Translations under genes and position numbers: made by a program
Shown: positions 1 to 64,000 of the stretch, one piece after another
How positions within the stretch are numbered: the stretch's first letter is position 1
Layout: each line of letters starts with the position of its first letter
NCBI RefSeq assembly: GCF_004357995.1
Contig: NZ_SMTK01000006.1
Span: forward strand, 62,001 to 126,000
DNA: 64,000 nt
DNA from: Arthrobacter crusticola
GTDB taxonomy: Bacteria; Actinomycetota; Actinomycetes; Actinomycetales; Micrococcaceae
Direction of reading: 5' to 3'
The notes under the pieces: generated by a model
Told to the model about the DNA's origin: nothing
Databases searched by the model: none
What the model saw: the letters and a program-made list of their open reading frames with translations, nothing else

Positions 1-6
1 CCGGCC

Positions 7-921
7 CTAGACCTTCACGTAGCGCCGCAGGGTCAGGAGTGATGAGACCCCAGCCAGCAGCGCGCCCAGAAGGATGAGCGCCGGAACCAGCAGGACAACC
101 TGCTGATCCGAAATGAACGCCGTCTCCGGATACTCACGGGCGAGCCAGCCGCCGATGACGAAGCGGGACATTCCCCACAACGCACCGGAGGCCAAGAGAG
201 CTCCGACAACAGCGGCGATTACCCCTTCCAGGATGAAGGGCAGCTGAATCACTGCCTTCGAGGCTCCGACCAGCCTCATAATCCCGGTTTCCCGCCGTCG
301 GCTGAATGCCGACAGCCGGATGGTAGTCGCTATGAGGAGTATTGCACACACTGTCATCACCCCCGCAACCAATAAAGCCCCTAGTGAGGCCCGGTTCATG
401 ACGGAAAAGACCTTTTCGAGGAGTTCGCGCTGGTCGCTGACGACGTCGACGCCGGGCAGGGAGGAGAACGCCTCGTTGATGACCTCATACTTCTCCGGGT
501 CAACGAGGTTCACCCGGAAGGACTCGGGGAGCTGATCCGCGGTGACCGAATCGACGATCGGGGAATTGGCGAACTGGTCCTTGAAGTGTCCCAGCGCCTC
601 GTCCTGGGATTCGTATTCGACCGACGCGACGTAGGGGGTGAAGGCCTCCGATTCGAGCATGCCGCGGATGGTGTCCCGCTGCTCCTCGGTGACCGGGCCG
701 GCGGCGCAGCTCGGCGAGGTCGAGTTTTCGACGCACAGGAACACGGCCACCTGCACGCGGTCGTACCAGTAGCCCTTCATCTGGTTGATCTGCAGCTGCA
801 GCAGGCCGGCCGCACCGACGAAGGTCAGGGAGATGAAAGTGACCAGGATGACGGAGATGACCATCGAGAGGTTTCGACGGAGCCCTGAGCCGATTTCGGA
901 AAGGATGAACGCGAGCCTCAT
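7..921 (-). CDS. ftsX: Cell division ABC transporter permease FtsX
   Basis: This 304-residue membrane protein is the permease half of the FtsEX complex, which couples cytoplasmic ATP hydrolysis to activation of peptidoglycan hydrolases at the division site. It has the FtsX layout: a short cytoplasmic N-terminus, a first membrane segment (about residues 20-45), a large extracellular domain (about 50-170) and three more membrane segments to the C-terminus. Two cysteines in the extracellular domain (in the [15 protein letters not shown] stretch) could form a disulfide. The ATG overlaps the ftsE stop by 4 bp, so the two are translationally coupled. In other actinobacteria a peptidase gene and smpB follow, which would lie outside the window. 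Confidence 0.95.
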
Positions 922-1622
922 TCGGCCACCGCCTCCGTCTCGCCGATGTAGATGCCCTGGGCGTCATCGCGCACCACCGCGCCGTTGCGCAGCTCGACGA
1001 CCCGCTTGCGCATGGTGTTTACGATGTCGTCGTCGTGGGTGGCCATGACCACGGTGGTGCCGTTGGAGTTGATGCGGTCGAGCACCTTCATGATGCCCAT
1101 CGAGGTGGTGGGGTCGAGGTTTCCAGTCGGCTCGTCCGCGAGGAGGATACCGGGGCGGTTCACGATGGCGCGGGCGATCGCCACGCGCTGCTGCTCACCG
1201 CCGGAGAGTTCGTGCGGCATGCGGTTGTTTTTACCTTCGAGGCCCACGGTCTTGAGCACCTCGGGGACGGTCTCGCGAATGACCGCCCGGCTCTTGCCGA
1301 TGACCTGCATGGCGAAGGCGACGTTGGCGAAGACCGTCTTGTTGGGCAGCAGGCGGAAGTCCTGGAAGACGACCCCGATGCCGCGCCGGAGCCGGGGCAC
1401 GCGCCAGCTCGGAATATTGGCCACGTTCTGGCCTGCGACGTAGACGGCGCCGCGGGAGGCGCTGTCCTCCTTGAGCACGAGGCGGATGAAGGTCGACTTG
1501 CCCGAGCCCGAGGCTCCGACAAGGAACACAAACTCGGACCGGTCTACCTCGAGGGAGACTGAATCGAGCGCGGGGCGCGACGTGGCGTCGTACACCTTGG
1601 TGACGTTTTCGAATCGGATCAT
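918..1622 (-). CDS. ftsE: Cell division ATP-binding protein FtsE
   Basis: This 234-residue ABC ATPase partners with FtsX. It has Walker A GASGSGKS at residues 36-43, the signature LSGGEQQR near residue 140, Walker B ILLADEP directly after it, and an H-loop histidine in VMATHDD. Length is normal for the family. The start is the ATG after a weak purine-rich stretch. A minus-strand TATAGT hexamer about 70 bp upstream may be the promoter of the ftsEX operon. The order prfB-ftsE-ftsX on one strand is the common actinobacterial arrangement. Confidence 0.96.
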
Positions 1623-1936
1623 GACTACTCTGCGCCCATAGTGTCCAGCCGGTTCACGGGCATTTGCTGGAGGAAGGAAGCACCGGCTCCTCGACTATAG
1701 CCACGCCTCTTTGCCTTCCGGGACTACCGCACCGTGTGTCGGAAGTGAAAGTTGTTGCTTGAACACCACCCGGAACGGGACTGCCGCACCCCGCAAAGCA
1801 GCGTTCATGCTGCCTAATATAGGGCACCGCATGCCCGCCCGTTGAGGAAAGTGGCGCCCCGGGCGGGAAAGAAGCGCAGGAAACCGGCCAGAGGCGCCGC
1901 AGCATCCTGTGGACCCGGCATGCCGCGTGCCGGCGC
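1623..1936. other. Intergenic region between prfB and ftsE
   Basis: No convincing gene lies in these 314 bp; the reading frames across it have no recognisable domain. It probably carries the ftsEX promoter. I see no strong stem-loop that would end prfB transcription, so read-through from prfB into ftsE remains possible. Confidence 0.5.
1694..1699 (-). promoter_or_regulatory. Candidate -10 element for ftsEX
   Basis: On the minus strand the hexamer TATAGT stands in a GC-rich setting (GTGGCTATAGTCG) about 72 bp before the ftsE start. No good -35 box is visible at 16-18 bp, so this is only a candidate. Confidence 0.3.
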
Positions 1937-3055
1937 CTACTGGGCGTCGGCGTTGCGGTTGTTCGTGCGCCAGCGGATGCCGGCGTCAATGAAATCGTCG
2001 ATTTCGCCGTCGAACACCGCCGAGGTGTTGCCCACCTCGTGCTCGGTCCGGAGGTCCTTGACCATCTGGTACGGGTTCAGCACATAGGAGCGCATCTGGT
2101 CGCCCCATGAGGCCTTGACGTCGCCGGCGAAGGCTTTCTTCTCGGCGTCCTCCTGCTCCTTCTTGAGCAGCAGCAGCCGCGACTGGAGCACGCGCATGGC
2201 GGCGGCGCGGTTCTGGATCTGGGACTTCTCGTTCTGCATGGACACGACGAGCCCGGTGGGAAGGTGGGTCAAGCGCACCGCGGAGTCGGTGGTGTTGACG
2301 GACTGGCCGCCGGGCCCGGAGGAGCGGAAAACGTCGACGCGGATGTCGTTGTCGGGCACCTCGATGACGTCGGTCTGCTCGATGAGCGGGATGACCTCGA
2401 CGGCGGCGAAGGAGGTCTGGCGGCGGCCCTGGTTGTCGAAGGGGCTGATCCTCACCAGGCGGTGCGTGCCGGCCTCCACCGAAAGCGTGCCGAAGGCGTA
2501 GGGGGCCTTGACCTCGAAGGTCGCGGACTTCAGCCCGGCCTCCTCGGCGTAGGAGGTGTCGAGGACCTGGGTGGGGTAACCGTGGCGTTCGGCCCAGCGC
2601 AGGTACATGCGCAGCAGCATCTCGGCGAAGTCGGCGGCATCGACTCCCCCGGCGCCCGAGCGGATGGTGACCACGGCTTCACGCTCGTCCCACTCACCGG
2701 CGAGCAGCGTGACGATCTCGAGCTGATCCAGGGCCTTCCCCAGCGAAACGAGTTCCTTCTCGGCCTCGGCCAGCGTGTCCTCGTCGTCCTCGGCCTGCCC
2801 GAGTTCGACCATGATCTCAAGATCGTCGATCCGGGTCTGGAGCGTTTCGAGGCGCTCGAGGGCCGACTGCCGGTGGGAGAGCTTGGAGGTGATCTTCTGC
2901 GCCGCGGCCGGGTCGTCCCACAGGTCCGGGGCGCCGGCTTCCTCGCTGAGCTCCGCAATGTCCTTGCGGATCCCTTCGACGTCGGAAACCTGTTCGATCG
3001 AGGTGTACTTGGCGCGCAGTGCGCGGATCTCTGCGGAAAAATCGGTGGCTGCCAT
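1937..3055 (-). CDS. prfB: Peptide chain release factor 2
   Basis: This is a 372-residue class I release factor that recognises UGA and UAA. The peptidyl-tRNA hydrolysis motif GGQ lies in [10 protein letters not shown] near residue 250, and the RF2-specific anticodon-like tripeptide SPF lies in RISPFDNQG near residue 202, which separates it from RF1 (PxT). The reading frame is continuous from ATG to stop, so it lacks the in-frame UGA and programmed +1 frameshift seen in enterobacterial prfB. It is upstream of ftsE in the same direction. The start at 3055 fits the usual N-terminus. Confidence 0.97.
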
Positions 3056-3382
3056 GGTGAGTCCAGCCTACGTCATCCGCACCGGAGGATCCCGTCTGGG
3101 TGAGGCTGGCCCGGATCCGGAACGGGCCGGTGGCGCTCCCGCGGGCGGGCCCGCCTCCCAGGGCCGGAAAGCCGGATACCCTCCCTTTAATTGGGTAGGG
3201 GCGTGGCCCCGGCTCCCATTGACAGCGCGAAATTCGCGGGCATAGGTTTGCCGCATTGTGCGCCCGGACTGACGGACTTGGACACCTTTTCCCTCAGCGG
3301 ACCTGTCGCCGCTTCGGCATCCAATGCATATCCAGGCAGGACGCGCTCTCACTGCTCTCCTGCAACGCCCAGGAGCCCGAAA
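3056..3382. other. Divergent intergenic region, prfB and a secreted-protein gene
   Basis: The 327 bp between the prfB start and the start of the plus-strand gene must hold both promoters. I see no clear sigma-70-type pair. A short GGGGC/GCCCC stem lies at 3196-3208. The open frame running through it from 3191 is only an upstream extension of the next gene and lacks a ribosome binding site. Confidence 0.4.
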
Positions 3383-3997
3383 ATGAAAACCTCGACAAAG
3401 GTGTGCCTTCCGCTTCTCACCACGCTCTGCCTCCTCGCCGGATCGGCGTCCGCCACCGCCCAGGAGGAAGAACCCGCCCCCTGGCCGCCTGCAGACACCG
3501 GCGGTGAGTATCTTCCCGTACCCAAGGACTACTACGAGCCTTCCAGCGTCAAGGCGTGCGGCAGCACAGTAAGGGTGGCAGCCGGCGACGTCCGGGAGGT
3601 CCACTACAAGTCCCGGGTGAAGGATGACGGAAGAATCAAGCTGAAATACCGCGGAGATGCCACAGTGGACCTGACCCGGGCCTCGGACGGCGCGTTCATT
3701 GACGAACTCGACATCTCCGGACCGGTCACCCAGCGGGTTTCCGCCGATGGGTTGACCATTGAGGACTCGCTGAAAGGGGCCTCGCTCATCTTCCCCCTGG
3801 GTGACCGGGACGCCCAGGCGCTGGGAGCGGCAGGCTTCCCCGAATTCTTCTACTACGAGCGCGGGACGCTGACCATCGAAGCCCAGTTGTCCGAGGACCC
3901 GGCCGCCGTCGAACCCCTTTCGGTGAGGGTCTCGACGAACACCACCACGCTCGTGCGCGATGTGTGCGACATGCTCGACGAGGCGGCCGGAAAGTAG
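3383..3997 (+). CDS. Small exported protein of unknown function
   Basis: The 204-residue product starts with a clear signal peptide (MKTSTK basic end, a leucine-rich core, then ASATA before the predicted cleavage near residue 24). The mature part is acidic and beta-rich with two cysteines (in KACGST and VRDVCDM) that could pair. I recognise no family. I chose the ATG at 3383 because AGGAG sits 7 nt before it and the signal peptide begins there; the frame is open further upstream from 3191 but has no support. The gene stands alone, divergent from prfB. Confidence 0.75.
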   Translation: MKTSTKVCLPLLTTLCLLAGSASATAQEEEPAPWPPADTGGEYLPVPKDYYEPSSVKACGSTVRVAAGDVREVHYKSRVKDDGRIKLKYRGDATVDLTRASDGAFIDELDISGPVTQRVSADGLTIEDSLKGASLIFPLGDRDAQALGAAGFPEFFYYERGTLTIEAQLSEDPAAVEPLSVRVSTNTTTLVRDVCDMLDEAAGK

Positions 3998-4065
3998 CGG
4001 TATTCCTCGGCGGGGCCGGTCTGTCCGCCGGCCCTGCCACCTTCAGGCCCAGCGCCCTGCGGGAC

Positions 4066-4293
4066 TCAGGGGCAGGTTGTCTGCGGTACCGCCCCGGGCC
4101 GGGCGGGCAGCCACAGCGCGGAGATCAGGCGGACCCGCCGGAGGATTCCGGCAGGTGCCGGGCGCCCGGGCAGGGGATCTGCGGTGCCTGCCCTCCTGCG
4201 GGCGGCGTTCCGGCGATGTTCGGCCTTGGCGAGGAGCCGGGATTGGTCCTCCGCGTGGAGCCGAAGGAAGTATTCGGCTGGTTGGTTCAGCAT
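4066..4293 (-). CDS. Hypothetical small basic protein
   Basis: This would be a 75-residue protein beginning MLNQPAEYFLRLHAEDQ, with an amphipathic charged N-terminal helix and an arginine/proline-rich C-terminus. I do not recognise it. It lies 36 bp downstream of another small minus-strand gene and has the same direction, so the two could be co-transcribed. The N-terminal half reads like real protein, whereas the overlapping plus-strand frames do not. Coding status is uncertain. Confidence 0.45.
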   Translation of the reverse strand: MLNQPAEYFLRLHAEDQSRLLAKAEHRRNAARRRAGTADPLPGRPAPAGILRRVRLISALWLPARPGAVPQTTCP

Positions 4294-4329
4294 GTTCGAT
4301 CCTTCGGGTCGTTCCGACGGGTAGGGGTA

Positions 4330-4515
4330 TCAGGCGCCCAGGTCGCGGGCGCCGGCGTAGGGAACGCTGGGCAGCGTGCCGGCCCGCCAGGCGGCGTGGC
4401 CGGCAGGCGGTGCAACGGAGTGGAAGCCGTCGGACCGGATCAGCCGCAGCAGGCCGAGCCCGGAAAGACCGACGACGGCGGCGGCAATGGCTGGAAAAGT
4501 GAGAAGAAAGTCCAT
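4330..4515 (-). CDS. Hypothetical small membrane protein
   Basis: This would be a 61-residue protein with one N-terminal hydrophobic helix (MDFLLTFPAIAAAVVGLSG) followed by a short polar tail. The start at 4515 was chosen because it puts the helix at the N-terminus; an upstream ATG at 4587 would run into the operator-like inverted repeat before the GlxA-type regulator. It is divergent from that regulator, so it may be its target. Function unknown. Confidence 0.5.
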   Translation of the reverse strand: MDFLLTFPAIAAAVVGLSGLGLLRLIRSDGFHSVAPPAGHAAWRAGTLPSVPYAGARDLGA

Positions 4516-4550
4516 GCCTTGAGTCTGCAAGTCGGGGACCCCAAAAAATA

Positions 4551-4586
4551 GTGGCAGAAACGCCACTTTCCATCGATTTTCTGCCA
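4551..4586. promoter_or_regulatory. Inverted-repeat operator in divergent promoter region
   Basis: TGGCAGAAA (4552-4560) and TTTCTGCCA (4578-4586) form a perfect 9-bp inverted repeat, with centres 26 bp apart. A second, shorter repeat GTGGC/GCCAC (4551-4555, 4562-4566) is nested in the left arm. The site lies just before the regulator start at 4591 and upstream of the divergent small genes, the expected place for an autoregulatory operator. Confidence 0.55.
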
Positions 4587-4590
4587 TACT

Positions 4591-5601
4591 GTGACCATGC
4601 TCACTTCAGTGGCCCTGATCGTCCTTCCCGGCGTCACGCCCTTCGAGTTCGGGGTGATCTGCGAGGTCTTCGGCGTCGACCGTTCGAACCTCGACGTAGG
4701 CCTCCCGGTCTTCGATTTCCGCATCTGCACCCCGGTGCCGGGAACCGTGGAGACCGAAACCGGCTTCTCCATCGTCGTCGAGCGCGACCTGTCCGCCACC
4801 GACGATGCGGACCTCGTCGTCATGATCCCCTCCCACTCCGGGGATCCCCTTCCCGACGCCGTCGCCGATGCGCTGCGGGCCGCCGACCGCCGCGGCGCGC
4901 ACCTTTTCTCGGTGTGTTCCGGAGCCTTCGCCCTGGCCGAGGCCGGGCTGCTCGACGGCAGGCGCGCCACGACCCACTGGTCCCATGCCCGGCAGCTCGC
5001 GGAGCAGTACCCGGCGGTGACGGTCGACGAGAACGTGCTGTACGTCCAGGACGGCAACATTCTGACCAGCGCCGGCACCGCCTCCGGGATCGACGCGAGC
5101 CTCCACCTCATCCGCCAGGAGTTTGGGGCTCGGGCCGCCGCCGCCGTCGCCCGCGGCATGGTGGTGCCTCCGCACCGGGACGGCGGGCAGGCCCAGTACA
5201 TCGAGCGGCCCATCCCCGCTTCGGGCGGGGACCCGATCGAGGAGCTCCTGGTGTGGCTCAGCGCCAACCTCGAGGAGGAGCTCTCCGTGCCGGTTCTCGC
5301 GCGGCGGGTGCACATGTCGGAGCGGACCTTCGCACGGCGGTTCCGGGCAGTCACCGGGGCCACCCCGGCGGCATGGATCACCGCGCAGCGGGTGCAGCGG
5401 GCCCAGCTGCTGCTCGAGGAAACCCACCTGGGCATCGACTCCATCGCCCGCAGGAGCGGCTTCGGCCAGGCCGTGCTGCTGCGCCAGCACTTCCACAAGG
5501 TGCTCGGCGTCAGCCCCGCCGCCTACCGCCGCACCTTCCACGGACCGCCCGAGACCTGCTGCAGCCTCGTGGCCTCCGACGCGGCCGGGCAGCCGGCATG
5601 A
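4591..5601 (+). CDS. GlxA-family transcriptional regulator (DJ-1/PfpI + AraC HTH)
   Basis: This 336-residue regulator has an N-terminal DJ-1/PfpI-like class I amidotransferase fold (about residues 5-180, with the nucleophile-elbow cysteine in FSVCSGAF near residue 109) and a C-terminal AraC-type double helix-turn-helix (about 215-320, including LARRVHMSERTFARRF and IARRSGFGQAVLLRQHF). GlxA-type proteins usually sense small metabolites without enzymatic activity. The start is GTG at 4591 or ATG at 4597. The stop overlaps the start of the CoA transferase gene by 4 bp (ATGA), so the two are one transcription unit. Confidence 0.88.
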   Translation: MTMLTSVALIVLPGVTPFEFGVICEVFGVDRSNLDVGLPVFDFRICTPVPGTVETETGFSIVVERDLSATDDADLVVMIPSHSGDPLPDAVADALRAADRRGAHLFSVCSGAFALAEAGLLDGRRATTHWSHARQLAEQYPAVTVDENVLYVQDGNILTSAGTASGIDASLHLIRQEFGARAAAAVARGMVVPPHRDGGQAQYIERPIPASGGDPIEELLVWLSANLEEELSVPVLARRVHMSERTFARRFRAVTGATPAAWITAQRVQRAQLLLEETHLGIDSIARRSGFGQAVLLRQHFHKVLGVSPAAYRRTFHGPPETCCSLVASDAAGQPA

Positions 5602-6992
5602 GCGCCGGTGGGGAGGGCGCCTCCCTGCTGACCTGCGCCTGGTCCGCGCTCGGGGAGGATCCCGCGGCACTGAAGCGCGTCCCGCCCGGCGGCGAGCCGG
5701 CCCTCACCTCGGCCCTGAACGTGCCGCGGCTGGCCCGGGACGCCGTCGCCGCCGCCTCCCTCGCCGCCGCCCTCTGGACCGACTCCCTCCTCCCCCGCGG
5801 CCGCCCCCGGGCCGTCCACCTCGACGCCGGCAGGATCGCTACGGCGTTCACCAGCGAGCGCCACCTGCGGCTCCGGGGTGTTAGCCCCGATCTCTGGGCG
5901 CCGCTGTCGGGGTTCTGGGAGGCCGCCGACGGGTGGGTGCGGACCCACGCGAATTACCCGCATCACCGCGGCCGCCTCCTCGCCGCACTTGAGCTGGCGA
6001 CCGGCGCCGGGCCGGACGAGCTCGCGGCCCGCATCCGCTCCGCCGCGGCCCGGGACATTGAGCACCGGGTGTATGCCGCGGGCGGGATCGCCGCCGCTGT
6101 CCGGCCCGCCGGGCAGGGCCTGGCCGACTGGGGCGGCCCCCCCGATGCGCCGCCGCTGGCGCTGACCCGGCTGGGCCCGGCGCCGGCCCGCTTCCCCGGC
6201 TCCCCTGACGCCACCGCAGCGGCTCCACTCAGAGGACTGCGGGTTCTGGACCTCACCAGGGTGATCGCCGGGCCCGTCGCCACCCGGACCCTCGCCCTGC
6301 TGGGGGCCGATGTCCTTCGGATCGACAGCCCGGCCCTTCCCGAGATGCCCGTTCAGCACCTCGACACCGGAGCGGGGAAGCGCACCGCCCTGCTCGATCT
6401 CTCCCTGCCGGCCGATGAACGCACCTTCCGGCGCCTGCTCGACGGCGCGCATGTCGTCGTCACCGGCTACCGGCCGGGCGCCCTCGACCGGTTCGGGCTC
6501 GAGCCTGCGGCCCTGGCCGGCGGGCGCCCGGGCATCATCCTCGCCCGGCTAAGCGCCTGGGGGAACACCGGCCCGTGGGCGCAGCGGCGCGGTTTCGACA
6601 GCATTGTGCAGGCGGTCAGCGGCATCGCGATGCGCGAATCCCCCGACGGCGTCCGCCCCGGCGTCCTGCCGGCGCAGGCACTTGACCACGCAGCCGGATA
6701 CCTCCTGGCCGCCGGTGTGCTCTCCGCCCTGCGGCGCCAGCAGGACGAGGGCAGCACCTGGCTCCTGGAGTCCTCCCTGGCCGGAATCGCGGCCGGGCTG
6801 CTGCAGGACCCGCGGCCGCTGCTGCCCCCTTTGAAGCCCGGCCCGCCGACGGTTGTGGTAAGCCCGGACGGTATCACCACCGCCCTGCCCGCGCTGGCCT
6901 ACGACGAGGGACCGGAGGACTGGCCGTTTCCGGCGCGGCCGTGGGGCGCCGACCCGCCCGACTGGGTCCTAGAACCTGCCGCTCAGCCGTAG
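5598..6992 (+). CDS. CaiB/BaiF-family (family III) CoA transferase
   Basis: The 464-residue product has the family III start motif (LRGLRVLDLTRVIAGP, about residue 212) and the conserved LLGADVLRIDSP after it. The candidate catalytic aspartate lies in PAQALDHAAGYLLAAG. The arrangement is odd: in most family members the LRGxRVLDLT motif opens the protein, but here about 210 residues precede it and the C-terminal part is short, as if the N-terminal part supplies a domain normally found later. It is translationally coupled to the GlxA-type regulator. The substrate cannot be told. Its end overlaps the convergent FtsW-like gene by 10 bp. Confidence 0.82.
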   Translation: MSAGGEGASLLTCAWSALGEDPAALKRVPPGGEPALTSALNVPRLARDAVAAASLAAALWTDSLLPRGRPRAVHLDAGRIATAFTSERHLRLRGVSPDLWAPLSGFWEAADGWVRTHANYPHHRGRLLAALELATGAGPDELAARIRSAAARDIEHRVYAAGGIAAAVRPAGQGLADWGGPPDAPPLALTRLGPAPARFPGSPDATAAAPLRGLRVLDLTRVIAGPVATRTLALLGADVLRIDSPALPEMPVQHLDTGAGKRTALLDLSLPADERTFRRLLDGAHVVVTGYRPGALDRFGLEPAALAGGRPGIILARLSAWGNTGPWAQRRGFDSIVQAVSGIAMRESPDGVRPGVLPAQALDHAAGYLLAAGVLSALRRQQDEGSTWLLESSLAGIAAGLLQDPRPLLPPLKPGPPTVVVSPDGITTALPALAYDEGPEDWPFPARPWGADPPDWVLEPAAQP

Positions 6993-8227
6993 CCGACCGC
7001 GGCCCGGGACGTCCCGGAGGTGCGCAGGCAGGAAAGCAGGACGCCCACCAGGGCCAGCAGCGCAATGATCGACGAGCCGCCGTAGGAAATGAAGGGAAGA
7101 GGAATCCCCACGACCGGAACCAGGCCCGTGACGACGGCGATGTTCGCCACCGCCTGGCCCAGCACCCAGATCAGCGCCGAGCCGCAGACGCAGATGGCGT
7201 ACGCGCTGCCCGCCAGCCGCGCGATCCGGACGATCGCGACGGCCAGCGTGGCGAAGAGGATCAGGACCAGGGCGGCGCCGGCCAGGCCGAGTTCCTCCCC
7301 GAGGACGGCAAAGATGAAGTCATTATGGGCCTCGGGAATCCAGTGGACCTTCTGTCGGCTCTGCCCGAGGCCCACCCCGAAGACCCCGCCGCCGGCGAGC
7401 GCGTAGACGGCGTGGGTGCCCTGGTAGCCCAGTCCCTCGGCGGCCCCGGCACCGGAGGGGTCGAGCCAGACGAGGATCCGCTTCAGGCGGTTCGGGCTCG
7501 AGAGGACCGCAATGATGACCGCGAAAAAGACGACGCCTGCACCGAGCATCAGCGAGCGGAGCCGGGCACCGGTGAAGTAGAAGAGGGCGCCAACCACCGG
7601 GGCGAGGATCAGCGCAGTGCCGAGGTCCCGACCAGCGAGGACCAGTCCCAGTGCGGCCAGCGACGCGAGGAGGACAGGAATCACGCGGTGGCGGGGCTCG
7701 CGCGAGAGGTTCGGACGGTCGGTCAGCATCCCCGCGCCCCAGAGGATCAGGCTGAGTTTGAGGAACTCCGAGGGCTGGATGGTCATTGACCCAAGGGAAA
7801 GCCAGTTCCGGTTGCCGTTCACCTCCACGCCCAACGGCGTGAAAACGAGTACGGCCAGCACGAATGATCCCACCAGGGCCACCCGGGAAAGCCTGCGGTA
7901 CAGGTGCAGGGGGGTCCGCGCGCAGACCACGAGGGCGATGAGCCCGAGGGCGCACCAGAGGCCCTGCCGCAGGAACGTACTGTAGGGTGACTGCCCTTGG
8001 GAGGCCAGGGCGAAGGACGAGGCAGACAGGACCATGACCAGTCCGATTGCCATCAGGGAAAGGGTCGTGCCCAGCAGCAGGGTTGCAGCGCTTCGAGCGG
8101 AGCCGGGCCCCTGCGGGTTGAGGATCCGGACCAGCCGGGAGACGAGCGGCGCGAGGCGGCTGCGGCGCGGCGCGCGGGCTGAGGTGGGAGGGGTGGTGGG
8201 CGTTGGTGCTGGTCGAACTGCTGTCAT
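6983..8227 (-). CDS. FtsW/RodA/SpoVE-family lipid II polymerase paralogue
   Basis: This 414-residue polytopic SEDS protein is a predicted peptidoglycan glycosyltransferase. It has about ten membrane segments after a 40-residue arginine-rich cytoplasmic tail, and the SEDS signature IPEAHNDFIFAVLGEELG near residue 300 carrying the conserved acidic residue. NWLSLGSMTIQPSEFLKLSLI and the C-terminal PFISYGGSS are also typical. No mur or fts genes flank it, so it is a paralogue outside the division and cell-wall cluster, with no partner class B PBP gene nearby. ATG at 8227 follows a GCAGGA ribosome binding site. Confidence 0.88.
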   Translation of the reverse strand: MTAVRPAPTPTTPPTSARAPRRSRLAPLVSRLVRILNPQGPGSARSAATLLLGTTLSLMAIGLVMVLSASSFALASQGQSPYSTFLRQGLWCALGLIALVVCARTPLHLYRRLSRVALVGSFVLAVLVFTPLGVEVNGNRNWLSLGSMTIQPSEFLKLSLILWGAGMLTDRPNLSREPRHRVIPVLLASLAALGLVLAGRDLGTALILAPVVGALFYFTGARLRSLMLGAGVVFFAVIIAVLSSPNRLKRILVWLDPSGAGAAEGLGYQGTHAVYALAGGGVFGVGLGQSRQKVHWIPEAHNDFIFAVLGEELGLAGAALVLILFATLAVAIVRIARLAGSAYAICVCGSALIWVLGQAVANIAVVTGLVPVVGIPLPFISYGGSSIIALLALVGVLLSCLRTSGTSRAAVGYG

Positions 8228-8680
8228 AGCGTCCTGCCATTTCGGGTCGACAGATCCGGGTGCGGCGGCGCCTTTTCTGTTCCGAGAACCCCCATTGAAC
8301 CGCGCCGTTCCGGCGACGGTACTTCACGCCTTTTGCAGCGCCCGGCTCAAATTCGGTGTCGTTCCTACTTGAATCCCTCGCGCCACTACTCGGTTTTCAG
8401 GAGTCCTTCCCAGTAGTTACCCCGCCGCTCGACGCCGGGAAAGCGTGACGTTCAATCTCCGGACGGTGGATTCCAGTTCGAGCAGCGGCGTTTCGGATGC
8501 GTCCAACGGTGTCGGATGCGTCTAACGGTGGCCGTCCGGATATAAGCGCAGGCCCAGATTGCTTTCTGGGCCCTCCGTGTGCCGGCAGGTCATCCAGGCG
8601 GCGGGATTGTGCGCGCCCTTGTAGGGCGGATTCAACGCGCCTACCGTTGAGGGACAGTCCACGTCGTCAGGGGCACAGTC
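8228..8680. other. Intergenic region with a 19-bp tandem duplication
   Basis: The 453 bp between the divergent FtsW-like gene and a small plus-strand gene contain no convincing larger gene. A 19-bp tandem duplication lies at 8493-8530, followed by an A/T island (ggatataag) near 8538-8546 that could be a -10 element. I found no tRNA. Confidence 0.4.
8493..8530. repeat. 19-bp tandem direct repeat
   Basis: Units 8493-8511 and 8512-8530 are adjacent copies that differ at one base (TCGGATGCGTCCAACGGTG and TCGGATGCGTCTAACGGTG). The period is close to two helical turns and the repeat lies about 150 bp before the small gene at 8681. It may be a regulator binding region. Confidence 0.75.
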
Positions 8681-8884
8681 ATGGCAGAACTACGCATCGA
8701 ACAATGGTGGGTCCTTCTGGACGTCATGCCGAAGGAATGGTTCCGAGAGAACCTTCGGGCGTCGGTGATCGACCCGGACGCCGCCCGTGCCGTGAGTGCG
8801 GTGGGCGGCCCCGACCTTAGCGGAACAACTCTGTCCTCCGGCGATTGGGACTTCATCGAGACCCAGTCGGAATTCGTGGACTGA
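8681..8884 (+). CDS. Hypothetical 67-residue protein
   Basis: This is a small acidic cytoplasmic protein starting MAELRIEQWWVLLDVMPKEW, with no signal peptide or membrane helix. AGGGG stands 7 nt before the ATG. The composition (tryptophan-rich N-terminus, acidic C-terminus) reads as a real protein, but I do not recognise a family. It precedes the permease gene by 185 bp, where a separate promoter is visible. Confidence 0.6.
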   Translation: MAELRIEQWWVLLDVMPKEWFRENLRASVIDPDAARAVSAVGGPDLSGTTLSSGDWDFIETQSEFVD

Positions 8885-8979
8885 GGCGCGCACAACCCTT
8901 CCCGGTACTCATCGGTGCTGCCGGGCTGGGCTGCGGAGGTCCGGCGCGCCGGGCGTCCGTCCCCGCCAGAAAAGGGCCG

Positions 8980-9006
8980 TTGTGGAAACCGGCTAGTCAG
9001 TATAGT
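8980..9006 (+). promoter_or_regulatory. Candidate promoter of the amino acid permease operon
   Basis: TTGTGG (8980-8985) and TATAGT (9001-9006) are close to -35 and -10 consensus, though with a short 15-bp spacer (16 bp if the -35 box is read one base earlier). They lie about 65 bp before the permease start. Confidence 0.45.
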
Positions 9007-9069
9007 GAGGGGCGTCACATCGTTTGCGGCCGACAATGACGCCGGCCGGCCGGACAGCGGAGGCGCACG

Positions 9070-10629
9070 ATGAGTTCCACAGCGACTGGAAAAGATGCTC
9101 AAGGCACGCCGTCGGGTGAGGGGAAGGGACTCGCAGCCGGGACCTTGGGCGTGTGGGGGTCGGTGGTTATCGGGCTTGCGTCGACGGCTCCGGCCTACTC
9201 GCTGGCGGCGTCACTCGGCTTCGTGGTCCTCGCGGTCGGAGCGCAGGCCCCGATTGCGTTCATTCTGGCGTTCATCCCCATGCTCTTCATCGCCTTCGCC
9301 TATCGGGAGCTCAACCGAGACGTCCCCGACTGCGGCACTTCCTTCACCTGGGCCACCAAGGCGTTCGGCCCGTGGGTGGGCTGGATGGCCGGCTGGGGGG
9401 TGGCGGTCGCCGGCATCATCGTGCTCGCCAACCTCGCCCAGATCGCCGGGCTCTACCTGTGGCTGCTCGTGGGCGACGGGACGCTCGCCGAAAACTCCTT
9501 TCTGGTCACCGCCACCGGGGTCTTCTTCATCGCACTGATGACCCTGGTCAGCTACCGCGGCGTCGAAATCGGTGCCAAGCTGCAGAACGTCCTCCTGGCC
9601 GTCCAGTACCTGGCATTGGCGCTCTTCGTGGTGTTCGCCCTCGTCGGAGTGGCCAACGGCACCGCCGAAAACGCCACGGCGCCGTCGCTGGAGTGGTTCA
9701 ACCCCTTCGCCTTCGACAGCGCCGCAGGGTTCACCGAGGCCATCCTGCTGGCCCTGTTCATCTACTGGGGCTGGGACACATGCCTTGCGCTGAACGAGGA
9801 GACCCGAGACTCCCGCCGCATCCCGGGCCTGGCCGCGCTGATCACCACGGTGCTGCTGCTCATCACCTACGTCGGGGTCACCGTTGCGGCGATGATGTAC
9901 GCCGGGGTAGGCGAGGAAGGGACCGGGCTGGGCAACGAGGTCAATGCCGAGGATGTGTTCTTCGCCCTGAAGGACGCCGTGCTGGGCCCGGCCGCCTGGC
10001 TGCTGGTGGTGGCGGTGCTCGTCTCGGCGGTCTCCTCCACCCAGACCACCATCCTGCCGACCGCCCGGGGCACCCTCTCGATGGCCGTCTATCGGGCGCT
10101 CCCCCGCCGGTTCAGCACGGTGCACGACCGCTTCCGGACACCCTCCTTCTCCACCCTGGTGATGGGGATCTCCGCCGTCGCCTTTTACGTGGTGATGACT
10201 CTCGTCAGCGAGAACATCCTGGCCGACTCGATCCTGTCCCTGGGCCTGGCCATCGCCTTCTACTACGCCATCACCGGGTATGCCTGTGTCTGGTACTTCC
10301 GCCGCGACCTCTTCACCTCCCGGCACAACTTCGTCTTCCGGTTCCTGCTCCCCCTGCTGGGTGCGCTGATGCTGACCGCGGCGTTCATTCGGTCGGCGGT
10401 CGACATGGCCGATATCGACTACGGGTACAGCGTGCTCTTCGGGATCGGCGGCACCTTCGTCGTCGGCATCGGGTCCCTCGCCCTGGGGCTGGTGCTCATG
10501 CTCGCCTGGCGGACCCGGAAGGGGTCCGAGCCGTTCTTCCGCGGGGAGAGCCTGAACGCCGATACGCCCGTCCTGGTGCCCGACTCCCCCGATACCTACC
10601 GGCGCTCGGTCGACGGCGGCCTGGCCTGA
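9070..10629 (+). CDS. APC-superfamily amino acid permease
   Basis: The 519-residue protein has about 12 hydrophobic segments and the typical first helix with a conserved small-residue kink (GVWGSVVIGLASTAPAYSLAAS). It is a predicted proton-coupled importer or exchanger of amino acids or amines in the cytoplasmic membrane. GGAGG lies 6 nt before the ATG. It overlaps the following saccharopine-reductase-like gene by one base (TGATG), which suggests that the transported compound is the substrate of that enzyme or of a linked pathway. Specificity cannot be read from sequence. Confidence 0.9.
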   Translation: MSSTATGKDAQGTPSGEGKGLAAGTLGVWGSVVIGLASTAPAYSLAASLGFVVLAVGAQAPIAFILAFIPMLFIAFAYRELNRDVPDCGTSFTWATKAFGPWVGWMAGWGVAVAGIIVLANLAQIAGLYLWLLVGDGTLAENSFLVTATGVFFIALMTLVSYRGVEIGAKLQNVLLAVQYLALALFVVFALVGVANGTAENATAPSLEWFNPFAFDSAAGFTEAILLALFIYWGWDTCLALNEETRDSRRIPGLAALITTVLLLITYVGVTVAAMMYAGVGEEGTGLGNEVNAEDVFFALKDAVLGPAAWLLVVAVLVSAVSSTQTTILPTARGTLSMAVYRALPRRFSTVHDRFRTPSFSTLVMGISAVAFYVVMTLVSENILADSILSLGLAIAFYYAITGYACVWYFRRDLFTSRHNFVFRFLLPLLGALMLTAAFIRSAVDMADIDYGYSVLFGIGGTFVVGIGSLALGLVLMLAWRTRKGSEPFFRGESLNADTPVLVPDSPDTYRRSVDGGLA

Positions 10630-11861
10630 TGCGCATCCTCATCGTCGGCGCCGGCGGCGTGGGATCAGCTGCGGTGCGGATCGCCGTCCGGCGCACGTTC
10701 TTCGACCTGCTGGTGGTGGCCGACTACGATCCCGCCCGGCCGCAGGCCCTGGTGGAATTGTTCGACGACGGCCGTTTGGTGGCCGCGCAGGTGGACGCGT
10801 CGTCGGCGGAGGCGGTCGCCGCTCTGGTGCGGGACCACGGCATCACCCACGTGCTCAATGCCGTGGATCCCCGGTTCGTGATGCCCATTTTCAACGGCTG
10901 CTTCGCTGCGGGTGCCACGTATCTGGACATGGCGATGAGCCTGTCGGTCCGACACCCGGAGGAGCCGTACGCGAAGACCGGGGTGATGCTTGGCGACGAG
11001 CAGTTCGCGCTGGCCCAGCAGTGGGAGGTCGCCGGCCGGCTGGCCCTGGTCGGAATGGGGGTGGAGCCGGGGCTGTCGGACGTCTTCGCCCGCTACGCGG
11101 AGGACGAACTCTTCTCCTCGATCGATGAACTGGCGGTGCGCGACGGCGCCAACCTTATCGTCGCCGGGCCCGATGGGGAGCCGGTGTTCGCTCCGTCCTT
11201 CTCCATCTGGACCACCATCGAGGAGTGCCTGAACCCGCCGGTGATCTTCGAGCGCGGCCTCGGCTGGTACACCACCGAGCCGTTCAGCGAGCCGGAGGTC
11301 TTCAGGTTTCCCGAGGGCATCGGGGAGGTGGAGTGCGTCAACGTTGAGCACGAGGAGGTCATCCTCATGCCGCGCTGGACCAAGGCCCGCAGGGTGACCT
11401 TCAAGTACGGCCTGGGTGACGAATTCATCGGCGTACTCAAGACCCTGCACAAACTGGGCCTCGACTCCACCGAGCCGCTGATGGTCAAGGGCGTCACGGT
11501 GGCACCGCGCGACGTCGTCGCCGCGGCGCTGCCCGATCCGGCGACCCTCGGCGAGCGCATGACGGGCAAGACCTGCGCCGGCGTCTACGTGACGGGGATC
11601 GGACGGGACGGCGCGCCGCGGGCCGTTTACCTCTACCACGTGGTGGACAACGAGTGGTCGATGGCGGAGTACGCATCACAGGCAGTGGTGTGGCAGACCG
11701 CCGTGAACCCGGTAATTGCGCTGGAACTGCTGGCGAACGGCACGTGGCAGGGAACCGGTGTGCTCGGGCCCGAGGCCTTTGACGCCCGGCCGTTCCTTGA
11801 GCTGCTGGCAGCCGATGCGCCGGCCGGCTACGGGTCGCCGTGGGGGCTCGAGGAGCGCTGA
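10629..11861 (+). CDS. Saccharopine dehydrogenase-family protein
   Basis: The 410-residue protein begins with a Rossmann fold, MRILIVGAGGVGS (GxGGxG at 7-12), and has the middle region typical of saccharopine reductase and carboxynorspermidine dehydrogenase relatives (NAVDPRFVMPIFNGCFAAG; LVGMGVEPGLSDVFARYA). It probably catalyses NAD(P)-dependent oxidation or reduction of a secondary amine formed from an amino acid and an oxo-acid. Start at 10629 by overlap with the permease stop. The pairing with an amino acid permease suggests amino acid catabolism. Confidence 0.85.
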   Translation: MRILIVGAGGVGSAAVRIAVRRTFFDLLVVADYDPARPQALVELFDDGRLVAAQVDASSAEAVAALVRDHGITHVLNAVDPRFVMPIFNGCFAAGATYLDMAMSLSVRHPEEPYAKTGVMLGDEQFALAQQWEVAGRLALVGMGVEPGLSDVFARYAEDELFSSIDELAVRDGANLIVAGPDGEPVFAPSFSIWTTIEECLNPPVIFERGLGWYTTEPFSEPEVFRFPEGIGEVECVNVEHEEVILMPRWTKARRVTFKYGLGDEFIGVLKTLHKLGLDSTEPLMVKGVTVAPRDVVAAALPDPATLGERMTGKTCAGVYVTGIGRDGAPRAVYLYHVVDNEWSMAEYASQAVVWQTAVNPVIALELLANGTWQGTGVLGPEAFDARPFLELLAADAPAGYGSPWGLEER

Positions 11862-11884
11862 GACCCGCTGGCCCGAAGGGGTCT

Positions 11885-12685
11885 TCAGCTGACGGACCTG
11901 GGCGGTTGGCAGCGCGGGCACCACCAGGTGCGACGGCGGCCCGGATCGCCCGCCACTTCGGCCCGAACGAGGATCGTCGTCCCGCAGCGCAGGCACGGCC
12001 TGCCGGCCCGTCCCGCCACCCAGTGCTTCTCACCCCGTCGCAGACTGCCGGTGGTGACCTGGTGGGCCTGCGTGGCGGAGAAGCGCAGGCAGCGAGCTCC
12101 GAGGTCGACCATGGCCGGGACGTCGGCGTCGCCCACCGGGGTGTCCGGGTGGACGCCGCGCAGGAAGCAGAGCTCGTTCGCCCAGAGGTTGCCGAACCCG
12201 GCGATGTTTCGCTGGTCGAGGAGGGCAGCGGCGACGCGTCGCTCCGGATCCTGGCGAACCCGCCGGACCGCTTCCTGCGCGGACCAGTCATTTCTCAAAG
12301 GGTCAGGGCCAAGGTGCCCGACAACGTCGCCCTCTGCACCCGTGGGGAGGAGATGGACGACCGGCAGGTGCATACCGTACGCCGTCGGACCGCCGTCGAC
12401 CTCGAGGATCACGCGCGCGTCCGGAAGCAGTGTGCGGGGAAGCTTTCGTCCCGGCGCGGTGACGGTCCACGACCCCTGCATCCGCAGGTGGGTGTGCAGC
12501 GTGAGGCCGCCTTCGAACCGGGTCAGCAGGTGCTTGCCGTGCGTCACATGCTCTTTCACCTGGGCGCCGTCCAAGGTATCCGTGGCGTGTGCGGGGACAC
12601 GGAGTTCCCCGCGCTTCAGCGTGCGGCCGTCGAGCGACTTCCTTAACCGCGCCGCGAGCCGGAAGACACTGTCTCCTTCGGGCAT
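11885..12685 (-). CDS. nei: Fpg/Nei-family DNA glycosylase/AP lyase (Nei2-like)
   Basis: The 266-residue protein removes oxidised bases from DNA. After Met removal the N-terminus is Pro-Glu (MPEGDSVFRLAARL), giving the catalytic proline and glutamate. MPEGD is the actinobacterial Nei2 form rather than MPELPE of Fpg. The helix-two-turn-helix is in NIAGFGNLWANELCFLRG, and a zinc finger closes the protein (CLRCG then WWCPRCQ). All catalytic elements are present. It is convergent with the upstream plus-strand operon, with a 23-bp gap. Confidence 0.93.
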   Translation of the reverse strand: MPEGDSVFRLAARLRKSLDGRTLKRGELRVPAHATDTLDGAQVKEHVTHGKHLLTRFEGGLTLHTHLRMQGSWTVTAPGRKLPRTLLPDARVILEVDGGPTAYGMHLPVVHLLPTGAEGDVVGHLGPDPLRNDWSAQEAVRRVRQDPERRVAAALLDQRNIAGFGNLWANELCFLRGVHPDTPVGDADVPAMVDLGARCLRFSATQAHQVTTGSLRRGEKHWVAGRAGRPCLRCGTTILVRAEVAGDPGRRRTWWCPRCQPPRSVS

Positions 12686-12934
12686 ACGGCCTCCCTACTC
12701 TCCCGTCGCCCCCCGGTCCCGACAGACCGCACGCGGCACCTTCCTCCCTGATGGTAGAGGTTTGGGCCGGAGGTGGGTCCGCTCAATTCCCACCGGCTCC
12801 GGAGGGTGCTGTTCTGATGGCGGCTCGGCACACGCCGCGGCACGCCTTCACCGGCTTACCGATTCCGCAGGTGAGTCTGGAATGGTCTTCAGCGGTGGCG
12901 ATGAGGGTCTTCTGGCCCGCTGAATTGCCGCCGG

Positions 12935-14335
12935 CTAGGAGTTTGCTCCCTCGCTTGCTTGCTGCCCGGTGATGCGCTGCTTGCGGATGGTGGCGCTGAT
13001 GACTGCTGCGATGGTGCACATGGCTGCCGCCCCGAACCAGGCGTAGGTGTACTGGCCCGTGGCGTCCCTGATGGCACCAGCGCCCAGTGCTGCCGCGGCC
13101 GCTCCAAGCTGGTGGGCCGCGAACACCCAGCCGAACACCACACTGCCGTCCGCACCGAAGGTTTCCCGGCAGATGGCCGCCGTAGGGGGCACCGTGGCCA
13201 CCCAGTCGAGACCATAAATCACCACGAAGACGATCATGCTGGGCTGGACCTCGGCGCCCAGGAGTAGGGGAAGCGCCAACAGGCCGATCCCGCGGAATTG
13301 GTAGTAGACGGCGAGCAGGATCCTCGGGTTGAACCGGTCCGTCAGCCAGCCGGAAGCAATAGTGCCCACGATGTCGAAGATGCCGACCACGGCGAGCAGG
13401 CCGGCGGCCGTGGTTTCCGGCATGCCATGATCATGCGCGGAGGGAATGAAATGGGTGCCGATCAGGCCATTCGTGGTGGCGCCGCAGATCGCGAATCCTG
13501 CCACCAAGGCCCAGAAAGTCCGAACACGGCTGGCCCTCCTGAGCACCTGCAGGGCGCGAACCGCGGCGTTCCTCCGGGGACCGGTCTTCGGCGCTGGGGC
13601 CTCCGGCAGCATTCCGTCGGCGGGGGCGGTCTCGCCGTATGGCAGCACGCCGGCGTCGGCCGGGGAGTTCTTGAGGAACTTCAACACCAGCGGGACCACA
13701 GCCAAGGCGCCGGCGGCGATCAGCAGGGACGCCTGCCGCCAGCCCGGATCCTGGGCGAGCAAAGCGATGAACGGCAGGAAGACCAGTTGACCGGCAGCAC
13801 TTCCCGCTGTCAGGATGCCAATCACCAGCCCCCGGTTCTTGACGAACCACGTGTTGGCGATGGTGGCGGCGAAGACCAGCGCCATGGACCCGGTGCCAAG
13901 CCCGATCAGCAGGCCCCAGGTCAGCAGGATCTGCCATGCCTGGTCCACCAGCACGGTGAGGGCGCTTCCCGCACCGATCAGCACCAGCGCGGTCGCCGTC
14001 ACCGCCCGGATACCGAACCGCTCCATCAGGGCAGCTGCGAACGGTGCCGTGAGTCCAAAGAGGACGAGGTTGATGCTGACGGCCGCCGACAATACGGTGG
14101 TGGACCAGCCGAATTCCTCCTGAAGCGGCACCATCAGGACCCCCGGTGCCGCTCGGAAGCCGGCTGCGCCCACCAGCGCGAGGAAGGCCACCCCGGCGAC
14201 AATCCAGGCGGGGTGGAAGCGGCGGGGACGGGATGGTGCGGGGGCGCCGGACGCCGCGCCGTCGGTTCCGCCGGCCGAGCCACGGCCGGCTTCCGCGGCC
14301 GTTCCCTTGACCTCTACGGCGCGATTCGGCCTCAT
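12935..14335 (-). CDS. MFS transporter (monocarboxylate/oxalate-formate-like)
   Basis: The 466-residue protein has 12 predicted membrane segments after a 50-residue polar N-terminus. The first helix region (RAAPGVLMVPLQEEFGWS) and the FVKNRGLVIGILTAGSAAGQ loop resemble the monocarboxylate/oxalate-formate branch of the MFS. I chose the ATG at 14335 because it overlaps the HxlR stop by 4 bp; the frame is open to 14455 but that part lies inside the HxlR gene. The substrate is probably a carboxylate, under control of the coupled HxlR regulator. Confidence 0.85.
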   Translation of the reverse strand: MRPNRAVEVKGTAAEAGRGSAGGTDGAASGAPAPSRPRRFHPAWIVAGVAFLALVGAAGFRAAPGVLMVPLQEEFGWSTTVLSAAVSINLVLFGLTAPFAAALMERFGIRAVTATALVLIGAGSALTVLVDQAWQILLTWGLLIGLGTGSMALVFAATIANTWFVKNRGLVIGILTAGSAAGQLVFLPFIALLAQDPGWRQASLLIAAGALAVVPLVLKFLKNSPADAGVLPYGETAPADGMLPEAPAPKTGPRRNAAVRALQVLRRASRVRTFWALVAGFAICGATTNGLIGTHFIPSAHDHGMPETTAAGLLAVVGIFDIVGTIASGWLTDRFNPRILLAVYYQFRGIGLLALPLLLGAEVQPSMIVFVVIYGLDWVATVPPTAAICRETFGADGSVVFGWVFAAHQLGAAAAALGAGAIRDATGQYTYAWFGAAAMCTIAAVISATIRKQRITGQQASEGANS

Positions 14336-14856
14336 GCGACTTCCTCCTTCTTCGTCGCAGAGGAGGGCGCCGTGGCGGTGGCCAGTTCTACCGGCGCATC
14401 GGTCCTCGTCTGGCTGTGCCACTTCGTGGTGGCGGCAGTCAACCGTTCGCCGCACCCGGAGCAGGTGTCGGCGGAGCCGGTGCGCTGCCCGCAGACGGCG
14501 TGGATGACGTACATATGTGCCTGCTCCGAAGGTGCAGGGAGGTGTTTCTCGGACCAGATCGTGACCGCGTTCAGGACCGGAAGGGCGTCCTCTCCCTTTG
14601 GGGTGAGAATGTACTCGCTTCTGGTGCGGCCGCCGTCGTTGTACGCCCTCTTGGTAAGCAGCCCGGACTGCATGAGGTCTGCAAGACGCCTGGTGAGCAC
14701 GGAATCGGACACTTCCAGCTGGACCTTCATGGCATCGAAGCGCCCATTCCCAAAGAAGACCTCCCGAAGCACCAGGAGGATCCAGGGATCGCCAAGGACA
14801 TCAATGCCGCGGGCCATACTGCAGTTGCGTTCGGACCAGTCTGATCGGAGTGCCAT
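14332..14856 (-). CDS. HxlR-family winged-helix regulator
   Basis: The 174-residue protein has an HxlR-type winged helix (about residues 14-105: CSMARGIDVLGDPWILLVLREVF, then SDSVLTRRLADLMQSGLL and the wing SEYILTPKGEDALPVL). A C-terminal extension has a cysteine cluster (VCGQRTGS, CSGCGERL) that could bind metal. It precedes and overlaps the MFS transporter gene, so it probably regulates it in response to the transported compound or redox state. Confidence 0.88.
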   Translation of the reverse strand: MALRSDWSERNCSMARGIDVLGDPWILLVLREVFFGNGRFDAMKVQLEVSDSVLTRRLADLMQSGLLTKRAYNDGGRTRSEYILTPKGEDALPVLNAVTIWSEKHLPAPSEQAHMYVIHAVCGQRTGSADTCSGCGERLTAATTKWHSQTRTDAPVELATATAPSSATKKEEVA

Positions 14857-15157
14857 ACCGGTACCCTAGCTGACTTTCTTGAAGATAGGCAGGCCAGTGC
14901 CGATTAATAAGCGGCAACGCCCGGTCTCCGGCTCAGCCGCCCGGTCCCGCCCTGGGCGCAGCTGATTCGGGGACCATGTGCCCTAGGCACAAAGGGGCGG
15001 CCGGGTTTATACCTTTTGGCAGTAGCCCAGTGCATGGGCGGCCCTTCCGCAGCGGGCACCATCAGCTGCATTTCATCCCCATCCGAGGAGGTGAAAATCA
15101 CCAAAGAGCAGTCACCGGAACCTAAACAATGAGCAGTTTCATCCACAGGAGGTCAAG
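14857..15157. other. Divergent intergenic region, HxlR regulator and cupin
   Basis: About 300 bp hold both promoters. Two short symmetrical elements near the HxlR start are visible: the palindrome TTCTTGAA (14876-14883) and an inverted repeat TGCCG/CGGCA (14898-14902, 14912-14916) around an A/T-rich ATTAATAAG, a possible -10 region with operator. No gene is supported. Confidence 0.4.
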
Positions 15158-15520
15158 ATGCCAGGGCTAGTTCGAAAAAGCCTCGATTCCCCCGAGGAGA
15201 CGCGCCCCTTCGAGGGCGGTACGGGCCAGCTTCAACTCGTCAACCTGGAGCAGGGCGCCGTGGGCCGCGCCACGTTCAATCCGGGATGGCGCTGGTCCGA
15301 GCACGTCAAGCCGATCGCCAAAACGGACAGCTGTCAGGCCGCCCACATGGGCTATTTCGTGTCCGGCCGGATGAAGGTCGTAATGAACGACGGCGAAGAG
15401 ATGGAGTACGGGCCGGGCGACTTCGCCACCATGGCGCCCGGGCACGACGCCTGGGTGCTGGGAGACGAACCCTGCGTAATCATTGACTGGCAGGGTTTCG
15501 CGGACTACGCCAAACCCTGA
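15158..15520 (+). CDS. Cupin-domain protein
   Basis: The 120-residue protein is a single small beta-barrel. The cupin pattern is visible in HMGYFVSGRMKVVMNDGE (first motif end) and GPGDFATMAPGHDAWVLGDE (second motif). The metal ligands are partly preserved (His in AAHMGYF and in PGHDAW). An AGGAGG ribosome binding site lies just before the ATG. Function unknown; it could be a metal-binding enzyme or a sensor. It stands alone and is followed by a hairpin terminator. Confidence 0.83.
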   Translation: MPGLVRKSLDSPEETRPFEGGTGQLQLVNLEQGAVGRATFNPGWRWSEHVKPIAKTDSCQAAHMGYFVSGRMKVVMNDGEEMEYGPGDFATMAPGHDAWVLGDEPCVIIDWQGFADYAKP

Positions 15521-15546
15521 AGTCACGGGCACAGCCCGCCGTTAAT

Positions 15547-15580
15547 GAGAAGTCCGGGTCTGCTCAGGCTCGGGCTTCTC
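15547..15580. terminator. Stem-loop terminator between convergent genes
   Basis: GAGAAG-U-CCG-G-G pairs with C-U-CGG-G-CUUCUC across a loop of about 8 nt, giving a stem of about 12 bp with two G-U wobbles. No long U tract follows. It is placed to end the cupin transcript and, from the other strand, the GH25-like gene. Confidence 0.55.
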
Positions 15581-15679
15581 ACCGACCGCAGGCAGCAGTC
15601 GCGGCCGTGAAGAATAGCCGGAACGCAGTCAAGGCTGCCGGGGTGACCACCGGTTAGTCCGTTCGACCTGTGTTGAAGC

Positions 15680-17269
15680 TCAGAAGATCGAGTTGAGCCC
15701 GCTCCACCCGCTGCCTACCTGCACTCGGGGCAACCAGCCGGCTGACCCATTGCCCCGGTACAGCCACAGGTTGCCCTGACGATCCCGTCCCACCACGTCG
15801 GCGGTGCGGTCGCCATTGAAATCCCCTGGGCTCATCACCGCGCTGAGCGAATTCCAGCCAGTGCCCACCCGTACCCTCGGCAACCATCCACCGGTACCGT
15901 TTCCCGGATACAGCCACAGGTATCCCGTCGCTGCTTCGCGCGCCAAGAGGTCCACCTGCCCGTCACCGTTGAAATCGCCCGGCCCCACAATGGAGTTGAA
16001 CCCGTTCCAGCCCGTTCCCACCCGTACCCTCGGAAACCATCCGCCGGTGCCGTTTCCCCGGTACAGCCACAGGTACCCGGTCGACCGCTCCCGCGCCAGA
16101 ACATCGACAAACTGGTCACCATTGAAATCGCCCGGCCCCACAATGGAATTGAACCCGTTCCAGCCCTGGCCAACGCGGATCCGTGGCAGCCAACCGCCAA
16201 CGCCGTTCCCTCGGTAAAGCCACAAATACCCGGTGGCCGCTTCACGAGCCAGCACGTCGGCTTTTCCGTCACCGTTGAAGTCTCCTGGTGTCTCGAGCGC
16301 GTTCAGCGGAGCCCAGCCTGCTCCGATGCGTGCACCAGCCCATACCGTGCCGTTCCCCTTCCCCCGATACAGCCGGAGATCTGCGGTCGCCGTCACCCGG
16401 GCCAGCAGGTCGTTGTTCCAGTCACCGTCGAAGTCGGCGGTGGACCGCGAGAGGGTCGATGCCGGGACGGCTATGGGCGTGAAGGCGTAGGGTTCGCACG
16501 TCAGATCGTAATCCCGTGTGTCGTCGTACCACTGGGAGAGGTACACGCGGCCGCCGGAGAAGCTGGGCTGCTTGCACCGATCCAGCGCTTCGCCCGGATA
16601 GTCGAGCCTCCCGGCGGTGGCCCACACCGGCACCCCGGGCAACCGCCACGACCCCGTGATGTCAGCCCAACCCGCCGCATAGGAGTACAGCCCGTAGGAG
16701 AATCCCGCGTCACGGAGGCCGCGCATCAACCCCTCGATGATGAGCCGATTGTCTCGCTTCTGAGCGGCGGTGCTCGTCGGCCAGGGTTGAGCCGGACGCG
16801 GCTCGACGTCGATCCATACGACCGGCGGACGGAAACCGACTCTGCTCATGCTGGCGACGGCGAACTTTGCCTCGGCGTAGCCCACGTTGGACAATTTTCC
16901 GGCCCTGGTGGTGGCGGACCACGGTCCACGGGCACCGTACGTATTCAACTGCGTTGCAGTGGGAAACGCAGCCATTGCGTAGCCATGGGTCTTCTTGTTG
17001 TTGGTTTTGGCCCAGTTGACCTGGCTTGCCAGACAAGGATTCTCGGTAAAGGGCAAACCCTTCGTCAGCCCGATAATGACGAACTGGGTGGAGACCGGAG
17101 GCATAGGCAAACCAAATCCGCCGACGGAGGACGGACACTGAGGCCAGGATACATCGTGGCCATAGAGGGGCGCGGCGTGAACCGGCGGTGCGACGGTTAC
17201 GAACCCAAACAGGAGGGCAAGCGATGTTCCAAGAGCTAGAACCGTTCGACGGAGCGAGCCAACCACCAT
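15680..17269 (-). CDS. Secreted GH25-like protein with five FG-GAP/VCBS repeats
   Basis: The 529-residue exported protein has a signal peptide (MVVGSLRRTV then a hydrophobic core ending PPVHA), a TIM-barrel-like domain (about residues 30-255) with GHDVSWPQC and VVWIDVEP resembling the acidic active site of GH25/DUF1906 enzymes, and five FG-GAP repeats of about 50 residues each (GDFNGDG..D.LAR). The repeats should form a calcium-binding beta-propeller on the surface. ATG at 17269 has AGGTGG 5 nt upstream and is preferred to ATG 17287. The same repeat family occurs in the two secreted proteins at 22.5-28.6 kb. Probable substrate: cell-wall polymer, unproven. Confidence 0.82.
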   Translation of the reverse strand: MVVGSLRRTVLALGTSLALLFGFVTVAPPVHAAPLYGHDVSWPQCPSSVGGFGLPMPPVSTQFVIIGLTKGLPFTENPCLASQVNWAKTNNKKTHGYAMAAFPTATQLNTYGARGPWSATTRAGKLSNVGYAEAKFAVASMSRVGFRPPVVWIDVEPRPAQPWPTSTAAQKRDNRLIIEGLMRGLRDAGFSYGLYSYAAGWADITGSWRLPGVPVWATAGRLDYPGEALDRCKQPSFSGGRVYLSQWYDDTRDYDLTCEPYAFTPIAVPASTLSRSTADFDGDWNNDLLARVTATADLRLYRGKGNGTVWAGARIGAGWAPLNALETPGDFNGDGKADVLAREAATGYLWLYRGNGVGGWLPRIRVGQGWNGFNSIVGPGDFNGDQFVDVLARERSTGYLWLYRGNGTGGWFPRVRVGTGWNGFNSIVGPGDFNGDGQVDLLAREAATGYLWLYPGNGTGGWLPRVRVGTGWNSLSAVMSPGDFNGDRTADVVGRDRQGNLWLYRGNGSAGWLPRVQVGSGWSGLNSIF

Positions 17270-17441
17270 GCCAACCACCTCATCCAAGGTGAATATTTTA
17301 TCGCCGACCGCGGGTCTTGATCGGTTGGAAGCTCATCACGATTGAGGGTGTAATTGGGGCCGGAAGCCGCTCAAGCCCGGGAGACATCGAGCGATATGGC
17401 TGGAGAGATCTCGAGACGCAGGGCCGAGCTGCGGAGGGCAC

Positions 17442-17457
17442 CTAGGGGTGTCCCCCT
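17442..17457. terminator. Weak hairpin after the Tad cluster
   Basis: TAGGGG-TGTC-CCCCTA forms a 6-bp GC-rich stem with a 4-nt loop just beyond the last gene of the minus-strand Tad operon. No U tract is visible. Confidence 0.3.
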
Positions 17458-17462
17458 ACCCC

Positions 17463-17945
17463 TCAGCGGGTGAGTTCGGAGCGGGCGTCGGCGGTGGCCG
17501 TGATGGGGATCCCGTCGGGCACCAGGACGGTGACCAGAGGCGGGTGGACCACGGCAGTGAGCACCACCTGCGCCGTCCGGCCATCCGGTGTGCCGGTGGC
17601 CGGGTCCACGGCCAGGGAGGGAAACCGCTGCCCGGCGGCCGTGCGCTGCAGATACCCCTCCGCCGTGGACCGCACGGTGCCGGGGTCAAGCACCGGCTGC
17701 GGACCGGCGCCCGCTGCGGAGTCGATGGTGAAGGTGTCCGCAGCGGCCAGGGCGGCGCCGTCGGCCGCCGACAATAGGCGGGAGTGGCCGAGGTAGACCG
17801 CCGATGCGGCAAGCACCACCGCCAGGACCAGCAGAAGCAGCAGGAGGTAGCCGATGATCAGCACCCCCACCTGACCGTCCTCGCCCTCCCAGTTGATTCC
17901 CCGGCCGCGGCCGGACCCTCCCCCGGCCCTGATGCCGTCCTTCAT
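17463..17945 (-). CDS. Rv3654c-like TadE-type protein of the Tad cluster
   Basis: The 160-residue protein has a charged N-terminus, then GEDGQVGVLIIGYLLLLLLVL, a pilin-like hydrophobic helix, and a periplasmic-type domain. It matches the layout of the Rv3654c-like genes that close actinobacterial Tad loci. ATG at 17945 was chosen because GATGAGG lies 5 nt upstream; the frame is open to 17984 within the previous gene. Likely role: minor pseudopilin or assembly factor. Confidence 0.75.
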   Translation of the reverse strand: MKDGIRAGGGSGRGRGINWEGEDGQVGVLIIGYLLLLLLVLAVVLAASAVYLGHSRLLSAADGAALAAADTFTIDSAAGAGPQPVLDPGTVRSTAEGYLQRTAAGQRFPSLAVDPATGTPDGRTAQVVLTAVVHPPLVTVLVPDGIPITATADARSELTR

Positions 17946-17952
17946 GCCGGCC

Positions 17953-18426
17953 TCATCCGAACCGCTCCACCGACTGGGTGGCACTCGAATCCACCATGAC
18001 CGCCGAGTCGTTCACCCCGGGCATGATGGGGATCAGCGGCAGCGGCACCGCCAGACGGACCTCGACCGTGACGGTCGATCCCGGGGACAGACAGACCCCG
18101 TCGCAGGACATCTCGATCTGGGCCTGCTCCGGGGAGAAACCGAAGTTTTCCACCGCCACCAGGGCCGCCAGCCGCGCCCGGGCCTGGCCCTGCTCCGGAG
18201 TGTCGGCCTCCACGAAGACCTTGGCCGCGTGGTCGGCCGCCCCCACCGCGGCGAACGAGCCGCCCTGCAGCTGCCCCGCTGACAGGATCAGATACACCAC
18301 CGGGACCAGCAGGATCAGGCCCAGGAACGTGAACTCCAGCACCGCGCTGCCGGCCTCCTCCCGAGCCCGGAAGCGTGCACTGCGGACCAGCCCGGACCGG
18401 GTGGGCCTATGACGGAAGGACCGCAC
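17953..18426 (-). CDS. TadE-like minor pseudopilin
   Basis: The 157-residue protein has the TadE pattern: EEAGSAVLEFTFLGLILLVP, with the candidate cleavage glycine and a glutamate at +5, followed by one hydrophobic helix and an exported domain with one cysteine pair (EMSCDGVCLS). I chose GTG at 18426 because GGAGG stands 9 nt upstream. The longer frame to 18543 lies inside the preceding gene and has poor composition. It overlaps that gene by 20 bp. Confidence 0.8.
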   Translation of the reverse strand: MRSFRHRPTRSGLVRSARFRAREEAGSAVLEFTFLGLILLVPVVYLILSAGQLQGGSFAAVGAADHAAKVFVEADTPEQGQARARLAALVAVENFGFSPEQAQIEMSCDGVCLSPGSTVTVEVRLAVPLPLIPIMPGVNDSAVMVDSSATQSVERFG

Positions 18427-18805
18427 GACCCGAAACCTCCAACACCCCGGCCGGACCGAGCAGGCCCACCACCGGAAGCGGAGCCCGAACCACCACCTCC
18501 ACGAACTGCGCGCCCGCGGCCCGTGAGCGTTGGACCGTGACATCCGAAGCGAAGTCCTCCCCCACCCCCGCGGTGATCAGCTCGGCGGTGCGCTGCCCGG
18601 CATCCCCGGGTGCCCGGTCGGCGAGGGTGCCGTACCGGGCACCCGAGGCCGCCGCGTCGATCAGGGTGTTGCGCACGTGCAGCACCAGCATCAGCTGGAC
18701 CACCGCCAAAAAAATCACGGTGAGCAGCCCGCCGATCAAGGCGAAATCGACGACCGCCGACCCCGCCTCACTGCGCAGGCTCCGGCGCGCCCTGGGCCGG
18801 ATCAC
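18407..18805 (-). CDS. TadE-like minor pseudopilin
   Basis: The 132-residue protein begins with basic residues, then SEAGSAVVDFALIGGLLTVIF, a TadE-type N-terminal motif in which aspartate replaces the usual glutamate at +5 after the glycine. The rest is a small exported domain. The GTG start at 18805 abuts the stop of the pilin-like gene directly. It is part of the seven-gene Tad operon. Confidence 0.8.
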   Translation of the reverse strand: MIRPRARRSLRSEAGSAVVDFALIGGLLTVIFLAVVQLMLVLHVRNTLIDAAASGARYGTLADRAPGDAGQRTAELITAGVGEDFASDVTVQRSRAAGAQFVEVVVRAPLPVVGLLGPAGVLEVSGRAVLPS

Positions 18806-19018
18806 CTACGGGGACACCTGATTCATCGCCGCCTCGAACAGGCCCTGCAGCGCAGGCCCCGCCAGGGCCAGCAGCCCTGCAACAAGGACCGCCGACATCA
18901 GCGTGATCATCACCCAGCCGGGCACGTCCCCGCGCTCGGCGTCGGGGCCGGAGACCACCCGCCGATAGACGGCGGCGAGGGCCAGCCAGGTGCGGGCGCC
19001 ATTTTGATCTCTTGCCAT
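18806..19018 (-). CDS. Small Flp-pilin-like membrane protein
   Basis: The 70-residue protein sits where the major Flp pilin gene is expected, between tadC and the tadE-like genes. It has a basic 30-residue leader, GDVPGWVMITLMSAVLVAGL and a single hydrophobic helix. However, the usual pilin cleavage motif (G then E-Y at +5/+6) is not present, so processing by a prepilin peptidase is doubtful. ATG at 19018 is preferred because GGAG stands 6 nt upstream; ATG at 19030 has no ribosome binding site. Confidence 0.65.
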   Translation of the reverse strand: MARDQNGARTWLALAAVYRRVVSGPDAERGDVPGWVMITLMSAVLVAGLLALAGPALQGLFEAAMNQVSP

Positions 19019-19062
19019 TCTCGTCTCCATTCTCTAAGCGGTCGGCTTTCCGGTCGTGCGGT

Positions 19063-20007
19063 TCAGAATCCGAGGTTGATCAGCGCAATGCCCGGGTACA
19101 CGGCGAAGAGGACGGTCAGGGGAAGCACACCGAAGACCAGCGGAATCATCATGGCGATCTCCTTCTTTCCGGCCGATTCCATCAGTTCGCGTTTGGACAT
19201 GTCGCGCACGTCCTGCGCCTGGGCCCGCAGCACCTCGGCCAACGGGGTGCCGCGCTGGACTGCGACGGTCAGCCCATCGACGAACCGGGCAAGCGGCGCC
19301 AGCTGGGTGCGGCGGGAGAACTCCTGGAACGCCTCGACGACGGGGGTTCCGGCCCGGGTTTCGGCGAGCACCCGCCCGAACTCCCCGGCCAGCTCGCCGC
19401 GGGCCGTCCTGCATACCCGTTCCAGGGCGCCGGTCGCACTCTCTCCGGCGCTGACGGCCAGCGCCATGAGTTCGGCAAGGCTGGGAAATTCGGCGAGCAT
19501 CCGGGCCTCCCGGTGCGCGATCTGCCGGCTCAGGAGATAGTCGCGGAACAGGTACCCTCCGGCGGTGCAGGCGGGAACCAGGACCGCTGCGAAGACGATG
19601 TTGGACCGTCCGGTGCCTGCGGCCAGGACCACGAGTGCGGTGGACGTGCCGAGTCCGAGCGCCGCCCAGAGGATCTGCCGGGCACGGAAATCGGTGGTGC
19701 TCAGTCCGCCGCCGGCCTGCACCAGGCGGCGGTCAAGCAGGGACGAGGCGGGATTGAACCGGTCGAGCCTACGCACCACATCGCGCAGGACTGGCTGCAG
19801 GATGTGGCCCAGGGGCCCAAATGGCGCCGGGCGGCCGGCATCCGTACCGAGCAGGCGGGACCGGACGTCGACCACCTTCAACTGCGGGCTGATCCGGTCC
19901 ACGAAACGGACGCTCCGCGCCGACGGCAGCCCCGCGAGCACCATCCACACGCCCAGCCCGAGCGCGCCACCGGCGAGGAGGGACATAGCCACCACCGGCC
20001 CGGTCAC
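19063..20007 (-). CDS. tadC: Tad pilus platform protein TadC-like (T2SSF)
   Basis: The 314-residue integral membrane protein has the type II secretion F-domain pattern (LAEFPSLAELMALAVSAGESATGALERV; SRRTQLAPLARFVDGLTVAVQRGTPLAEVLRAQAQD) with hydrophobic segments at the N-terminus, middle and C-terminus. It should form the inner-membrane platform with TadB. GTG at 20007 overlaps the tadB stop by 4 bp (GTGA); an ATG lies seven codons further in. Confidence 0.85.
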   Translation of the reverse strand: MTGPVVAMSLLAGGALGLGVWMVLAGLPSARSVRFVDRISPQLKVVDVRSRLLGTDAGRPAPFGPLGHILQPVLRDVVRRLDRFNPASSLLDRRLVQAGGGLSTTDFRARQILWAALGLGTSTALVVLAAGTGRSNIVFAAVLVPACTAGGYLFRDYLLSRQIAHREARMLAEFPSLAELMALAVSAGESATGALERVCRTARGELAGEFGRVLAETRAGTPVVEAFQEFSRRTQLAPLARFVDGLTVAVQRGTPLAEVLRAQAQDVRDMSKRELMESAGKKEIAMMIPLVFGVLPLTVLFAVYPGIALINLGF

Positions 20008-20861
20008 CGGAGCACCCTCTCGTCCTCGGGCAGGGCGCCAATGCGCAGCATCATGCGGTAGCAGACGACCGACACCACTAGGCCTCCGGCCAGGACCAGT
20101 GCGCCGGCACCGGTGTTGTAGGCGCGGACGGCTTCGGGCCGGGTTGCCAACAGCAGCAGCACGAACCACGGTGCGGCCACGGCGAGCCGGGCAGCGTTGA
20201 CCGTCCAGGACTGGCGCGCCTCGAGTTCATTGCGGGTGCGTGCGCTGTCGCGGAGGAACTCCGACAGGGTGCCCAGCAGCCGGCCGAGGTCGGACCCGCC
20301 CACCTCGCGGGTCATCCGCAGGGCCTCGACGATGCGGTCGGCCACCGGGTCGGCGAGCCGGTCCTTGAGCCTGCTCAGCGAATCATCGAACTGCCCACCC
20401 GCCCGGTAATCCGCCCCGAACTCCCGAAACGCACCGCGCAGTTCGGCCGGCCCTTTGTCGGCGAGCTGCATGAGCGCCTCGGGAAGCGAGAGACCGGCGC
20501 GGATCGCGGAGCGCAGGTGATCGACGACGTCCGGCCAGAGCTCCCGCAGCGACGCCGTCCGCTTCGCGGCCCGCCACCGCACCAGGGCATACGGGGTCCA
20601 GGCGCCAAACAGGGCGAAACAGACAGCGATGGGCACGGAGCGGACCAGGACAACAGCAACCAGGAGAACGAGGAGCCCGCTGACTCCGCAGGCGCCCAGC
20701 AGGCCCCGCACCGAGACCGAGCCGGTCCCGGACCGCACGAGCAGCTCCCGCAGCCGGGGCGTCCGCCGCGGGCGGGCGGACACCTGGGGTGACGGACCCC
20801 AGCACGCCCACCAGGTCAGAAACAGGCCGGTCCCGAGCATCACGCCCAGGAGCGCGCTCAC
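20004..20861 (-). CDS. tadB: Tad pilus platform protein TadB-like (T2SSF)
   Basis: The 285-residue membrane protein has the T2SSF domain (LWPDVVDHLRSAIRAGLSLPEALMQLADKGP; EALRMTREVGGSDLGRLLGTLSEFLRDS) between N-terminal and C-terminal membrane segments. Together with TadC it forms the membrane platform on which the TadA ATPase acts. GTG at 20861 overlaps the tadA stop (GTGA), so the genes are coupled. Confidence 0.87.
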   Translation of the reverse strand: MSALLGVMLGTGLFLTWWACWGPSPQVSARPRRTPRLRELLVRSGTGSVSVRGLLGACGVSGLLVLLVAVVLVRSVPIAVCFALFGAWTPYALVRWRAAKRTASLRELWPDVVDHLRSAIRAGLSLPEALMQLADKGPAELRGAFREFGADYRAGGQFDDSLSRLKDRLADPVADRIVEALRMTREVGGSDLGRLLGTLSEFLRDSARTRNELEARQSWTVNAARLAVAAPWFVLLLLATRPEAVRAYNTGAGALVLAGGLVVSVVCYRMMLRIGALPEDERVLR

Positions 20862-22084
20862 CGGGCCTCCTCGAGGAGCGCCGCGATATTGAAGCCGGCC
20901 GCGGCAAACTTCTCCTCCGCGGGCATCGCCGTGGCACAGAGCCGCAGGGCACCCTCGAGCCGCCGAAAGACGGGCGAGGACTCAATGACGCCGTTTTCCA
21001 CCCGGGCGCCCACCGCCATGATCTCCGTGACCTGCCGCTGGCCGTTGCCGGCCCGCGCACAGTGCACCACGAGGTCGAGGCAGGAAGCCACGGTGGGCAC
21101 CACGAACTCACTCGAGATATTCTTGCCCGCCAGCAGCGGCAGGGTGCAGATCTTGGTCAGGGCGTCACGAGCGCTGTTTGCATGGACGCTGCACATCCCG
21201 GGCAAGCCGCTGTTGAGTGCGATGAGCATGTCCAGGCTTTCCGCCTCCCGGACCTCCCCGACAATGAGCCGGTCCGGGCGCATTCGCAGGGCCTCCTTCA
21301 CCAGGTGCCGGAGCGGGATCTCCCCGGTGCCCTCGAGGTTCGGTTGCCGGCACTGGAGCCCGACGACGTCGCGCAGCGGCAGCTTCAGTTCGAAGATTTC
21401 CTCGACCGTGATCACCCGCTCCCGCGGCGGGATCGAGGCACCCAGGCAGTTGAGCAGCGTGGTCTTTCCGGCCTGGGTGGCGCCGGAGACGAGGATGTTC
21501 AGCCCGGCCCCGACGGCGGCCCCCAGGAACCGGGCCGCCTGCGGCGTCACCGTGCCCAGCTCGATGAGGTGCTCCAGGCGGGTGGCCCGGGCGATGAAAC
21601 GGCGGATATTCACCGCCCAGTGCCGGCGGGTGACATCCGGGATCACCACGTGCAGCCGCGAACCGTCGGGCAGGGAGGCATCGACGAAGGGCGAGGAGAG
21701 ATCAAGGCGCCGCCCCGAGGACTTCAGCATCCGCTCCACGAGATCCCGGACCTGCTGGGCGGTCAGGGTCAGGGAGGTCAGCTCGGATTCCCCGCCGCGG
21801 GCGACGTAGATCTCCGAGGGGGCGTTGATCCACAGCTCCTCGACCGTCGGATCATCAAGGAAGGGCTGCAGCACCCCAAAGCCCGCGACGGCGTCATACA
21901 CCTGCCGGCGCGCGCTCTCCAGGTGGCCCAGCGGGGGCAGCGAGCCTCGAACCGACCGCTCGTCGTAGTCATTCACCGCGTCCTCCACCAGCCTCAGGAT
22001 CTCCGGAGCCTGCTCAGCAGGGTCAAGGCCGCGGCGGCGGATCAGTTCGCGCACTTCCTCCTCGACCACGCGCACAGCATCCAT
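20858..22084 (-). CDS. tadA: Tad pilus assembly ATPase TadA/CpaF
   Basis: The 408-residue secretion ATPase powers pilus assembly. It has Walker A GATQAGKTTLLN near residue 200, the Asp-box/Walker B region RPDRLIVGEVREAES, and the His-box GMCSVHANSARDALTK. The N-terminal domain ends with FLDDPTVEELWINAPSEIYV, as in CpaF. It heads the seven-gene operon. No CpaE or CpaB gene lies directly upstream; candidates are at 60-62 kb. Confidence 0.93.
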   Translation of the reverse strand: MDAVRVVEEEVRELIRRRGLDPAEQAPEILRLVEDAVNDYDERSVRGSLPPLGHLESARRQVYDAVAGFGVLQPFLDDPTVEELWINAPSEIYVARGGESELTSLTLTAQQVRDLVERMLKSSGRRLDLSSPFVDASLPDGSRLHVVIPDVTRRHWAVNIRRFIARATRLEHLIELGTVTPQAARFLGAAVGAGLNILVSGATQAGKTTLLNCLGASIPPRERVITVEEIFELKLPLRDVVGLQCRQPNLEGTGEIPLRHLVKEALRMRPDRLIVGEVREAESLDMLIALNSGLPGMCSVHANSARDALTKICTLPLLAGKNISSEFVVPTVASCLDLVVHCARAGNGQRQVTEIMAVGARVENGVIESSPVFRRLEGALRLCATAMPAEEKFAAAGFNIAALLEEAR

Positions 22085-22469
22085 AAAACCCCCGAAGGAT
22101 TGGCGGGTATCGGTGCAGGCGGAGCGTGTTTCCGCCCGGGACTCGCTGTTTCACGGTCAAGCGTAGGCGACCCACCCGGTGCCGGACAGGGAAGCAGCGC
22201 GGGTGTGGAAAAAGCCGTTTCTACGGCGCCCGGGCTACCCCTGTTTCGTCCCAGAACCACCTGTTTGCCGACATGTGGCGCGTACCACAAAATTTTCTGG
22301 TAGTGCCTCTTGTCACGCCACGACACGCACTCGAAATGAACATGACACGCACTGGCGACGCTTATTCTTCGCCGACCACAAGGGAAACACTCGTCACATC
22401 CGTCACATCCGTGTAGTCTTCAGGAAATTCACCCGCCTGGCTGACGCCCGGATTCTGCTGGAGAAACCC
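22085..22469. promoter_or_regulatory. Divergent regulatory region, tadA and the metzincin gene
   Basis: The 385 bp contain no supported gene but two kinds of direct repeat. GACACGCACT occurs at 22322-22331 and 22344-22353 (22 bp apart, about two helical turns). CGTCACATC occurs in tandem at 22392-22400 and 22401-22409, followed by CGTG and a -10-like TGTAGTCT. The GTCACA repeats resemble the direct-repeat binding sites described for the actinobacterial response regulator MtrA, which controls exported cell-wall enzymes; that link is an inference. Confidence 0.5.
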
Positions 22470-25400
22470 GTGACATTTGCCACACCCCTGAGGTTGCTGT
22501 GTGCCGCTGCCGTCTCAAGCGCGCTTCTGACAACTTCACTCCCTGCATTCGCCGCCGAACAGCCGGCTCCTGCGCCCGCGCCAACCTCGGCCCCGGCCGT
22601 CGTTGAGCCGGAACCCGCCCCCGCTCCCGCAGAATCCCCGGCGGCCCCTGCAGCTCCGGCTGAGGAACCTGCCGCACCCGCCGAAGAGCCCGCCGCGCCA
22701 GCGGAAGAGACGTCCGCGCCGTCTCCGTCACCCTCAGTCGACTCTTCGGCCACGGTGACATCCGAGGACGAAGTCACCTCCTTCGTGCCGCCCGTTGACT
22801 GGGATCCTCGAAAGAACACGACGGCTCCGCCCCGGCTCGGGGAGGAATTCCTTGAGGACCACTCTGCGGGCGCAGAGTCGGAGGCCGGCGGCGACGGTTT
22901 CCATGCAGCGGCCACCGCCCCGCGGAGCGGAACGTTCAAGGTCACCCTTGTCACGGTGCAACTCCTGGGCAAGACCAAAGCCGACACCGATGCCATCAAC
23001 ATGACGGCGGCGCGCAACTCGATCATCTCCGCCCACTCCTACTGGAGGGGCGCATCGAGTGGCAGGCTCGCGATCAGCAAGGTGAATGAGTACCGCCATG
23101 TCTCCAAGACCGCGCGCATCACGGACTCCTACAACGTCATCATGGACAAGGTGACAAAGGAACTCGGCTGGGGGTATCGACCATACGAGTCGCTCGTCAT
23201 TTTCGTCCCCCACAAGGATCTGAACTACAACGGTTCGTGGGGCATTCTTGGCGGCGGGTTCACCGACAGCGACACCAGCGGCCGTGTCATCATGCCCTAC
23301 CCGTCCCTGTTGACCAACAACGTCGTCACCCACGAATTCGGGCACGTCCTCGGTCTCCACCACGCCAACTCGCTGGCCTGCAATAACGGGCGCCCCGATG
23401 TTGCCCGGGGTTCAGCCGGCTGGGCCGACCCGGCCTGCTGGTCCTCCGAGTACGGGGACACCACGGACCTGATGGGTTTCGCCCAGCCGAGCTCCCCTGT
23501 AATCGACGCCTTCCTGTGGGAGTACGGTCGATTCGGCAACGGTAATGAAATCCTCAATGCGGGAATCGCAACCGGATCCAAGCAGTACACCTTGCGCCCG
23601 TGGGCCGGCACGGCGGTCAACCGTGCGGTGAAGTTCATTGATCCAGTCAGCAAGGAAACCTATTACCTGGAACTGCGGCTTCCCGTCGGATACGACACGG
23701 CGACGGCGGTGAATGGCAACAGGGGCGTCAAGATCACCAAGAAGGATGTCCTTGGGTGGAGCGGCAACGCTTCGATCGCGCTCACCCCCAACAGCCTTCG
23801 CTGGGGCTGGGGCAACTCGAACCTCACCTGGCAGGCCGGCCAGACATTCACCACTCATGCCGGCACGCGGGTGACGATCAACTCGATCACTTCCAGCAGC
23901 GCAGTAGTCACAGTCGCGGCGAAGTCAACGGTTGTTCCGGTGGTGTTGGATAAGTCGTTGATGGTGGTCAATGCCGGGGATTTCAACGGCAGTGGCACCG
24001 ATGACCTGGTCTCCCGACGCACCGATGGCACGCTGTGGTTCCATGACGGCACCGGCACCGGTTCGTTCCGGGCCCCGGTGAGGATCGGTTCTGGCTGGGG
24101 CATCTACAGCCAGCTCATCGGCGGCCAGGACTTCAACGGCGACGGACGACCGGACCTGGTCGGGCGCAAGACCGACGGCACGCTGTGGTTCTACGCCGGC
24201 ACCGGCGCCGTCTCGGCCACCGCCGAGGGCTACAGGGGCGCGGTCAAGAGCGGTGCGGGCTGGAACGCCTTTGACATCATGGTCTCCCCCGGGGACTTCA
24301 CCGGGGACCGCCGGGCGGACCTGATCGCCCGCAAACCCGATGGCACCCTCTGGCTCTACCGCGGCACCGGCACCGGACCGGGCATCGTGACCGGCGCGGT
24401 GCGCATCGGCACCGGCGGCTGGACCGGGTTCAACATGATCACCGGCGCCGGGGACTACACCGGCGACGGCCGGGCGGATCTACTGGCCCGCAAACCCGAC
24501 GGCACGCTCTGGCTCTACCAGGGCACCGGAAACGTGAGCACCACCAGCAACGGCTACCTGCCCGGCCGGGCCATCGCCACCGGCTGGTCCGGCTACGCCG
24601 ACGTGGTAGGGGCCAGTGACTTCAACCGCGACGGCAAAACCGACCTGGTGGGTTTTAAAGCCGATATGAGCCTGTGGTTCTTCGCCGGCACCGCCATGAC
24701 GGACAACGGCTACAAACCGGCCGTCCGTACCGCCACCAGCGGCTGGCAGGACTACACCGCCCTCGTCTCCCCCGGAGACTTCAACGCCAACGGCACCCGG
24801 GACCTCATCGGCCGCAAGAAAGACGGAACCCTTTGGTTCCTCAACGGTAACGGCAGCGGGGGTTATGGGACGGCACTGAAAATCGGTGCACGCGGGTGGA
24901 ATTCCTTCGCCCAGATCCTGGCCCCGGGCGACTTCAACGCCGATGGCAGGGCCGACCTCCTCGCCCGCCACACCGACGGCAGCCTCTGGTTCTACGCCGG
25001 CACCGGAACCGTGAACACCACCAACGAAGGCTACAAACCAGGCCGCAAAATCGCAGCAACAGGGTGGCAGAACTTCGACCAGGTCATCACCCCCGGAGAC
25101 TACAACGGCGACGCCAAACCCGACCTGCTCGGCCGCCGGGCCGATGGAACCCTCTGGTTCTGGCCCGGCACCGGCACCGTCTCGGCCACCAGCCGAGGCT
25201 ACGGAACAGCCGTGAGAATCGGCACCGGGGGCTGGCAGAACTTCAACCACGTCCTGAGCCCCGGGGACTTCAACGGCGACAAACGCAACGACCTCATCGC
25301 CCGCAAACCCGACGGCACCCTCTGGTTCTACCCCGGCACCGGCACCATCAACACCACCAACCCCGGCTACAAACCCGCCACCAAAATCGGCGCCTCCGGC

Positions 25401-25562
25401 TGGAACACCTACACCCACATCCTCAGCCCCGGCGACATCACCCGCGACACCAAACCCGACCTCCTGGCCACCCGCACCGACGGATCCCTCTGGCGGTACA
25501 CCGGAACCGGAATGCCCACCAACCCCGGCTACACCACCGCAACCACCGCCGGAAAACTCTAA
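22470..25562 (+). CDS. Secreted metzincin-type zinc protease with ten FG-GAP/VCBS repeats
   Basis: The 1,030-residue exported protein has a signal peptide (VTFATPLRLLCAAAV...PAFAAEQ), a Pro/Ala/Glu-rich linker with repeated AEEPAAP (about residues 45-90), a metalloprotease domain with the zinc motif HEFGHVLGLHH near residue 288 and a DLMGF Met-turn near 333, then ten FG-GAP/VCBS units of about 53 residues (from about 492 to the end) with GDFNGDG-type calcium sites. It resembles gametolysin-like M11/M12 proteases. GTG at 22470 has GGAG 6 nt upstream; the frame is open further upstream without a signal peptide. The tail is the duplicated 1,625-bp module. Confidence 0.85.
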   Translation: MTFATPLRLLCAAAVSSALLTTSLPAFAAEQPAPAPAPTSAPAVVEPEPAPAPAESPAAPAAPAEEPAAPAEEPAAPAEETSAPSPSPSVDSSATVTSEDEVTSFVPPVDWDPRKNTTAPPRLGEEFLEDHSAGAESEAGGDGFHAAATAPRSGTFKVTLVTVQLLGKTKADTDAINMTAARNSIISAHSYWRGASSGRLAISKVNEYRHVSKTARITDSYNVIMDKVTKELGWGYRPYESLVIFVPHKDLNYNGSWGILGGGFTDSDTSGRVIMPYPSLLTNNVVTHEFGHVLGLHHANSLACNNGRPDVARGSAGWADPACWSSEYGDTTDLMGFAQPSSPVIDAFLWEYGRFGNGNEILNAGIATGSKQYTLRPWAGTAVNRAVKFIDPVSKETYYLELRLPVGYDTATAVNGNRGVKITKKDVLGWSGNASIALTPNSLRWGWGNSNLTWQAGQTFTTHAGTRVTINSITSSSAVVTVAAKSTVVPVVLDKSLMVVNAGDFNGSGTDDLVSRRTDGTLWFHDGTGTGSFRAPVRIGSGWGIYSQLIGGQDFNGDGRPDLVGRKTDGTLWFYAGTGAVSATAEGYRGAVKSGAGWNAFDIMVSPGDFTGDRRADLIARKPDGTLWLYRGTGTGPGIVTGAVRIGTGGWTGFNMITGAGDYTGDGRADLLARKPDGTLWLYQGTGNVSTTSNGYLPGRAIATGWSGYADVVGASDFNRDGKTDLVGFKADMSLWFFAGTAMTDNGYKPAVRTATSGWQDYTALVSPGDFNANGTRDLIGRKKDGTLWFLNGNGSGGYGTALKIGARGWNSFAQILAPGDFNADGRADLLARHTDGSLWFYAGTGTVNTTNEGYKPGRKIAATGWQNFDQVITPGDYNGDAKPDLLGRRADGTLWFWPGTGTVSATSRGYGTAVRIGTGGWQNFNHVLSPGDFNGDKRNDLIARKPDGTLWFYPGTGTINTTNPGYKPATKIGASGWNTYTHILSPGDITRDTKPDLLATRTDGSLWRYTGTGMPTNPGYTTATTAGKL

Positions 25563-25566
25563 CCAC
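23942..25566 (+). repeat. 1,625-bp direct repeat, copy 1 (FG-GAP tail module)
   Basis: This block reads as identical to 26944-28568, with a constant offset of 3,002 bp. It starts in the linker before the first FG-GAP unit (codons VLDKSL) and ends 4 bp after the stop codon. All stretches compared match, and translations in sense, alternative and antisense frames are also the same, which means identity at the DNA level and not only of protein. Confidence 0.95.
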
Positions 25567-25577
25567 CCCGCACCGCA

Positions 25578-25611
25578 GAGGCCCGCCGGCCCACCCGGAC
25601 CGGCGGGCCTC
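25578..25611 (+). terminator. Strong hairpin terminator after the metzincin gene
   Basis: A perfect 12-bp GC-rich stem (GAGGCCCGCCGG, 25578-25589, with CCGGCGGGCCTC, 25600-25611) with a 10-nt loop lies 16 bp after the stop and is followed by cctgccttta. It lies outside the duplicated block and should limit read-through into the lysozyme gene. Confidence 0.75.
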
Positions 25612-25654
25612 CCTGCCTTTATCGGCATGCAACGCACTATCTGGAGATCCACCC

Positions 25655-28564
25655 GTGAAAACCTACAGTCCAGCCACCCTCCTGGCCGTAACCCTTCTCA
25701 CCGCGGCACTGGTGGGAGCCACCACTCCAGTCGCCGCCCTGGCCACCTCACCAGAGGACAAACCGCTCTCCACCGCGACCGCTGAACCTGCACCATCTGA
25801 ACCGGCTGCTCCCGGTGTTCCCGCCCCTGCTGCTCCGGATACCGCGCCGGCCCCCACCTCTCCTCCGTCAGCGGTCACCCCGCCGGAGAATGCCCCTGCC
25901 CACCCGGTCCCCGCCGAGACCGGCACGTCCGCCGAAGGCGCCGCCGACCCAGAGAACACCGAATCCCCTGTCCTTTCCCCCGCGGAATACGCGCGCAATG
26001 CTGCGGCGCTGGCCAAACTCATCGGCCCCCATGGAGCAAGTCTTGGCCAGGGCGTGGAGCGCCTTGCCGAGACCGGCGACCCACAGGTGCCCACAGACGA
26101 GGAACTCGCCCGGATCGCCGAAGACGGGTCCGGCTCCCCCGGCAACGAGCTGACGCTGCCCCATGCACCCTCCGTTCAGGGAGCCGACAAGACGGGCATC
26201 ACGGATTCGCCCCAGCAGGGAGATTTCCCGATGGCCCAACCGACCTTCCAGGCGACGATCAACTACTGGAGGCCTGCAGGGATTCTCGGAGTGGACGTCA
26301 GCAGCTGGCAAGGCAACGTCGACTGGGCGGCGGCCTGGCGGCAGGGTTCGCGGTTTGCCTACACAAAGGCAACCCAGGCGCTCAACTACACAAACCCCTA
26401 CTTCCGTGGTCAATACAGCGGCGCCGAGGCGGTAGGCATGGACCGCGGCGCCTACCACTTCGCCATCCCGAACGTCTCGAGCGGTGCTGCGCAGGCCGAT
26501 TTCTTTCTGAGAAACGGTGGTGGATGGACCGCCGACGGCAAGACTCTCCCGCCGTTGCTGGATGTCGAGTACAACCCGTATCCGGAACTGGGCAACAGGT
26601 GCTACAACATGAGTCCGACCCAGATGGTGAACTGGATCCGCGACTTCTCCAACACCATGCTGCGCCGCACCGGCCGACTCCCCATGATCTACTCGACCAC
26701 CGATTGGTGGAACGGGTGCACCGGCAACAGCACCGCCTTCGCGAACCACCCCCTACACATCGCCGCCTACAACAACTGCTGCACCGGCCCCCTCCCGGCA
26801 GGTTGGCGTACCTACAGCCTGTGGCAGTACACCCATGAGGGCCCCGTCGTTGGGGACTGGAACCAATGGAACGGCAGCGCCGCCGGCCTGGATCGCTTCG
26901 TACGCAACACCACCAGTTCAACCCCTGCCCCGGCTCCTGCTCCGGTGTTGGATAAGTCGTTGATGGTGGTCAATGCCGGGGATTTCAACGGCAGTGGCAC
27001 CGATGACCTGGTCTCCCGACGCACCGATGGCACGCTGTGGTTCCATGACGGCACCGGCACCGGTTCGTTCCGGGCCCCGGTGAGGATCGGTTCTGGCTGG
27101 GGCATCTACAGCCAGCTCATCGGCGGCCAGGACTTCAACGGCGACGGACGACCGGACCTGGTCGGGCGCAAGACCGACGGCACGCTGTGGTTCTACGCCG
27201 GCACCGGCGCCGTCTCGGCCACCGCCGAGGGCTACAGGGGCGCGGTCAAGAGCGGTGCGGGCTGGAACGCCTTTGACATCATGGTCTCCCCCGGGGACTT
27301 CACCGGGGACCGCCGGGCGGACCTGATCGCCCGCAAACCCGATGGCACCCTCTGGCTCTACCGCGGCACCGGCACCGGACCGGGCATCGTGACCGGCGCG
27401 GTGCGCATCGGCACCGGCGGCTGGACCGGGTTCAACATGATCACCGGCGCCGGGGACTACACCGGCGACGGCCGGGCGGATCTACTGGCCCGCAAACCCG
27501 ACGGCACGCTCTGGCTCTACCAGGGCACCGGAAACGTGAGCACCACCAGCAACGGCTACCTGCCCGGCCGGGCCATCGCCACCGGCTGGTCCGGCTACGC
27601 CGACGTGGTAGGGGCCAGTGACTTCAACCGCGACGGCAAAACCGACCTGGTGGGTTTTAAAGCCGATATGAGCCTGTGGTTCTTCGCCGGCACCGCCATG
27701 ACGGACAACGGCTACAAACCGGCCGTCCGTACCGCCACCAGCGGCTGGCAGGACTACACCGCCCTCGTCTCCCCCGGAGACTTCAACGCCAACGGCACCC
27801 GGGACCTCATCGGCCGCAAGAAAGACGGAACCCTTTGGTTCCTCAACGGTAACGGCAGCGGGGGTTATGGGACGGCACTGAAAATCGGTGCACGCGGGTG
27901 GAATTCCTTCGCCCAGATCCTGGCCCCGGGCGACTTCAACGCCGATGGCAGGGCCGACCTCCTCGCCCGCCACACCGACGGCAGCCTCTGGTTCTACGCC
28001 GGCACCGGAACCGTGAACACCACCAACGAAGGCTACAAACCAGGCCGCAAAATCGCAGCAACAGGGTGGCAGAACTTCGACCAGGTCATCACCCCCGGAG
28101 ACTACAACGGCGACGCCAAACCCGACCTGCTCGGCCGCCGGGCCGATGGAACCCTCTGGTTCTGGCCCGGCACCGGCACCGTCTCGGCCACCAGCCGAGG
28201 CTACGGAACAGCCGTGAGAATCGGCACCGGGGGCTGGCAGAACTTCAACCACGTCCTGAGCCCCGGGGACTTCAACGGCGACAAACGCAACGACCTCATC
28301 GCCCGCAAACCCGACGGCACCCTCTGGTTCTACCCCGGCACCGGCACCATCAACACCACCAACCCCGGCTACAAACCCGCCACCAAAATCGGCGCCTCCG
28401 GCTGGAACACCTACACCCACATCCTCAGCCCCGGCGACATCACCCGCGACACCAAACCCGACCTCCTGGCCACCCGCACCGACGGATCCCTCTGGCGGTA
28501 CACCGGAACCGGAATGCCCACCAACCCCGGCTACACCACCGCAACCACCGCCGGAAAACTCTAA
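25655..28564 (+). CDS. Secreted GH25 lysozyme with ten FG-GAP/VCBS repeats
   Basis: The 969-residue exported protein has a signal peptide (VKTYSPATLLAVTLLTAALV...PVAALA), a Pro/Ala-rich linker to about residue 110, an intermediate segment, a GH25 N-acetylmuramidase domain (about 208-425) with ILGVDVSSWQGNVDW and the acidic LLDVEYN pair near 302, and ten FG-GAP units (about 431-969) identical to those of the upstream protease. It should hydrolyse peptidoglycan outside the cell. GTG at 25655 has GGAG 8 nt upstream. Four cysteines in the enzyme domain could form disulfides. Confidence 0.9.
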   Translation: MKTYSPATLLAVTLLTAALVGATTPVAALATSPEDKPLSTATAEPAPSEPAAPGVPAPAAPDTAPAPTSPPSAVTPPENAPAHPVPAETGTSAEGAADPENTESPVLSPAEYARNAAALAKLIGPHGASLGQGVERLAETGDPQVPTDEELARIAEDGSGSPGNELTLPHAPSVQGADKTGITDSPQQGDFPMAQPTFQATINYWRPAGILGVDVSSWQGNVDWAAAWRQGSRFAYTKATQALNYTNPYFRGQYSGAEAVGMDRGAYHFAIPNVSSGAAQADFFLRNGGGWTADGKTLPPLLDVEYNPYPELGNRCYNMSPTQMVNWIRDFSNTMLRRTGRLPMIYSTTDWWNGCTGNSTAFANHPLHIAAYNNCCTGPLPAGWRTYSLWQYTHEGPVVGDWNQWNGSAAGLDRFVRNTTSSTPAPAPAPVLDKSLMVVNAGDFNGSGTDDLVSRRTDGTLWFHDGTGTGSFRAPVRIGSGWGIYSQLIGGQDFNGDGRPDLVGRKTDGTLWFYAGTGAVSATAEGYRGAVKSGAGWNAFDIMVSPGDFTGDRRADLIARKPDGTLWLYRGTGTGPGIVTGAVRIGTGGWTGFNMITGAGDYTGDGRADLLARKPDGTLWLYQGTGNVSTTSNGYLPGRAIATGWSGYADVVGASDFNRDGKTDLVGFKADMSLWFFAGTAMTDNGYKPAVRTATSGWQDYTALVSPGDFNANGTRDLIGRKKDGTLWFLNGNGSGGYGTALKIGARGWNSFAQILAPGDFNADGRADLLARHTDGSLWFYAGTGTVNTTNEGYKPGRKIAATGWQNFDQVITPGDYNGDAKPDLLGRRADGTLWFWPGTGTVSATSRGYGTAVRIGTGGWQNFNHVLSPGDFNGDKRNDLIARKPDGTLWFYPGTGTINTTNPGYKPATKIGASGWNTYTHILSPGDITRDTKPDLLATRTDGSLWRYTGTGMPTNPGYTTATTAGKL

Positions 28565-28568
28565 CCAC
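26944..28568 (+). repeat. 1,625-bp direct repeat, copy 2 (FG-GAP tail module)
   Basis: This is the second copy of the block at 23942-25566. The two copies are separated by 1,377 bp that encode the terminator, signal peptide, linker and GH25 domain. Outside the block the sequences differ at once on both sides. No insertion-sequence ends or target duplications are visible at its borders. Confidence 0.95.
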
Positions 28569-28575
28569 AAATGAA

Positions 28576-28607
28576 AAGGCGGGGCCTCCCGAAAGGGGCC
28601 CCGCCTT
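28576..28607. terminator. Bidirectional hairpin terminator
   Basis: AAGGCGGGGCC (28576-28586) and GGCCCCGCCTT (28597-28607) form an 11-bp perfect stem with a 10-nt loop, preceded by AATGAAA and followed by CATTGTTTATT. It serves the lysozyme gene on the plus strand and the ten-gene polysaccharide operon on the minus strand. Confidence 0.8.
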
Positions 28608-28636
28608 CATTGTTTATTCGACCCGCCTAGGAGTGC

Positions 28637-29635
28637 TCAGCCGGCAGCGCCAGCACGGCGTTTCCCACTGGAAATCAGGGAGGAGTACAACCTGGTCAGG
28701 CGTTCAACCCCGACCCTAGCGTCATGTTCCTTCGCGACAAATCCGGGTCCGTCCTGCCGCTGTGAGGTGGCCCTCGGCTCCTCGAGCGCGCGGATCACGT
28801 CCCCGGCAACCGCCTGGATGCTCGTACCGCCGAGGTGGGTGAGCATCGGATAGAAGGACGGATCGGCGGTGCTCACCACCGGCACTCCGATCGCCAGCGC
28901 TTCGAGCTCGCTCACCGAAAGGATGCGTGTCATTTGACCGACAACCACGGATCCGGAGGCGAGCCACTCTTGGAAATGCCCGGGCGCCATCTTGGGAACC
29001 AGAGCAATTCCGGCTTCCGCTGCCTCAGCAGCCTGCTCCCCCCAGTCCAGCCCCACGAGTTCGACGTCGGGCCGCGCCTCCCGCACGCGCCGGGCAACCT
29101 CGATCTGCTGAGACGCACCCTTGACGTCGTCCCACCGGGAGGCGAACACGACGCGGTCCGGACGCGGCTGCCATGCAGGGAGTCGATCGGTCCGAATGGT
29201 GACAGGGAAGTACTGCCCCCTGTCGGTGAGGTTTTGGACGTGGGGAGCAAGATCGGGTGTAGAAAAGAGGATTGCATCGGCGTGTGCAACTCCATACTGC
29301 AGCTTGGGAGCCCAACCGTCATACTGGCGCGACCTCACATCAGTGCCGTGGAAGTGAAGCACCCACGGAGTCCGCAGCCAGCGGGCGTGCGGGGAAAGAC
29401 CGCCCGTGTGGAAGTGGACGACATCGGCCCGCGCGCTCTTCAGGGCAAGGGTCCCGTCCCACAGCACGGGCCGAGTTCGCAGAGCCGGATGCTTGAGGAT
29501 GCCTGTCCAGTCGCGCCGGTAGTACCAGGGGATGCCGGTCATTGACCACGGCTGGCCCATCTCGTTGGCTGTGGTTACGAGGTTGCGCCCCAGATTAGCC
29601 GCGTCGTGGACGTGGAGGGCCTTGACGGAATCCAT
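28637..29635 (-). CDS. Glycosyltransferase (GT4-like)
   Basis: The 332-residue cytoplasmic protein has two Rossmann-like halves. The N-terminal half has VVHFHTGGLSPHARW and WVLHFHGTDVRS; the C-terminal half has VVFASRWDDVKGASQQIEVARRVRE and SVSELEALAIGVPVVST, the acceptor-loop and donor-site patterns of GT-B fold transferases. The usual second EX7E is reduced to SELEALAIG. It is the last gene of the minus-strand operon, 10 bp after the preceding transferase gene. Sugar specificity unknown. Confidence 0.8.
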   Translation of the reverse strand: MDSVKALHVHDAANLGRNLVTTANEMGQPWSMTGIPWYYRRDWTGILKHPALRTRPVLWDGTLALKSARADVVHFHTGGLSPHARWLRTPWVLHFHGTDVRSRQYDGWAPKLQYGVAHADAILFSTPDLAPHVQNLTDRGQYFPVTIRTDRLPAWQPRPDRVVFASRWDDVKGASQQIEVARRVREARPDVELVGLDWGEQAAEAAEAGIALVPKMAPGHFQEWLASGSVVVGQMTRILSVSELEALAIGVPVVSTADPSFYPMLTHLGGTSIQAVAGDVIRALEEPRATSQRQDGPGFVAKEHDARVGVERLTRLYSSLISSGKRRAGAAG

Positions 29636-29645
29636 GCTTGTGTCG

Positions 29646-30854
29646 TCAGGCGACCCGCGTCAAGCGCTGCACGGCGTCGAGCCATGGCTGCGTGACCGCT
29701 TCCGCACTAAGTGTCTTCGCGGCGGTGTGTGACGCGTTCTTCATCTCCGCCACTTCTTCGGGAGTCAACTTCAGAAGCAAGTCAGCCGCTGATGCCGCGT
29801 CGAACCCGTCGGTGACAAGACCAAATTGATGTTCTGTTACAATGCGCTGCATTTCCGGCGAGGGGCCGATCACCACCGCGAGCCGTGCCTGAACAAATTC
29901 GAACAATTTGTTCGGCAGGGCATGCCGCATGTTGAAGTTGTTCGGTGGGCAGAGGTAAAACCCGATGTCATACCCATGAAGCAACGGGACAATCTGATCA
30001 AAAGCGACCGGGGGAATAACCTTCACAGCATTTCCAGGGATACCCTTTGCTTTCCTGGTCAGCTCATCAATGTAGCTCTGATCGCCGGGCACGAGCACTA
30101 CATCGAACGTTGCGGCGCCGGGCCGAACTTCGTTTGCCTTGGCCACGGCATCCATCATAATTTCGATGCGACGCCCGCGGCCTGCCGCACCGGCATGGAC
30201 GATTCGGAGTGGACTTGCCACTTGAGTAGGTTCAAAACGTGGGTCATACGCCGAAGCGTTGGGCACCACGGCCGGCTCCGCTATGCCGTATACACGCGCA
30301 TACTCCTCGGCTATCCCCTTCGCAACTGTGGAAACAGAATTCGCTCTCGTCACATATTTGCGGCACGCCCACTTCATGAGTGGACCGACCAGCAATCGCC
30401 ACTGAAGCTGATCCTCCCCCTGCCGCGGCGCATACTCATGCAGATCCGCGTGCACTCCCCGTGTGGGACGCAAGGCAAGTGCAAGTGGAACTGCAATGAC
30501 ATCGTTCGCCATGACCACATCTATGCTGCCTACCGGTATGCGATCCCTGACGAACTTCACCCTGTCTGAATCAAAGTAGAGGCGCTCATGAAAACGAGCT
30601 GCCAGCAGAGCTGCGACTTTTTTGTGATCGGAACGCCAAGGTTTCAGGGCGGCCGGGATGCGGATGTGTTCGACAACGCCATCCGGGGCCTCGCCGTAAC
30701 CGCAGGAGATGATGTCTGCAGAGGGCTTCAGCAAGCTGATCTGCCGCAGAACCCTTGGATCCCTGATGATGGGTGAGAAGGAAAGCACAAGAATCCTCGG
30801 CCGACTTGGCTGAACACCTTCGTTGCTTTCCGCTTCAACGACTACATCACTCAT
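29646..30854 (-). CDS. Glycosyltransferase, paralogue of the gene at 40832
   Basis: The 402-residue GT-B-like protein starts, after a short acidic tail, with RPRILVLSFSPIIRDPRVLRQ. It contains HADLHEYAPR, RIVHAGAAGRGRRIEIMM, FYLCPPNNFNMRHALPNKLFEFVQARLAVVIGPSPEM and a closing HTAAKTLS. The 40832-41998 protein has the same signposts in the same order (SFSDIQADARVLRQL, LPNKFFDFVQARLAIVFSPSPE, HTAARALS), so the two are clear paralogues at opposite ends of the operon. It is visibly richer in A/T than the flanking chromosome. Confidence 0.82.
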   Translation of the reverse strand: MSDVVVEAESNEGVQPSRPRILVLSFSPIIRDPRVLRQISLLKPSADIISCGYGEAPDGVVEHIRIPAALKPWRSDHKKVAALLAARFHERLYFDSDRVKFVRDRIPVGSIDVVMANDVIAVPLALALRPTRGVHADLHEYAPRQGEDQLQWRLLVGPLMKWACRKYVTRANSVSTVAKGIAEEYARVYGIAEPAVVPNASAYDPRFEPTQVASPLRIVHAGAAGRGRRIEIMMDAVAKANEVRPGAATFDVVLVPGDQSYIDELTRKAKGIPGNAVKVIPPVAFDQIVPLLHGYDIGFYLCPPNNFNMRHALPNKLFEFVQARLAVVIGPSPEMQRIVTEHQFGLVTDGFDAASAADLLLKLTPEEVAEMKNASHTAAKTLSAEAVTQPWLDAVQRLTRVA

Positions 30855-30904
30855 ATTTCCTTCGCTTTCGGTTAGCTAGGTTCTTGTGGGCGAGCTGGAT
30901 TGCT

Positions 30905-32701
30905 TCAGGCGAGTCCGGCCAAAGCAGCCTGCTTAGCAAAATCGGGCATTTGTGCAATTACCTCTTCGAAGGTCCCCTGGCCAGCCAGACGGCCATCGGC
31001 GAAAAAGAACACGACGTCGCTGTCCTTGATGGTGGACAACCGGTGCGCCACTGTGATGGTTGTGACGCTTCCCGCCAGGTTTCGGATCGCATCGGTCACT
31101 GCTGCCTCTGTGGAGGTATCCAGCGCACTGGTTGCCTCGTCCAAGACCAGTACAGCGGGATCCGCATAAAGGCCGCGGGCGATTCCGAGCCGTTGACGCT
31201 GACCACCGGACAACGCCATTCCGCGCTCCCCAACATCACCATAGATGCCGTCCGGACGGGCTTCTACGGCGTCGAGCATCTGCGCTCGTTTTAGGGCGCG
31301 TCGAACGCGGTCCGGGTCCACCTCGTCCGGATCCCAGGTGAGCGCAACATTCTGGGCTACAGAGGCGTCGAAGAGTGACACTTCCTGGGGCACATAACCC
31401 ACCCGCGACCGCCACGAGTGCAAGACCTCACGCATGGGCACACCGCCGATGAGCACCTCACCTGAGCTTGGCAGCAGCAATCCAAGCAGCAGATCAATGA
31501 GCGTTGACTTGCCCGCGCCCGATGACCCGACGACGGCCACGCGCGAACCTGCAGGGATGGTCATCGTGACGTCTACGAGTGCCGGCGCCGCGGTGCCGGG
31601 ATAATTGAACGTGACGTTCTTCAGCACTACATCCGGAACCCCTGGAGGAAGCTCTGCCTGATCGGGCGATTCCTCATCCTTGGCCCTAGCCTCTGCTTCC
31701 TTGATGTCGGCAAGAACCTGCTCGGCGAACGGAGTCCCGGAATGAACGGTCGAAAGAATCGACTGGAAGCGCGTGAGGGAGGGAACAATACGGAAGCCGG
31801 CCACACCGAATAGCGCAATCGCTGCCAGCGTATTCGTCACCGGGTCAATTCCCTCGGGGGTACTGATCCATCCAATAGCACCAACCAGCAGAAACCCGCC
31901 GATCAAGGCCGATTCGAGAACAAAACGCGGAACCTGACCAAGGAAAAGGGCCATTGAGCGGGCTTTGGAAGACTGCACACGGTTCGCGTGTACTGCTCGC
32001 TCAACATCAGCTGTCGCTCCCTTCAGTGTCACTTCCTTGAGTGCGCCCATCGCCTCGGTGATAAGACGCACTGTCCGCAGCGAGAACTGCCGGTTGCGTC
32101 GGCCGTTTGCCACGGCTCGCTTGGAGATGCCACGTGAAAGGAAAAGAGCTACCAGGCCCAGATAGAAAATCGCTGTGACGGCGGTGATCCAGTTGGCGAC
32201 CAGCAAGACCGTTACCACCGCGAGCACCGATACGATTTCACCGGCAAGCCCCATGGACGGCATCAGCACACCTGAGACTGTGATTGAGACTCCCGAATCT
32301 ACCGATCGAATCAGTTCCGAGGAGTTCCGCTTGAGCCGATCAACCCACGGGGCACGCATGTAGGCGGCGAGGAGTCGATCACCGATCGCCACCTCGTGGG
32401 CTGCAAATCGTGACGTGGCGAGCCGCAGGAGGAGCACGTTCATCGCGCTCTTGATGATGACCAGGGCACAGAAGATCACGAGGACGATCGCATAGTCACC
32501 CACCTCCTCGATGACGATGGGCCCTACGCGGATGGACTTGTCGGCGATGATGCTCGACATGGTGATTGCCAACAGCCCTAGGGCGACCACATCGATGAGT
32601 GCCAACGAGGAGGAGAGCACCGCATACCGGATCAGGAACCTGCGGGCGGAGTCAGGCAGAACTCCCAGAAGTCGACGGTTGATGCCAATGAGCGCTTTCA
32701 T
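30905..32701 (-). CDS. ABC transporter, fused membrane and ATPase domains
   Basis: The 598-residue half-transporter has six predicted membrane segments in the first 330 residues and an ATPase domain with Walker A GSSGAGKSTLIDLLLG, signature LSGGQRQRLGIARGL, Walker B AVLVLDEATSALD and the H-loop in TVAHRLST. It is of the MsbA/PglK type, so a lipid-linked glycan flippase is a plausible role. ATG at 32701 overlaps the DUF2304 stop by 4 bp. It is a second ABC system in the operon beside Wzm/Wzt. Confidence 0.88.
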   Translation of the reverse strand: MKALIGINRRLLGVLPDSARRFLIRYAVLSSSLALIDVVALGLLAITMSSIIADKSIRVGPIVIEEVGDYAIVLVIFCALVIIKSAMNVLLLRLATSRFAAHEVAIGDRLLAAYMRAPWVDRLKRNSSELIRSVDSGVSITVSGVLMPSMGLAGEIVSVLAVVTVLLVANWITAVTAIFYLGLVALFLSRGISKRAVANGRRNRQFSLRTVRLITEAMGALKEVTLKGATADVERAVHANRVQSSKARSMALFLGQVPRFVLESALIGGFLLVGAIGWISTPEGIDPVTNTLAAIALFGVAGFRIVPSLTRFQSILSTVHSGTPFAEQVLADIKEAEARAKDEESPDQAELPPGVPDVVLKNVTFNYPGTAAPALVDVTMTIPAGSRVAVVGSSGAGKSTLIDLLLGLLLPSSGEVLIGGVPMREVLHSWRSRVGYVPQEVSLFDASVAQNVALTWDPDEVDPDRVRRALKRAQMLDAVEARPDGIYGDVGERGMALSGGQRQRLGIARGLYADPAVLVLDEATSALDTSTEAAVTDAIRNLAGSVTTITVAHRLSTIKDSDVVFFFADGRLAGQGTFEEVIAQMPDFAKQAALAGLA

Positions 32702-33117
32702 TTCTTTTCCGACACTGTCTTAGCGCGAAAGCGAAAATCGTCAGGCCCGGCAACTCGCTCGTCTGGCGCAAGAACGGCTTCCCAGGGTTTTACTGCCTCG
32801 TCGAGGGCGATCCGGCGGGAGAGCTTTGTCAGCGTGGTCTCCATTTGGCGGAAGCGCTGGTGTGTAGTGGACATATACACAAGGAAGGAAACGATGAAGG
32901 CATAGAGCATCAGGTCCGTTCCACGACCCACACCCACCATGCTGGCGAGCTGCGTCAAGATGGTCGGGAAGAAAATTGAAAAAACGGCCGCGATAGCGAA
33001 GAGCAACACCATGATCCGGCGAATCGCCATGTGTTTTGCATTCGAGCCGCCGCGGATGAGCACGAGGGAGAAGATGACTACAACGACGAGGAGAACGATC
33101 TGAACGACTATGAGCAT
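32698..33117 (-). CDS. DUF2304-family membrane protein
   Basis: The 139-residue protein has three predicted membrane helices in the first 90 residues (LIVVQIVLLVVVVIFSLVLI, then MVLLFAIAAVFSIFFPTI, then MLYAFIVSFLVYMSTTH) and a charged cytoplasmic tail with a short coiled-coil-like stretch. DUF2304 proteins commonly follow a GT2 lipid-phosphate sugar transferase, as here, 5 bp after it. They are thought to anchor or assist that enzyme. Confidence 0.82.
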   Translation of the reverse strand: MLIVVQIVLLVVVVIFSLVLIRGGSNAKHMAIRRIMVLLFAIAAVFSIFFPTILTQLASMVGVGRGTDLMLYAFIVSFLVYMSTTHQRFRQMETTLTKLSRRIALDEAVKPWEAVLAPDERVAGPDDFRFRAKTVSEKK

Positions 33118-33122
33118 ATGGT

Positions 33123-33845
33123 TTACCTAAAGAGCAGGTCCGCCAGAATATTGACGGAATTGAGGAGGGACTGTCCCTTGGATTTCGAGTAATCGGTATA
33201 GACGATCTCTACGGGATGCTCCGTCCAGCGTGGCTTAAGGGTGGAGAGCACATGGATCAGTTCAGAGGCGTGGGCCATCCTGTTTTGGGTGAGATGGAGA
33301 TTGGACGTGACCTGCCGGTTGAAGGCACGAAGACCGTTGTGCGCATCGGTGAGGGGCATGCCGGTGCTCCATCGGATCTGGAGGGCGGCCGTGCGCAGCA
33401 CAATCCGCTTCATCGGGCCGAGCCTTGTCCTGCCATCCAGGAACCGTGATCCGAGCACCACCTCCGCCTCGCCGGACTGAATGCGCTGCACCATGGCCTC
33501 TGCATCGGCCACCCGGTGCTGCCCGTCGGCATCAAAGGTGACAACACAGCTGGCCTCGGGATCCTGCAGCACATACTCGAACCCTGTCTGGAGAGCGGCG
33601 CCCTGACCCAGGTTCACCGGGTGCTGTACGACAACCGCGCCAGCCGCGCGTGCGGCTTCCGCTGAAGTGTCTGTGCTTCCGTCGTCCACGCAAACGATGT
33701 GGGGAAATACCGGAAGAAGGTCCTTGATGACGGAGCCGATGATGGGAGCCTCGTTGAAGAGGGGGATCACAATCCAGGTACGACTCACTATGCCAGTATC
33801 GCATAGGGGACTGTTCCTCCCCGATTCGAGCTTCTGCGCACTCAC
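33123..33845 (-). CDS. GT2 glycosyltransferase, polyprenyl-phosphate sugar synthase type
   Basis: The 240-residue GT-A protein resembles dolichol/polyprenyl-phosphate mannose synthases: VIPLFNEAPIIGSVI, CVDDGSTDTS, TFDADGQHR (metal-binding DxD), and LGSRFLDGRT. No membrane segments follow, and the neighbouring DUF2304 protein may supply them. I keep GTG at 33845, which overlaps the preceding stop (GTGA) with GAGG upstream. An internal GTG at 33788 gives a more standard N-terminus but has no ribosome binding site. Confidence 0.87.
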   Translation of the reverse strand: MSAQKLESGRNSPLCDTGIVSRTWIVIPLFNEAPIIGSVIKDLLPVFPHIVCVDDGSTDTSAEAARAAGAVVVQHPVNLGQGAALQTGFEYVLQDPEASCVVTFDADGQHRVADAEAMVQRIQSGEAEVVLGSRFLDGRTRLGPMKRIVLRTAALQIRWSTGMPLTDAHNGLRAFNRQVTSNLHLTQNRMAHASELIHVLSTLKPRWTEHPVEIVYTDYSKSKGQSLLNSVNILADLLFR

Positions 33846-35809
33846 TGGTCAGACACCTCGAAACAGTTCCCGAGCTTGAATAGTTTGGCCGCGCCGACCT
33901 GGTCAACAAGGGTGTACTTCGAATCGCCCGCATCATCGAATGCCGGGTAGAGGAAGGCGTTATCGAAATCGAGGAGGTAATCGGAGCCAAAGTCCAAGAC
34001 ATAATCGATACCCAGCTCCCGGGCACGTACGCACACCGCGGAGCCTGCATTCGCCTCGTCGGCGGATTGAGCTACGAGGGCAAGCACCTTGTCAGGATCC
34101 GTCATATGGTACTGGCTGACCTTGATCCCGGTATACGAGTAGGCCAAAGCGCCACCGTTCCAGGGATTGACGCCGATGACGCTTCCCTTCCCCACGAGGT
34201 CGGGCAGCCGGGCGATAAGCGTCCTTTCGTCGAGCGTCAGGATGTCTGTGTACTTCGGGTCAAAGCTGAACGCTTTAGAGACTTTTTGGGTGGACGCCTC
34301 CATCCCATCTGAGAAGGCACTTGGAATCAGAACACCCACCACCGCTGCGCCGACGACCACTGAAGCGACTTTTCCGAGCCAAGCCGGCGTACCCCGGAGC
34401 GCACCTACGAGCGCCGCCGACCGATCAACCAACCAGACCAGGCCCGCCACGGCGACCATCACACTCACCAGTGGAAGGAGAGCCGCGAGCCGCGGGGCGT
34501 CCTGGTACCAGGCGCCAGTCAGGGTCATACGGACCGGACCCCTCGGTTCCGAAGCCACCACAACGTAGAGCGCCGCCGCGACGGCGAAGCACCCGAGGAT
34601 CCAGGCCCACCTCGGCTGGCGGATCAAGACCACCACACCAATCAGGATTGCGGCAGCGAGCATCCAAGTGGTCTCCGTGCTGCTCGCTGTTCCCGTAAGC
34701 GCCTCCCCCAATGCGGCGCCCCCTGTTGTGAAGGGGTCCCTGTCGTCATAGCCGAGGAGCAGCGCGTACCAGGCCAGAACGATTGCACCGGCTGATCCGA
34801 TGAGCACGGCGACCTGGGTCAGTATCGATCTCTTCGTGCGAGACCCGCTCTGTCCTTTGAACCATCGGATCCATGCCCACAGCCCCATCGGAATGAAGAA
34901 CGCCATGAGTGCCACCAACCCATTGGGCTGTGCCGTGCCCAACGCGGCACAACCACCGACCAGTCCGATGGCCAGCCCCCCGACGCTCATGCCGGTCGGT
35001 TGACTCAGCCGGCAAAGAGCGGCAACGTACCCTATCGCCACAGGGAGGGCCGCGTAGGACAGCAGATTAGGGAAGAGCGGGCCCCAGTCGAAAAGTGCGA
35101 GCGGAAAAGCCGCAAAACAGGTCGAAAGGACCCCCGTCACCGCGAGCGGGAACCACCGCGCTCCGAAGACGACGGAAGAGAGGAACATACATGAAAGCGG
35201 CCAGACGACGGCGGCTACTGCGATGTTCATCACGTTGGACGCGACCGGTATCTCCAGCCCGGCACCATCCGTAATGAGGGCGACAATCGAGTGCCATGCT
35301 GACGGATAAATGGCGACGGTGTTGGTTGGGAGGAGCATCCGGCCAAGAGTAAGCGTGGAGGCATTATCGCTCTCGAGGATGTAGCGGACCGCGTTCAGGT
35401 GGAAGACGTTGTCATACCGCTGCGCGATGTGATCCGGTCGGTCGATTGCGAACTTCAGCTGCTGCCCAATAACGGCGGCGGCGAAGACCGCTCCGGAAAT
35501 GAGCCCTATCAGCCCCGGCCATTGCGAGACGAAACGCTGCCGCGGTCCACGGGGGCCGACGTAGCGCCCGAACACCCAGGACAGGAGAATCACCACGACG
35601 GCGCAGACTCCGACCCACCACAGCGTCCAACGGATTCCGAGGAGTCCTCCAGCGATTCCGGAGAGCCCGACGAGTCCCACGCCGAGCGCGGGGGCAGCCG
35701 CGATCACAGACGCCCCGCGGGCACCCGCGGCCAGCGCTATCAGGGCCCCGGGCAGCAGGAGAATCGAAATGACCAGCACAAACGCCGGTGCAGTGTCCCA
35801 CCATGACAT
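33842..35809 (-). CDS. Large polytopic membrane protein (DUF6541-like)
   Basis: The 655-residue protein has about 14 hydrophobic segments, and short conserved-looking extracellular stretches such as FHLNAVRYILE and AIYPSAWHSIVAL, then a soluble C-terminal domain (about 550-655) with IGVNPWNGGALAYSYTG. The layout fits GT-C-type lipid-dependent glycosyltransferases; I expect it to use the polyprenyl-phosphate sugar made by the next gene. ATG at 35809 has AGGA 8 nt upstream; the frame extends to 35935 inside wzt and is rejected there. Confidence 0.75.
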   Translation of the reverse strand: MSWWDTAPAFVLVISILLLPGALIALAAGARGASVIAAAPALGVGLVGLSGIAGGLLGIRWTLWWVGVCAVVVILLSWVFGRYVGPRGPRQRFVSQWPGLIGLISGAVFAAAVIGQQLKFAIDRPDHIAQRYDNVFHLNAVRYILESDNASTLTLGRMLLPTNTVAIYPSAWHSIVALITDGAGLEIPVASNVMNIAVAAVVWPLSCMFLSSVVFGARWFPLAVTGVLSTCFAAFPLALFDWGPLFPNLLSYAALPVAIGYVAALCRLSQPTGMSVGGLAIGLVGGCAALGTAQPNGLVALMAFFIPMGLWAWIRWFKGQSGSRTKRSILTQVAVLIGSAGAIVLAWYALLLGYDDRDPFTTGGAALGEALTGTASSTETTWMLAAAILIGVVVLIRQPRWAWILGCFAVAAALYVVVASEPRGPVRMTLTGAWYQDAPRLAALLPLVSVMVAVAGLVWLVDRSAALVGALRGTPAWLGKVASVVVGAAVVGVLIPSAFSDGMEASTQKVSKAFSFDPKYTDILTLDERTLIARLPDLVGKGSVIGVNPWNGGALAYSYTGIKVSQYHMTDPDKVLALVAQSADEANAGSAVCVRARELGIDYVLDFGSDYLLDFDNAFLYPAFDDAGDSKYTLVDQVGAAKLFKLGNCFEVSDQ

Positions 35810-35819
35810 GAATGCAGTC

Positions 35820-36551
35820 CTAGTCTTCGCCGCGGAGGCGGCGCACCGCTTCATGGACAGGCGCGTCGAGAATGATGCGGCCGTGTTCCAAGAGGACCCC
35901 CCGCTTGCAGATCGTCGAAACCAAATCCAGGTCATGGCTCACGACAACGAGGGTCTTTCCGGCGTCGGCGAGATCCTTGATCTTGGCGATGCACTTTCGT
36001 TGGAACGGTTCGTCTCCAACGGCAAGAATCTCGTCGACGAGGAACACTTCGGGGTTCGTGTGAACGGCAACCGAGAACGCCAGCCGAAGGTACATGCCGG
36101 AGGAATAAAACTTGACCTCGGTATCGATGAAGTCCCCGATCTCGGAGAACTCGAGGATGTCATCGAAGCGCTCACTGATCTGGGCTTCCGACATGCCCAG
36201 GATGGCCCCGTTCAAATAGACATTGTCCCGCCCGCTCAGATCCGGGTGGAAGCCGGCTCCGACCTCGATCAGCCCTGCGACCCTCCCCCGTGTCCGCACC
36301 GTTCCGGTGTCCGGCAGCATCACGCCCGAGATGTGCTTCAGGAGTGTCGATTTCCCGGAACCGTTGAGGCCGAGCAACGCGACGGTTTCGCCCTGCTCTA
36401 TTTCGAGACTCACATCATGCAACGCGTGGAACTTCTTTGACAGGTCTCCCTTGCGGCCCTTCATGACCCAGACGAACGCCTCTTTAATGGAGCGCGTGTG
36501 GCGCAGGACGAACTGCTTGGAAATGCCTCGGACTTCAATTGCTGTTGCCAC
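35820..36551 (-). CDS. wzt: Polysaccharide ABC exporter ATPase (Wzt-like)
   Basis: The 243-residue ATPase has Walker A LLGLNGSGKSTLLKHI, the polysaccharide-exporter signature SSGMYLRLAFSVA, Walker B VFLVDEILAVGD and the H-loop in VVVSHDLD. It lacks the C-terminal carbohydrate-binding domain found in O-antigen Wzt, like the short RfbB/TagH forms and the mycobacterial galactan exporter ATPase. GTG at 36551 has GGAG 8 nt upstream, 2 bp after the wzm stop. Confidence 0.92.
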   Translation of the reverse strand: MATAIEVRGISKQFVLRHTRSIKEAFVWVMKGRKGDLSKKFHALHDVSLEIEQGETVALLGLNGSGKSTLLKHISGVMLPDTGTVRTRGRVAGLIEVGAGFHPDLSGRDNVYLNGAILGMSEAQISERFDDILEFSEIGDFIDTEVKFYSSGMYLRLAFSVAVHTNPEVFLVDEILAVGDEPFQRKCIAKIKDLADAGKTLVVVSHDLDLVSTICKRGVLLEHGRIILDAPVHEAVRRLRGED

Positions 36552-36553
36552 TG

Positions 36554-37445
36554 CTAGAGCTCCTGCGCGAAGCGGCCTTCAAGCCGCCGAAAGGTGAATT
36601 GACCGGCGACGATCACGAGAATAGCGGTGACCAGGGCGATCGGCGTCCATACGAAGATCAGATCCGGCGGAACGACAGAGGCCGGATCCGTAGCGGAAGA
36701 GGTAGTGGGAGCCCAAAACGCATAGTGGAACAACTCGACGGCGATGGTGAGGGGGTTGAACTGGTAAATCGTCAGGAGAACCTGGCCGGCTGACGCGCCA
36801 AAAGCGTCCCGCAGCCCGTCGCGCACCAATGTCCAGGGGTACAGGACCGGCGACGCCCAGGTTGCGATCATCAGGAGCATATCGACGAAGTTTTCCGAGT
36901 CCCGGAAGTACACGTTGACCGATCCAAAGAAAAGGCCGAGCCCGATGGCGAGCATCGCCACGATGGAGAACGCGACGACGGCGGCGATGAGCTCTGGAAT
37001 ACCGGGCCGCCACCCCGTGAAGAGGCAGGCGGCAACCAACACGACGAGCTGCGGGAAGAAGTGCACCGCCGACACCCAGACGGAGGCGACAGGGAACAGT
37101 TCCCGAGGCAGATAGATCTTCTTGATGAGCCCGCCGTTGATCACGATCGACCGTGACGCATTGCTCAGCGCCTCGGTGAAAAAGTTAACCAAGACGATCC
37201 CGGAGAACAGATAGATGGGATAGTTCTCGGTGTTCTTGTTCAGCCCCAGAAAGATTCCCAGGGCGAACCAGAACACAAAAAACTGGACTCCCGGCTTCAC
37301 GTACGACCACAACAGACCGAGAACCGAACCCCGGTACCGGACCTTCAGCTCCTTCGACACGAGGAGCTTCAGAAGATACCTCGACCGGAGCACATCTCTG
37401 AGACCACCTCCCAAGCCGGGGGTGGCCAGCGCTTCCGAGGTCAAA

Positions 37446-37459
<14 letters not shown>
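36554..37459 (-). CDS. wzm: Polysaccharide ABC exporter permease (Wzm-like)
   Basis: The 301-residue ABC-2 permease has six predicted membrane segments preceded by KELKVRYRGSVLGLLWSYVKP, the family's amphipathic gate helix, and GGLIKKIYLPRELFPVASV in the middle. It exports a lipid-linked polysaccharide with Wzt. ATG at 37459 overlaps the end of the galactofuranosyltransferase gene by 14 bp. No strong ribosome binding site is seen, so translation is probably coupled. Its place next to glf and a GlfT2-like gene points to a galactofuranose-containing polymer. Confidence 0.9.
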
Positions 37460-40746
<3,287 letters not shown>

Positions 40747-40831
40747 CATTTGGCCGTTCCCTAAGGCCTTCCTGCGGCGTCCACCGCTCAAACCGGAACC
40801 GAGCCGGCACGGAGCACCCTAAAGTTGGAGC

Positions 40832-41998
40832 ATGCGCCCAAGAATCCTCTGCATCTCCTTTTCCGACATTCAGGCGGACGCCCGCGTGCTGCGCCAACTC
40901 GACGTTCTCGCCGAATTTGGTGAAGTGATAACACTCGGTTACGGTGCAAAACCGGCCGCCGCAGCCGAACACCTGGAACTGGACGCTGCGCTGCCGTCCC
41001 TGCCGCAGACGCCTTTCGGCGTCGCCCTCCTTGCCCTGCGCGCCTACCGGCGGGTTGAGCTGGCGGCTCCCGCGGTGCGGGCGGCGCTGAAGCTTGCGGC
41101 CGGGCGATCCTTTGACCTAGTGGTTGCAAACGAGGCACGCGCCCTTCCACTGGCGCATGCGATCGCGGACGGCGCCCCAGTGTGGGGTGACATGCACGAG
41201 TGGGCACCTGAGGAGCGGGTCCATGTGCTGTCGTGGAGGTTGCTCATCAAACCGTTCATGACCGCCGTCTGTGCCAAGTACCTGCCTCGCACCCATGCCG
41301 TCACCGTGGTCAACGACTCGATCGCCCGCCTCTATGAGGAACAGTTTGGCAGTGCGACGGTGACTGTGCGCAACGCCCGGCCCTTTGTCGACCTGCGGCC
41401 CAGCGAGCAGGTGCCGGGAGTCATCCGCCTGGTGCACAGCGGCGCCGCAGTACCGGGGCGCAATCTTGAGGGCATGATCGAAGCGGCCGGGCTGCTCGGT
41501 CCGCGTTACAGCCTTGACCTCTTTCTCGTGGCAGCCCGTGACGGTGGCAAATACCTGCGGGTCCTTGAATCGCTCGCCGCTAGGGCGAACAACGTCACGG
41601 TACACCCGCCCGTCGCCCCTGAGGAGCTGCCCCGGGTCCTCAATCACTATGACGTGGGTATCTTCAGCCTCCCACCGCAAACCCGCAATCACGCCCTGAT
41701 GCTGCCGAACAAGTTTTTCGACTTCGTTCAGGCACGCTTGGCGATCGTGTTCAGCCCCTCCCCTGAGACTTCCCGCCTGATCGAACATCACCACCTGGGC
41801 GCCGTCACGAAGGACTTTTCCACCGAGGCCCTCGCTGAAGCGGTGCGGCGCATGAGCATGCAGGACGTCGCCCGGTATAAGAGCCACACCCATACGGCTG
41901 CCCGGGCCCTAAGCTCCGAAGCCGACGAAGAGGCGCAGCGCGGCGTCCTCCGACGCCTGCTGCAGGAGGTGTCTCCGGATTCAGCGGTCGGACCCTGA
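40832..41998 (+). CDS. Glycosyltransferase, paralogue of the gene at 29646
   Basis: The 388-residue GT-B-like protein opens RPRILCISFSDIQADARVLRQL and has DMHEWAPEERVHVLSWRLL, IRLVHSGAAVPGRNLEGMIEA, DVGIFSLPPQTRNHALMLPNKFFDFVQARLAIVFSPSPE, matching its paralogue across the operon. It starts a plus-strand pair with the epimerase gene 17 bp downstream. GGAG lies unusually close (1 nt) to the ATG, so the start is not fully certain. Confidence 0.82.
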   Translation: MRPRILCISFSDIQADARVLRQLDVLAEFGEVITLGYGAKPAAAAEHLELDAALPSLPQTPFGVALLALRAYRRVELAAPAVRAALKLAAGRSFDLVVANEARALPLAHAIADGAPVWGDMHEWAPEERVHVLSWRLLIKPFMTAVCAKYLPRTHAVTVVNDSIARLYEEQFGSATVTVRNARPFVDLRPSEQVPGVIRLVHSGAAVPGRNLEGMIEAAGLLGPRYSLDLFLVAARDGGKYLRVLESLAARANNVTVHPPVAPEELPRVLNHYDVGIFSLPPQTRNHALMLPNKFFDFVQARLAIVFSPSPETSRLIEHHHLGAVTKDFSTEALAEAVRRMSMQDVARYKSHTHTAARALSSEADEEAQRGVLRRLLQEVSPDSAVGP

Positions 41999-42015
41999 GA
42001 CGGTAAGTTGAATAA

Positions 42016-43074
42016 ATGCGTATCTTGAGCGTCGTCGGCGCCCGCCCCCAGTTCGTGAAGCTAGCGCCCATCGCGCACGCGATGAAGGGCAGGGCCGAAC
42101 ATCTGATTGTTCACACCGGACAGCACTATGACGAGCTGATGTCCGATGTGTTTTTCAAGGACTTGGGTATTCCCGCCCCCGACTTCAACCTCGGAGTCGG
42201 CTCAGGTAAGCACGGGAAGCAAACCGGGGCGATGCTCGCGGGCCTTGAGGAGATTTTCGAAGAGGTCCGTCCTGACTGGGTCCTCGTCTACGGCGACACC
42301 AACTCGACGCTCGCCGCCGCCGTGGCCGCCGTCAAAATGCACATCCCGCTGGCCCATCTTGAGGCGGGCCTGCGCTCATTCAACCGGCGGATGCCTGAGG
42401 AACACAACCGGGTCCTTACCGACCATTCATCGGATCTCCTGCTCGCGCCCACCGAGGTTGCGATGGGGCACCTGGCGAATGAGGGGCTGGCCGAGCGGAG
42501 CGTTCTTGTGGGTGACGTGATGACCGACGTCCTGTTCGGCACGAAAGCGCTGCTTGAGTCCCGGAGCGAGCCGCTCCCGCTGGGCATGGAAGCCGGCAGC
42601 TACTACATCAGCACAATTCATCGGCCCGACAACACCGACGAGCCGGTCCGCCTGAAGCAGATCATCGACTCCCTCGCTTCCCTCGACAAGCCCGTGGTGC
42701 TGCTGGCGCACCCCCGCTTGGTGGGTCTTGCGGCCCGGTATGGGCTCGACCTCGAAGCAGGAGCTATTCGGGTCGCCTCGCCGCTGGCTTATCCGCAGCT
42801 GATCAATGCCGTCATGAACAGCGCAGGCGTGATCACCGACTCCGGTGGACTGCAGAAGGAGGCTTTCCTGCTGCGGGTGCCGTGCACCACCATCCGGCCG
42901 GAGACCGAATGGGTTGAGACGGTGGAGCTGGGCTGGAACATTCTCGTCTCCGACGATCTCGGTTCCCTTGCCTCGGTGGTGCAGCGTCCGGCGCCCCGCT
43001 CAACTTCCGCGACGCCTTACGGCACCGGGGAAGCGGCGAAGGCCGTCGTCAGCGCCCTTCTCGACCAGCCCTGA
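42016..43074 (+). CDS. wbpI: UDP-GlcNAc(3NAc)A 2-epimerase, WbpI-like
   Basis: The 352-residue enzyme is of the UDP-GlcNAc 2-epimerase fold (VVGARPQFVKLAPI, YGDTNSTLA, LEAGLRSFNRRMPEEHNR, DSGGLQKEAF). Several stretches look like WbpI rather than WecB: STIHRPDNTDEP where WecB has GHRRENFG, and RPETEWVETVELGWN. WbpI converts UDP-2,3-diacetamido-2,3-dideoxyglucuronate to the manno form. The other four enzymes of that route are encoded 1.3-5.4 kb downstream on the other strand, which supports this assignment over plain UDP-ManNAc synthesis. Confidence 0.8.
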   Translation: MRILSVVGARPQFVKLAPIAHAMKGRAEHLIVHTGQHYDELMSDVFFKDLGIPAPDFNLGVGSGKHGKQTGAMLAGLEEIFEEVRPDWVLVYGDTNSTLAAAVAAVKMHIPLAHLEAGLRSFNRRMPEEHNRVLTDHSSDLLLAPTEVAMGHLANEGLAERSVLVGDVMTDVLFGTKALLESRSEPLPLGMEAGSYYISTIHRPDNTDEPVRLKQIIDSLASLDKPVVLLAHPRLVGLAARYGLDLEAGAIRVASPLAYPQLINAVMNSAGVITDSGGLQKEAFLLRVPCTTIRPETEWVETVELGWNILVSDDLGSLASVVQRPAPRSTSATPYGTGEAAKAVVSALLDQP

Positions 43075-43269
43075 GACCTCCACTGCGGCTTGTGGTCTGG
43101 TGAGCCAATGCAGGAGGGCGGTCGTCTTATTTACAACCCAGCCACTGCGTCCGCCAGAGATCATTAAGGACAGCGCATCCTGCGTGAACACGTTTGCGGG
43201 GCAGGCGACCATTCACCCCTAGAAATCCAGGGCGAACGGATGTGCAGGACTGACGGTGGGGCGTGGAGT

Positions 43270-44418
43270 CTACGAACCGGTGTTGTGTCCAATCCTGGCA
43301 ACAACAGCGGCTGCGTTAGCCCCCACCCTCGCGAGTGAGTGATTGCGCTGGACCCACCCCGCCAATCTCCGTCGTTCACTGTCCGAAGTTTGGGCTGACA
43401 GGGAAGCCCGCATTGCATTTGCTACTTGCTCGATATCCCAGTCAACACTGCGCCCGAGGCGCTCGCTCGAAACGACATCTCTCAAGGGGCCCACACCGGC
43501 ATAAATGACTGGGGTTCCACAGCTAAGGCTCACCAAGGCTTTCGTGGCGAACGCGAAATCATATCCCTTGGAGGGCCTGACAGAAGCCAGCCCTGCAACA
43601 GCGCCCCGGAGAATTCTTGACAGGATCTCACTACCGACCGTGCCGGGAAACTCGACTCGCTCTGTGGAGGCTGCCCGGACCCGAAGTTCCTCCTTCTCGA
43701 CACCGTCGCCATACATCAGCAGCCGCACGTCCGGAAATTCGGATGCGATCCTCAAGAAGGCATCAACAAATATGCCTGCCCCTTGGATTTCCGACATGGT
43801 GCCGGCGTAGACGAAGTACCGGCCGCCCTCTTCGGTCCGTTCTCCATCGAGCGAGAATTTTTTTGTGTCGACACCGGTCCCTACATTCACCACCTTTTCC
43901 GGACGGTGGGTGAGATCGACTACTGCCTGGGACACCCCGGACGAGACTGTCAGGACGAAACGAGCGGCCGAAAGGACCGTTCGTTCCATCGCGCGAAGAA
44001 CGCTAACCACCGGCTTAGCGACACCAATTCCAGCTGCGGCTACCGAACTGACGTCCGCCGCGAAGTAGATGAATGGCCGTCGACGTATTGCGGCCGCCAA
44101 CATCACAATCAGCCCTGTAGTGGGAGGGGGCTCTACAATCGCAACGTCAAATGCTTTTCCGAAGAGCAAGCGAAAAAACAGCGGAATATCAAAGCTAGCG
44201 TACTGGAGATATCCACGAACCGCCCCTGCCCGGTCCCTTAGGACCGGCCACCGCCGAACCCCCATGGTAGAGCGCGTTGCGTTGGGCGCACGGCTTGTGT
44301 AGACGGTGACCTTATTTCCACGCTTCTCAAGCTCGCTTACCATTGCAGCCAGCCTGTAGGCCGCCGCACCAGCCTCGGGCTCGTATATCCGTGTTGCTAC
44401 TGCTATACGAAGGACCAA
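43270..44418 (-). CDS. GT4-family glycosyltransferase
   Basis: The 382-residue GT-B protein has YEPEAGAAAYRLAAMVSELEKRGNKVTVYT at the N-terminus (loop binding the acceptor), VVNVGTGVDTKKF, YFVYAGTMSEIQGAGIFVDAF and an EX7-type donor region altered to YDFAFATKALVSLSCGTPVIY. Its sequence is visibly richer in A/T than the pathway genes upstream. A TTG codon at 44418, 2 bp after the oxidoreductase stop, is the only start near the expected N-terminus. Probably transfers a sugar of the local repeat unit. Confidence 0.8.
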   Translation of the reverse strand: MVLRIAVATRIYEPEAGAAAYRLAAMVSELEKRGNKVTVYTSRAPNATRSTMGVRRWPVLRDRAGAVRGYLQYASFDIPLFFRLLFGKAFDVAIVEPPPTTGLIVMLAAAIRRRPFIYFAADVSSVAAAGIGVAKPVVSVLRAMERTVLSAARFVLTVSSGVSQAVVDLTHRPEKVVNVGTGVDTKKFSLDGERTEEGGRYFVYAGTMSEIQGAGIFVDAFLRIASEFPDVRLLMYGDGVEKEELRVRAASTERVEFPGTVGSEILSRILRGAVAGLASVRPSKGYDFAFATKALVSLSCGTPVIYAGVGPLRDVVSSERLGRSVDWDIEQVANAMRASLSAQTSDSERRRLAGWVQRNHSLARVGANAAAVVARIGHNTGS

Positions 44419-44420
44419 TT

Positions 44421-45407
44421 TTAAAGGTCCCGAACCACTCCGCGTCGTGCGGAGTCAAGCATGGCCTCGGCCACCCGGAGCGTATTGAGCCCCTCGCGCA
44501 TGGTCACCGTGTTGTTCGAAAGTCCCAGCACCGCGTCGCGGAACGCCTCGTGCTCGACTCGCAGCGGCTCGCGCTTCGTCAGCGCCAGACGCGTGATGTT
44601 GCCTTCTGACACGCCGCGGAAGTTCGAAACGGCCTCCCACTCGGTGGTGAAGGTGCCGTTTTCGTAGAAGGTGAGGTCGGCGGTGAGGGTGTCGGCGACG
44701 AAGGCGCCCTTCTCCCCCGTGACCACGGTGAGACGTTCCTTCATCGGGGAAAGCCAGTTCACGAGGTGGCTAGTGATGACACCGTTGGCCAGCTGGCCAG
44801 AAGCGGTGACCATGTCCTCGTGCGGCCGTCCGGAGCGGGTGCTGGTCCTCGCCGACACGGAGGTGAAGGGCGACTGCGCCAGCCACGAGGTGAGGTCGAT
44901 GTCGTGGGTCCCGAGGTCTTTGACAACGCCGACGTCGGCAATGCGCGCAGGGAAGGGACCCTGCCTCCGGGTGGCGATCTGGTAGACCTCCCCCAGGTCG
45001 CCCGCCTCGATCCGTGCCCGGAGCGACTGCAGGGCAGGGTTGAACCGCTCGATGTGCCCGACGGCTCCAATCAGGCCCGCGCTTTCGAACGCATCGACCA
45101 GGCGCTGGCCGGCTTCGACTGTGTCGGCGATGGGCTTTTCGACGAGGGTGTGGACGCCGGCGCCGGCCAGGGCCAGCCCGACCTTCTCGTGCAGGCCGGT
45201 CGGCACGGCGCACACCGCCATGTCGATTCCCTCGGCGATCAGTTCGTCCACCGAGGCGCAGACCGGCAGCTTCCCTGCCACCCCGTGTGGATCCCCGTAG
45301 GCGTCGGCGACGGCGACGAGCTCGAGGCCCTCAACCTCCCGAATGACGCGGGCGTGGTGGCGCCCCATCATCCCCAGCCCGATCAGGCCAACCCGCAGAT
45401 CCGCCAT
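44421..45407 (-). CDS. wbpB: Gfo/Idh/MocA oxidoreductase, WbpB/WlbA-like
   Basis: The 328-residue NAD(P)-dependent sugar dehydrogenase has the Rossmann start MADLRVGLIGLGMMGRHHARVI and the catalytic EKP in HTLVEKPIADT near residue 90, then GHIERFNPA and a KDLGTHDID motif. In the WbpB/WlbA family it oxidises C3 of UDP-GlcNAc uronic acid. Context supports this: one base separates its ATG from the stop of the WbpE-like aminotransferase, its expected partner. The longer frame to 45740 overlaps that gene and is rejected. Confidence 0.85.
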   Translation of the reverse strand: MADLRVGLIGLGMMGRHHARVIREVEGLELVAVADAYGDPHGVAGKLPVCASVDELIAEGIDMAVCAVPTGLHEKVGLALAGAGVHTLVEKPIADTVEAGQRLVDAFESAGLIGAVGHIERFNPALQSLRARIEAGDLGEVYQIATRRQGPFPARIADVGVVKDLGTHDIDLTSWLAQSPFTSVSARTSTRSGRPHEDMVTASGQLANGVITSHLVNWLSPMKERLTVVTGEKGAFVADTLTADLTFYENGTFTTEWEAVSNFRGVSEGNITRLALTKREPLRVEHEAFRDAVLGLSNNTVTMREGLNTLRVAEAMLDSARRGVVRDL

Positions 45408-45408
45408 A

Positions 45409-46500
45409 CTAGGCACCCGCCTTCGCCAGCGCGTTGACCGCCGTGACAATGCGGTCAAGGTCCTCGGCGTCGAGCGAGGGGTGGACCGGCAACGAGAGCA
45501 CCTCACGGGCGGCGGTCTCCGTGTTGGGCAGGTCCTCCGTGCGCTGGAACGAGGGCAGGCGGTGGTTCGGAATCGGATAGTACACACCCGAACCGATGTT
45601 GTATTCGTCCTTGAGGGCCGCGGCGAAGCCGTCCCGGTCCCCCTCGACCCGCACTGTGTACTGGTGGTAGACGTGAACGGCACCGTCGGCCACCACCGGC
45701 GTCGTGATGCCCTCGATGTTGTCAGTGAGGAAGGCGGCATTCGCCTGGCGCTGAGCGGTCCAGCCGCCGACCTTGGTGAGCTGAACGCGTCCGATCGCGG
45801 CGTGCAGGTTCGTCATCCGCGCGTTGAAACCGACCAGCTCGTTCTCGTACTGGCGCTCCATGCCCTGGTTCCGAAGCAGACGGAGCCGGCGTTCGATCTC
45901 AGGGTTGCCCGTCGAGACCATTCCGCCCTCGCCGGAGGTCATGTTCTTCGTCGGGTAGAGCGAGAACATGGCGAAGTCACCGAAGGTGCCCACCTGGCGC
46001 CCACCGAGGGAGGCCCCGTGCGCCTGGGCGGCGTCCTCGAAGAGGGAGATACCGTGTTCATCCGCGAGCGTCCGGTACGCCGCAATGTCGGCCGGGTGCC
46101 CGTAGAGGTGGACCGGCATGATCCCCTTGGTCTTCCCGGTGATCAGGGATGCCACGTGGTCGATGTCGAGGCAGTAGTGGTCGAGCTCGATGTCGGCGAA
46201 GACGGGCGTTGCGCCGGTGAGCGCGACGGAGTTGGCCGTTGCAGCGAAGGTGAAGGAAGGGACGATCACCTCATCGCCGGGGCCGATGCCCGCGGCAAGA
46301 AGCCCCAGGTGGAGCCCTGCCGTCCCGGAGTTCACGGCAACGGCCGCGCGGCCGTCGAGGAGGACCTCGGAGAATTCCTTCTCGAACGCGGAAACCTCGG
46401 AACCCTGTGCAAGCATCCCCGAAAGGAGGACGGCGTCGACGGCCGCGCGCTCTTCGTCTCCGACGATCGGTTTCGCTGCTGGAATGAAGTCCTTGCTCAT
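45409..46500 (-). CDS. wbpE: DegT/DnrJ/EryC1 aminotransferase, WbpE-like
   Basis: The 363-residue PLP enzyme has VNSGTAGLHLGLLAAGIGPGDEVIVPSFTF, FEDAAQAHGA and the lysine that binds PLP in SLYPTKNMTSGEGG near residue 185. WbpE/WlbC uses glutamate to aminate the 3-keto sugar produced by WbpB. It sits between the acetyltransferase and oxidoreductase genes with overlap (ATGA) on one side and a 1-bp gap on the other. Confidence 0.9.
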   Translation of the reverse strand: MSKDFIPAAKPIVGDEERAAVDAVLLSGMLAQGSEVSAFEKEFSEVLLDGRAAVAVNSGTAGLHLGLLAAGIGPGDEVIVPSFTFAATANSVALTGATPVFADIELDHYCLDIDHVASLITGKTKGIMPVHLYGHPADIAAYRTLADEHGISLFEDAAQAHGASLGGRQVGTFGDFAMFSLYPTKNMTSGEGGMVSTGNPEIERRLRLLRNQGMERQYENELVGFNARMTNLHAAIGRVQLTKVGGWTAQRQANAAFLTDNIEGITTPVVADGAVHVYHQYTVRVEGDRDGFAAALKDEYNIGSGVYYPIPNHRLPSFQRTEDLPNTETAAREVLSLPVHPSLDAEDLDRIVTAVNALAKAGA

Positions 46501-47093
46501 GCCTCTACCCCTACTGGTTTCAGTGTGTCGTTCGTTTCCTCGTACCGCTCCCCGGTCTCCGGACAGACCCAGAGGGAACCTTCAGCCTTCAGCGGGTGTC
46601 CCGCCCTGCCCACCCAGCCGAGGCGTTTGGCCGGAACTCCGGCCACCAGGGCGTAGGGCGGGACGTCCTTCGTGACCACGGCACCCGCGGCAACCGTCGC
46701 CCAGGCACCGATGGTCACGGGGGCTACACAGACTGCGCGTGCGCCGATGGCCGCACCCTTCTCGATGGTCACTCCGACGGGCACCCAGTCGTGGGCGCTC
46801 TTGAGGCTTCCATCCGGAGAAATGGACCGCGGATAGGTGTCGTTCGTGAGCACGACGGCCGGACCGATGAACACGCCCTCCCCGAGAACCGCGGGCTCGT
46901 ACACCAGCGCGTAGTTCTGGATTTTGGTGTTGGCGCCGATCTCGACGCCCGTTCCGACATAGGCGCCCCGGCCCACGATGCAGTTCTCCCCCAGCCGGGC
47001 ATTTTCGCGGACCTGGGCAAGGTGCCAGATCTTCGACCCCTGCCCAATGACGGCGTCGGGCGAGACATCAGCAGTTTCGGCGATATAGCTCAA
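46497..47093 (-). CDS. wbpD: Hexapeptide N-acetyltransferase, WbpD/WlbB-like
   Basis: The 198-residue left-handed beta-helix protein has hexapeptide repeats (IGQGSKIWHLAQVRENARLGENCIVGRGAYVG, IGARAVCVAPVTIGAWATVAAGAVV) and the KIWHLAQV stretch typical of WbpD. The C-terminal tail (GHPLKAEGSLWVCPETGERYEE) is also seen in this group. It acetylates the 3-amino group of the sugar. I chose TTG at 47093 (MSYIAETADV) because AGAAGG stands 6 nt upstream; no ATG or GTG fits. It overlaps the aminotransferase start by 4 bp. Confidence 0.86.
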   Translation of the reverse strand: MSYIAETADVSPDAVIGQGSKIWHLAQVRENARLGENCIVGRGAYVGTGVEIGANTKIQNYALVYEPAVLGEGVFIGPAVVLTNDTYPRSISPDGSLKSAHDWVPVGVTIEKGAAIGARAVCVAPVTIGAWATVAAGAVVTKDVPPYALVAGVPAKRLGWVGRAGHPLKAEGSLWVCPETGERYEETNDTLKPVGVEA

Positions 47094-47172
47094 GACATAC
47101 CTTCTCTTATCGATAGGAACTGCGGAGCGCCCGGGCGTTGGCCGTCGCCTTGAACACCGGGGCCCCAGTAAA

Positions 47173-48462
47173 TCAGGCCTTGCCGATGACCCGGTAGACG
47201 ACGCCGTCCCACTGTTCGGCGCTGCTGACCCGGCGGCCGTCAATGAACGCCTTCACACCGGGAAGGTCGGAGGGGCTCAGCGAGGCGTATTCGGCGTGGT
47301 TGGCCTGGACGACGGCGGCGTCGATGGGCTGCCCGAAGTGGTAGGGCGTGAACCCAAGCTTCTCGAGTTCCTCGTCCGTGTACATCGGGTCGTTGACGAA
47401 GGCGGTGGCACCGCGGGCCTGCAGGGCCTCAACGGCGGCGAAAACCCCCGAGAAGGCCGTTTCCTTGACTCCGCCGCGGTACGCGGCGCCGAGGACGACC
47501 ACCTGCGCTCCCTCGAGGGAGCCATAGGCGCCCTCGAGCAGGCCGATGGTGTAATCGGGCATACCGGCGTTGGCTTCCCGTGCCGCACGCACCACGGTGG
47601 CGGCGGGGTCGTTCCACAGATACAGCCGGGGGTACACGGGGATGCAGTGGCCGCCCACCGCGATGCCGGGCTGATGGATGTGGCTGTAGGGCTGGGAGTT
47701 TGAGGCCTCGATGACCTGGTAGATGTCGATGCCCACCGTTGAGGCATACCGTGCGAACTGGTTGGCAAGCCCGATATTGACGTCGCGGTAGGTCGTCTCC
47801 GCGAGCTTGGCCAGCTCGGATGCCTCGGCGGAACCGAGGTCCCAGACGCCGTTGCCACGCTGCAGGTCGGGCCGCTCATCGAAGTCCAGGACGGCCTCGT
47901 AGAACTCCACGGCGGCCTTCGCCCCTTCGGGAGAGAGCCCGCCGACAAGCTTGGGGTACTTCCGGAGGTCTTCGAAGACCCGGCCGGTCAGCACGCGCTC
48001 CGGGGAGAAGACGAGGTGGAAGTCCTTCCCTTCGACCAGGCCGGAACCCGACTCAAGTGCAGGCTTCCAGCGGCTGCGGGTGGTTCCCACCGGCAGCGTC
48101 GTCTCGTAGGAAACGAGGGTTCCCGGTGTGAGGTGCTTGGCGAGCTCGGCGGTGGCCCCGTCCATCCAGCCGAAGTCGGGGTTGGCGTCCGCATCGACGA
48201 AGAGCGGCACCACCAGCACGACGGCGTCCGCCCCGGGGACGGCGTCGGCGTAGTCGGTGGTCGCCCTCAGGCGGCCGGCCGGTACGAGCTCGGCCAGTTT
48301 TTCCTGCAGGTGGGCTTCGCCGGGGAATGGCTCCCGGCCGCTGTTGATCAGATCGACAACTGCGGCGTTGACGTCGACGCCAACAACGTCGTGGCCTTTG
48401 GACGCGAATTGGACCGCCAGGGGCAGTCCGATCTTTCCGAGCGCGATTACAGCAATCTTCAC
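47173..48462 (-). CDS. wbpA: Nucleotide-sugar 6-dehydrogenase, WbpA/WecC-like
   Basis: The 429-residue enzyme oxidises UDP-GlcNAc (or UDP-ManNAc) to the uronic acid in two NAD steps. It has the Rossmann start MKIAVIALGKIGLPLA, the ETTLPVGTTR motif, SPERVLTG, the catalytic cysteine in GIAVGGHCIPVYP near residue 270, and the C-terminal NAD/UDP domain with VVVLGAAYRGGVKET. It is the first gene of the minus-strand group and makes the substrate for WbpB. The start is GTG at 48462 without a strong ribosome binding site. Confidence 0.88.
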   Translation of the reverse strand: MKIAVIALGKIGLPLAVQFASKGHDVVGVDVNAAVVDLINSGREPFPGEAHLQEKLAELVPAGRLRATTDYADAVPGADAVVLVVPLFVDADANPDFGWMDGATAELAKHLTPGTLVSYETTLPVGTTRSRWKPALESGSGLVEGKDFHLVFSPERVLTGRVFEDLRKYPKLVGGLSPEGAKAAVEFYEAVLDFDERPDLQRGNGVWDLGSAEASELAKLAETTYRDVNIGLANQFARYASTVGIDIYQVIEASNSQPYSHIHQPGIAVGGHCIPVYPRLYLWNDPAATVVRAAREANAGMPDYTIGLLEGAYGSLEGAQVVVLGAAYRGGVKETAFSGVFAAVEALQARGATAFVNDPMYTDEELEKLGFTPYHFGQPIDAAVVQANHAEYASLSPSDLPGVKAFIDGRRVSSAEQWDGVVYRVIGKA

Positions 48463-48724
48463 AGCAGCATGACCTTTTTCTGGGATCGTGAGGGCTCAGC
48501 CTTCGAGGGCATCGAAGGCAAGCCTATAGGTTGTGCCCGGAATTAACCGCCTTGGCGGCATCGGGCGCGCCACTGCACCATCTCCGTCCGGATTCCCCTG
48601 ACCCCGGTTGGCCCGAGGGACCCGGGACCGTCCGGCCGCGTTGTCCACAATCTCCGCCGACCGCATTCCTCCCGTCCGGATGGTGCATATCCTCACCGCA
48701 GAATCCTTCATCTTCGGAGCGGGT
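48463..48724. other. Divergent region, wbpA and the FHA-FtsK gene
   Basis: The 262 bp hold both promoters. An 8-bp inverted repeat GCCTTCGA/TCGAAGGC (48499-48506, 48512-48519) lies just downstream of a minus-strand TATAGG (48523-48528), a possible -10 for wbpA, and so would overlap its transcription start. A second small hairpin CCGCC-TT-GGCGG lies at 48547-48558. Confidence 0.45.
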
Positions 48725-51700
48725 ATGCACCTTCATCTCTCCGTGGTCGCGGGCCCCGGCGCCCCTGCCGCCACCGCGTCACGCCTGCCCTCCGAGCTGG
48801 TTGTCGATCTGCGGCGGCCCATGTCCGGACGGGACCTGGCGGAGCACCTCACCTCACGCCTCGGCAGCGCCTGCCTCTCGGTCGCGGGAATCCCCCTCGC
48901 CGCGCTCGAACCGGGCGTCCCTCCCCTGGGCAACGGGGCCGTCCTCGTCGCCGGAAGCGGCAGTGCCGGCCCTGGGCCATGGCCGGCGCGTTCGATCCTC
49001 GTGCTTGTCGTGCATTCCGGGCCGGATGCCGGCTGCGTCTTCCCCCTGGTGCGGGGGTCGTACTCGATCGGCCGGTGGGGCTGCGATATTTCGCTGCGTG
49101 ATCCGGCGCTGTCCCGGTGCCACGCGACGCTGGCCGTCGGGGAAGACCGCGTCCTGCTGCGCGATGCGGGCTCGGCGAACGGCACGTGGGTGGATGGACA
49201 CAGGATCACCGAGGCCCCGGTCACTTCCTCCTCGTCGTTGCTGGTGGGCGGCTCGCGCTGTGCCCTCGCCCTCACCGGAGCCCACCGTCCGCAATTTCGC
49301 CCAGGGGACCTCGGGGAACCCCTGGACATCACCACCGAGCCCGTGTCGGAGCGTGAGCGCTTCCTCGCCCCGACGGTCCTGCTGCCGGTGGTGGGCGGGG
49401 CGGTTCTCGCCCTGGCCCTGCAGATGTGGCTCCTGCTTGCTTTCGCCGCAGTCGCCTCTTTGACCGGGTTGCTGTCGATCTGGGCCGCGCGTCGACGCCG
49501 GCGGCGGTTCGAGGCCGCCGTCCGGAGCGCCGCCGACGCCGATGCACAGCGGCGTCGTGCGGCGGTGATGGATGCCGGGTCGGTCGCCCTCCATGCATAC
49601 GGGCGCGGCCCGGAAGACCAGTGGGCGGACCCGGGCATGGCCTCCCCGCCCGCGGTCGATGATGTCTCCCGGACCGCGAATATCCGTCTGGGTGAGGCCG
49701 ACCAGCAGGCGAACCTCCGACTCAACCGCCGGGTACCGGAGTGGACGCCGCCCCTCCTCAAGCGGATGCCCCTGGTTCTCCCGTTCCGGCCTGCGTCCGA
49801 ACGGGTCTTCCCCTCGCGGATCCGCCTGCACGGCCCCCCGGAGGACGTGCTGGGGATGGGACGGCTCATCCTGCTCCAGTTCTCCGCGGTTCTCGGACAC
49901 AACGCGGGAGTGGTCTGCCGCGGCCTGCCGTCCGAACTGCCCACCGCGGGGCGGTTCCTGCCTGGGGTCCGCCTCGTGTCCACCCCGGCCGCGCTTGAGG
50001 GAGTGATCCGTGAAATGCCCGGCGCGGTCCTGATTGAATTCTCGGCGGCACCCGGACCCGTTCCGGCAGTGGAGTGGGCCGAGACCGTTCACATCGCGGT
50101 AAGTCCAGGCCGGGCCACCCTGGTCCGTGTCTCCGGCCGCGTCGGGTTCGTTCCGGATCTGGTGGGTGCCCAGGCCTTCGAAGCCTGTGCCCGTGCCCTG
50201 GGCACAGCGTCGTCCCGGACCCCACCGGGCCGGCGACGGGCGAACACTTCCCCCTCTTGGGACGGTCCGCAGCTTCCGGACCCGCCCTCCGTCAAGGGAC
50301 TGGCCGAGCGGTGGGCCGACGGCGCCGGGCAGGACAGCCTGGAAGCGCCGATTGGTGACGCGCCGGGCGGGCCTCAGGTTTTCGACCTGGTCAGGCAGGG
50401 GCCCCACCTCCTGGTTGCCGGCACAACGGGTTCCGGAAAATCACAGCTGCTGCGCTCCCTGGTCCTCGGCATCGCGGCCCGCTATCCACCTCCGCGGGTC
50501 AACTTCCTCCTCCTCGACTTCAAGGGAGGATCGGGTCTCGGCCCGTTGAGCGGGCTGCCCCACTGCGTCGGATTCCTGACGGACCTGTCGACGGAGTCAG
50601 TGGAACGGGCGCTTCGGTCGCTCCGGGCCGAGCTGCGCCGACGGGAAGAACTGTTCGCCGCCCACTCAGTCCAGGACATCGCCGACCTGTCGGGGTCGAT
50701 GACGGCTTCCCTCCCGCGGCTCGTGGTGGTGGTCGATGAATTCCGCAGGCTGAGTGATGACGTGCCCGGGGCGGCCGACGACCTGATGAAGTGTGCGGCG
50801 CTGGGCCGGTCACTGGGAGTCCACCTGGTCCTGGCGACCCAGCGGCCCACCGGCGCCGTCACAGCCGATATCCGGGCGAATGTCACCACGTCGATTGCGT
50901 TGCGGGTGCAGAACGACATGGAGTCCATGGACCTCATCGGCTCGACACAGGCCGCCGCCATTGCGGTGGACCTGCCGGGCCGGGGTTTCCTGAAGGTCGG
51001 TTCCGCGGGTCCCCGGGAGTTCCAGGTGGCATCAGCGGCCGGGCCGCCCCCGGGGGCCGGCCCCGTCCGTGAGCTGGACGAGTGGCTTCAGGGGACGCGC
51101 ACGGACACGCCGGATTCAGCGCAGGAGGAGGACCCGCACACGGTTCGGTTCCTCGTTGAAAGGATCGCGGAAGCGGCCCGGCTGATCCGCACTCCCGATC
51201 AGTACCGCCCGGTCCTCCCGCCGCTGCCGTCGGAACTCCCTCCCGCGGGCCCCGAGGCGTCGGTACCGGAGGCGCTCACCCTGGGCTTGCTCGACCTTCC
51301 CGACCGGCAGTCCCAGCCTCTCCTGCGCTGGGCACCCGGCGGCTCCCATCTTGCCTTCATCGGCTCGGCTTCCGCCGGAGCCGCCGGGGCGCTCCGGCAC
51401 ACCCTTACGGAGTGCCTGCTGGTCCTGCCGGACACCCACCTCTATATCCTCGACGGCGACTTCACCCTCGCCTTCGCCTCCGACGCGCTCCAGACCGGAG
51501 CCTATGCCGCAGCCCACGAACCGGTCCGGGCGGAACGGATCCTCTTCCGCATCGCGGCCGTGGTCCTCGAACGGCTCTCTGCCCCCGCCGCACCCGGCAC
51601 TCCGCCGATTCTCCTCGCGGTCTCGGGCTGGGGCCGGTGGGCGGGCACCTTCCGGTCCCGCCGGTTCTCCACCGCCGAGGACCTGCTTTCGGAGATCGTC

Positions 51701-52615
51701 CGCGACGGTCCTGCCGCCGGGGTGTCGCTGGTGATCACCGGTGAAAGGGAGCTGACGGCGGCCCGCTTCGCCGGACACGTATCGAACCGGATTTACCTGC
51801 CCCTGGGAACGGCCCCGGAGGTGACCGCCGGCTGGCCCCGGCTGCCGCAGGTTGAACCGGTGCCAGGACGGGGCGTAGCTTTTGGCCGGTTCGGCTCCGT
51901 CCTGCTCGGGGGCCCCACTCCCGCGCAGCTGACCATCCGGCCCCGGGCATGGGCCGCGGCCCCGCGGCGCCCGCAGCGGCGCCCTTTCCGGGTCGACCCG
52001 CTGCCGCTCCAGGTGCGGCCAACGGACCTCGCGCCCGCCGCCGCGGCCGGCGGTGCCTGCAGAATTCCGATCGGGATCGGCGGCGACGAACCGGAGACGG
52101 TCTTCCTTGAGCTTCCGGCAGGGAGCCTCTGGCCCGTGGTGGGACCGCCGGCCTCGGGCAGGTCGACCTTCCTCGCCCTGCTCGAGAATCAGGCCCCGCC
52201 CTCGCTGCACCCCCTGCGGCTCCGGCCCCAGGACGATCCGGCGGCCTACTGGCGGGCCGCCGGGAGCCGCCCTCCCCTGGCGACGGACCCGCCGCGGTGC
52301 CTGTTGCTGATCGACGACGCGGAGACCCTGCCGGAGGGCCTCCACCCGATCCTCGAAGCGTTCCTCGCGTCCGGGGCCCGGGCCGTGCTGGCGGCGGGCC
52401 CACGGTTCGTGCTCGGCCAGCGGCCACTCGCCCGGCTCGCCCGGGCCGCGGGCCACGCGGTCATCCTGGCGCCGCGGTCCGAAACCGACGCCGAGGTCTT
52501 CGGGGTCCGGCTTGAGCCTCCGGACGGCATCGGCCCACCCGGACGCGCAGTGGTGCTGGACCCGGGCCGGCAGCTGCCGGTGCAGCTCGCTCAGGTTCCC
52601 GGGTGCAGTCCCTGA
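48725..52615 (+). CDS. FHA-domain FtsK/SpoIIIE-type ATPase (EssC/EccC-like)
   Basis: The 1,296-residue protein follows the type VII secretion ATPase plan: an N-terminal beta domain, an FHA domain (about 100-170: YSIGRWGCDISL, then SRCHATL and SANGTWVDGHRI), two membrane helices (about 215-255), then three FtsK-like ATPase domains. Domain 1 is intact (Walker A GTTGSGKSQ near 565; Walker B LVVVVDEF near 664). Domain 2 has lost its P-loop lysine (GSASAGAAGAL near 878) and domain 3 has GPPASGRST near 1137. No WXG100 or other ESX gene lies nearby. ATG at 48725 has GGAG upstream; the frame opens earlier at 48608. Confidence 0.85.
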   Translation: MHLHLSVVAGPGAPAATASRLPSELVVDLRRPMSGRDLAEHLTSRLGSACLSVAGIPLAALEPGVPPLGNGAVLVAGSGSAGPGPWPARSILVLVVHSGPDAGCVFPLVRGSYSIGRWGCDISLRDPALSRCHATLAVGEDRVLLRDAGSANGTWVDGHRITEAPVTSSSSLLVGGSRCALALTGAHRPQFRPGDLGEPLDITTEPVSERERFLAPTVLLPVVGGAVLALALQMWLLLAFAAVASLTGLLSIWAARRRRRRFEAAVRSAADADAQRRRAAVMDAGSVALHAYGRGPEDQWADPGMASPPAVDDVSRTANIRLGEADQQANLRLNRRVPEWTPPLLKRMPLVLPFRPASERVFPSRIRLHGPPEDVLGMGRLILLQFSAVLGHNAGVVCRGLPSELPTAGRFLPGVRLVSTPAALEGVIREMPGAVLIEFSAAPGPVPAVEWAETVHIAVSPGRATLVRVSGRVGFVPDLVGAQAFEACARALGTASSRTPPGRRRANTSPSWDGPQLPDPPSVKGLAERWADGAGQDSLEAPIGDAPGGPQVFDLVRQGPHLLVAGTTGSGKSQLLRSLVLGIAARYPPPRVNFLLLDFKGGSGLGPLSGLPHCVGFLTDLSTESVERALRSLRAELRRREELFAAHSVQDIADLSGSMTASLPRLVVVVDEFRRLSDDVPGAADDLMKCAALGRSLGVHLVLATQRPTGAVTADIRANVTTSIALRVQNDMESMDLIGSTQAAAIAVDLPGRGFLKVGSAGPREFQVASAAGPPPGAGPVRELDEWLQGTRTDTPDSAQEEDPHTVRFLVERIAEAARLIRTPDQYRPVLPPLPSELPPAGPEASVPEALTLGLLDLPDRQSQPLLRWAPGGSHLAFIGSASAGAAGALRHTLTECLLVLPDTHLYILDGDFTLAFASDALQTGAYAAAHEPVRAERILFRIAAVVLERLSAPAAPGTPPILLAVSGWGRWAGTFRSRRFSTAEDLLSEIVRDGPAAGVSLVITGERELTAARFAGHVSNRIYLPLGTAPEVTAGWPRLPQVEPVPGRGVAFGRFGSVLLGGPTPAQLTIRPRAWAAAPRRPQRRPFRVDPLPLQVRPTDLAPAAAAGGACRIPIGIGGDEPETVFLELPAGSLWPVVGPPASGRSTFLALLENQAPPSLHPLRLRPQDDPAAYWRAAGSRPPLATDPPRCLLLIDDAETLPEGLHPILEAFLASGARAVLAAGPRFVLGQRPLARLARAAGHAVILAPRSETDAEVFGVRLEPPDGIGPPGRAVVLDPGRQLPVQLAQVPGCSP

Positions 52616-52619
52616 TGTC

Positions 52620-53042
52620 CTACAGGGTGCGGGTTTCCCCGGTGGCCCGGGACGTGAAGTCAAGGACGGGGCGGGTGAAGAGCGCGATCAGGACAACCGC
52701 TCCGGGCACCAGCATGGCGAGGCCGATCGCCACCGACCCGCTGGAGAAGAACGACACCGAAAGAATGACGAGGAAGAGCTGAATCACCAGGGCGGCCGAA
52801 CGCGGCCAGCGGAAACCCCGCCACAGCGCACGGGCCAGCACCACCAGCCAGATGGCAAGAAGGATCAGGAACACCGCCAGGAAGACCGTTCCCCCGACGG
52901 AGACCAGGTCGCCCATGGCCAGGCTGCTGAGGAAGAGGCCTCCGACCCCCAGGAAGCCCAGGGCTTCGAGCAGGAGGATTCCGCCGATCACGGCGACGCC
53001 CGCCGGGCGGAGGTGGGGGACTGGCTCGGTGGGTCTTGACAC
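52620..53042 (-). CDS. Small four-helix membrane protein, unknown function
   Basis: The 140-residue protein has four predicted membrane helices (VAVIGGILLLEALGFLGVGG, VFLAVFLILLAIWLVVLA, AALVIQLFLVILSVSFF, IGLAMLVPGAVVLIALF) with short loops. I recognise no family. It ends 4 bp from the convergent FHA-FtsK gene. GTG at 53042 has AGGG 7 nt upstream. Confidence 0.72.
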   Translation of the reverse strand: MSRPTEPVPHLRPAGVAVIGGILLLEALGFLGVGGLFLSSLAMGDLVSVGGTVFLAVFLILLAIWLVVLARALWRGFRWPRSAALVIQLFLVILSVSFFSSGSVAIGLAMLVPGAVVLIALFTRPVLDFTSRATGETRTL

Positions 53043-53158
53043 ACTGGCACCCTACCGGAGATAGTTCCAGTACGGCCAAGACCGGACCCCTCCCGCACCC
53101 TCTTGTGACCTAAACCTCATCCGTCTGTGCAACTCTCGGTGTATTAGCTCTTGTTTAC

Positions 53159-53174
53159 CGTGACGTAACGTGAC
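53159..53174. promoter_or_regulatory. CGTGAC direct repeats upstream of whiB1
   Basis: CGTGAC occurs at 53159-53164 and 53169-53174, exactly 10 bp apart (one helical turn), about 105 bp before whiB1. On the other strand this reads GTCACGTTACGTCACG, a GTCAC-type direct repeat like the one at 22392. A transcription factor site is likely, but its protein is unknown. Confidence 0.45.
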
Positions 53175-53197
53175 AGCCTTGATTTGAGATAAAAGCG

Positions 53198-53218
53198 GGG
53201 GCCGCATACGGCCCCTTT
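53198..53218 (+). promoter_or_regulatory. Terminator-like hairpin in the whiB1 leader
   Basis: GGGGCCG (53198-53204), loop CATA, CGGCCCC (53209-53215), then TTT. The 7-bp GC stem lies 65 bp before the whiB1 start and after the CGTGAC repeats. It could be an attenuator if transcription starts upstream of it, or a terminator isolating whiB1. Confidence 0.4.
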
Positions 53219-53279
53219 ACTATGAGGGCCCTCGTGAATGTTTTCACAAGGATGAGGGCTAAAGGAGAAAGTGGTCAGC

Positions 53280-53528
53280 ATGGATTGGCGTAGCCGCGCT
53301 GCGTGTCTGGACAAGGACCCGGAGTTGTTTTTCCCGGTCGGAAATACCGGGCCGGCGCTTCTTCAGATCGAAGAGGCCAAGAGCGTCTGCCGTCGCTGCC
53401 CCGTCATCGACACCTGCCTTCAGTGGGCGATCGAATCCGGACAGGACGCAGGCGTCTGGGGCGGAATGAGTGAGGACGAGCGCCGTGCGCTCAAGCGCCG
53501 GGCAGCTCGCGCCCGCCGCGCCTCGTAA
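53280..53528 (+). CDS. whiB1: WhiB1-type iron-sulfur transcriptional regulator
   Basis: The 82-residue protein has the four [4Fe-4S] cysteines at positions 9, 37, 40 and 46 (RAACLD; SVCRRCPVIDTCLQW), the GVWGG turn and a basic C-terminal AT-hook-like tail (RRALKRRAARARR). These cysteine positions are the same as in mycobacterial WhiB1, an essential regulator that binds sigma-A and senses nitric oxide. The adjacent pdtaS is conserved synteny with mycobacteria. ATG at 53280 gives the family N-terminus MDWR; an in-frame GTG at 53271 is only 3 nt from AGGAG. Confidence 0.93.
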   Translation: MDWRSRAACLDKDPELFFPVGNTGPALLQIEEAKSVCRRCPVIDTCLQWAIESGQDAGVWGGMSEDERRALKRRAARARRAS

Positions 53529-53563
53529 CAAGCTGCGGGCGGTTGACAGGCCGCAGCCAACAC

Positions 53564-53599
53564 ATGCAGGAGGGCCGCCCATGGGCGGCCCTCCTGCAT
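53564..53599. terminator. Near-perfect palindromic terminator between whiB1 and pdtaS
   Basis: ATGCAGGAGGGCCGCC (53564-53579) pairs fully with GGCGGCCCTCCTGCAT (53584-53599) around a CATG loop, followed by TTTAAG. The 16-bp stem can end transcripts from both converging genes. Confidence 0.85.
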
Positions 53600-53686
53600 T
53601 TAAGTGGGGTCCTGCCAGTTACGCTTCCGGGAGATCACCGGCAGCGGCCCGAAACGGCCACGCATCCGACCGACATGTCCGACCGC

Positions 53687-55162
53687 TTAGGCACACCGGT
53701 CATTGTGCAGGCCCATCTCAAGGTGGACCGCCGTGCCGCCGCCCTCCCGGGCACTCCACTCGATGGTCCCCCCGAGCTCGCTGTTCACCAGCGTCCGGAC
53801 GATCTGCAGGCCGAGGCCCTGGGGAAAGTCCTCGGCGGGCAGGCCCACTCCGTCGTCGGCGATTGTGACGTCAAGGAGCTCCTCGCCGTCGCGGTCGGTG
53901 CGCCGGTTCGCCTCGAGCCACACGGTGCCGCTGCGGTCGGCCAGTCCGTGCTCGACGGCGTTGGTCACCAGCTCATTGATGACAAGGGCCAGCGGTGTCG
54001 CGAAGTCGCTGGGCAGCTCGCCGAAGCAGCCGCTGCGTTCGGTGCGCACCGCATGGGACGGCGAGGCGACCTCCGCCGAGAGCCGGAACTGCCGCGCGAT
54101 AAGCTCATCGAAGTCGACACTCTGCGCAAGCCCCTGGGACAGGGTCTCGTGCACCAGGGCGATCGTGGAAACCCGCCGCATCGCCTGCTCGAGGCCCTGT
54201 TTGCCCTCTTCGCTGACCATCCGCCGCGACTGCATCCGCAGCAGGGCGGCAACGGTCTGCAGATTGTTTTTCACCCGGTGGTGGATCTCCCGGATGGTGG
54301 CGTCCTTGGAGACGAGTTCCATCTCCCGCCGGCGCAGTTCCGAGACGTCCCGCACCAGTACCAGCGCCCCGAAGCGGTCCGCCTCGTCCCGCAGCGGAAT
54401 CGCCCGCAGGGACAGGCTGACGCCGCGGGAGCTGATTTCGGACCGCCAGGGCATGCGCCCGGTCACCACGAGCGGCAGGGTCTCATCGACCATCCGCCGG
54501 TCCTTCAGCAGCGGGGTCGTGATCTCGGCCAGCGACCGTCCCTCGAGGGTTTCCACGTCCCCGAGCCGCCGGAACGCCGAGACACCGTTGGGGCTGGCAT
54601 ATTCGACGATCCCGTCAACGTCGAGGCGGATCAGGCCGTCACCGACGCGGGGCGCACCCCGCCGCGAGCCCGTCGGCGTCGCGAAGTCCGGCCACAGGCC
54701 CAGGGTGCCCATCCGCAACAGATCCTGCGCACACTGCCGGTAGGTGAGCTCCAGCCGCGAGGGCATGCGCGGGGTGGACATATCCATATGCGTCGTCACG
54801 ATGGCCAGGGTCCGGCCGTTGCGCACCATGGGGACCGCCTCGACGCGCATGGCGGTCTCTACGCACTGTTCGTCCGGCGTGGATTCGATGCGCTGGCTTT
54901 CCCAGGCCCGGTTCACCAACGGAAGCAGGTCCGCCCGGATCCGCTCCCCCACGAAGTCGCTGTGGAAGACCGTATGCGAGGTCGAGGGCCGGGCGTGCGC
55001 CAACGCGACGTACCCCCCGTCATCAAGCGGGAACCACAGGGCGAGGTCGGCGAACGCGAGGTCCGCCACCATCTGCCAGTCCCCCACCAGGAGGTGCAGC
55101 CACTCCGCGTCCCCCGGCGCGAACCCCTGATAGTCCCGGATCGGGTCGGTGAAGATAGCCAT
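53687..55162 (-). CDS. pdtaS: Sensor histidine kinase PdtaS-like
   Basis: The 491-residue soluble kinase has an N-terminal GAF-like domain (about 1-140), a PAS domain (about 170-285: DGLIRLDVDGIVEYASPNGVSAFRRLG), a HisKA_2 phosphoacceptor (EIHHRVKNNLQTVAALLRMQSRR) and a HATPase domain with ALVINELVTNAVEHG (N box) and VTIADDGVGLP (G1). No membrane segment. In mycobacteria PdtaS phosphorylates PdtaR, an RNA-binding antiterminator, and lies beside whiB1 as here. A PdtaR gene is not in the window. Confidence 0.93.
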   Translation of the reverse strand: MAIFTDPIRDYQGFAPGDAEWLHLLVGDWQMVADLAFADLALWFPLDDGGYVALAHARPSTSHTVFHSDFVGERIRADLLPLVNRAWESQRIESTPDEQCVETAMRVEAVPMVRNGRTLAIVTTHMDMSTPRMPSRLELTYRQCAQDLLRMGTLGLWPDFATPTGSRRGAPRVGDGLIRLDVDGIVEYASPNGVSAFRRLGDVETLEGRSLAEITTPLLKDRRMVDETLPLVVTGRMPWRSEISSRGVSLSLRAIPLRDEADRFGALVLVRDVSELRRREMELVSKDATIREIHHRVKNNLQTVAALLRMQSRRMVSEEGKQGLEQAMRRVSTIALVHETLSQGLAQSVDFDELIARQFRLSAEVASPSHAVRTERSGCFGELPSDFATPLALVINELVTNAVEHGLADRSGTVWLEANRRTDRDGEELLDVTIADDGVGLPAEDFPQGLGLQIVRTLVNSELGGTIEWSAREGGGTAVHLEMGLHNDRCA

Positions 55163-55175
55163 AAGTTCCTGTCAA

Positions 55176-58100
55176 TCAGCGGACGATGGAGCGCAGCAGG
55201 CGCAGCGCCACCGAGAGCGAAGAGATATCGTCCTGTTCGAGGCGGTTGACCTCGTCGAACATGTTCCTGGCCCGTGCCAGCTGGTCGGCGTGCTGCGCCT
55301 CCCACTCATGCAGGCGGGCCATCGGCTCGCCTCCGGGGAGCCTGTCCGAGGCCTTGAGCACCGCGACGGTGATATCAGCGACGGTGGAGTAGAGGTCATC
55401 GCGCAGCGCCGCCCGGGCCAGCGCCTGCCACCTGTCCTTCCGGGGAAGGTGGGTGATGCGCTCCAGGAGATTGTCCACGTCGAAGTAGTCGTAGACGGCG
55501 TAGTACACGCGGGCGATATCCTCGACCGGTTCGTCGACCCGCCGGGTGCTGAAGGCGATGTCGAGGAGGGCGAAGGATTCGAACTGTTCGGCCCAGGTGG
55601 TGACGATGGACTCGGGCAACCCCCGCTCCTGCGCCACCGCCGTCCACTTCCGGACCCGCTCGAGGTCCCCGCCGCGCACGAAGGATGAGAGCCGGGACCG
55701 CAGCGGGTCCATGAGGGGTTTGAACGCCGCGATGCTTTCCTCGACCGGGGTGCCGGCTTCGACATGGTTCACGAACCAGCGGACGGCCCGGTCCAGCAGG
55801 CGCCGCAGATCCAGGTGGACCTCGCACCAGTGCTCGGTCGGGAAGTCGGCGGGCAGCGCCTCGAGCGCGGTGACGATCGAGTCGAGCTCGTAGATCTCGC
55901 GCAGCGCAACGAAGGCCCGGGCGACCGCGGATTCGGACACGGAGGTCTCCTCCATGACGCGGAAGGCGAAGGTGATTCCGCCCATGTTGACCATGTCGTT
56001 GGCGACGGTCGTTGCGATGATCTCCCGGCGCAGCGGGTGGGTGTCAAGCAGGTCGCCGAAGCGCTCCACCAGCTGGTGCGGGAAGTACCGGCGCAGGGTG
56101 CCGGCGAACCAGGGGTCGTCGGGCAGGTCGCTGCGGGTGAGCGCCTTGGCCAGTTCGATCTTCGCGTAGGCCGCAAGGACCGACAGCTCCGGGGAAGTCA
56201 GGCCCTTCCCGGTCTCAATCCGGGCCCGCAGCGCCTTGGTGGTGGGCAGGGCCTCGAGGCCCCGGTCCAGGTCCGCGTGCGCCTCAAGCCAGTCCATCAA
56301 CCGCTCGAAGCTGGGACTCCACTCGATGATCCGCTGCCGGTCGTTGAGCAGCAGCACGTTCTGGTCGATGTTGTCGCGCAGCACGAGCTCGCTGACCTCA
56401 TCGGTCATGGCGTGGAGGAACCCGGGGCGTTCCTCCGGCGTCATCCGGCCCAGCTTGACCATCCGGTCGACGAAGATCTTGATGTTGACCTCGTGGTCGG
56501 AGCAGTCGACGCCGGCGGAGTTGTCGATCGCGTCGGTGTTGAGCACCACGCCGTGCAGCGCGGCCTCGATCCGTCCGCGCTGGGTCATGCCGAGGTTCCC
56601 GCCCTCCCCGACGACCTTGACCCGCAGGTCGCTGCCGTTGATCCGGATCGCGTCGTTGGCGCGGTCCCCGACCTCGGCGTTGGTTTCGGCCGAGGACTTC
56701 ACATAGGTGCCGATGCCGCCGTTGTAGAGCAGGTCGACCGGTGCGCTGAGGATGGCCTTCAGGAGTTCGGGCGGGCTGAGGGTGGTCACGGAGTCTTCGA
56801 GGCCCAGAACGGCCCGGACCTGCGCCGAGACCGGAATCGACTTGGACTGCCGGGGGTAGATTCCGCCGCCCTCGCTGAGCAGGGAGGCGTTGTAGTCCTC
56901 CCAGCTGGAGCGCGGCAGCTCGAACAGCCGCCGGCGCTCGGCGTGGGAGGCCGCCGGGTCCGGGTTGGGGTCGAGGAAGATGTGCCGGTGGTCGAAGGCG
57001 GCCACGAGCTTGATGTGTTCGGAGAGCAGCATGCCGTTGCCGAACACGTCCCCGCTCATGTCGCCGACACCCACGACCGTGAAGTCCTGGGTCTGCGTGT
57101 CCAGGTCGAACTCGCTGAAGTGCCGCTTGACGGACTCCCAGGCACCGCGGGCGGTGATGCCCATCGCCTTGTGGTCGTAGCCCACCGAGCCGCCCGATGC
57201 GAAGGCGTCGCCGAGCCAGAAGCCGTATTCCGCCGACAGCCCGTTGGCGATGTCGGAGAAGGACGCGGTGCCCTTGTCCGCCGCGACGACCAGGTAGGAG
57301 TCGTCGCCGTCATGGCGCACCACCCGTTCGGGCGTGACTACCGTTTCCCGTCCGTCGACGGTGACCAGGTTGTCGGTGATGTCCAGCAGGGCGCGGATGA
57401 AGGTGCGGTAGCTCTCCGTGCCCTCGGACAGCCACGCCGCCCTGTCTACCGTGGGATCGGGAAGCTGCTTGGGGAAGAACCCGCCCTTGGCCCCGGTGGG
57501 CACGATGACGGCGTTTTTGACGGTCTGAGCCTTCACCAGGCCCAGCACCTCGGTGCGGAAGTCCTCGCGGCGGTCCGACCAGCGCAGCCCGCCGCGGGCG
57601 ATCTCGCCGAAGCGCAGGTGGACACCCTCGACCTGGGGCGAGTACACCCAGATCTCGAACTTGGGCCGCGGGAACGGCGCCCCCTCGATCGAGGGGGTGT
57701 CGAGCTTGAAGCTGACGTGCCGCTTGTTCTGGAAGTAGTTCGTGCGCAGGGTCGCGTCGATGAGGTTGGCGTAGGAGCGCAGCACGCGGTCGGCGTCGAG
57801 GGTCACGACCCGTTCCAGTCCCGCGGCGAGGTCGGCGCGGGCGGCCTCGGCCGCGGTCTCCCGGTCGGAGGCCAGGTCGGGGTCGAACCGTGCCTCGAAC
57901 AGCGCGACGAGCGCCCGGGCCACGCCGGCGTTGCGCAGCAGCGTATCGGCGACGAAGCCGTACGAGTTCGCATTGCCGATCTGGCGCATGTACTTGGCAT
58001 AGCTGCGCAGGATCAGCACCTGGCGCCAGCTGAAGTGCTCGCGCACCACCAGGCGGTCGAAGGTGTCCGACTCGCTGGCACCGACGACGGCGGCGGCGAA

Positions 58101-59993
58101 CGCCTCCTTGAGCAGGTCGGCCGCTTCAAGCGGGCTGATGCCGGCCGGATACCTCAGGCCCAGGTCGTACAGGAAGTACTGCTGGCCGTCGGCGCGTTCG
58201 ATTTCGAACGGCCGCTCGTCGAGGACCTCGAGGCCGAGGTTGTGCAGGAACGGCAGAATCTGTGTGAGGCTCTTCGGCTCCATCAGGTAGAGCTTGAGCC
58301 TTGCGTCCTCCTCGGCGCCGGGGCGCTGCGGGACGTAAACGTGCATGCCCGGCGCACCGGTGGAGCCATCGAGGGCCTCGAAGCGGCTGACGTCCTCGAG
58401 GGCATCCTCAACCTCGTAGTCGACCCGGTATCCCGCCGGGAATGCCTCCCCCCAAAGCTCGGACAGGCGCTCGGCTTCCTCCCGGTCGAAGCGGTCCCGC
58501 GCGACCTCGGCAATGCCTTCGGCCCAGGATCGGGCCGCCCGGACGAGCCGCTCCTCCAGCTCGGCGCTGTCGACCTGCTGAACCTCTCCGCCGCGGGCAA
58601 GCCGGATCCGGAAGAACAGCCTCGCCAGGGCCGATTCGCTCACGCGGGCCTCGAAGTCGATCGAGTCGGCGTGGAAGGTGGTGCGCAGCTCCTCCTCAAT
58701 CCGCAGCCGGACGCTGGTGGTGTAGCGGTCGCGGGGGAGGTAGACCAGCGCCGACATGAACCGCCCGTAGATGTCGGGGCGGAGGAACAGGCGGGTGCGG
58801 CGGCGCTCCTGGAGGCGCAGGATGCCCATAGCCGTGTTGACCAGGTCCTCGACTTCGATCTGGAACAGCTCGTCCCGCGGATAGGTTTCGGCGATCGAGA
58901 GCAAATCCTTGCCCGAGTGCGAGTCGGAGGGGAATCCGCAGAGCTGGAGCATCTCGGTGACCTTGTCCCGGACGATCGGCACGTTGCGCACGGAGCCCGT
59001 GTAGGCGCTGGTCGCGAACAGCCCGATGAAACGCCGTTCCCCGTTGACGTTGCCCTGCGCGTCAAAGCTCTTGATCCCGATGTAGTCGAGGTACGCGGCG
59101 CGGTGGACGGTGGAGCGTGAGTTTGCCTTGGTGATCACCAGGGCCCGCTTCTCACGGGCCTTAGCGCGGCCCGCCGAGGTGAGGTGCTGGATCCGCCGGT
59201 CCTCGTCGGTGTCGCGGAGCAGGCCGAGGCCGCTGCCCCGGCGGACGCAGAGGGCATCGAGGCCATCCTCAACGACGAGGTCGTATTCCTTGTAGCCGAG
59301 GAAGGTGAAATTCCCGTCATCGAGCCACCTCAGCAGTTCCTGTGCCTGGCGGAGGTCGGGGATGGAGGAGCCGCCCACGACCCCGTTCAGGGATTCGGCG
59401 ATGCTCTGGACCTGGGCGCGCATGGCGGGCCAGTCGTGCACCGCGGCCCGCACGTCGGCCAGGACCTTGTAAAGGCCGTCGATCAGGGCGCCGCGTGCCA
59501 CCTCGTCGGAAATCCGGCTGATTTCGATGGACATCCACGATTCGATCGAGGAGGCCCCGGGGATCAGGTGGGAGATATCGGGAAGCGCGGCCGTGTCTCC
59601 GCTTGAGGAGCCGGCGCTGGAGGGGACCCGCTGAAGGCCGTTGAGGACGTGGGACGCATCGTCGCGTGCCGCCACGAAGGTGGGATGGACCACCAGACGG
59701 ATGGCGCAGTCCTGCCGGACCAGTTCCGCGGTGACCGAATCGACAAGGAAGGGCATGTCATCGGTGACAATGGCGACGACGCTCACCTCGCCCTGGTCGA
59801 AGACATCGACCACCGGCTCTCCGGCCGCGCGCACCTCGGCAAGCCGGCGGTGGGTCAGCGCGCGGTCACGCAGCACTGAACCGCTGTAGGCTTCGGCGTC
59901 CTCCCCTGCGAGGTGTTCATAGTAGTGCTCAATGAAGTCCTCAAGCGACGTGTCTGAACTGGACTGATCCGTGACGCTGGATCCAGACGACAT
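55176..59993 (-). CDS. gdh: NAD-specific glutamate dehydrogenase, 180-kDa class
   Basis: The 1,605-residue enzyme oxidises glutamate to 2-oxoglutarate and ammonia. The N-terminal third carries ACT-like regulatory segments, and the catalytic region near residue 830 has GGLRWSDRREDFRTEVLGL, VKNAVIVPTGAKGGFFPK and later VVGVGDMSGDVFGNGML for NAD binding. Length is close to the usual 1,600 residues. ATG at 59993 has GGAGG 8 nt upstream. The pdtaS gene starts 13 bp after the stop, so the two may share a transcript. In mycobacteria this enzyme class is inhibited by the FHA protein GarA; no garA gene is seen here. Confidence 0.96.
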   Translation of the reverse strand: MSSGSSVTDQSSSDTSLEDFIEHYYEHLAGEDAEAYSGSVLRDRALTHRRLAEVRAAGEPVVDVFDQGEVSVVAIVTDDMPFLVDSVTAELVRQDCAIRLVVHPTFVAARDDASHVLNGLQRVPSSAGSSSGDTAALPDISHLIPGASSIESWMSIEISRISDEVARGALIDGLYKVLADVRAAVHDWPAMRAQVQSIAESLNGVVGGSSIPDLRQAQELLRWLDDGNFTFLGYKEYDLVVEDGLDALCVRRGSGLGLLRDTDEDRRIQHLTSAGRAKAREKRALVITKANSRSTVHRAAYLDYIGIKSFDAQGNVNGERRFIGLFATSAYTGSVRNVPIVRDKVTEMLQLCGFPSDSHSGKDLLSIAETYPRDELFQIEVEDLVNTAMGILRLQERRRTRLFLRPDIYGRFMSALVYLPRDRYTTSVRLRIEEELRTTFHADSIDFEARVSESALARLFFRIRLARGGEVQQVDSAELEERLVRAARSWAEGIAEVARDRFDREEAERLSELWGEAFPAGYRVDYEVEDALEDVSRFEALDGSTGAPGMHVYVPQRPGAEEDARLKLYLMEPKSLTQILPFLHNLGLEVLDERPFEIERADGQQYFLYDLGLRYPAGISPLEAADLLKEAFAAAVVGASESDTFDRLVVREHFSWRQVLILRSYAKYMRQIGNANSYGFVADTLLRNAGVARALVALFEARFDPDLASDRETAAEAARADLAAGLERVVTLDADRVLRSYANLIDATLRTNYFQNKRHVSFKLDTPSIEGAPFPRPKFEIWVYSPQVEGVHLRFGEIARGGLRWSDRREDFRTEVLGLVKAQTVKNAVIVPTGAKGGFFPKQLPDPTVDRAAWLSEGTESYRTFIRALLDITDNLVTVDGRETVVTPERVVRHDGDDSYLVVAADKGTASFSDIANGLSAEYGFWLGDAFASGGSVGYDHKAMGITARGAWESVKRHFSEFDLDTQTQDFTVVGVGDMSGDVFGNGMLLSEHIKLVAAFDHRHIFLDPNPDPAASHAERRRLFELPRSSWEDYNASLLSEGGGIYPRQSKSIPVSAQVRAVLGLEDSVTTLSPPELLKAILSAPVDLLYNGGIGTYVKSSAETNAEVGDRANDAIRINGSDLRVKVVGEGGNLGMTQRGRIEAALHGVVLNTDAIDNSAGVDCSDHEVNIKIFVDRMVKLGRMTPEERPGFLHAMTDEVSELVLRDNIDQNVLLLNDRQRIIEWSPSFERLMDWLEAHADLDRGLEALPTTKALRARIETGKGLTSPELSVLAAYAKIELAKALTRSDLPDDPWFAGTLRRYFPHQLVERFGDLLDTHPLRREIIATTVANDMVNMGGITFAFRVMEETSVSESAVARAFVALREIYELDSIVTALEALPADFPTEHWCEVHLDLRRLLDRAVRWFVNHVEAGTPVEESIAAFKPLMDPLRSRLSSFVRGGDLERVRKWTAVAQERGLPESIVTTWAEQFESFALLDIAFSTRRVDEPVEDIARVYYAVYDYFDVDNLLERITHLPRKDRWQALARAALRDDLYSTVADITVAVLKASDRLPGGEPMARLHEWEAQHADQLARARNMFDEVNRLEQDDISSLSVALRLLRSIVR

Positions 59994-60040
59994 GAAAAAC
60001 GCCTCCGTAACGAGATGAAAGACCGCTCCCTTGCGGCCCC

Positions 60041-61387
60041 TTACCTTGGAAGCCTAACGGGCATCCACGAAAACTTCACTTCGTTGGAGCTCCATCCAAT
60101 GCGGCGGCGCTGACGTTGTTCAACCGTCACATCGACGAGACCTGCGATCGCCCTGCGCAGGGCCGAGGACGGGGCTGCTTCGGCGAGCACCGAGCCCGCC
60201 AGCAGTGCCTCGTCCGCCGCCGGGAAGTCGGCGGGAAGGAAGTCCGAAATGGCCGTCCCTGGTCCGAACCGCTCCCAGGCTTCCCTCAGCTGGTCCTCCG
60301 GCGAGCGCCCGACGGAAGCGGCACGGACCTTGTTGAGCACCACCCTCGGCTCGGCCGAGGGCACCGCCTCGGCGAGGACGGTCAGCGAGCGCACGAGGCG
60401 CGGGACGCCGACGGCGTCGGCGGCACCGACCGCAATGACGGAGTCGGCCAGTTCAAGGCAGCGCAGCGCCGCCCCGTTGCGGCGGGGAGCGGCGGTGTCG
60501 AAGCTGAGCTCCTCATCGGCTTCGAGGCAGAACCCGCAGTCGACGATGGTCACGGCAGCGCACGCGCGGGCGCACTCGAGGACCCGGGCGAGGGCAGCGG
60601 GCCGCACCTCGGGCCACCGGTCTGGGCGGGTCAGGCCGGTGAGGACCCCCAGCCTGCCGCCGCCGACGGCGACGGTTGAGGCCACCCGGCGGAGCCCGGC
60701 CGGGTCGAGAGTCCCCTGGTCGGCCAGCCGGCAGGCCTGGGCGAGTCCGGCGGCCTCGTCAAGCAGGCCGAGGAACGCCGCCACGCTGGCCCCGTAGGTG
60801 TCGGCATCCACCAGCAGGACCGGAGACCCGGCAGCGGCCAGTTCCGCCGCCATGTTCACGGCCACCGTGGTGCGCCCCGGCGCACCGGTCGGCCCCCACA
60901 CCGCGGTGATGGTGCCGCCGCCGCGCCCGCCGGGAGGCGGCTCCGCGGCGTCTTCGAGGGGCGGCAGGGCGGCAGCCGGGTCGGCGTAGGCGCTGGTGCC
61001 CGCACGGGAGCCCGGACTCCGTTCGGCCCCGGCCAGGCTTTCCACGGCCGCCGCGACGAGTTCGGCCAGGGGGCCGGCCGCGATTCCGGGAGGGGCCCGG
61101 CGTACCCCGGGTACCCCGGCCCCGGCGGCCGAGTCGTCCTCTCCTGCCAGCAGCACGACGGCGATCCCGGTGTCCCGCAGTCGCTCCAGGAGTGATACCG
61201 TCAGCCCGCCGGTTCCGGGTGAGAGGATGGCCGCGCGGGCCAGTCCGGCCTGGCCGGCCGCCAGCAGTTCGGGCATGCCCTCGCAGCGGCGCACGACGGT
61301 TACCGGGCCGTGGAGCTTTTCCAGGCCGGGAACGTACTCCCCCGCGGCCGGCCCCACGGTGACCACGGGGATGACCGGGCCGCTCAC
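60041..61387 (-). CDS. CpaE/TadZ-like P-loop ATPase with altered Walker A
   Basis: The 448-residue protein has an N-terminal receiver-like domain (about 1-125), an Ala/Gly/Pro-rich linker, and a MinD/ParA-type domain from about 160. Its deviant Walker A reads GPTGAPGRTTVAVNMA, with arginine where lysine is expected, followed by VLLVDADTYGASVAAFLGL. This is the CpaE/TadZ layout of Tad pilus localisation proteins. GTG at 61387 overlaps the SAF-domain stop (GTGA). Substrate binding may be retained with reduced hydrolysis. Confidence 0.78.
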   Translation of the reverse strand: MSGPVIPVVTVGPAAGEYVPGLEKLHGPVTVVRRCEGMPELLAAGQAGLARAAILSPGTGGLTVSLLERLRDTGIAVVLLAGEDDSAAGAGVPGVRRAPPGIAAGPLAELVAAAVESLAGAERSPGSRAGTSAYADPAAALPPLEDAAEPPPGGRGGGTITAVWGPTGAPGRTTVAVNMAAELAAAGSPVLLVDADTYGASVAAFLGLLDEAAGLAQACRLADQGTLDPAGLRRVASTVAVGGGRLGVLTGLTRPDRWPEVRPAALARVLECARACAAVTIVDCGFCLEADEELSFDTAAPRRNGAALRCLELADSVIAVGAADAVGVPRLVRSLTVLAEAVPSAEPRVVLNKVRAASVGRSPEDQLREAWERFGPGTAISDFLPADFPAADEALLAGSVLAEAAPSSALRRAIAGLVDVTVEQRQRRRIGWSSNEVKFSWMPVRLPR

Positions 61388-62052
61388 GGACCACCCCGCG
61401 GGTTCAGCACCACGGCGATCTTCGCGTCATTCGACAGGGCGTTGAGCAGGGCCGGCATTGTCTCGTCGGCCACCAGCACGTAGACCCGGGACCGGGAGTC
61501 CGTTCCCAGGGCCGATTCCCTGACCGTGATCTCGGAGACCTCGGCGCCCTCAAGCAGGAGCCGGGGCTGCTCGAACCGGGTGCCCTGCCCGGTGGCCGCC
61601 TCCGGCAGCGCGACCCAGACATCAACCCTCACCCCGGGTTCAGTGCCGGCGGGGAGGGGGTCCTCAATGGGCAGCCCCACCGGCTTCCGGTCCAGCTCGT
61701 CCGGGCGGCCGACGGCGGCGGCCGGAACAAGTTCTCCCGGACGGACGAGGCGGGTCACCACCGCGTCCTCCGGCAGACCGGAGGAGGCCCGCAGATACTT
61801 CTTCTCCGAGCCGCCCAGCCGGACGGCGACCTTGGTGAGGTCACCGGACTCCAGGCGCGCACCGACGGGCAGCTCTGTGCGGGCGGCAAGGACATCGGTG
61901 GTCCGGTCGAGGCTGCCGACCAGGGCAGTGACTCCTGCGGTGGAGGCCAGTACGAGCAGCAGCCCGATGATGAGCCTTGGATCCCGCCAGGACGGCCTGC
62001 CGATCCGCGGCGCGGTGGGGTTCCGGTCCGTCCGGCTCGCGTTACCGCTCAT
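61384..62052 (-). CDS. SAF-domain protein, CpaB/RcpC-like
   Basis: The 222-residue protein has a basic cytoplasmic tail, one membrane helix (LIIGLLLVLASTAGVTALVG, about 31-50), then an exported SAF domain (LAARTELPVGARLESGDLTKVAVR, VVTRLVRPGELVPAAAVG). This is the arrangement of CpaB/RcpC, which supports Tad pilus assembly outside the membrane. ATG at 62052 follows GGAGG by 7 nt; the frame runs on to 62181 but without support. It is coupled to the CpaE-like gene. Confidence 0.82.
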   Translation of the reverse strand: MSGNASRTDRNPTAPRIGRPSWRDPRLIIGLLLVLASTAGVTALVGSLDRTTDVLAARTELPVGARLESGDLTKVAVRLGGSEKKYLRASSGLPEDAVVTRLVRPGELVPAAAVGRPDELDRKPVGLPIEDPLPAGTEPGVRVDVWVALPEAATGQGTRFEQPRLLLEGAEVSEITVRESALGTDSRSRVYVLVADETMPALLNALSNDAKIAVVLNPRGGP

Positions 62053-62293
62053 GGAGCTTCCTCCGCACGCTTCGGAACACTCTTCGGCACCCGTGGATGG
62101 ACACCGGCACTCCTGCCATTGTTGTGCAGGTGGCACACAAAATAAACAGAAGGTTTTGTGCGTGCCCGAATCTGTGGACAACGGGCACCCCCGCGGCCGG
62201 GGAGTGACAGAATTGAGGCACGTCCAGCCGGGTGCTTACGGGTGGCACCAAGCGTTCGTGGAGCAAAGCCACGGCTGAGGAAGAGGTGTTCGT

Positions 62294-62521
62294 GTGGCTG
62301 AGAAGCGGTTCCTGACCCTCGCCGATGTTGCGGAGGTGCTCAATATCAGCTCCTCCCAGACCTACGCCCTGGTTCGATCAGGGGAGCTTCCTGCGATCCA
62401 GGTCGGGGGACGCGGTCAATGGCGGGTTGAGGCACGGGTCCTCGAGGACTACATCGCCGATGCCTACCGTAGGTCCGCGGCCTCCCTGCGCGGAAGCGCC
62501 GACCCGGTCAACAACGCCTGA
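62294..62521 (+). CDS. Excisionase/BldC-type helix-turn-helix protein
   Basis: The 75-residue DNA-binding protein has a MerR/excisionase-like winged helix-turn-helix (LTLADVAEVLNISSSQTYALVRSGELPAIQVGGRGQWRVEARVLEDYI). It is similar in size and fold to BldC-type developmental regulators. No integrase, phage gene or attachment site lies near, so I read it as a regulator and not a recombination factor. It is divergent from the SAF/CpaE pair by 241 bp and could control it. GTG at 62294 has AGAGG upstream. Confidence 0.8.
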   Translation: MAEKRFLTLADVAEVLNISSSQTYALVRSGELPAIQVGGRGQWRVEARVLEDYIADAYRRSAASLRGSADPVNNA

Positions 62522-62533
62522 GCGTCAACGGCG

Positions 62534-63085
62534 TCAGGGGTGGGAGGCCACCGCGGCGACCGCGGCGAAGGGCAGCGCCACCACTGCCCGGACATTGGCC
62601 GCCCTGCGGTACTCGCCCGGGGGGACGAGGGCCACCTCGAGGAAGTCGGCCCCGACCCGGTCCAGCGTGCCCTCTGAAACCGTCGCCGGTGACCCCGCGT
62701 AAACGCTGACGTGGACCCGGTCCCGGGCCAGCGCCCGGTAGGCCGAGGCGAGGCCCAGTCGGGCGTGGATCCCTGCCGGGCGCGGGCCCACGGCGCGTCC
62801 AAGGCCTTCGATGCTCAGGATCGCGGCAAAGGGCACCAGGACGGACCGCTGCCCCTCCGTGAGCACAAGCCACTCGGCGCCGACGTAGGCCAGCCTGCCG
62901 GAAAAACCCTGCCCGTTCCCGGTCCGGACCTTCAGTGCCTGCGCTAAGGAGCCGGCCAGCCGGTCCACGAGGGCCACCCGCGCCTGCTCCACCCTGAGGA
63001 GGTCCGTCGCCGCCGCTTCGTCCGAGGCCGCCCGCGCAGCCGCCAGCTGGGCCTCGAGATCACCAAACAGGGCTTCCCACCGCAT
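62534..63085 (-). CDS. Hypothetical protein, 183 residues
   Basis: The protein begins MRWEALFGDLEAQLAAARAA, a helical heptad-like stretch (about 1-60), followed by a beta-rich part with GRLAYVGAEWLVLTEGQRSVLVPFAAILSIEGLG that resembles a small RNA- or ligand-binding barrel. I do not recognise a family. No signal or membrane segment. ATG at 63085 was chosen because the helix begins there; the frame is open to 63169. It converges on the helix-turn-helix gene with a 12-bp gap. Confidence 0.7.
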   Translation of the reverse strand: MRWEALFGDLEAQLAAARAASDEAAATDLLRVEQARVALVDRLAGSLAQALKVRTGNGQGFSGRLAYVGAEWLVLTEGQRSVLVPFAAILSIEGLGRAVGPRPAGIHARLGLASAYRALARDRVHVSVYAGSPATVSEGTLDRVGADFLEVALVPPGEYRRAANVRAVVALPFAAVAAVASHP

Positions 63086-63196
63086 GGTCCAACGGTAGGG
63101 AAGCGGGTAGAGGGGGTCAACCAATTCGAGTAGTACCAAACGTGGACAAATGGAATTAAACGCGCTCAAACTTGTTCAAACGCAAGGGAGCGCAGC

Positions 63197-63958
63197 ATGG
63201 AAAGGTGTTCGGCGGTTCTCTACCCGGCGGTCCTCCTCGGCCTCGGGACAGTTCTCGTCCTCTCGGGCGTGGGACTCACCTCCGGCGGCTGGCGCGCACC
63301 GGAGGCCGGTATCGGCGCCGCGGTAGCCGTCGCCGGCCTGGTTGTCCTGCTTTGGTGGACGGGAACCCTGGCGCTCGCGCTCGGCGCGGAGATCCTCGAA
63401 CGCAGCGGCCGCGCCGCCGCCTCCTCCGGAATGGCGGCCCTCGTCCCGGCCTTCATGCGCCGGCTGGCCGCTGCGCTGCTCGGGGCGACTCTCCTGGCCG
63501 CACCCTGCGCAGCCTCGGCACCGCCGGCAGCGCCGGTACCTGCCGCGGCCGCGGTGCCGGCGGTTGCGGCTCCGGCAGTCACGGCTCCGGCAGTCAGGCT
63601 GCCCGCGGTGTCAGCCGACCGCCGTGAGGACCCTCAGCCCGGGCAGTCCCACCCTTCCGGCCGGGAACCGCGGGTCAGCCCGCACTGGAAACCTCTGCCG
63701 CTCCCCTGCGATCCCGGTCTGCTGGCCCGGCCGCCGCGCCAGCAGGGCCCGGCTCAGGTTGAAGATCCGCCCGGGGTGGTTGTCCACAGTGGTGACTCGC
63801 TGTGGTCGATCGCCGCGGCGCGGCTGGGTCCCCTCGCTACGGACGCCGAGATCGCGGCAAGCTGGCCGCGCTGGTACGCGAGGAACGCCTCCCTGATCGG
63901 CCAGGACCCCGACCTGCTGACGCCGGGCCAGACACTTGCTCCACCGGATCCGCCCTGA
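63197..63958 (+). CDS. LysM-domain membrane protein
   Basis: The 253-residue protein has two N-terminal membrane helices (about 7-30 and 38-62), a third hydrophobic stretch (about 90-110), a long Ala/Pro-rich linker and a C-terminal LysM domain (about 196-250: VVVHSGDSLWSIAAARLG, then LLTPGQTL). LysM binds N-acetylglucosamine in peptidoglycan, so the protein should be membrane-held with its domain in the wall. GGGAG lies 6 nt before the ATG. No catalytic domain is present. Confidence 0.82.
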   Translation: MERCSAVLYPAVLLGLGTVLVLSGVGLTSGGWRAPEAGIGAAVAVAGLVVLLWWTGTLALALGAEILERSGRAAASSGMAALVPAFMRRLAAALLGATLLAAPCAASAPPAAPVPAAAAVPAVAAPAVTAPAVRLPAVSADRREDPQPGQSHPSGREPRVSPHWKPLPLPCDPGLLARPPRQQGPAQVEDPPGVVVHSGDSLWSIAAARLGPLATDAEIAASWPRWYARNASLIGQDPDLLTPGQTLAPPDPP

Positions 63959-64000
63959 GAGTCCCAGCCTGCAGCAGGACCGAACCTCCGACCCAGAGAA

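Follow-up and report, generated by a model that had tools for sequence, protein, structure and literature searches.

In the 64,000-nucleotide stretch of Arthrobacter DNA analysed here (the window), the genes for a secreted metzincin-like protease and a secreted GH25 lysozyme end in the same tail, and comparison across the genus indicates that the two tails undergo concerted evolution, best explained by gene conversion. We consider it probable that this is an old enzyme pair, in which exchangeable tails kept matched by conversion address both enzymes to the wall glycan of the producer itself. The features of the pair are as follows.

22470..25562, + strand: secreted metzincin-like protease gene, GTG start, 1030 aa
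22947..23891, + strand: conserved protease core, 65-78% identity to 19 congeners
23942..25566, + strand: tail copy 1, about ten FG-GAP repeats (539 aa), stop codon and 4 bases
25579..25610, + strand: hairpin between the protease and lysozyme genes, 11-bp perfect stem, 10-base loop
25655..28564, + strand: secreted GH25 lysozyme gene, GTG start, 969 aa, tail as in the protease
26944..28568, + strand: tail copy 2, identical to copy 1 at 1625/1625 bases
28576..28607, + strand: terminator-like hairpin 3' of the lysozyme gene, 13 pairs and then a T-rich tail, from the terminator scan

The original prediction had claimed that a 1,625-bp tail is identical in the two genes. A base-by-base comparison of 23942-25566 with 26944-28568 bears this out: 1625 of 1625 bases agree at a constant offset of 3002, with 0 differences and with the block limits exactly where they had been placed, and at the other offsets from 2990 to 3014 no run exceeds 9 bases. 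Chance is excluded as the source of this identity. The block encodes the 539 residues of the tail and runs on through the stop codon for 4 more bases. A repeat search returned the same pair of blocks together with repeats internal to the tail, and in the window genome (3.67 Mb, 15 contigs) these are the only full copies found, the third match being 83 bases at 73%. No transposase was found among the 20 window proteins scanned with Pfam. The tail scores above the cut-off for PF13517 (161.6 bits), which identifies it as an FG-GAP repeat protein; Pfam marks nine stretches, ten repeats being our own count.

The protease consists of a signal peptide, a Pro/Ala-rich stretch, a zincin core and the C-terminal FG-GAP tail. 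The core carries HEFGHVLGLHH, which is invariant in 20/20 aligned protease cores and is of the HExxHxxGxxH type, the defining feature of metzincins. Pfam matches in the head are zinc-protease-like only, and because the M43 score of the window protein (20 bits) is below the cut-off of 23, we assign its class from the motif and from relatives, belonging to two other genera, that pass Reprolysin_5 (29.5-29.9 bits, cut-off 27). A profile search of solved structures gave weak metzincin matches, the best at E=0.0065, and the AF2 model of the core is poor (pLDDT 55). The lysozyme is clear, matching Glyco_hydro_25 (PF01183) at E=2.8e-47 and 161.8 bits against a curated cut-off of 27. The hairpin at 25579..25610 is a possible terminator or attenuator; the terminator scan, whose loop limit is 8, omits it.

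Across the genus, taking one genome per species, complete adjacent protease and GH25 pairs are present in 13 genomes, and in 11 of these both tails are alike. Ten of the like-tailed genomes have tails with 99.5-100% DNA identity over 1.4-1.65 kb and one (G018) is at 95%, whereas between species the tails are 56-92% identical, or unrelated. Identity is complete in G001 (1645/1645), G034 (1522/1522), G021 (1467/1467) and G032 (1439/1439), and nearly so in G027 (1647/1648), G004 (1483/1486), G005 (1490/1491) and G006 (1483/1485); the G024 tails align over 1498 columns with gaps and zero mismatches. Coding differences number 0 in G027, 3 in G004, 1 in G005 and 2 in G006, all of those in G005 and G006 being synonymous. 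In two tail trees, which exclude G032, the protease tail has the lysozyme tail of its own genome as nearest neighbour in 10/10 two-tail genomes. Identity between G027 and G033 is 93-96% over the locus, so that about 100 differences would be expected between the G027 tails had they evolved separately since that split; 1 was found. Copies within a genome are thus closer to each other than to those of other genomes, synonymous sites included, as concerted evolution demands. Gene conversion would be the molecular event behind this homogenisation and, since the tails are direct repeats with a spacing of 3 kb, it could act continually.

Matching is not obligatory, since G003 and G007 have adjacent pairs with unlike tails; the same combination of two tail kinds (36-41% aa identity) occurs in a non-adjacent pair at locus L112. 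Main-clade genomes outside the 13 are those in which the pair is cut at contig ends (G008, G009, G010, G013, G017, G019, G020, G022 and G025) and G033, which has a deletion. Recombination between the copies had been predicted to remove the lysozyme gene, and G033 fits this: it has a single protease with a shortened hybrid tail, the junction being read by local alignment, and no match to GH25.

The tail is replaceable. Within the genus it is of the FG-GAP kind, the LGFP kind (493 bits in G004, 441 bits in G005) or a third kind. Beyond the main clade 80 loci were fetched, covering by hand count 81 of 92 further listed places; adjacent pairs occur at four of these loci, in every case with like tails. 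Three of the four, in a second genus, have LGFP tails and the lysozyme first, that is, the reverse order, with tail repeats of 1811 bp at 99.83% (G281), 1318 bp at 97.5% (G373) and 1728 bp at 87% (G234). G071, from a third genus, has SLH on both enzymes of an adjacent pair, the tails being 62% identical in amino acids and 80% over 150 bases of DNA. The repeat survey of these loci covered repeats of at least 200 bases at 85% or more, weaker likeness being below its reach.

As to what the tail binds, its profile matches 8w20_C, a propeller lectin related to UmbA, at E=4.1e-29 over 243 positions; 8w20 is a structure deposited by the umbrella-toxin paper. A structure search with the tail model (pLDDT 78.6, pTM 0.50) found PLL lectins and UmbA4, with poor structural alignments to the lectins (TM 0.23-0.45, rmsd 15-25 Å). 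According to PMC13274773, UmbA4 binds a ManNAc3NAcA-GalNAc polymer, the gene loci for which differ between species. FG-GAP is a broad fold, and kinship with UmbA leaves the ligand unfixed. From these matches and the genes nearby, the FG-GAP tails are candidate lectins for a ManNAc3NAcA-type polymer made in the neighbourhood. The relevant features are the following.

20861..22084, - strand: T2SSE (pilus-type ATPase) gene adjoining the pair, recurring in relatives
22095..44460, no strand assigned: exchanged island (protease, lysozyme, left part of the glycan cluster), 66-83% identity to sister G027 where alignable
28640..44418, no strand assigned: surface-glycan genes (glycosyltransferases, ABC transporter parts, DUF6541, GlfT2-like transferase, UDP-galactopyranose mutase)
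42016..43071, + strand: UDP-GlcNAc 2-epimerase (WecB type), within the exchanged block
44424..45740, - strand: GFO/IDH/MocA oxidoreductase (oxidase class, UDP-ManNAc3NAcA route), just beyond the exchanged block
45412..46500, - strand: DegT/DnrJ sugar aminotransferase, route marker in 38 genomes
46500..47243, - strand: hexapeptide acetyltransferase (Pfam)
47176..48462, - strand: UDP-sugar dehydrogenase (Pfam, NCBIfam)

Both flanks of the island 22095..44460 are about 91-92% identical to G027, making the window genome (G000) and G027 a mosaic. The T2SSE gene was found in 5 of 14 compared islands, these being the ones whose fetched stretch reaches that far, and it also adjoins the pair in three genomes of the second genus. 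By Pfam class, all five enzymes of the UDP-ManNAc3NAcA route as listed in PMC13274773 (dehydrogenase, aminotransferase, oxidase, acetyltransferase and 2-epimerase) are present at 42016-48462, with two of the five passing an NCBIfam cut-off (wecB for the epimerase, and a general NDP-sugar dehydrogenase subfamily). Four of the five (44424-48462) are 91-92% identical between G000 and G027 and lie beyond the exchanged block. The original prediction was made from the window alone, without a view of tail swapping, of island exchange between species or of surface-glycan content.

Tail kind and adjacent glycan genes switch together in two sister comparisons (G006/G003 and G004/G032), and sister pairs with the same tail keep their glycan genes (G004/G021, G005/G024 and G027/G033). 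Such joint change suggests that the tail is an address label for the producer's own wall. Both switches are between genomes that lack the aminotransferase marker, and therefore support a general link between tail and glycan, not one to ManNAc3NAcA. The marker itself is present in 9/10 genomes with FG-GAP tails and 2/13 others (Fisher p=6e-4), three of the 23 genomes being discordant (G008 has FG-GAP without the marker; G018 and G025 have LGFP with it). A phylogeny-aware test of marker against tail falls short of significance at the locus (p=0.14, 23 genomes) and gives a weak signal genome-wide (p=0.03, 36 genomes).

On the reading we prefer, the secreted zinc protease and the GH25 muramidase would be old partners, each having a separate tail for binding at its C-terminus. 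Gene conversion would rewrite one tail from the other, so that the copies stay identical while the tails of different species drift or are replaced. Finding the substrate would be the task of the tail, and the most likely substrate is a glycopolymer of the cell's own wall: for FG-GAP tails a teichuronic-type polymer containing ManNAc3NAcA, and for LGFP and SLH tails other wall ligands. With tail kind and neighbouring glycan genes exchanged as one linked block, both enzymes would fit the wall arriving with them; one cassette exchange would import two matched tails and conversion would then maintain the match. We offer tentatively, at somewhat less than even confidence, the fuller version of a self-matching locus, in which two wall-acting enzymes and a wall-glycan cluster form a single exchangeable block, conversion keeps the lectin tails identical and fitted to the glycan delivered with them, and the FG-GAP tails are lectins for the nearby ManNAc3NAcA-type polymer.

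The target could instead be non-self, since UmbA lectins bind the walls of other species. The same conversion would then serve a weapon that is secreted to lyse other bacteria and is guided to the walls of competitors by its lectin tail. UmbA propellers are described as aiming at polymers of other species, a protease and a muramidase make a plausible lytic pair, and the turnover of tail kinds resembles an arms race. We nevertheless judge this unlikely, given that in the sister contrasts compared tail kind shifts together with the glycan genes of the producer itself, and that it follows the marker, if weakly once phylogeny is corrected for. In addition, one pair bears SLH domains, which bind secondary cell-wall polymers and are known anchors to the wall polymers of their bearer.

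It is less likely still that conversion simply follows from proximity, the tails being generic adhesive repeats with no matched ligand and the glycan genes co-varying only because the island is a recombination hot spot. The blockwise exchange of the island, the 3/23 discordant genomes and the phylogeny-aware values given above all agree with such an account, which does not explain why the second-genus pairs are matched in the opposite gene order or why the third-genus pair has SLH on both enzymes. Nor can conversion alone produce, from unlike tails, the matching of unrelated tail kinds in 11/13 pairs.

An assembly artefact, with a single tail printed twice or small differences smoothed out, is very improbable. 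G000, G001, G027 and G034 are drafts, and eight further drafts have a contig end within about 0.6 kb of the end of an enzyme core; assembly across the repeat therefore seems difficult and may have concealed a few differences. Against this, the tails of G004 and G005, each a genome in a single contig, differ at 3 and 1 positions of about 1.49 kb, the same pattern recurs with unrelated tail sequences, and collapse could not turn tails as unlike as those of different species into identical ones. Assembly collapse as the whole story is rejected on the single-contig genomes and the unrelated tails.

Of the two origins first proposed, a very recent duplication or continuing gene conversion, the second is favoured by the 11/13 pairs that match within a genome and differ between genomes, and the first, as a one-off event in the window strain, is barely credible and is rejected despite the perfect identity, because the protease-tail-lysozyme-tail plan is common to relatives, namely ten further species of this genus and, with the gene order reversed, another genus.

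The locus offers a clear example, in bacteria, of concerted evolution confined to the targeting module of two unrelated enzymes, and it does so in many species and with several tail kinds. To our knowledge, the ligands of FG-GAP and LGFP repeats are mostly unknown. If the tail is a key to the adjacent glycan cluster, the locus offers a natural series of pairs of tail and wall glycan, from which these ligands become predictable and testable; it would also show how wall enzymes keep pace when horizontal transfer replaces the surface glycan.

Searches of the literature found nothing on Arthrobacter FG-GAP lysozymes or on Caldicellulosiruptor CBM3 within their coverage, which leaves out most subscription journals, and for concerted evolution of C-terminal domains or lysozyme/metalloprotease gene conversion the locus was absent among the titles listed. 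Several known systems invite comparison. Gingipains are cysteine proteases, and no cysteine-protease catalytic domain is among the Pfam matches of the window protease, which is thus not of gingipain type. In RgpA, Kgp and HagA of Porphyromonas gingivalis automated assembly fails at the repeats, and strains differ in their domains in a modular fashion (PMC5266723); their modules are adhesins (CAD/DUF2436), and the accessible portion of that source describes no lysozyme partner and no glycan-cluster linkage. The umbrella toxins of Streptomyces are similar in that UmbA has a variable C-terminal propeller lectin, which the window tail profile matches in 8w20_C. They differ in that here two enzymes share one tail, whose kind follows the producer's own glycan genes, and in that the trypsin-like domain, a hallmark of UmbA, is not among the Pfam matches of the window protease or lysozyme. 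LGFP is counted among the cell-wall-binding domains of lysins and is perhaps specific to Corynebacteriales, according to PMC8223927. Unlike in actinobacterial LGFP wall enzymes and phage lysins, LGFP is here one among several tails that replace one another on a related pair of enzymes, and is duplicated at the DNA level. SLH-anchored wall enzymes resemble the third-genus pair, with SLH on both enzymes, but the tails of the window and the main clade are not SLH. Finally, tufA/tufB and the rRNA operons are bacterial duplicates in concerted evolution, and share with this locus the feature that paralogues within a genome are closer than orthologues between genomes. In contrast to those duplicates, homogenisation here is confined to the C-terminal module of two genes that are otherwise unrelated, and that module can be replaced by a non-homologous one.

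The final 1,625 bases of a secreted protease gene recur, at an offset of 3002, as the end of the lysozyme gene that follows it. This identity had been predicted from the sequence, and base-by-base alignment bears it out: 1625/1625 bases match, and the identity stops abruptly on both sides. Each block holds a 539-residue tail, the stop codon and four further bases, and these two were the only full copies found in the genome (G000).

20861-22084, - strand: pilus-type ATPase gene (T2SSE)
22470-25562, + strand: metzincin-like protease gene
23942-25566: first copy of the block
25655-28564, + strand: GH25 lysozyme gene
26944-28568: second copy of the block

The lysozyme has a clear GH25 match. The protease core carries HExxHxxGxxH, but its match to Pfam M43, at 20 bits, stays below the threshold of 23, so that its family is not fixed by the window protein; relatives from two other genera pass Reprolysin_5. 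The tail consists of FG-GAP repeats, with nine stretches identified by Pfam and about ten by a count of DGxLW-like motifs.

In a genus sample of 38 genomes including G000, the protease head was detected in 35 and a GH25 match in 25, and a search with the tail gave two copies with equal scores in G000, G027, G001 and G034. There are 13 complete adjacent pairs, namely the eleven tabulated here, whose two enzymes end in the same tail by DNA comparison, and those of G003 and G007, which are adjacent but have unlike tails.

Identity between protease and lysozyme tails within each genome
G000: 1625/1625
G001: 1645/1645
G027: 1647/1648
G034: 1522/1522
G004: 1483/1486
G005: 1490/1491
G006: 1483/1485
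G021: 1467/1467
G032: 1439/1439
G024: 1498 columns, zero mismatches, four gap openings
G018: 95% over 828 columns

The tails themselves are of several kinds. G000, G001, G027 and G034 have FG-GAP tails, which Pfam recognises in the first and last of these. LGFP tails are found in G004 and G005 by Pfam and in G006, G018, G021 and G024 by the sequence pattern that they share with those two. G032 has a third kind, whose similarity to BTRD1 falls slightly below the cut-off. Tails have thus been replaced by unrelated ones, with matching in 11/13 pairs.

Between species, the DNA identity of the tails is only 56-83% (FG-GAP) or 61-92% (LGFP), and in tail trees the protease and lysozyme tails are mutual nearest neighbours in all ten two-tail genomes (G032 was left out). 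Along the locus, G027 and G033 agree at 93-96%; had the two tails of G027 been independent since that split, about 100 differences would be expected, and one is observed. The paired tails thus evolve in concert, with gene conversion as the probable molecular event. The few tail differences are synonymous in G005 and G006 and non-synonymous in G004. Collapse of repeats in draft assemblies is ruled out as the cause of the identity for G004 and G005, both single contigs; a few differences may be hidden within draft tails.

It is worth adding some observations on individual tails. The G024 protease tail (L052 3079-3963) has small indels that shift its frame relative to the intact lysozyme tail, reflecting either a decaying copy or sequencing errors. 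The G032 tail (L053 3086-4524) contains an internal 795-bp repeat (97.6%, period ~526 bp), so that tails expand internally too. The FG-GAP repeat is strongly expanded in one branch of the genus (G011, G030, G031 and G036, each with more than 20 tail matches), and many congeners have none. The window encodes another FG-GAP protein (15683-17287, - strand; 535 aa, PF13517; 47% identity to part of the tail) near pilus-type secretion genes, in a stretch that, in contrast to the pair, is ~91% identical to G027.

In eight drafts (G008, G009, G010, G013, G017, G019, G022 and G025) the contig stops within ~0.6 kb past the enzyme core, and in G020 ~1 kb past it, as would be expected from an unresolved repeat. 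The tail kind of contig-end drafts was judged by eye from the first tail residues. Seven of the eight, all but G008, gave no lysozyme match; as short contigs may be missing, this was not scored as loss.

Two rearrangements were also found. G033 has flanks ~94% identical to G027, but ~4 kb are missing, and an early repeat is fused to a late one in a shortened hybrid protease tail (L042 ~6140-6630). The GH25 head is absent from the locus, and there are no GH25 matches in this draft (91% complete). It reads as a naturally occurring deletion, running from a repeat of one tail to a repeat of the other. In draft G008, which gave no protease match, the GH25 domain is preceded, by eye, by a protease-like leader and signal region (L060 3974-5368), apparently a naturally occurring head fusion that lacks the protease core. 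Both genomes are drafts, yet both rearrangements are internal to contigs, and recombination within the locus seems able to delete either enzyme.

A further 80 protease loci were examined, 13 from other branches of the genus and 67 from other genera. Most have a protease without a nearby GH25; a GH25 match occurs in five, adjoining the protease in four, and T2SSE in six. In three loci of one genus the lysozyme precedes the protease and both have LGFP tails, repeated over 1811 bp at 99.83% (L138), 1318 bp at 97.5% (L163) and 1728 bp at 87% (L118); these pairs adjoin the same T2SSE gene as in the window (78-79% amino acid identity). In a third genus (L164 6853-10353, - strand) the protease comes first and SLH domains end both enzymes (62% over 115 residues, 80% over 150 bases), the recorded protease tail being interrupted by a stretch of N; SLH is thus a fourth matched tail kind. 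In L112 the GH25 lies ~6 kb from the protease and the tails are unlike, but their kinds are those of the G003/G007 pairs (36-41% identity), so the unlike combination recurs in another genus. In the unlike pairs of G003, G007 (L045, L049) and L112, the protease module has at least four repeats without a clear Pfam family, and the lysozymes have a different, short module. An Arthrobacter-like protease core, 75% identical, also occurs in the public record WNZI01000073.1 (L062), which bears the title Vibrio cholerae strain 35D but is probably mislabelled or contaminated.

What the tails bind is suggested by the FG-GAP profile, which matches 8w20_C at E=4.1e-29 (next match E=0.0044); the 8W20 entry was deposited by the umbrella-toxin paper, as indicated in the excerpt of PMC11062931. 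A structure search with the tail found PLL lectins and TUA-bound UmbA4, at low TM-scores. According to the excerpt of PMC13274773, the ligand of the UmbA4 propeller is a polymer containing ManNAc3NAcA and GalNAc, the precursor enzymes being a dehydrogenase, a paired aminotransferase and oxidase, an acetyltransferase and a 2-epimerase. All five classes are encoded at 42016-48462 of the window, including the gene used as a marker at an identity of at least 84%:

45412-46500, - strand: DegT/DnrJ sugar aminotransferase gene

The marker is present in 9/10 genomes with FG-GAP tails at the locus versus 2/13 with other tails (Fisher p=6e-4), and the tail search gave at least two FG-GAP matches in 17/21 marker-positive versus 2/17 marker-negative genomes (p=5e-5). 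Testing for correlated evolution (our own script, dehydrogenase tree) gave p=0.14 with 23 genomes and p=0.03 with 36, so that a link of the FG-GAP tail to a ManNAc3NAcA-type sugar is no more than suggestive. LGFP is counted among the wall-binding domains of lysins in the excerpt of PMC8223927. The tail ligand is most likely a wall glycan, and the target presumably self.

A glutamate dehydrogenase gene at a distance of 30 kb shares 97-98% identity among G000, G027 and G033, but against G000 the protease head reaches only 59% in G027 and 56% in G033. Window and G027 agree at ~91% up to 22095, at 66-83% where alignable from ~23.1 to 43.1 kb, and at 91-92% from 44460. Such a low-identity stretch between ~91% flanks shows that an island was exchanged between G000 and G027, comprising both enzyme genes together with the left part of a surface-glycan cluster. 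Of the five ManNAc3NAcA-type genes, that of the epimerase falls inside the exchanged block; the other four (44424-48462) sit immediately beyond it.

On the dehydrogenase tree, the sister species G003/G006 and G007/G019 differ in tail kind. Explaining the tail kinds takes ten changes on this tree (28 rows) and modestly fewer, eight, on the protease tree (26 rows). In the tail-switch sisters G006/G003 and G004/G032 the adjoining half of the glycan cluster aligns only in patches or not at all, and beyond it identity returns, at 93% or 85%; in the same-tail sisters G004/G021, G005/G024 and G027/G033 the cluster is retained, gaps aside. Tail and neighbouring glycan genes thus change together in both switch contrasts examined. 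The marker is absent from G004, G006, G003 and G032, so these contrasts favour a general link between tail and glycan, not one sugar. The island glycan genes of G004 (LGFP) differ from those of the window, comprising, among eight proteins scanned, two GT2, an epimerase, an acyltransferase and a nucleotidyltransferase.

Arthrobacter passes through a rod-coccus cycle, and the pair may act in wall turnover, for example in cell separation. None of the papers listed by the literature searches deals with this locus; for modules shared between proteins, the nearest precedent, as far as the excerpt of PMC5266723 describes it, is the gingipain and HagA system.
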